Shown piece by piece: positions 1 to 19,137 of a DNA stretch of 19,137 nt. Where the stretch lies: positions 1 to 19,137 of the forward strand of contig JAGUXE010000414.1 of assembly GCA_020061995.1 (NCBI GenBank), written 5' to 3'. Under the pieces are notes generated by a model. It did no database searches. It saw only the letters and a program-made list of their open reading frames with translations, and was not told the origin of the DNA. This DNA comes from Ignavibacteriales bacterium (GTDB lineage Bacteria > Bacteroidota > Ignavibacteria > Ignavibacteriales > Ignavibacteriaceae). The translations under genes and the position numbers were made by a program. Positions within the stretch are counted from its first letter, which is position 1; the number at the start of each line of letters is the position of its first letter.

Positions 1-7
1 ATCACTA

Positions 8-646
8 TTAGTTAATTACCCATCTTATGACTTCAAAAACTTCAGCATAAACTGACCCTATCTGAGTTCCTCTAGTTATTGCAAGACTTTTGATAAAGCT
101 TTCTGAAGCGTAATGCCTGGCTTTCTGTGAATTATAACAATCCAAGGCATTTACTTTTTTCATAAGTTCTTGCTCACCAAATGTAATAAAACAATTGTTC
201 GTAAAAGTGATGTTATTCCAAGGCAATTCATAGCATAATATTGATGTTTTTTTAAATGCTCTTAACCCTTCATGTGCAACAGTTGTATGGTCTTGGTGAA
301 GATCATTTAATGATGGCATTAGCACGAGATCTGGCTGTAATTCTTTATTCAAGCTTACTAAATCCTCGAGAATCTCTTGCCTGTGGTGGGCGAAGTGTCT
401 AACTCTATATCTAAAAAGCAATAAATTCTCTGGCGGAATACCAAGAACCTTAGTGGCTGCTTTAACCTCCGATTCCAAAATGTTTTTCGGATAGGGAGGG
501 GGCACTGATTCCTCTGCAAGCGAAAATGCTGCATAATATACAGATTTACCTTCGCTTATAAGTTTTGCTATTGTGGCTCCACAACCAAACTCCCCATCAT
601 CAGTATGAGGAGCTAAAACTAAAACATTAGCTGTTCTTTTAATCAT
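8..646 (-). CDS. PIG-L/LmbE family deacetylase
   Basis: This 212-residue protein is probably a zinc-dependent N-deacetylase acting on a sugar or sugar-lipid. The family signature is near the N-terminus: LAPHTDDGEFGCG, with H14, D16, D17 and E19 as the likely metal and catalytic residues. A second metal motif, HQDH, lies at 117-120. Length fits bacterial PIG-L proteins, and there is no signal peptide, so it is probably cytoplasmic. It is the last gene of the polysaccharide operon inside the window, 15 bases after the DUF354 gene. The ATG at 646 has no Shine-Dalgarno sequence, as is usual in Bacteroidota. The inferred role is removal of an N-acetyl group so another acyl group can be added, or editing of the polysaccharide. 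The family call is firm; the substrate is unknown. Confidence 0.88.
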   Translation of the reverse strand: MIKRTANVLVLAPHTDDGEFGCGATIAKLISEGKSVYYAAFSLAEESVPPPYPKNILESEVKAATKVLGIPPENLLLFRYRVRHFAHHRQEILEDLVSLNKELQPDLVLMPSLNDLHQDHTTVAHEGLRAFKKTSILCYELPWNNITFTNNCFITFGEQELMKKVNALDCYNSQKARHYASESFIKSLAITRGTQIGSVYAEVFEVIRWVIN

Positions 647-661
647 ATAATCAAGTTTATT

Positions 662-1741
662 TTACTTATTGAATCTTGCGGGAATAACTGTGGGATCACT
701 TTTAATAATTTTGTAACTCGAAGGATAATTTAGCACAAACCAAACCATCAAATCCGTAATATCCAAATTATTGAAAAGTTCTTTCGCTACATTATGTTTT
801 TTAACTGCTTTTTTGGGTGTTGCTAAATATTCAAGAGCTTTACTTATTGCTTCATCAGCATCTGTAATAATTGAGATTAAACCAGCCTCTATATATGGAT
901 CAAATACGCCTACTAGTTTTGCTGAGGTGGCAATATCAATTGCAGGTGTACCCATGATTGCAGCCTCAGTTGCCATTGTACCACTCTCTCCCCAAAACAT
1001 TTCTGCATAAAAAAGAGCATCGTGCATCTTTTCACAGGGGATATTAATCTGATATTTGTTTAATTGTGGGGGAAGTGCGGATTCAGAAGAAATAAAAATT
1101 CTGCAATGTTTGGAAAGTGTTTCTACCGCTCTTATTTTTTCACTTTCTTTCAATCCCTTATAACCAACGTCATGACTCGCCCCCCATGAAACAAACCTCA
1201 TAATGATATACTTCTCTTCTCTATTTATTCCTAACATATCATATACAGTGATATCAGGTTTGAAATAAGCTGGATGTAAATATGCTAAATCCATTGAACC
1301 ATTAAATCTAAGATGTTTTCTTCCGAAATTTTTCCTAAAATTATTTGGAGTAAATATAACATTGGCAAAAGGAACATAAAGCAGTTGTTCGAGTGATGCG
1401 TGTTCTGTATCGTCAAAAACAATATGCGGTTTCATTAATATAAAAGAGGCTAACGAAGCATAAGTGGATCCAAAACTAAGAAAAATATCAGGTTTGAATT
1501 TGAAAGCATGCTTTGTTACCCAATATGTGCCCAAAAAAATATAAAAAAGTTTACCAATCAAGCCTCTACCACCCCTACCTCTAGTTTCAAATTCAATATT
1601 GTATTTTTTAAGCAGCTCAAAAATTAATGACCTGTTTCTAGCTACAACCAATATTTTGTTACCACTGGACTCAGAAATCCGAATAAAATTTCTGAAATAA
1701 TGCACATGTGCAGGATGACCAAGGTCTAGTAAAATTTTCAT
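662..1741 (-). CDS. DUF354 family protein, GT-B-like fold
   Basis: This 359-residue protein starts MKILLDLGHPAHVHYFRN, the typical opening of the DUF354 family. DUF354 resembles the GT-B fold of UDP-GlcNAc 2-epimerases and glycosyltransferases. Other visible marks are a DDTEHA motif near 110-115 and a glycine-rich WGESGTMATEAAIMGTP stretch in the C-terminal half, where GT-B enzymes bind the nucleotide sugar. It starts 4 bases after the amidotransferase stop and sits 15 bases before the PIG-L gene. Members occur in polysaccharide loci, but I know of no settled reaction. Since no ordinary WbpI 2-epimerase is in this window, it could act as an epimerase or a transferase; this is only inference. 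Confidence 0.82.
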   Translation of the reverse strand: MKILLDLGHPAHVHYFRNFIRISESSGNKILVVARNRSLIFELLKKYNIEFETRGRGGRGLIGKLFYIFLGTYWVTKHAFKFKPDIFLSFGSTYASLASFILMKPHIVFDDTEHASLEQLLYVPFANVIFTPNNFRKNFGRKHLRFNGSMDLAYLHPAYFKPDITVYDMLGINREEKYIIMRFVSWGASHDVGYKGLKESEKIRAVETLSKHCRIFISSESALPPQLNKYQINIPCEKMHDALFYAEMFWGESGTMATEAAIMGTPAIDIATSAKLVGVFDPYIEAGLISIITDADEAISKALEYLATPKKAVKKHNVAKELFNNLDITDLMVWFVLNYPSSYKIIKSDPTVIPARFNK

Positions 1742-1745
1742 TTTA

Positions 1746-2897
1746 TTACCTGTTCTGTTTTTCTAACATAATAGTTGGCATTGCTGGATAAAGATACTTC
1801 ATTATTGAAGATACCGAATTGGAGTAGCGTTCAATCAATGGCATATATGACGGATAATCCCAATAGTAATGGTTGGGTGATGCCCAAATATTAGCAAATG
1901 AGGTTTCATTCATGTCAAGCTTCTTTAGAACATAATCTTTATCACGCTCCATTTGATCAGGGTCATATGGTGGTTTATTGATCAGATTTAGTGCATATTC
2001 ACGTTCAATTTCACCACTCAAAATTTGCGCAGAAAGTGTAATCAACCTTTTATCAATACCAAATTTTTTAGGTAACCAATAGGAAATTGCGAACTTTGTA
2101 AAAATGTTCTCGTGATGATGACCACCATAATATTCCCATCCATAATTTTGTTTTAGAAAATCCTGTGCTGCTTGTTTTTGATAATTAATACTATTAAATG
2201 GTCTGTAAATTTTAATTTTCTTTATACCAGCTGCTATAGAAAGATTTAAAACGCCTTGGATCGGGTATGATTTAAGCTTTACTTTCTCGAATGTATTAAT
2301 TACATGTAGCAATTGTTTGGAATCTGTATATGTCCATTCACTTGGTTGTTTACCTTCTGACCTAAAATCGCTGCCACTTAATATGGCTTTTATTTTTTCG
2401 CGTTCAGCAATTTTAAACAGAACAGCTTTGATCGCATGATCGGTTGGTCCATCAATCCAAGGTAAACCTGCCTTCATGTATGCTCTCAGAACAGATTTCA
2501 CCTCTTCATAATCTATTACATAAGTCTCTAAGTCAATGTCTAATGCTTTCGTAACACGTTTGATGTTTTGTACTGCTATTTCAGAGTTCCATCCATTGTC
2601 GAGATTAACCGCTAAAGGTCTTAGCCCAAACTTGTTCTTGGCTAAATGTAGTAAGAAGCAACTATCTGTGCCTCCACTAACTCCGATAATACAATCATAT
2701 CTTTTACCTTTATTCCGTTTCTTAATTTGATTTACTATTGTTTCCCAGTATTTTTCACCTTTCTCACCGCGTGGGTAAGAATCACAGAGGTTGTCAAACA
2801 TTTTTGCATAATTTGACACTCCATATTCATCAAAATAAATTCCTGGCACCGAAGTATCCCAAATTCCCCTTGAACATCTTCTAGGCTCATTATTCAT
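1746..2897 (-). CDS. N-acetyl sugar amidotransferase (WbpG/WbuX family), degenerate zinc knuckle
   Basis: This 383-residue enzyme belongs to the ATP-pyrophosphatase family that makes acetamidino sugars from N-acetyl sugars, using ammonia from HisH/HisF partners. The PP-loop SGGTDS is at 74-79, followed by the family motif NLDNGWNSE. The N-terminus should hold two CxxC pairs. Here only C8 remains: the other three positions are G11, S28 and A31, as seen by aligning with the paralogue at 6717-7841, which keeps all four cysteines. The rest looks intact, so this is a variant rather than an obvious pseudogene. It follows hisF by 11 bases and precedes the DUF354 gene by 4. It is probably the partner of the adjacent HisH/HisF pair. 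Confidence 0.88.
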   Translation of the reverse strand: MNNEPRRCSRGIWDTSVPGIYFDEYGVSNYAKMFDNLCDSYPRGEKGEKYWETIVNQIKKRNKGKRYDCIIGVSGGTDSCFLLHLAKNKFGLRPLAVNLDNGWNSEIAVQNIKRVTKALDIDLETYVIDYEEVKSVLRAYMKAGLPWIDGPTDHAIKAVLFKIAEREKIKAILSGSDFRSEGKQPSEWTYTDSKQLLHVINTFEKVKLKSYPIQGVLNLSIAAGIKKIKIYRPFNSINYQKQAAQDFLKQNYGWEYYGGHHHENIFTKFAISYWLPKKFGIDKRLITLSAQILSGEIEREYALNLINKPPYDPDQMERDKDYVLKKLDMNETSFANIWASPNHYYWDYPSYMPLIERYSNSVSSIMKYLYPAMPTIMLEKQNR

Positions 2898-2908
2898 ATT
2901 ATATATTT

Positions 2909-3667
2909 TTAAGAGAATATCTTAATGGCTTCTGTTTTTTCAGGATAATTAATCAATATACCATTACGTGCTCCATGGTATACAAAGATTGATCCTGCGG
3001 CCATAGCATGTGCACCATTATCAAATGCTAGTTTCATATCATGTAATTTTCCTGCACCTCCACATGCGATAATAGGTATAGAAACAGCTGATGATACAGA
3101 TTTAATCAATTCAAGGTCATATCCATTCATGCAGCCATCCCGCTCAATACTATTTAACATAATTTCACCTGCTCCAAGCCCCTCAGCTTTTATTGCAGCC
3201 TCAACAGGATTCATTTTAGTATTGATTTTTCCGTTCAAAACATAAGTGCTCATTCTACCAAAAAAATTCTTATTAACATCAAGTGATACAACTACACTTT
3301 GATTTCCTAATAATTTAGCTGTTTCATAAATTACTGCTGGGTTGTTAAAGAAAGTATTATTGAATGTAACTTTTTCAGCCCCTGCATTCACTAAATCAGC
3401 AGCTTGTCCAACACTTACGATACCGCCACCAACACCGAAAGGCATAAACGCCTCTGATCCTATTTTCTTTACAAGCTCGACTGAAATAGTTCTCTTTTCT
3501 CGCGACGCATCAATATCAAGAAATACTAACTCGTCAGCTTTTAAGTCATTGAATATTTTGACTGCATTTATTGGATCTCCAATATATCTTGGATTGTCAA
3601 ATTTTTTTGTTTTTACTAGACCTTTTCCTTTTAGTAACAAAACAGGTATTATTCTCGGTAGAAACAT
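2909..3667 (-). CDS. hisF: HisF-like acetamidino-modification protein (AglZ/HisF2/WbuZ type)
   Basis: This 252-residue TIM-barrel protein resembles the cyclase subunit of imidazole glycerol phosphate synthase but belongs to the branch in surface-sugar amidation clusters. The start MFLPRIIPVLLLKGKGLVKT has leucine at position 11, where true HisF has its catalytic Asp11. The second key aspartate is kept (SLDVN, D130). Phosphate-binding loops remain (GVGGG near 79-82, ACGGAG later). In the known model it receives ammonia from HisH through the barrel and passes it to the amidotransferase. Its first 19 bases overlap the end of hisH, which suggests coupled translation and a fixed stoichiometry. No other histidine genes are nearby. 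Confidence 0.9.
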   Translation of the reverse strand: MFLPRIIPVLLLKGKGLVKTKKFDNPRYIGDPINAVKIFNDLKADELVFLDIDASREKRTISVELVKKIGSEAFMPFGVGGGIVSVGQAADLVNAGAEKVTFNNTFFNNPAVIYETAKLLGNQSVVVSLDVNKNFFGRMSTYVLNGKINTKMNPVEAAIKAEGLGAGEIMLNSIERDGCMNGYDLELIKSVSSAVSIPIIACGGAGKLHDMKLAFDNGAHAMAAGSIFVYHGARNGILINYPEKTEAIKIFS

Positions 3668-4278
3668 GCGGATATATTGCTAAAATTACTTAATAGTTTT
3701 AAACCAGCTTCATGACTTTTTTCAGGATGAAATTGACAACCAAAAATATTTTCATGATTAAAAGAGGAAACGAAAGAATTACCATAGGTTGTTCGAGAGG
3801 CGACATCTATTTCGTTGTCACAAACTACATAATAGGAATGAACAAAATAGAATAATTCTTGAGGAGATATTCCTTTAAATAAAGGAGCATTGCTCATAAT
3901 TTCAAGACTATTCCAACCCATATGAGGAATATGAAACAAATCAGATTTAAGCTTAAATTTAATAGTATTTGCTGAAATTAAACCTAACCCATTAACTCCG
4001 CCTTCTTCACTATAATCTGTAAGTAGCTGCATTCCCAAGCAAATTCCTAAAATTGGCATTTTTCGCTCGACAACAAGCTCAGTTATCGTTTCATCCAAGC
4101 CGTCTTCTTGTAAATTTTTCATTGCCGTTTCAAAATGACCAACACCAGGAAGTAGCAAACCTGCCGCCTTTTCTAAAACCTTTAATTTATTTGAAACCAA
4201 TGTGGGAATTCTCAGCCTATCAAATGCCTTTTTAACGGAACCGATGTTTCCCATCTTATAATCTATGATCGCTATCAT
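3649..4278 (-). CDS. hisH: HisH-type glutamine amidotransferase subunit
   Basis: This 209-residue class I glutaminase releases ammonia from glutamine. The catalytic triad is visible: nucleophile C80 in GICLGMQLL, and H184 and E186 in CQFHPEKSHE. The N-terminus IAIIDYKMGNIGSVKKAF is typical of HisH. Beside hisF and a WbpG-type gene, it most likely supplies ammonia for acetamidino formation on a sugar, not for histidine synthesis. The ATG at 4278 overlaps the stop of the upstream glycosyltransferase by four bases (ATGA), and the 3' end overlaps hisF by 19 bases. It is the only glutaminase in the window, although two amidotransferases are present. Confidence 0.93.
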   Translation of the reverse strand: MIAIIDYKMGNIGSVKKAFDRLRIPTLVSNKLKVLEKAAGLLLPGVGHFETAMKNLQEDGLDETITELVVERKMPILGICLGMQLLTDYSEEGGVNGLGLISANTIKFKLKSDLFHIPHMGWNSLEIMSNAPLFKGISPQELFYFVHSYYVVCDNEIDVASRTTYGNSFVSSFNHENIFGCQFHPEKSHEAGLKLLSNFSNISACFYRE

Positions 4279-5414
4279 TTGTTTAATAATTCTTTAACGA
4301 TATATAACATCTGTTCATTATTGTAATGTGAAGAAAGATATTTGGCATGTAAATCGCACTGATTCTTCATAAGATCAATGTCCTTTGAGGTTAATTTGTT
4401 CAGTTCTTGTGCTAATGAGTTAATACTAAATTCCTGTGAAAAAACTCCAATACCATACTTTTGAATATACCTTTTTTGCTCTATGCTTGGTCCTGAAGCA
4501 ATTGGTATTCTTCCTTGAATACTTTCGAAAAATTTATTAGATAGTGCATATAAATAGTTTGCCTTGAACGGTTCGAAATAAATTACCTCCATATCAAATT
4601 CATTCAATTTATTAGGAATATCTTTAATAGCCACTGGATCAATAAATATTATAGGTAGTCCTAGTGATAATTGCTTTAATTTACTAACATATTTTTTTTC
4701 AAATCGATTATTTTCAACAAGCATGAAATACAGATGAAATCTACTGTCGAGCAGCTTAATTAATTCGATGAGGTTTTCAAGTTTTCTGGAGGAGCTAGCA
4801 ATGCCATGATGAATAAGATTAATCACATCATCCTTGGTTTGTTTGCAAGTTATGTCATAATAGTCTGTAGCATTTGTTATTGTAATGGTTCTAACTGAGT
4901 AATCTTTATTGTAGAGCTCACCGATACCATCGCAAACAACAAACATCTTATCAACATGTCTAATATACCTATCATGCAGGTATAGAATGTATGGTTTAAA
5001 GAGTAAACGCCAATAGGCCTTTTCAATATATTCATCTAATGCATACTCATGTGCGTCAAGAACTATTTTAACATTATGATTTACTTTTGATTTGTACTTA
5101 TATGCTAATGGTAGATTTGCATCTAACTCATGAGCTATGATAATATCAAAATTGAGCTTTGAAAGCGTGTTGTATAACTTTTTGTTACTGGAATTCCAAT
5201 AATATTTATTATACATTCGAAGCGCTAGAAAAATGAGACGAAATAATCTGACAACAAAACTGAGCTTCCTTCTTATAATAAAGCTATGCTCAAATCCAGA
5301 CTGTACTGAACCAACCGCTGTGACATGGTAGTTTAGCGAAAACAGTTTTATCTGTCTATACTCTCGTGATGATCTTTTAAGATCAACATTTGATAATATT
5401 AATATATTTTCCAT
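4275..5414 (-). CDS. Glycosyltransferase, GT-B fold (copy 2)
   Basis: This 379-residue protein is probably a cytoplasmic or membrane-peripheral glycosyltransferase of the GT4-like group. It begins MENILILSNVDLKRSSREYRQ. An N-terminal Rossmann-like half contains IIIAHELDANLPLAY and VLDAHEYALDEY. The C-terminal half starts near the IHHGIASSSRKLE motif and ends with LSNKFFESIQGRIPIASGP, where the donor nucleotide sugar would bind. Both motifs recur in the gene at 7862-8983 (VHHGIASTSRQLE; LGNKFFQFIQARLALAMGP), so the two are paralogues. It lies 5 bases after a CapK gene and overlaps hisH by 4 bases. Donor and acceptor cannot be read from the sequence. Confidence 0.82.
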   Translation of the reverse strand: MENILILSNVDLKRSSREYRQIKLFSLNYHVTAVGSVQSGFEHSFIIRRKLSFVVRLFRLIFLALRMYNKYYWNSSNKKLYNTLSKLNFDIIIAHELDANLPLAYKYKSKVNHNVKIVLDAHEYALDEYIEKAYWRLLFKPYILYLHDRYIRHVDKMFVVCDGIGELYNKDYSVRTITITNATDYYDITCKQTKDDVINLIHHGIASSSRKLENLIELIKLLDSRFHLYFMLVENNRFEKKYVSKLKQLSLGLPIIFIDPVAIKDIPNKLNEFDMEVIYFEPFKANYLYALSNKFFESIQGRIPIASGPSIEQKRYIQKYGIGVFSQEFSINSLAQELNKLTSKDIDLMKNQCDLHAKYLSSHYNNEQMLYIVKELLNK

Positions 5415-5419
5415 TTGTT

Positions 5420-6724
5420 TTAGGTTAGAAAAAAATCTCTTTTTCCATTATTAAGCTCTGAAAATGTTTCCTTGTATACGATTTCAATATTGGCGTCTGT
5501 CCCTGCATGTTTTTGAAAAGTATTTCGAATGAGATCTTCTTCAATTTGAGTGTAGTTTATCCCTTTCTTTATCTCAATTAGGATGTGCATTGCTTTAACC
5601 TTTTTTATGCGGTAAGCGACAACATTCAAATCCTTAAAAAGAACAGTAAATCCTGGTCCGGTTAAAACGTTGCCATTCTCTAACTTAATGACATCTAATG
5701 ATCTACCCAATACTTTTTTGAACCATTGACCATTATAGGTACTTCCACCTCTTTGTAGATTTTCAACTTCATCGCCAACTTCGTAATTTATTAGCGGGCA
5801 AGCATAATTAAGAAGATCAGTAGCTAGCACTTGAGTAATTCCGTTGTTATGCTCGTTGCTATCAGTAATCAGACTGTTATATCCGACTTTAAAAAGACCG
5901 TCATTATGCTTAAAGGCCGTAACCCCTCCATCTAGTGCCCCATACTCATCAATTATATGACATCCAAAAGCTTTCTTAATTGTATCATAATAATTAGATG
6001 TTAGCATTTCTGAAGTTGTAAATACTGCAGTTAAGTCAAGTCTAATATCATTGTCAAGTGCATATTTACCAATTAGATACAATGAACTGGCATATCCATA
6101 GATGAATTTAATCTTTTGTTCCTTAATAAAATCTATGTGTTCACGAATTGTTTGTTCATTTAGATTTATTCCACTAATAGGAACTTTGCCTATTAGCCAA
6201 TAATAAACCCTGTGTTTTAGCTTTAAAGATGAGCCACCTGGCAGTAATGATTTACTACCTACAGTAACGAATTTGTCGCCAAAATTGTATCCAGCTTTTA
6301 TCCTGTTGAAGAACGTGTTGGCTGTTATATAGGAGTATGAATTATAATCTAATGGGAACCTTAGCGGATTTCCAGTGGAACCCCCAGTAGATGAAATAAA
6401 AAAATTTCCCTTGAAGCTTTTTGTTAGATCGAATCTATTGTTTAAATTTATTATGTCTGATTTTCCTATTGTAGGAAGACAATTTAAATCTTCAATACTT
6501 TTTATCGCAGAAATATTAATATTTTTTTCCTCCAAAAAAAATCTGTATATTCCATTTTCATTGTAGTGATACGTAAATAGTTTTTTAAACAAAAAGTCTT
6601 GCCAATCAAGAACTTTCTCAAATGTCCAGTTTTCTTGACTTTTGATTACATCTTGATATTTCGAAACTCGAGTACCAGTGAAATACTCAAGAGCAATGAA
6701 CAAAACACTTTTGATATTAGTCAT
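5420..6724 (-). CDS. CapK-like adenylate-forming enzyme (copy 2)
   Basis: This 434-residue protein is a CapK/phenylacetate-CoA-ligase-like member of the adenylate-forming superfamily. Visible motifs in order are the phosphate-binding loop SSTGGSTGNPLRF (111-123), YGALDGG (261-267), YEVGD (314-318), the hinge LGRSLD (339-344) and a C-terminal NGKRDF whose K428 may be the catalytic lysine. The acidic residue after the YG motif is Asp where related enzymes usually have Glu. CapK proteins occur in capsule and O-antigen loci and presumably activate a carboxylate as an acyl-AMP; the acid is unknown. It overlaps the upstream amidotransferase by 8 bases. It is paralogous to the gene at 8984-10324, sharing KFIYGYAS and NGN(V/I)LTGPGFTVLF. 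Confidence 0.83.
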   Translation of the reverse strand: MTNIKSVLFIALEYFTGTRVSKYQDVIKSQENWTFEKVLDWQDFLFKKLFTYHYNENGIYRFFLEEKNINISAIKSIEDLNCLPTIGKSDIINLNNRFDLTKSFKGNFFISSTGGSTGNPLRFPLDYNSYSYITANTFFNRIKAGYNFGDKFVTVGSKSLLPGGSSLKLKHRVYYWLIGKVPISGINLNEQTIREHIDFIKEQKIKFIYGYASSLYLIGKYALDNDIRLDLTAVFTTSEMLTSNYYDTIKKAFGCHIIDEYGALDGGVTAFKHNDGLFKVGYNSLITDSNEHNNGITQVLATDLLNYACPLINYEVGDEVENLQRGGSTYNGQWFKKVLGRSLDVIKLENGNVLTGPGFTVLFKDLNVVAYRIKKVKAMHILIEIKKGINYTQIEEDLIRNTFQKHAGTDANIEIVYKETFSELNNGKRDFFLT

Positions 6725-7841
6725 TCTTTTCGATTTTTATGACTTTTTTAATTGATTTTAGGAAGTTATTAAATTTTTGACCATTAGGGTAGGCCTCATG
6801 GGGAATTCCTTTTTGCGACATAATTCGATCAAATTCATTTTTATTTAGATCCCATTTTTTTATTACATATTCAACCAAATCCTTTTGCTCCTCTTCATTT
6901 AAAATTGGTTGCATCATTAACTCCAAAGCTTTATCTCTAGTCATTTGGCCCGAGCAGATCAAGTTAGAAAGGTGTGCTTTTCTTTTATCAATATTAAATT
7001 TTACAGGTAGATAGTAAGATTGGTAGAACTTTGTAAATACAGATTCAAAATGCTTTCCTCCATAATCTTTCCATCCGAGCTCAGAAGAAATTATTTTCTT
7101 GGCATCTTCCTTGTTATAATCAATATAGTTTAATATACAAATATTCTTATAGTAGTACTGTCTAAGTAATTTACCAATGAAACCGTATGTTGGGTAGGAA
7201 TTGATTGTTTTCTCGCCGAAAATCTTATGAATTGATAAAATATTCTTTTGATCCCATTTTGCGTAGGACCAATTATCGGGCATTACTGCTTCGGTTACAA
7301 TATTAAAACCATTTATGAAATATTTTATTCTTTCTTTTCTAGCTAGGTCAAGCATTATAGCGCTTATAGCATGGTCAGTCAACATTTCTAAATCAACGAC
7401 ACCGGCCTTAAAAAAGGATAGCTGTAGATCCTTAAACTCCTCCCAATCTATTACATGTGTATACAAATCGAACCTCAATTTTTCAACTGTATTATGTATA
7501 TTTCTAACTGCAGTTTCTGAGTTCCAACCGTTGTCAAGGTGTACGGCCAGCGGTCGAAGTCCATGCTTAGCCACGAGCCAAGCTACATAGGTACTATCAA
7601 CACCGCCACTAAGACCAATTATACAATTATACTTTCGATTTTTGCCATGGGTTTCAATTCTACTAATGATTTGCTGTAATACTTCATTTCTTTTAAGTTC
7701 ATCTTCTATAATATCATTTCTTACTATAGTTTGATAGTTATTACAGTAGTTACAAACACCCGTCAAATCAAAAGAAATATTGTCAATAGTCGAATCTAAA
7801 ATGCATTTTCTGCAGATTTGATATCCAATAACGTTATCCAT
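6717..7841 (-). CDS. N-acetyl sugar amidotransferase (WbpG/WbuX family), intact zinc knuckle
   Basis: This 374-residue enzyme is the canonical copy of the two amidotransferases. The N-terminus carries two CxxC pairs, CRKC (10-13) and CNYC (30-33), forming a probable zinc knuckle. The ATP-pyrophosphatase loop SGGVDS is at 78-83, and AVHLDNGWNSETAV follows. It probably converts an N-acetyl group of a sugar to an acetamidino group, using ammonia from a HisH/HisF pair. No such pair is directly next to it: the only one lies at 2909-4278, beyond a CapK and a glycosyltransferase gene. The start at 7841 is 20 bases after the glycosyltransferase stop, and the 3' end overlaps the next CapK gene by 8 bases. 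Confidence 0.91.
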   Translation of the reverse strand: MDNVIGYQICRKCILDSTIDNISFDLTGVCNYCNNYQTIVRNDIIEDELKRNEVLQQIISRIETHGKNRKYNCIIGLSGGVDSTYVAWLVAKHGLRPLAVHLDNGWNSETAVRNIHNTVEKLRFDLYTHVIDWEEFKDLQLSFFKAGVVDLEMLTDHAISAIMLDLARKERIKYFINGFNIVTEAVMPDNWSYAKWDQKNILSIHKIFGEKTINSYPTYGFIGKLLRQYYYKNICILNYIDYNKEDAKKIISSELGWKDYGGKHFESVFTKFYQSYYLPVKFNIDKRKAHLSNLICSGQMTRDKALELMMQPILNEEEQKDLVEYVIKKWDLNKNEFDRIMSQKGIPHEAYPNGQKFNNFLKSIKKVIKIEKND

Positions 7842-7861
7842 ACTTGGTTATTATTAATCTG

Positions 7862-8983
7862 TTAATTTATTTCTGTTATTAAATTTATTAGCTTTTGAGC
7901 GTTTTCCTTTGCTGACAATTCTTGAGAATGTAAATGAGCATTCAATTTGTAGTCCTTCAAACTTTCTATGGGTGTATTTAATATCAACTTAGCCATTGTT
8001 TCTGGTTCAAAATCATCACTTACTATACCTAAGTTGTATTCTTCTGTTATCCTTTTCATTTCAATAAGTGGACCCATAGCTAAAGCCAATCTGGCTTGTA
8101 TAAACTGAAAAAATTTATTACCTAGGCCAAAATGTAAGTTAAGATTAATAGGGGGTACAAGAGTCAGCCCTATATCAAATTGATTCAAATAAGGCACTAA
8201 ATTTTCAAATTCTACAGGGTCGAGAAAAAGTATATTCGAGTTTGCGGATGCTAATTTCTTTAAACGAATGATGTATTCGTTGCTTGATTTGTCCACTGAG
8301 ACAAGAATAAGATATAAATAGTAATTCTTTGGAAGATACTTCATCATATGAATCATTAGTTCGAGTTGTCTCGAGGTGCTGGCTATTCCGTGATGAACTA
8401 TTTTAATTTTATTAGGGTCAATATCAGATGGTTTAAGGTCAAAGTAATTTTCCATGTTTCGAATAATGAGGGATCTTTGCACTTTGAAGTTCTTTTTATA
8501 AAGTTCATCAATTCCATTTGATACTGTTAGTATCGCATGGCATTTAGGAATATATTCTTTACATATGTTATCAAGTAGCGGTTTATATAAAAGATTAAAG
8601 AGAAAACTATTCCCGTAATTCTCAGGAGAATACTCATGAGCATCGAGTATTATATTTTTGGCTTTCAAGGTGAAGGCCATAGGCAGATTAATAGCCTCAT
8701 GTACGATAATCAAATCGAATTCAAACTGCTTTAATTTATTCCTGAATTTCTTCCTAGAATTATCCCAGTAATATTGTTTATATGCATGAATTAGTAAATA
8801 TAGTAAACCCAATATTTTCTCATATAGTTTTCTTGAATAGCTTGGTATAAAGAGCTGTTCAGTTCCTACTTGTCTTTTACCGCATGTGTAGACTTCATGG
8901 TTATCCTTAAGCCAGTTAACCTGTCGATTTGGTCTAGCATCCTTGCTTAAATCCGTTTGAGTAAGAATAAGTATTCGCATCAT
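7862..8983 (-). CDS. Glycosyltransferase, GT-B fold (copy 1)
   Basis: This 373-residue protein is the paralogue of the transferase at 4275-5414. It begins MMRILILTQTDLSKDARPNRQ. Shared features include ILDAHEYSPENYG in the N-terminal half, VHHGIASTSRQLELM around the middle, and LGNKFFQFIQARLALAMGP in the C-terminal donor-binding half. There is no transmembrane segment long enough to be convincing. The ATG at 8983 follows the CapK stop codon with no gap; a second ATG directly after it is an equally good start. Family-level knowledge supports transfer of a sugar from a nucleotide donor to a lipid-linked acceptor on the cytoplasmic face. Which sugar is unknown, but pairing with CapK and the amidotransferase suggests a modified residue. 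Confidence 0.82.
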   Translation of the reverse strand: MMRILILTQTDLSKDARPNRQVNWLKDNHEVYTCGKRQVGTEQLFIPSYSRKLYEKILGLLYLLIHAYKQYYWDNSRKKFRNKLKQFEFDLIIVHEAINLPMAFTLKAKNIILDAHEYSPENYGNSFLFNLLYKPLLDNICKEYIPKCHAILTVSNGIDELYKKNFKVQRSLIIRNMENYFDLKPSDIDPNKIKIVHHGIASTSRQLELMIHMMKYLPKNYYLYLILVSVDKSSNEYIIRLKKLASANSNILFLDPVEFENLVPYLNQFDIGLTLVPPINLNLHFGLGNKFFQFIQARLALAMGPLIEMKRITEEYNLGIVSDDFEPETMAKLILNTPIESLKDYKLNAHLHSQELSAKENAQKLINLITEIN

Positions 8984-10324
8984 TTATTTGCTTAATGGTA
9001 TAAAGTACTTCAACTTTCCTGATTTTAATAACTCAAATTCCTTTACGTATTCCAGTTTTACAATTGTATCCTTGCCAGCATGCATATGTAATACTTCCAA
9101 AATTCTATTTTCATTATCTTCGTTATAGTTTTCATTAATTTTAAGGCGGCATTTCAAGGTGCATTCATTTTCTTGAACTAATTGATAACCATCAACATTA
9201 ACATTATGAAATAATACTGTAAATCCTGGTCCCGTCAAAATGTTACCATTTGCTAGTCTAATTATGTCTGAAGATCTTCCAACGACTTTACCTATCACTT
9301 GACCGTTATATGTACTACTATTATTCATAAGTTCAACACTGTCCCCTAGTTTATATCTTATAAATGGAAAAGCAAGGTTTAATAGATCTGTGCAAAGTAT
9401 CTCGCCAAATTTCTCTTCATTCTCGCTTTGTGAAACCTCGATATATGAATTGTAACCCACACAATAGTGATTTTTAATAGTCTCATAAGCAACAATCCCA
9501 CCATCTCTTGCACCATATCCATCCATAATATCACAATTAAAAGCACTTTTTATTGTGGTCCTATAATATTCAGTTAAAACTTCTGATGTCGGAAATACTG
9601 CTATCAAATTAATGTTTCTCTTTGTTTCAGCCGAGTGCTTCGCTAGCAAAAATATTGCAGAAGCATAGCCATAAATGAACTTTACTTTTTGTGCCTCAAT
9701 ATAATCCAAATAAGAATTAATTTGATCTTGTTTTAGGTTCATCGCATCTAATGGAATAAATCCTTTCAAATAAGCAGCAATTCTTTTTTTTGTTGACAAT
9801 CTTTTATTACTAACTCCTAAAGAAGCGGCCCCCAATACAATCATCTTTTCGCCATATCGATAATTAAACTTATTCTTATAGAATAAATCGGTTGCTACAA
9901 TGAAAGACTCAGAATCTAGCGATATTCTATATTTTAATGGGTCGCCAGATGAACCGCCTGAGGCAGTATTGTAAAACTTTAATTCCTTAATATTAGAAGG
10001 TGTAAAAGAATCAATGTTTTGAAGAATTTCAGATTTAGTGATTGTAGGAATATTCGATATGTCGTTTAGACCTTTAATATCAGAAGGTACAAGTCCAATC
10101 TTCTTAAAAAGCTTTCTATAATACAAAGTGTTATTATAAACATGAATAACTAATTTCTTTAAATTTTCGGATTGCCAAGTTTGAATATCGTCTGCTGACC
10201 ATTTACCCATTTTTTCAATTAAGCTAAGTGTCTGTAGAACGGATGTGTTGTTTTTACTTTCAGTCAATGAATATATCGGCAATCGAAATAGAGCATTTTT
10301 AAAATACTTATAGTTGTTAATCAT
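8984..10324 (-). CDS. CapK-like adenylate-forming enzyme (copy 1)
   Basis: This protein has 446 residues from the ATG at 10324. A GTG at 10333 would add three residues, but the ATG is preferred; it gives the same 8-base overlap with the upstream gene that is seen at 6717-6724. Counting from the GTG, motifs are the phosphate loop TASGGSSGDPLKY (123-135), YGARDGG (273-279), YKLGD (327-331), VGRSSD (351-356) and C-terminal SGKLKYF with K440. These match the CapK/PaaK-like branch of adenylate-forming enzymes, with Asp in place of the usual Glu after the YG motif. The likely chemistry is ATP-dependent activation of a carboxylic acid. It is the paralogue of the gene at 5420-6724. Confidence 0.83.
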   Translation of the reverse strand: MINNYKYFKNALFRLPIYSLTESKNNTSVLQTLSLIEKMGKWSADDIQTWQSENLKKLVIHVYNNTLYYRKLFKKIGLVPSDIKGLNDISNIPTITKSEILQNIDSFTPSNIKELKFYNTASGGSSGDPLKYRISLDSESFIVATDLFYKNKFNYRYGEKMIVLGAASLGVSNKRLSTKKRIAAYLKGFIPLDAMNLKQDQINSYLDYIEAQKVKFIYGYASAIFLLAKHSAETKRNINLIAVFPTSEVLTEYYRTTIKSAFNCDIMDGYGARDGGIVAYETIKNHYCVGYNSYIEVSQSENEEKFGEILCTDLLNLAFPFIRYKLGDSVELMNNSSTYNGQVIGKVVGRSSDIIRLANGNILTGPGFTVLFHNVNVDGYQLVQENECTLKCRLKINENYNEDNENRILEVLHMHAGKDTIVKLEYVKEFELLKSGKLKYFIPLSK

Positions 10325-11798
10325 TATTACCACTATTTAATGTGTCTTTTATAACTATTTCAAATAAAGAAATGACCATTGTAATTGTAAACCAAGAAGG
10401 TGCCAACGGAATAATGGCTGAATATGAAAACATAGTATAGGTTGTGCTATGATGAACTATTATTCCTAACAAAGATACAATCGGTATTAGAATGAGTTTC
10501 CTGTTTCTAACTGCCGGATTAACTGACTTGTAAATCCTCACGCTTCTTCCAATAAGATAGACTATTCCAATCCAAAACAATATATAGCCTATAAAACCAC
10601 TATTCAAAATCATATTATGATGTCCAATATGCCCATCATGATACTGCCAATATGTCTCAGAAAACCCATAGCCAAAGATTGGGTTTTCTTGAATTTTTGA
10701 CATTATTCTGGGCACTCGCACACTTAGACGTCCTAAAGTGCCATCAGCTGTTATATCTCCTTTCGCGAGTGCTTCGATCGTTAGAATTCTGTCAAATGAT
10801 CCATGAATTTGACGAGAAACAGTATCGAATGCGTTTAGGAATAGGTATAAAATGGCTATTGACAAAACACTCCAAACGCCAATGCTTATAGTTTTCAACA
10901 CCTCTCTTCTTACTAAAATCATGAAGACTATAAACATAGTCATAACCGCAAGTAAAACTCCTCTTGTTGCAGATAAAAATATTGAGAATATTACCAAAAA
11001 AACTAAGAAATAGTTATATTTCTCTTCGGTTGGTTTTTTATTATATATCATGAGTACAAGAACTCCAGTTAAAATCCATTCTAAAATATAAAATGAGTAT
11101 AGAGGTCTACTAACGGAAATATTAGCTCCATCTGCTAATAATTCATCTTCATAATTCAAAACGCCGCCGATTAGAGTGACCGTTCTAACATTAGTAAAAA
11201 GCTCAAACAACTGTATTCCTATAACAATAAAAATAAAAGGAAGCAATAACTTGAAGTGCTTGTTAAACTCATTGGTGTTGTTCATTAATTTAGGTATGGC
11301 ATACAACAAAAGAAAAGGTAGAGTACCCCTAAAACCTCTAAATAGCCTATTCAGTGAAACATCATATGCAAAAGTGACCATGAAAAGATATAGAATGATA
11401 AAGAACAAGCCTAGATAAAATGGTTTTAATACAAAATGATGCTTCCGCCCTACAATTAGTGCTTTGATAAAAGCAACAATAATCATTATTTCCGTATAAA
11501 ACAAGTTCCTGCCGCCTCCAAGTGGCAAACCATAATTTCCTAGATTACGCGAAATTTCAAATAAATGCATTATATAACCAGGAGAGTCAGAAATCATAAA
11601 GAAAAAAGCAAACCAAAAGTAATTGTCCTTTGAATTAAAAAAAATTACTATAAGGCTCAGAAGAAAGACATACGAAACAAAAAAAGGCGTGCCGTACACG
11701 ACAAAAATAGTCGTAAAATATAGAAAATATAACTTAAAATATTCAGATCTGCTGAATAAAACACGACTAATTCCAATACTTTTATTCGAATTCTCCAT
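10317..11798 (-). CDS. O-antigen polymerase/ligase family membrane protein (Wzy/WaaL-like)
   Basis: This integral membrane protein has 493 residues, with roughly 10-12 hydrophobic segments and a large periplasmic loop in the C-terminal half. The loop contains the charged stretch DGTLGRLSVRVPRIMSKI and GYGFSETYWQYHDGHIGHHN, followed by the HN-x-L-x-N-SGFIGY pattern of the Wzy_C/O-antigen ligase superfamily. Such proteins polymerise O-units or ligate them to an acceptor in the periplasm. Coming directly after the flippase, this one is more likely the polymerase, but sequence alone cannot decide. I use the ATG at 11798, which shares one base with the flippase stop codon; a TTG one codon upstream is unlikely. 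Confidence 0.8.
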   Translation of the reverse strand: MENSNKSIGISRVLFSRSEYFKLYFLYFTTIFVVYGTPFFVSYVFLLSLIVIFFNSKDNYFWFAFFFMISDSPGYIMHLFEISRNLGNYGLPLGGGRNLFYTEIMIIVAFIKALIVGRKHHFVLKPFYLGLFFIILYLFMVTFAYDVSLNRLFRGFRGTLPFLLLYAIPKLMNNTNEFNKHFKLLLPFIFIVIGIQLFELFTNVRTVTLIGGVLNYEDELLADGANISVSRPLYSFYILEWILTGVLVLMIYNKKPTEEKYNYFLVFLVIFSIFLSATRGVLLAVMTMFIVFMILVRREVLKTISIGVWSVLSIAILYLFLNAFDTVSRQIHGSFDRILTIEALAKGDITADGTLGRLSVRVPRIMSKIQENPIFGYGFSETYWQYHDGHIGHHNMILNSGFIGYILFWIGIVYLIGRSVRIYKSVNPAVRNRKLILIPIVSLLGIIVHHSTTYTMFSYSAIIPLAPSWFTITMVISLFEIVIKDTLNSGNND

Positions 11799-13324
11799 CA
11801 AACTTTTCTTATAAAAAAACTAACTAAAGTAACCTTTATAAGTGTATTTTCATTAAATAACCAGTCAATTTCTTCTTTACTAATGATTTTCAAAAAACGC
11901 CAAAGTATCAAATTTAACAAAATAGATCCAAATATCACAATAGAAATAACCAGGAACGAAGAATCCAAAAAGTGCAGTGTGGAAAAAACAAAAAGTCCGT
12001 TAAATAAAATAAGAGCTACAATATTTTTTATTGCATTTCTATCAAATATTTTACACTTACTAATGGACAAATATTTCTTTTGATAAAAACCAGCTATAAA
12101 GTAAGCAAGTATCAATGCAGCTATTTCAGCGATTATTATTACATTCAATGGATTACTATTGTTAAACAATAAATATATAATCACAGACCCTATTGCATAA
12201 AATGCATTGAATATTATCAATGTGCTAGGATAATTAGAAGCGCTAAAAAAAATCAATGATGGCAAAATACTGGCATTAAACAATAAGTGGAAGGAAATGA
12301 TTAAAACGCTCATAAGAGTAATCTTACTTGCTATGTCTGGTAGCCACAAATTAAAGAGAAAACTAAACGTACCTATCATTGCAAAAATGATCATAATACT
12401 AAGATATATAATTTTTTGTTCGGCTAATGTTACAATTTTCGCTATTGTGGCCAATGAGTCTGACCTCGCAATTATAGGAAATATCGGATAGATACCTTTG
12501 TTTAATAGAGAGAATAAGTATGATCTGATTCTCATTACAATTTCATAAAAACCAACATAATCTATTCCAAAATATTTTGATATCAGCACTTTAGTAAGTG
12601 GTTGCCCGATAATTGTTATTAATCCTGCAGAATAAATTTTTGTAGTAAAAGAAAACTGCTTTTTAAACGACATGGGTATTTTTGAATAAGCACCCGTTAA
12701 CTTAAAAGTACCCCATGTTTTGATGCTTGCTATCAATGTGCACACAAACCATACCAAGGTTGTTAGAAGGATTGCTAAACCAACATAATCAAGTGATTGT
12801 CTAAAGAATAGGACTATTATTATAAAGCTCCAATACATTACATTGTATAGTAGTCTTATGTAGTTAGACAAATATATTTTTTCTTGTGCATCAATAATAG
12901 CTTCAAACATCTGGCCAACTAGTAAAAGAGAATTGCTTATTATTAGAAAATAAAAAATTCCCTTTGATTCTTTCAGACTGGATTTTGGAACACCAAGTAT
13001 ATCAGTCATTATGGTTTCATGAAATAGGAAAAGTATTAGGGAGATAATTAAAGAGACAACACTAACAAATAGTAGTGATACTAGAATATCAACATTTGAC
13101 TCTAAGCTCTTTCCTTGTTTGGACAAAAACCGTTTTAATGTTGTATTTAGTCCAAAACTTGCAAAAATATTTGTGCTACCAATAACTGTTAGAAGTGAAA
13201 AGATCCCATACTTTTCAAATCCAAGTTTATTAATGAATACAGGTATAGTTACAAAAGTTAAGCCAGCAACTATTACAGTCTGGAGTATTCCGCTTAGTGA
13301 ATTTGCAAGGAAGGGATTTTTCAT
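11798..13324 (-). CDS. wzx: Wzx-like polysaccharide flippase
   Basis: This 508-residue protein has about 12-14 hydrophobic segments and no large soluble domain. The N-terminus, beginning MKNPFLANSLSGILQTVIV and followed by IPVFINKLGFEKYGIFSLL, is typical of the polysaccharide-transport branch of the MOP exporter superfamily. Basic residues after the second segment (KRFLSKQGK) suit a cytoplasmic loop. It would move the undecaprenyl-linked repeat unit across the inner membrane. It is the first gene of the AT-rich operon, after a 340-base gap, so a promoter may lie just upstream, though I see no clear consensus. Its stop codon overlaps the next ATG by one base. Confidence 0.87.
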   Translation of the reverse strand: MKNPFLANSLSGILQTVIVAGLTFVTIPVFINKLGFEKYGIFSLLTVIGSTNIFASFGLNTTLKRFLSKQGKSLESNVDILVSLLFVSVVSLIISLILFLFHETIMTDILGVPKSSLKESKGIFYFLIISNSLLLVGQMFEAIIDAQEKIYLSNYIRLLYNVMYWSFIIIVLFFRQSLDYVGLAILLTTLVWFVCTLIASIKTWGTFKLTGAYSKIPMSFKKQFSFTTKIYSAGLITIIGQPLTKVLISKYFGIDYVGFYEIVMRIRSYLFSLLNKGIYPIFPIIARSDSLATIAKIVTLAEQKIIYLSIMIIFAMIGTFSFLFNLWLPDIASKITLMSVLIISFHLLFNASILPSLIFFSASNYPSTLIIFNAFYAIGSVIIYLLFNNSNPLNVIIIAEIAALILAYFIAGFYQKKYLSISKCKIFDRNAIKNIVALILFNGLFVFSTLHFLDSSFLVISIVIFGSILLNLILWRFLKIISKEEIDWLFNENTLIKVTLVSFFIRKV

Positions 13325-13664
13325 TTGTTCATACTAACTTTCCTTTTCTACGATTATTAGTTAGAGTAGAAAAAATAGAGATTATTCAATACTACTGAAG
13401 TCTTAAAGCAATTGTGAATTATATATAGCACAATAATGAGGGTGCGTCAGATTAATAATTGAATGAATTTGATATTTTTATTGGCATGAAGATAATTAAT
13501 TTCAAATATGAAATTTTCAAGTTGTTTTTATACATGATATTTAATAGTAATCTAGTTTATTTATTAAATTAACACAACACCAGTAATTATCACTTCAACT
13601 AATTCAAATAATCATTGGTTTGCAGTAATTTAACTGTAATAGATAGCTTATAATTAGTCTGTAT
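13325..13664. other. AT-rich intergenic gap between wzx and wbpB
   Basis: This 340-base stretch has no convincing open frame on either strand. It separates the GC-rich sugar-synthesis block from the AT-rich assembly operon and is the natural place for a promoter reading into wzx on the minus strand. I searched for a Bacteroidota TAnnTTTG element (CAAAnnTA on the plus strand) and found none that fits well. A small AT-rich palindrome lies at 13498-13515. No terminator with a clear GC stem is seen after wbpB. Confidence 0.6.
13498..13515. repeat. AT-rich palindrome in the wzx upstream region
   Basis: Arms AATTTCA (13498-13504) and TGAAATT (13509-13515) are exact inverted repeats around the four-base loop AATA. 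The site could be an operator or a weak hairpin. In such AT-rich DNA it could also arise by chance. Confidence 0.35.
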
Positions 13665-14633
13665 CTATATAAATGGATGATATTCTCCAGTTTTACCTAT
13701 TGGTTTCTTATTCCTGATGGAATGCACAATGTAAATACTTGGTCGCGCATCAGCCAGTCCATAGCCTTTGCCGTCGATAATGTATTTGTAGCTTGAGGTA
13801 TGCAGGTCGGTGAAGCCATCGGAGAATTCAATTTCTTCGCCATTCATGGTTAGGCTACGGAAAGTGGTTTTGCCGGCAGCTTTGGCCTGCTGGGGAAGGT
13901 GGTTGCGGTTGATGCTCAGGAACCAGCGCACGCGGGCGTTTTCGAGTTGGAGGAAGCCTGCTGCGCGGTCGGCCTCGTTCACATGCACCACATTTTCTTT
14001 TGCCGGTCCAAACACCCAGGTGAGCATGTCGAAGAAATGAACGCCAATGTTGGTGGCTACGCCTCCGCTCTTCTCCAGGTCGCCTTTCCAGCTTCTATTG
14101 TACCAGGCACCACGGGAGGTGATGTAGGTGAGGTCGATGTCGTAGGATTTATTGATTTGAGGATTTGAAGATTTGAGGATTTGAGGATTCAATCCTTTGT
14201 CAACTTTATCCTTCAGGGCAATGATGGCGGGGTGGTGGCGGAGTTGGAGGATAGTGAATATGTTAAGGCCACTTTCTTTTTCGATCTCCATGAGGGCGTC
14301 CACGTTCCAGGGGTTGAGCACGATGGGTTTTTCGCAAATGGCATGGGCGCCGTTGCGCAGGGCCATGCGTATGTGTGCGTCGTGGAGATAGTTCGGGCTG
14401 CAGATACTTACATAATCAATGTGCCCGTTGCCGCTGCGCCGAAGCTTATCCAAATGGCGGTCGAAACGCTCGGGTTCAGTAAAGAAGGCCGCATCGGGGA
14501 AATAACTATCCATAATACCTACGCTGTCGAAAGGATCGATTGCTGCAAGAAGTGTGTTGCCGGTCTCCTTAATTGCTTTCAGGTGCCTGGGCGCTATAAA
14601 GCCCGCAGCACCAATAAGTCCGAAGTTTTTCAT
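13665..14633 (-). CDS. wbpB: UDP-N-acetyl-2-amino-2-deoxyglucuronate 3-dehydrogenase (WbpB/WlbA)
   Basis: This 322-residue Gfo/Idh/MocA oxidoreductase starts MKNFGLIGAAGFIAPRHLKA, the WbpB/WlbA form of the NAD-binding Rossmann motif. It has the family EKP motif at 101-103 and a GGVATNIGVHFFDML helix (H199) in the substrate domain. The reaction is oxidation of the C3 hydroxyl of UDP-GlcNAcA to a 3-keto sugar, the substrate of WbpE. Residues 148-163 read LNPQILKSSNPQINKS, which is translation of the intergenic octamer repeat inserted in frame between HPAIIALKDKVDKG and YDIDLTYITSRG. Most of the gene is GC-rich, but its last 90 or so bases are AT-richer. The ATG at 14633 keeps the full Rossmann motif. 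Confidence 0.93.
   Translation of the reverse strand: MKNFGLIGAAGFIAPRHLKAIKETGNTLLAAIDPFDSVGIMDSYFPDAAFFTEPERFDRHLDKLRRSGNGHIDYVSICSPNYLHDAHIRMALRNGAHAICEKPIVLNPWNVDALMEIEKESGLNIFTILQLRHHPAIIALKDKVDKGLNPQILKSSNPQINKSYDIDLTYITSRGAWYNRSWKGDLEKSGGVATNIGVHFFDMLTWVFGPAKENVVHVNEADRAAGFLQLENARVRWFLSINRNHLPQQAKAAGKTTFRSLTMNGEEIEFSDGFTDLHTSSYKYIIDGKGYGLADARPSIYIVHSIRNKKPIGKTGEYHPFI
14146..14193 (-). repeat. In-frame octamer repeat insertion inside wbpB
   Basis: Four exact units on the plus strand (GATTTGAG, GATTTGAA, GATTTGAG, GATTTGAG at 14154-14185) are flanked by two degenerate units (14146-14153 and 14186-14193). Six units make 48 bases, or 16 codons, so the reading frame of wbpB is kept. These are the same units as in the arrays at 17964-18093 and 18738-18865, in the same orientation. 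Confidence 0.88.
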
Positions 14634-14771
14634 TGTAGTTGGGTTGTCTTATTAATTTATAACTTTCTATGATCGATAGTTTAGGAATTTGAGTCCATTT
14701 TTAGAAATAACTCAAGCTTCCAATCTGCGTTTCACAGGCATACTTTTGAATGTGGAAGGAAGTTTTTCAAT

Positions 14772-15902
14772 TCAGAGATATTTATACCTCATTAATGTCT
14801 CCGTAATATAAGTAATATTGTTTACCGATAGGTAAGGGTGCATGGGAAGCGATAGTACTGTTTTTGAGAGTTGGTGGCTCACAGGATTATCTTCTGACTT
14901 GTAGCCCAGATGTTTGTAAGCAGTTTGGGCGTGCAAAGGTTTGGGGTAATAAACCATGCTGGGGATTCCATTCTCTTTTAGGTATTGCTGCAGTTGGTCG
15001 CGTTGAACTTGTGAATCTAGAATAAGTGTATATTGAGCCCAGCTAGAGTAGTATCCTTCAGGGATGTATGGCGTCATGAAATGAGAGGCCAACTTTTGGG
15101 TATAGTTTTCCGCTGCTTCATTCACCTTTTTAAGTTCGTATGTTCTAAATGCCTCCAATTTTGGAATGAGGATTGCAGCCTGTAAAGTGTCTAGTCTGGA
15201 ATTTAGCCCTACCCGTACATTATCGTATTTATCCGATCCCTTTCCATGCACTTTAATCGAATTCATTTGATCCGCCCAATCATCATTATCTGTAAATACA
15301 GCCCCACCGTCACCATAGCATCCAAGCGGTTTAGCCGGAAAAAAAGATGTCGTTGAAATGTCTCCAAAACTACAAGCCATCTTACCGTTGATACTTCCTC
15401 CAAATCCCTGTGCACTGTCTTCAAGTATGAAGAGCTTATGAATTTTAGCAATTTTTTTTATCTCAGGGTAACTGGCAGGCAGACCAAACAAGTTAACAGG
15501 GATGATAACCCTTGGTTTGAGTATACCTTCATATTGAATTTTTTGAATCGCTTTTTCAAGGCTAACTTTGCAAATATTAAATGTTCGTGGTTCAACATCC
15601 ACAAAAACTGGAGTTGCCCCTTCTAGCGAAATAACTTCAGCTGTTGCGATAAAGGTAAAATCAGGTACAAAAACAGCATCACCCGGTCCTATATTCCATA
15701 CTTTTAAGGCAAGTGTTAGTGCATCGGTTCCGTTGGCACATGATATACAATGTTTTGCCCCAACATAATTAGCCAACTTCTCCTCTAATTCAGTAACAGC
15801 TTGCCCGCTAATAAAATCGCCACGCATAGCAGTATCTATCATAGCTTTGTCAATATCTGGTTTTAGGGCTAGGTATTGGGCTTTTAAATCTCGGAAGTTC
15901 AT
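14772..15902 (-). CDS. wbpE: UDP-2-acetamido-3-keto-glucuronate 3-aminotransferase (WbpE/WlbC)
   Basis: This 376-residue PLP enzyme belongs to the DegT/DnrJ/EryC1/StrS family. It would aminate the 3-keto sugar made by WbpB, giving UDP-GlcNAc(3NH2)A. The start MNFRDLKAQYLALKPDIDKA and the DFISGQAV motif are typical of WbpE. The PLP lysine is K191 in SFFPAKPLGCYGDGGA; EDSAQGFGG (161-169) and GLNSRLDTLQAAIL (232-245) are further cofactor and dimer motifs. Length is normal. It lies 50 bases after wbpD and 138 bases before wbpB. Its base composition is clearly more AT-rich than that of either neighbour, as if it had a different recent history. Confidence 0.94.
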   Translation of the reverse strand: MNFRDLKAQYLALKPDIDKAMIDTAMRGDFISGQAVTELEEKLANYVGAKHCISCANGTDALTLALKVWNIGPGDAVFVPDFTFIATAEVISLEGATPVFVDVEPRTFNICKVSLEKAIQKIQYEGILKPRVIIPVNLFGLPASYPEIKKIAKIHKLFILEDSAQGFGGSINGKMACSFGDISTTSFFPAKPLGCYGDGGAVFTDNDDWADQMNSIKVHGKGSDKYDNVRVGLNSRLDTLQAAILIPKLEAFRTYELKKVNEAAENYTQKLASHFMTPYIPEGYYSSWAQYTLILDSQVQRDQLQQYLKENGIPSMVYYPKPLHAQTAYKHLGYKSEDNPVSHQLSKTVLSLPMHPYLSVNNITYITETLMRYKYL

Positions 15903-15952
15903 TAGGTGATTAGTTATTTAGCAATTCTAAGATATTAACCATGGTTTAGCTT

Positions 15953-16519
15953 TCAAATTTTCCTAACAATTCCCTCCTCCAAAACATACTCCTCTCCTGA
16001 TTCCGGACAAATAGCTTTTCCATCAACAAAATGGAGGCGTTGGCCGAATTCGCTCATCCAGCCTGTTTGTCGGGCGGGATTGCCAACGACAAGGGCGTAG
16101 TCGGGGACGGTTTTGGTGACAACGGCACCGGCACCGATGAAGGCAAACCTGCCGATATCGTGGCCACAGACGATGGTGGCGTTGGCTCCGATAGAGGCTC
16201 CTTGCTTTACCAGAGTTCGTGCATACTCGCTTTTGCGGTTGACAGCCGAGCGGGGATTGGTCACATTGGTAAAGACCATCGATGGCCCGAGAAAGACATC
16301 GTCTTCGCAGATCACACCGGTGTAGATACTGACGTTGTTCTGCACTTTTACATTTTTGCCAAGTACCACCTGTGGACTCACAACAACGTTTTGGCCGATG
16401 TTGCAGTTTTCACCTATCACACAGTTGGACATGATGTGGCTGAAGTGCCATATTTTGGTTCCTGCACCGATTTGGCAGTTATCATCAATGACGGTGGAGG
16501 AGTGAGCGAAGTAGTTCAT
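15953..16519 (-). CDS. wbpD: UDP-2-acetamido-3-amino-glucuronate N-acetyltransferase (WbpD/WlbB)
   Basis: This 188-residue left-handed beta-helix acetyltransferase would acetylate the 3-amino group made by WbpE, yielding UDP-2,3-diacetamido-2,3-dideoxy-glucuronate. Hexapeptide repeats run from about residue 12 to 150 ([38 protein letters not shown]). The FTNVTNPRS loop (83-91) with N85 matches the substrate-binding loop of WbpD/WlbB. The protein ends with a short extension containing CPESGEEY. The gene is GC-rich. It starts 142 bases after the dehydrogenase stop, across a repeat-rich gap, and ends 50 bases before wbpE. Confidence 0.94.
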
Positions 16520-16547
16520 GATAAAATTAGAGATTTAAATTTCAAGA

Positions 16548-16662
16548 TTCAAAGAGTAGAGCCAAGGCAGAAGTAAGAGTAGCCAAGTAAGAAGAGCCAG
16601 GGCTGAGTAGGAATTGTCAAGTAAGAAGGTGATTTGCTCTTTTACCTTTTTACCTGGCTCTT
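16548..16662. repeat. Degenerate repeat patch between tviB and wbpD
   Basis: The gap holds three copies of AAGTAAGA (16571-16578, 16585-16592, 16619-16626) mixed with AGCCAAG-like words. A 10-base inverted repeat, AAGAGCCAGG (16592-16601) and CCTGGCTCTT (16653-16662), has a 51-base loop, and its right arm touches the tviB stop codon. The words resemble the heptamers found inside tviB at 17745-17765. Confidence 0.6.
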
Positions 16663-17951
16663 TACAGCCTCGCATCTACCAACTCCTTTGGAAGTATTCC
16701 CTTGACATCATAGATTATCGTGCCATTTTCCTTGTGTGATACCATATCTATTTTCTGAAATTCGTTATGTGCGACAGCCAGTATGATTGCTCCGTAGCCG
16801 TTACCATCAGGATATTTTGCTAATATTTCGATGCCATATTCATGGGTTACTTCTGCCGCACTCGCCCACGGATCATAGATATCTACTTCCATACCGTAAG
16901 TCTTCAGCTCATGGTAGATGTCGATGGCGCGGGTGTTGCGGATGTCGGGACAGTTTTCCTTAAAGGTGATGCCGAGCATCAGGGCTTTGGCGCCTTTCAC
17001 GGGCTTGCCGGCTTTGAGCATGAGTTTTACCACTTCGCCTGCTACATAAGCACCCATTCCATCGTTGAGGCGGCGTCCGGCAAGGATGATCTCGGGGTGA
17101 TAGCCAACTTCCTGGGCTTTCTGAGCGAGGTAGTAGGGGTCAACACCGATGCAGTGGCCGCCTACCAGGCCCGGACGGAAGGGCAGGAAGTTCCATTTGG
17201 TTCCGGCGGCTTCGAGCACCTCTAAGGTGTCGATGCCCATCTTGTGAAAAATCTTGCTGAGCTCATTTACAAAGGCGATGTTGATGTCGCGCTGTGAGTT
17301 TTCGATCACCTTGGCAGCTTCTGCCACCTTGATGCTGGGGGCCAGGTGGGTGCCTGCGGTGATGATCTCGCGGTAGAGTGCGTCCACCTCAAGGCCAATT
17401 TCGGGTGTGCTGCCACTTGTCACCTTATTGATGGTGGTGAGGCTGTGTACTTTGTCGCCGGGGTTGATGCGTTCGGGGCTGTAGCCTACGAAGAAATGCT
17501 GGTTCATCTTCTTGCCCGATACACGCTCCAGCACAGGCACGCAATCTTCTTCGGTAGCTCCCGGGTAAACAGTGCTTTCATAGATCACGATGTCACCGTC
17601 TTTTAATACTTTTCCCACGGTCTCCGAGGCTTTCACCAGGGGGGTGAGATCGGGGCGGTTGTTTTTGTCGGTGGGGGTGGGTACGGCGATGATGTAGATT
17701 TGGCAGTCGTGGATGTGACTAAGTTTGTCTGTTATTTGAAGGCCACTGGCTTTTGGCTCTTGGCTGTTAGCGGGTTTCAGAACGGCTTGCAGGTCGGCGT
17801 CGTCCACCTCTAGTGTTGGGTCGTGGCCATCGTTGAGTTCTTTGATGCGTTTTTCGCTGATGTCGAAGCCTACGACGGGGCGTTTTTTGGCAAATTCAAC
17901 GGCTAGAGGGAGGCCAACGTAGCCAAGGCCGATGATGGCGATTTTTTTCAT
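16662..17951 (-). CDS. tviB: UDP-N-acetyl-hexosamine 6-dehydrogenase (TviB/WbpO type)
   Basis: This 429-residue NAD-dependent dehydrogenase oxidises C6 of UDP-GlcNAc (or UDP-GalNAc) to the uronic acid, the first step toward the diacetamido-uronate. The Rossmann motif GLGYVG is at 8-13. The catalytic cysteine is C267 in [16 protein letters not shown], and [15 protein letters not shown] is at 328-342. The [14 protein letters not shown] form points to the TviB/WbpO branch rather than to the WbpA/Ugd branch. Given the following wbpD-E-B genes, UDP-GlcNAc is the likely substrate. Residues 63-69 (SQEPKAS) are three heptamer repeat units translated in frame. The start codon lies only 12 bases from the octamer array, so its leader is repeat DNA. 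Confidence 0.92.
17745..17765 (-). repeat. In-frame heptamer repeat inside tviB
   Basis: Read on the minus strand, AGCCAAG, AGCCAAA and AGCCAGT follow each other directly. Three units make 21 bases, exactly seven codons (SQEPKAS). They sit in the loop before the LQITDKL strand of the nucleotide-binding domain. The same words occur in intergenic repeats of this window. Confidence 0.7.
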
Positions 17952-17963
17952 TATTTAAAATTC

Positions 17964-18093
17964 GAAGATTTGAGGATTTGAGGATTTGAGGATTTTAGGA
18001 TTTGAGGATTTGACAATTTGAAGATTTGAAGATTTGAGGATTTGAAGATTTGAAGATTTGAAGATTTGAGGATTTGACATTTTGAAGATTGAG
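17964..18093. repeat. Octamer tandem array A
   Basis: Fifteen units of eight bases with consensus GATTTGAR run from 17967 to 18086 on the plus strand, with partial units at both ends. Most units end in G or A. The variant GATTTGAC is always followed by a unit starting AATTTGA or ATTTTGA. The array begins 12 bases upstream of the tviB start codon and ends 21 bases before the toxin stop. It has no spacers, so it is not a CRISPR. Confidence 0.95.
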
Positions 18094-18114
18094 TAAACCC
18101 TTAATTTTCAAATT

Positions 18115-18510
18115 TTATCTTTTAAGAGTCAAAGATTTAGCTGTGAGGCCGTTGATTTTTTCAAAGTCTTTGCTGTTGTTGGACAGTAGGCAACAGTCAT
18201 TAACGATACAACTGGCTGCAATGATTGCGTCAGGCAGTTTTGTGCTGCTTTGCTGTCTGATTTTGATCGTCTCAATCACTACGGCTTCATCAAGATCAAT
18301 TATTGTAGCATTGTTAACGAAAGCTTCCAGGGCTTTGTGCTGCGCAGGACTGATTTTGTTAAAACCGAGGAGCTCGATTCGGTTTATGACAGAGATGTAA
18401 TAGTTGCTCTTAAACAGGGCTTCAATAAATGAAGCTGCGTCTTCCGAAAGAAGCGAACCAAAGTAATAGATTGCAACGTTAGTATCAATCAAATAGTTCT
18501 TTGGTTCCAT
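18115..18510 (-). CDS. PIN-domain ribonuclease toxin (VapC-like)
   Basis: This 131-residue protein has the PIN-domain acidic set: D9 in LIDTNVAIYYF, E46 in NRIELLGF, D94 in KLPDAIIAAS and D115 in NNSKDF. The family is magnesium-dependent RNases, often acting as toxins on tRNA or rRNA. The length is typical, and all four acidic residues are present, so the enzyme is probably active. Its start overlaps the end of the upstream antitoxin gene by 22 bases, the usual toxin-antitoxin arrangement. It is embedded between two octamer arrays and has no functional link to the sugar genes that can be seen. Confidence 0.9.
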   Translation of the reverse strand: MEPKNYLIDTNVAIYYFGSLLSEDAASFIEALFKSNYYISVINRIELLGFNKISPAQHKALEAFVNNATIIDLDEAVVIETIKIRQQSSTKLPDAIIAASCIVNDCCLLSNNSKDFEKINGLTAKSLTLKR

Positions 18511-18701
18511 TCGCTGCGGGATTCATTCACCATGCCGGCTAAGTCCATGGCTTCGTCAGCTGAGAAAACACCTTTAAGCCTGGAGAGATCCTTTCCGGTG
18601 CCTTTCTTACGCCTGATCAATCTGATCATAAGCGCTCTTTCCATTCCTTTGAGTATGGCTAAAGCGTTTTTGTTTTTTATTTCAATCTGAATAACTTCCA
18701 T
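18489..18701 (-). CDS. Antitoxin partner of the PIN toxin
   Basis: This 70-residue protein starts with a short beta segment (VIQIEIKNKNALAIL), then has a basic stretch (MIRLIRRKKGTGK) and a C-terminal LKGVFSADEAMDLAGMVNES-type segment ending RSEWNQRTI. Small proteins with this layout precede PIN toxins in Bacteroidota, and the C-terminal part is the likely toxin-binding region. No clear AbrB, RHH or Phd DNA-binding signature is visible. The gene overlaps the toxin by 22 bases and is preceded by a good promoter. The functional call rests mainly on context and size. Confidence 0.78.
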   Translation of the reverse strand: MEVIQIEIKNKNALAILKGMERALMIRLIRRKKGTGKDLSRLKGVFSADEAMDLAGMVNESRSEWNQRTI

Positions 18702-18717
18702 TCTTTGATCTTTATTA

Positions 18718-18747
18718 CAAAAATAGGGATTTTTTTAGATTTGACAA
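18718..18747 (-). promoter_or_regulatory. Bacteroidota-type promoter for the toxin-antitoxin pair
   Basis: Read on the minus strand, TATTTTTG (18725-18718) matches the -7 consensus TAnnTTTG. A TTG (18747-18745) lies 19 bases upstream, matching the -33 element. The -7 box ends 16 bases before the antitoxin ATG, giving a very short leader. The -33 TTG lies within the first two units of octamer array B. Confidence 0.6.
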
Positions 18748-18865
18748 TTTGAGGATTTGAAGATTTGAAGATTTGAGGATTTGAAGATTTGAGGATTTGA
18801 CAATTTGAAGATTTGACAATTTGAAGATTTGAAGATTTGAGGATTTGACAATTTGAAGATTTGAG
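18738..18865. repeat. Octamer tandem array B
   Basis: Sixteen contiguous eight-base units with no gap cover 128 bases. The units are GATTTGAG, GATTTGAA and the pair GATTTGAC-AATTTGA(A/G), the last occurring four times. Same family and orientation as array A. The two arrays bracket the toxin-antitoxin genes. The array abuts the promoter of the antitoxin gene. Confidence 0.95.
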
Positions 18866-18908
18866 GTTTGGAAGTAGACTGTAATAGCTGATTTTTAGCA
18901 TCTACTTA

Positions 18909-19089
18909 TAACCAGTAACTAGTAACAAGAACCCAGAAACCAATGTTTGCAAAGGTCGGAGAGCGAAGGGCAGAGGGCGGAGGGCGGAGGGCGAAGGGCA
19001 AAGGGCGGAGGGCGACCACAACCCGGAACGCGGAACCCGGAACCGACTTAAGAGACGGAGGGCGTAAAGGCATAAGGCATAAGGCGTAA
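18909..19089. repeat. Composite patch of four heptamer repeat families
   Basis: Four unrelated seven-base repeats follow one another: TAACNAG-like (five units, 18909-18943), GGGCGGA-like (nine units, 18954-19016), AACCCGG-like (three units, 19020-19040) and GGCATAA-like (three units, 19069-19089). Frames through this stretch are open on the minus strand, but the translations are only repeat-derived. Nothing recognisable as a gene lies between here and the window end. Confidence 0.85.
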
Positions 19090-19137
19090 GGGACATAGTG
19101 ACTGAGAGACGCAGAGACATTCACCTAACCAGAAACA

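Follow-up and report, generated by a model that had tools for sequence, protein, structure and literature searches.

Gene content of the operon

The window analysed here, by which we mean the whole 19,137-nucleotide stretch from an Ignavibacteriales bacterium, contains one tight run of operon genes, all on the minus strand and transcribed from high to low coordinates, in the order Wzx-Wzy-CapK_a-GT_a-WbpG_a-CapK_b-GT_b-HisH-HisF-WbpG_b-DUF354-PIG-L. From CapK_a to PIG-L, neighbouring genes are separated by gaps of 0-20 bp or overlap by 4-19 bp. The features are listed below from high to low coordinates.

16662..17951, minus: WbpA/TviB-like UDP-GlcNAc 6-dehydrogenase (NDP-sugDHase, 402.3 bits, cut-off 189.8)
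15953..16519, minus: WbpD-like hexapeptide N-acetyltransferase (domain family)
14772..15902, minus: WbpE-like aminotransferase, DegT/DnrJ (domain family)
13665..14633, minus: WbpB-like sugar oxidoreductase (domain family)
11798..13324, minus: Wzx-like flippase (Polysacc_synt, 52.3 bits, cut-off 28.2)
10317..11801, minus: Wzy-like polymerase (Wzy_C, 40.2 bits, cut-off 31.7)
8984..10333, minus: CapK_a, PaaK-like adenylate-forming enzyme (PF27533 for P0001, ATP-site motifs, PaaK structure match)
7862..8983, minus: GT_a, GT4-type glycosyltransferase (Glyco_transf_4, 29.1 bits, cut-off 28.5)
6717..7841, minus: WbpG_a, N-acetyl sugar amidotransferase with four zinc cysteines (WbuX TIGR03573, 273.9 bits, cut-off 203.2)
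5420..6724, minus: CapK_b, paralogue of CapK_a (BLASTP pair, motifs)
4275..5414, minus: GT_b, paralogue of GT_a (Glyco_transf_4, 25.5 bits, under the cut-off of 28.5; BLASTP pair)
3649..4278, minus: HisH-type glutaminase (HisH, 229.7 bits, cut-off 105.4)
2909..3667, minus: HisF2/AglZ-type partner (329 bits, cut-off 310)
1746..2897, minus: WbpG_b, amidotransferase of a clade without three of the four zinc cysteines (WbuX, 242 bits)
662..1741, minus: DUF354, probable GT-B-fold transferase (102.1 bits)
8..646, minus: PIG-L family N-deacetylase (66.2 bits, cut-off 28.2)

CapK_a has 449 aa when read from a GTG start; its database copy, P0001, begins later and has 427 aa. The WbpA/B/D/E-like assignments are qualified ones, made by fit to domain families: the TviB score of the first protein (559) falls just under the cut-off of 592, and the NCBIfam equivalog cut-offs are unmet by the WbpB-, WbpD- and WbpE-like proteins. 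The WbpB-like gene is 69% identical to a gene in locus L268 and 61% to one in L269, both regions with GT_a-type glycosyltransferases, and the WbpD-like gene is 76% identical to its L268 counterpart. No Epimerase_2 match indicative of a WbpI-like 2-epimerase was found among the main genes of the window, and such a gene may sit outside it.

The original prediction recognised two sets of CapK, glycosyltransferase and amidotransferase genes in the same order, and the gene coordinates agree. The extent it gave for the locus is too narrow on both sides, omitting DUF354 and PIG-L, which go with WbpG_b, and upstream Wzx/Wzy and the WbpA/D/E/B-like genes. The P. aeruginosa O5-type wbp layout comprises UDP-diacetamido-uronic acid genes, WbpG with HisH and HisF2, two related GT4s and Wzx/Wzy. 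The window resembles it in gene types, but adds a zinc-less second WbpG, two CapK, DUF354 and PIG-L, and is without a WbpI-like gene.

Two kinds of amidotransferase beside one HisH-HisF pair

The available text of PMC10607449, our source for the role of WbpG in P. aeruginosa, gives the PP-loop SGGxDS and a zinc tetracysteine motif as hallmarks of WbpG/NASAT proteins. Both window proteins exceed the WbuX cut-off and keep the PP-loop, as SGGVDS and SGGTDS, a motif present in 67 of the 68 rows of our WbpG tree (68 of 116 WbpG-labelled ORFs, below 450 aa, with >200 bits, >300 aa and identical ones taken once; also reduced to 39 of the 68). The zinc motif is complete in WbpG_a (CCCC) and reads C-G-S-A in WbpG_b. 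WbpG_b belongs to a clade of nine rows, every one of which keeps only the first cysteine, and WbpG_a is placed in another clade; all four cysteines are kept in 46 of the 68 rows. Judged by sequence, WbpG_b is filed here as a zinc-less homologue, not as a canonical NASAT member. DUF354 lies within 5 kb of all eight clade members outside the window, versus 5 of 72 other WbpG (raw counts, kinship ignored); this count covers 80 WbpG outside the window, not 116, many nonulosonate-type WbpG falling under a GATase+WbpG-like label.

The disappearance of three zinc cysteines would fit a dead or regulatory WbpG_b that has lost its zinc site, with WbpG_a alone at work, but we consider this highly improbable: the PP-loop and all 36 columns invariant across 18 aligned WbpG are retained, identity to the WbpG of L218 reaches 67%, the same loss is common to the whole clade, HisF lies within 5 kb of seven of its eight outside members, and the WbpG_b type is the sole WbpG labelled in L132, L152, L177 and L230.

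HisF scores 329 bits against AglZ/HisF2 (NF038364), above the cut-off, and 201.7 against the histidine-pathway family TIGR00735, under its cut-off of 294.55. We take the catalytic residues of histidine-pathway HisF to be Asp11 and Asp130; opposite position 11 of T. maritima HisF the window protein has Leu in place of Asp, and it keeps the second Asp. HisH keeps the GICLGMQ and QFHPE stretches. On these features the HisF2/AglZ-type protein probably delivers ammonia, and the acetamidino chemistry foreseen for the locus is likely, given its WbpG, HisH and HisF2 type genes.

Locus L218 of genome G553 resembles this end of the operon in having, in one run, HisH-HisF-WbpG_b type (67%)-DUF354 (40%)-second WbpG-hexapeptide acetyltransferase-PIG-L (48%), but unlike the window it carries no labelled CapK or GT_a-type glycosyltransferase. 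In L219, some 94 kb distant along that contig, a GT_a-type glycosyltransferase (38%) directly precedes a WbpG_b type. It could be that a zinc-free WbpG_b subfamily, in a block with HisH, HisF and DUF354, takes as acceptor something else than the customary nucleotide sugar and is able to draw on the same HisH-HisF pair as a canonical WbpG (also in L151, L209 and L218), the CapK amide lying on the same residue as the amidine so that every residue bears both; we find this combination rather unlikely. Double decoration of one sugar has a precedent in the Methanococcus N-glycan, for which the available part of the review PMC2952790 describes loss of the acetamidino group on deletion of a WbpG homologue (cited there as unpublished) and a threonine on the same sugar, its enzyme unidentified in that review; that case, unlike the window, concerns an archaeal N-glycan and has no CapK link in the text.

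Origin of the repeated order

It had been proposed that a three-gene unit was duplicated and then diverged. In sequence, as that proposal held, each pair consists of genuine paralogues: in BLASTP, the CapK copies share 38% identity (417 aligned, E 4e-98), the glycosyltransferases 34% (378 aligned, E 5e-76) and the amidotransferases 37% (367 aligned, E 4e-77). Order alone is weak evidence, because three paralogue pairs would show the same order with a chance of 1/6 (3! orders). Trees of the three pairs contradict a joint divergence for WbpG and leave an old CapK and GT duplication unrejected. WbpG_a and WbpG_b lie in different well supported clades, and the AU test rejects joining WbpG_a to the nine-row clade of WbpG_b, with p-AU 0.021 (68 rows) and 0.0005 (39 rows). 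These values are preferred to that of the pair-only constraint (p 1e-61), which has the same flaw as the pair-only GT test given below.

For CapK (112 rows in all, made up of the thinned set of 200 listed proteins and 19 locus CapK; AU tests on 47 rows), the union including P0003 and P0004 has p-AU 0.255 and that excluding them 0.034, and in the free tree CapK_b groups with P0242/P0246 (90/86). In the GT tree (89 rows from 120 listed matches, thinned and length-filtered, plus locus GTs above 80 bits; reduced to 45), GT_b forms a long branch; p-AU is 0.40 for the union with P0121 included and 0.74 for GT_a+P0121+P0122+GT_b. GT_a and GT_b alone give p 1.1e-6, but this constraint forces the 97% allele P0121 outside. 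The CapK and GT trees are thus compatible with an old CapK-GT duplication, which they do not exclude, and do not prove a joint one.

As for recurrence, groupings of CapK, GT and amidotransferase do occur elsewhere, and the exact triplet of the same three families is absent from the regions read. The order of the second half is echoed in G066 (CapK-GT-HisH-HisF-WbpG-(acetyltransferase)-DUF354), where the CapK is more remote, the GT is a different one and a further gene is present; the GT profile at 1e-40 matched none of 164 genomes in the order of G066. Among the matches listed (the best 120 of 675, of 300 and of 124), the closest relatives of CapK_a and GT_a, alleles aside, seem to be on one contig, and CapK-GT linkage seems to recur, judging by contigs of matching length (21,951 and 26,221 bases). 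Members of the GT family and amidotransferase genes are interleaved in L219, L123, L160 and L268, and four of the five strongest GT-family genomes (G050, G080, G113 and G143, not G150) have a WbpI-like epimerase and/or WbpB-like gene, and also an AsnB-like amidotransferase gene, in the GT region.

CapK was found at E 1e-110 in one of 395 Bacteroidota genomes, G001, itself chosen for having CapK (each genome in the rows shown having at most four of its candidates scored), and in 5 of 44 genomes of G553's order, all distant (E ~1e-50 to 1e-55). A genome_contigs scan with a single sequence returned nothing; among the best 80 of 536 loci from an alignment scan, only three, from Bacteroidales, were close (36-37%), CapK identity in the others being 23-29%. 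Plasmid relatives came from 40 records, with identities of at most 29% among the 20 listed, and none were found in viral contigs. The WbuX genome sampling left out 13 new WbuX genomes, mostly high-scoring matches.

Tandem duplication of one CapK-GT-WbpG block, with divergence of both copies, later insertion of HisH-HisF and one decorated residue per copy, draws on the order occurring twice, on the similar identities of all three pairs, on GC3 being equally low in both halves (0.22-0.30) and on unions of the GT and CapK pairs that are not rejected. The WbpG rejections argue against it, among them that of WbpG_a+WbpG_b with the nearest relative from L218 (1e-49), as does the company kept by the WbpG_b clade, whose outside members have DUF354 (8/8) and HisF (7/8) within 5 kb but CapK in only two of eight cases. 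We hold this history to be improbable, and the WbpG trees reject tandem duplication of the full triplet. A mosaic without any duplication, its halves acquired separately and CapK, GT4 and WbpG being simply common neighbours in such loci, is a credible alternative that we entertain tentatively: CapK_a and CapK_b differ in their nearest relatives, their union without P0003 and P0004 is rejected, and the repeated order has its one chance in six. It sits less easily with the unrejected CapK union that includes those two proteins, and with the union of GT_a, P0121, P0122 and GT_b, which stands 9.5 log units above the free quick tree (p-AU 0.744). The trees suggest that the operon is a mosaic of differing origins with one odd amidotransferase, not one copied block; it may combine a possibly duplicated CapK-GT pair with two WbpG genes of separate subfamilies, and one of these WbpG would have arrived with its HisH-HisF-DUF354 block.

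CapK enzymes and the predicted pathway

CapK_a matches the PaaK, FlxY and DVU1553 families with every score below cut-off; for PaaK TIGR02155 (cut-off 646.3), CapK_a reaches 64.9 bits and CapK_b 22.8 bits. PaaK structures are matched by the CapK profile, and both copies keep GGSSG/GGSTG, YGA.DGG, GD, GR..D and a C-terminal Lys, which we take to be ATP-site motifs. Since adenylating motifs are present, CapK may work like PaaK. FemAB/GNAT-like transferases occur in 8 of 19 CapK loci versus 2 of 100 other WbuX regions (raw counts, kinship ignored, the 100 being somewhat inflated by overlaps such as L123/L124, L126/L127 and L160/L161). In the two non-CapK regions with FemAB, L152 and L230, a WbpG_b type is present too, and FemAB may thus track the WbpG_b block as well as CapK. 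Neither a FemAB-like gene (window ORFs of at least 100 aa, E 10; the window is seemingly part of a 31,144-base contig) nor an AsnB-like gene (E 1e-30) was found in the window, which leaves the CapK acceptor step there without a dedicated enzyme.

The CapK pair would adenylate a carboxylate for amide formation. This could be the carboxylate of a small acid, to be joined to an amine released by PIG-L deacetylation, or that at C6 of the uronic acid itself. The second option would yield a substituted uronamide, for which archaeal ManNAc3NAmA, bearing threonine at position 6, offers a comparison, and would put CapK in the place of the AsnB/WbpS-like enzymes of loci with the same GT family, to the exclusion of small-acid N-acylation. 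An AsnB-like gene directly adjoins a GT-family gene in L160, L266, L267 and L268 and shares a region with one in L123 and L269, that place is taken in the window by CapK, with no AsnB-like gene present, and a related bacterial pathway forms its uronamide by WbpS (available text of PMC7468200). However, AsnB-like genes accompany CapK in 5 of 19 CapK loci and 35 of 66 genome_contigs CapK loci (those of at least 12 kb among the best 80), versus 22 of 100 other WbuX regions, which argues against simple replacement, and both the FemAB-like genes near CapK and polysaccharide deacetylase matches in 22 of the 66 favour N-acylation. Because of the AsnB-like counts we lowered the uronamide option from a tentative to a doubtful one. 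The GATase+WbpG-like profile, built on proteins of 669-677 aa with a GATase domain, a WbpG-like part and no Asn_synthase domain, also labels 34 shorter WbpG-like proteins (<580 aa), and its occurrence in 2 of 19 CapK loci and 38 of 100 other WbuX regions is not an AsnB count.

With moderate confidence, at about an even chance, we read the locus as a Wzx/Wzy O-antigen or capsule operon of mosaic origin, combining UDP-diacetamido-glucuronic acid supply, paired GT4s, WbpG amidination, CapK amides and a DUF354 transferase. The WbpA, B, E and D-like enzymes would make UDP-2,3-diacetamido-glucuronic acid; GT_a and GT_b, as related GT4s, would each place one residue derived from the diamino-uronic acid; WbpG_a and WbpG_b would convert acetamido to acetamidino groups, the two differing in the residue or acceptor served and both fed with ammonia by the single HisH-HisF pair; and DUF354 would be a third transferase, tied to WbpG_b. 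We infer the reactions of CapK, DUF354 and WbpG_b, the residue served by each enzyme and the glycan from the gene content, motifs, clades and neighbourhoods observed.

Of the bacterial Wbp/Vim pathway of Porphyromonas and Tannerella, the available text of PMC7468200 relates that the WbpA/B/D/E product is de-N-acetylated and its amine re-decorated, with an optional uronamide. The window would follow a similar course but has no VimA/FemAB-like or AsnB/WbpS-like gene, has CapK and WbpG in addition, and carries a PIG-L deacetylase versus the CE4 type given there for VimE. A Sphingomonas exopolysaccharide locus, in whose genes transposon insertions change colony morphology, shares WbuX, HisF2- and HisH-family genes, GT4s, an aminotransferase, an acetyltransferase and an MviM dehydrogenase with the window; as differences, the available text lists one WbuX and names neither CapK nor phenylacetate (PMC11340318). 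Exosortase/PEP-CTERM exopolysaccharide loci likewise have CapK beside glycosyltransferases and deacetylases (NE2015 is tabulated as 'possible CapK protein' in the part seen of PMC1569441), but the 66 genome_contigs CapK loci scanned contain no labelled WbpG, HisH or HisF. On our best reading, the operon is known O-antigen chemistry in a new variation.

CapK-like enzymes occur widely in polysaccharide loci, and we found no paper on a CapK-like reaction in a glycan pathway in the open-licence literature searched for CapK and phenylacetate-CoA ligase. The tree result is a caution that gene order occurring twice should not be taken for the duplication of a module. The tie between the zinc-less WbpG clade and DUF354 gives both a functional context, and the position of CapK between a glycosyltransferase and WbpG, beside diamino-uronic acid genes, narrows its possible substrates and turns them into a testable question.

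Layout, composition and nearest relatives of the locus

The window holds a polysaccharide locus in which the recognised genes all lie on the minus strand, and the gene order confirmed the doubled set noted originally: CapK (a PaaK-like adenylate-forming enzyme), GT (a GT4-type glycosyltransferase) and WbpG (WbuX, an N-acetyl sugar amidotransferase), in the same order both times (_a, first set; _b, second set).

Gene order of the locus in the direction of transcription, and neighbouring features
First part, minus strand: WbpA/TviB-like dehydrogenase, WbpD-like acetyltransferase, WbpE-like aminotransferase, WbpB-like oxidoreductase, Wzx, Wzy
After Wzy, minus strand: CapK_a, GT_a, WbpG_a, CapK_b, GT_b, HisH, HisF, WbpG_b, DUF354, PIG-L
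14144-14199, 17953-18090 and 18737-18870: tandem repeats of the 8-base unit GATTTGAG, also as 24-mers; intergenic save one array within the wbpB-like reading frame
18115-18510: PIN-domain VapC-like toxin gene upstream of wbpA, preceded by a small possible antitoxin frame

From CapK_a through PIG-L, genes overlap or are separated by at most 20 bp. Between Wzx and PIG-L the third-position GC is 0.22-0.30, against 0.58-0.62 in wbpA, wbpD and wbpB (0.34 in wbpE), so the serotype-specific part is unlike the sugar-nucleotide part in composition; the low value is common to both repeated halves.

CapK_b (99%) and GT_a (97%) have their best matches, and CapK_a (72%) its best non-self match, in proteins from one source that are all assigned a longest contig of 21,951 bases. 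These proteins therefore probably lie on one contig, which, judging by this equal size, is probably this operon as it occurs in a relative. (The database protein P0001 equals CapK_a except for the N-terminus, and its longest contig is given as 31,144 bases.) In this relative the differences in CapK_a are spread along the gene (40-residue blocks 0.60-0.82 identical) while the adjoining GT_a is 96-97% identical, a pattern that points to exchange of a stretch including CapK_a and perhaps wzy, with a likely border between CapK_a and GT_a, near position 8984. The next relatives by tree, the database proteins P0003 (CapK, 45%) and P0122 (GT, 50%), are both assigned a 26,221-base contig, which by equality of size they apparently share, so that the linkage of CapK_a and GT_a looks older than that divergence. 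Among the matches listed, no further CapK and GT of equal contig size that could fit one contig were seen by eye.

Descent of the two sets

BLASTP identity within the paralogue pairs is 38% for CapK, 34% for GT and 37% for WbpG, which, on sequence grounds, is the level of old paralogues. Given three pairs, the second set would match the order of the first with a chance of 1/6, so order alone carries little weight.

In the GT tree, GT_a groups with P0121 (97% identical) and P0122 with support of 99/97. Holding GT_b with GT_a and P0121 was not rejected (0.40), and with P0122 added to that union the likelihood was higher than the unconstrained quick search gave (0.74). In the CapK tree, CapK_a groups with P0002, P0003 and P0004 (100/100) and CapK_b with P0242 and P0246 (90/86); uniting CapK_a and P0002 with CapK_b and P0241 scored 0.034, and the CapK_a/CapK_b union with P0003 and P0004 added was not rejected (0.255).

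WbpG_b falls within a nine-row clade (SH-aLRT 100 in a 68-row tree; 100/100 in a careful 39-row tree), whose other members come from the comparison genomes G066, G192, G194, G377, G445, G553 (two) and G627, and WbpG_a stands in a separate eight-row clade (98/93 in the 39-row tree). Uniting WbpG_a with the nine-row clade was rejected in both the 68-row (0.021) and the 39-row (0.0005) sets. Duplication of a whole three-gene unit, as originally proposed, is thus not supported as stated: the trees argue against duplication of a block in the recent past and reject it for WbpG, but leave open an old duplication of CapK and GT.

Recurrence in other genomes and the zinc-less WbpG clade

At E 1e-40, WbuX genes occur in 54/395 Bacteroidota genomes and in 56/391 genomes of the class of G066, the two samples overlapping; 61 and 40 WbuX regions, respectively, were examined. 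CapK of the window type is rare, found at 1e-110 only in G001, the pre-chosen centre, among the 395 genomes, and at 1e-50 in 14/164 genomes of the order of G066, G066 included. Three regions hold both CapK and WbpG, their CapK being only 25-31% identical to those of the window.

Regions holding both CapK and WbpG (WbpG_b type, member of the nine-row clade)
L132: PGA_cap-CapK-GT4-HisH-HisF-WbpG_b type-acetyltransferase-DUF354-epimerase
L203: GT4-CapK-HisH-HisF-WbpG-FemAB-DUF354-DUF354
L209: CapK-PGA_cap-WbpG_b type-HisH-HisF-DUF354-epimerase-WbpG

The exact CapK-GT-WbpG triplet of the same three families was present in none of the regions read; L132 repeats the order of the window's second half. 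The exact arrangement of the window did not turn up in literature searches covering open-licence papers. Paired amidotransferases are not unique to the window, since WbpG_b-type and canonical WbpG genes occur within one region, with one HisH-HisF pair, in L151, L209 and L218, and L123 and L160 each carry two GT-family genes (relatives of GT_a and GT_b) and two WbpG genes, a true AsnB-like gene among them. PGA_cap (CapA-like) genes were seen in 6/19 CapK loci (L132, L203, L205, L209, L210, L212) and 1/100 other WbuX regions, and regions containing CapK or a GT-family gene also encode Por_Secre_tail (type IX secretion tail) proteins at L199:10741-12093 and L265:7812-8975.

The WbpG family is described as characterised by a zinc motif of four cysteines (tetracysteine) and by a PP-loop (PMC10607449). 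All four zinc cysteines are present in 46/68 window-type WbpG proteins; the nine clade members keep the first only, and 13 further proteins outside the clade have lost at least one (in L238 probably through a wrong start). Replacement by other residues outside the clade was seen in L119, L121, L165, L167, L171, L131, L179 and others. A DUF354 gene lies within 5 kb of all clade members outside the window (8/8) and of 5/72 other WbpG genes (Fisher 4e-8, uncorrected for kinship), three of these five sharing a locus with a clade member. UDP-GlcNAc 2-epimerase and MurG are GT-B-fold enzymes, and since the DUF354 profile matches solved structures of both (E 0.0006 and 0.003, respectively), DUF354 is likely a transferase. 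Separately, a WbpG-like profile matched ten frames of 603-681 aa (L141, L177, L200, L206, two in L219, L226, L244, L254, L257), which are possible amidotransferases with their own glutaminase; the four run through Pfam (L200, L206, both of L219) matched GATase, one just below cut-offs, and lacked Asn_synthase.

A possible role for CapK

Both CapK proteins keep the adenylating motifs, and the CapK profile matches PaaK structures. FemAB/GNAT-like genes occur in 8/19 CapK loci against 2/100 other WbuX regions, and a WbpG_b-type gene is present in each of these two; for DUF354 the counts are 9/19 and 10/100. In a genome_contigs scan of 66 CapK loci, including four of those 19, polysaccharide deacetylase matched in 22 and FemAB in 10, some weakly, and WbpG, HisH and HisF in none.

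On a rival reading, the CapK enzymes might make a substituted uronamide in place of an AsnB-like enzyme, as an AsnB-like gene stands beside a GT-family gene in G050, G143, G080 and G243 and shares a region with one in G113 and G030, in the place that CapK takes in the window. Against this, CapK and AsnB-like genes occur together in 5/19 and 35/66 CapK loci, compared with 22/100 other WbuX regions. The window itself yielded no FemAB-like gene and no AsnB-like gene. One described pathway has WbpA/B/D/E, a deacetylase, a FemAB-like transferase and an AsnB-like amidotransferase building an amino-acid-bearing diamino-uronamide (PMC7468200), which supports CapK as the putative carboxylate-activating part of such decoration. 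The original idea that each module adds and decorates one residue is plausible.
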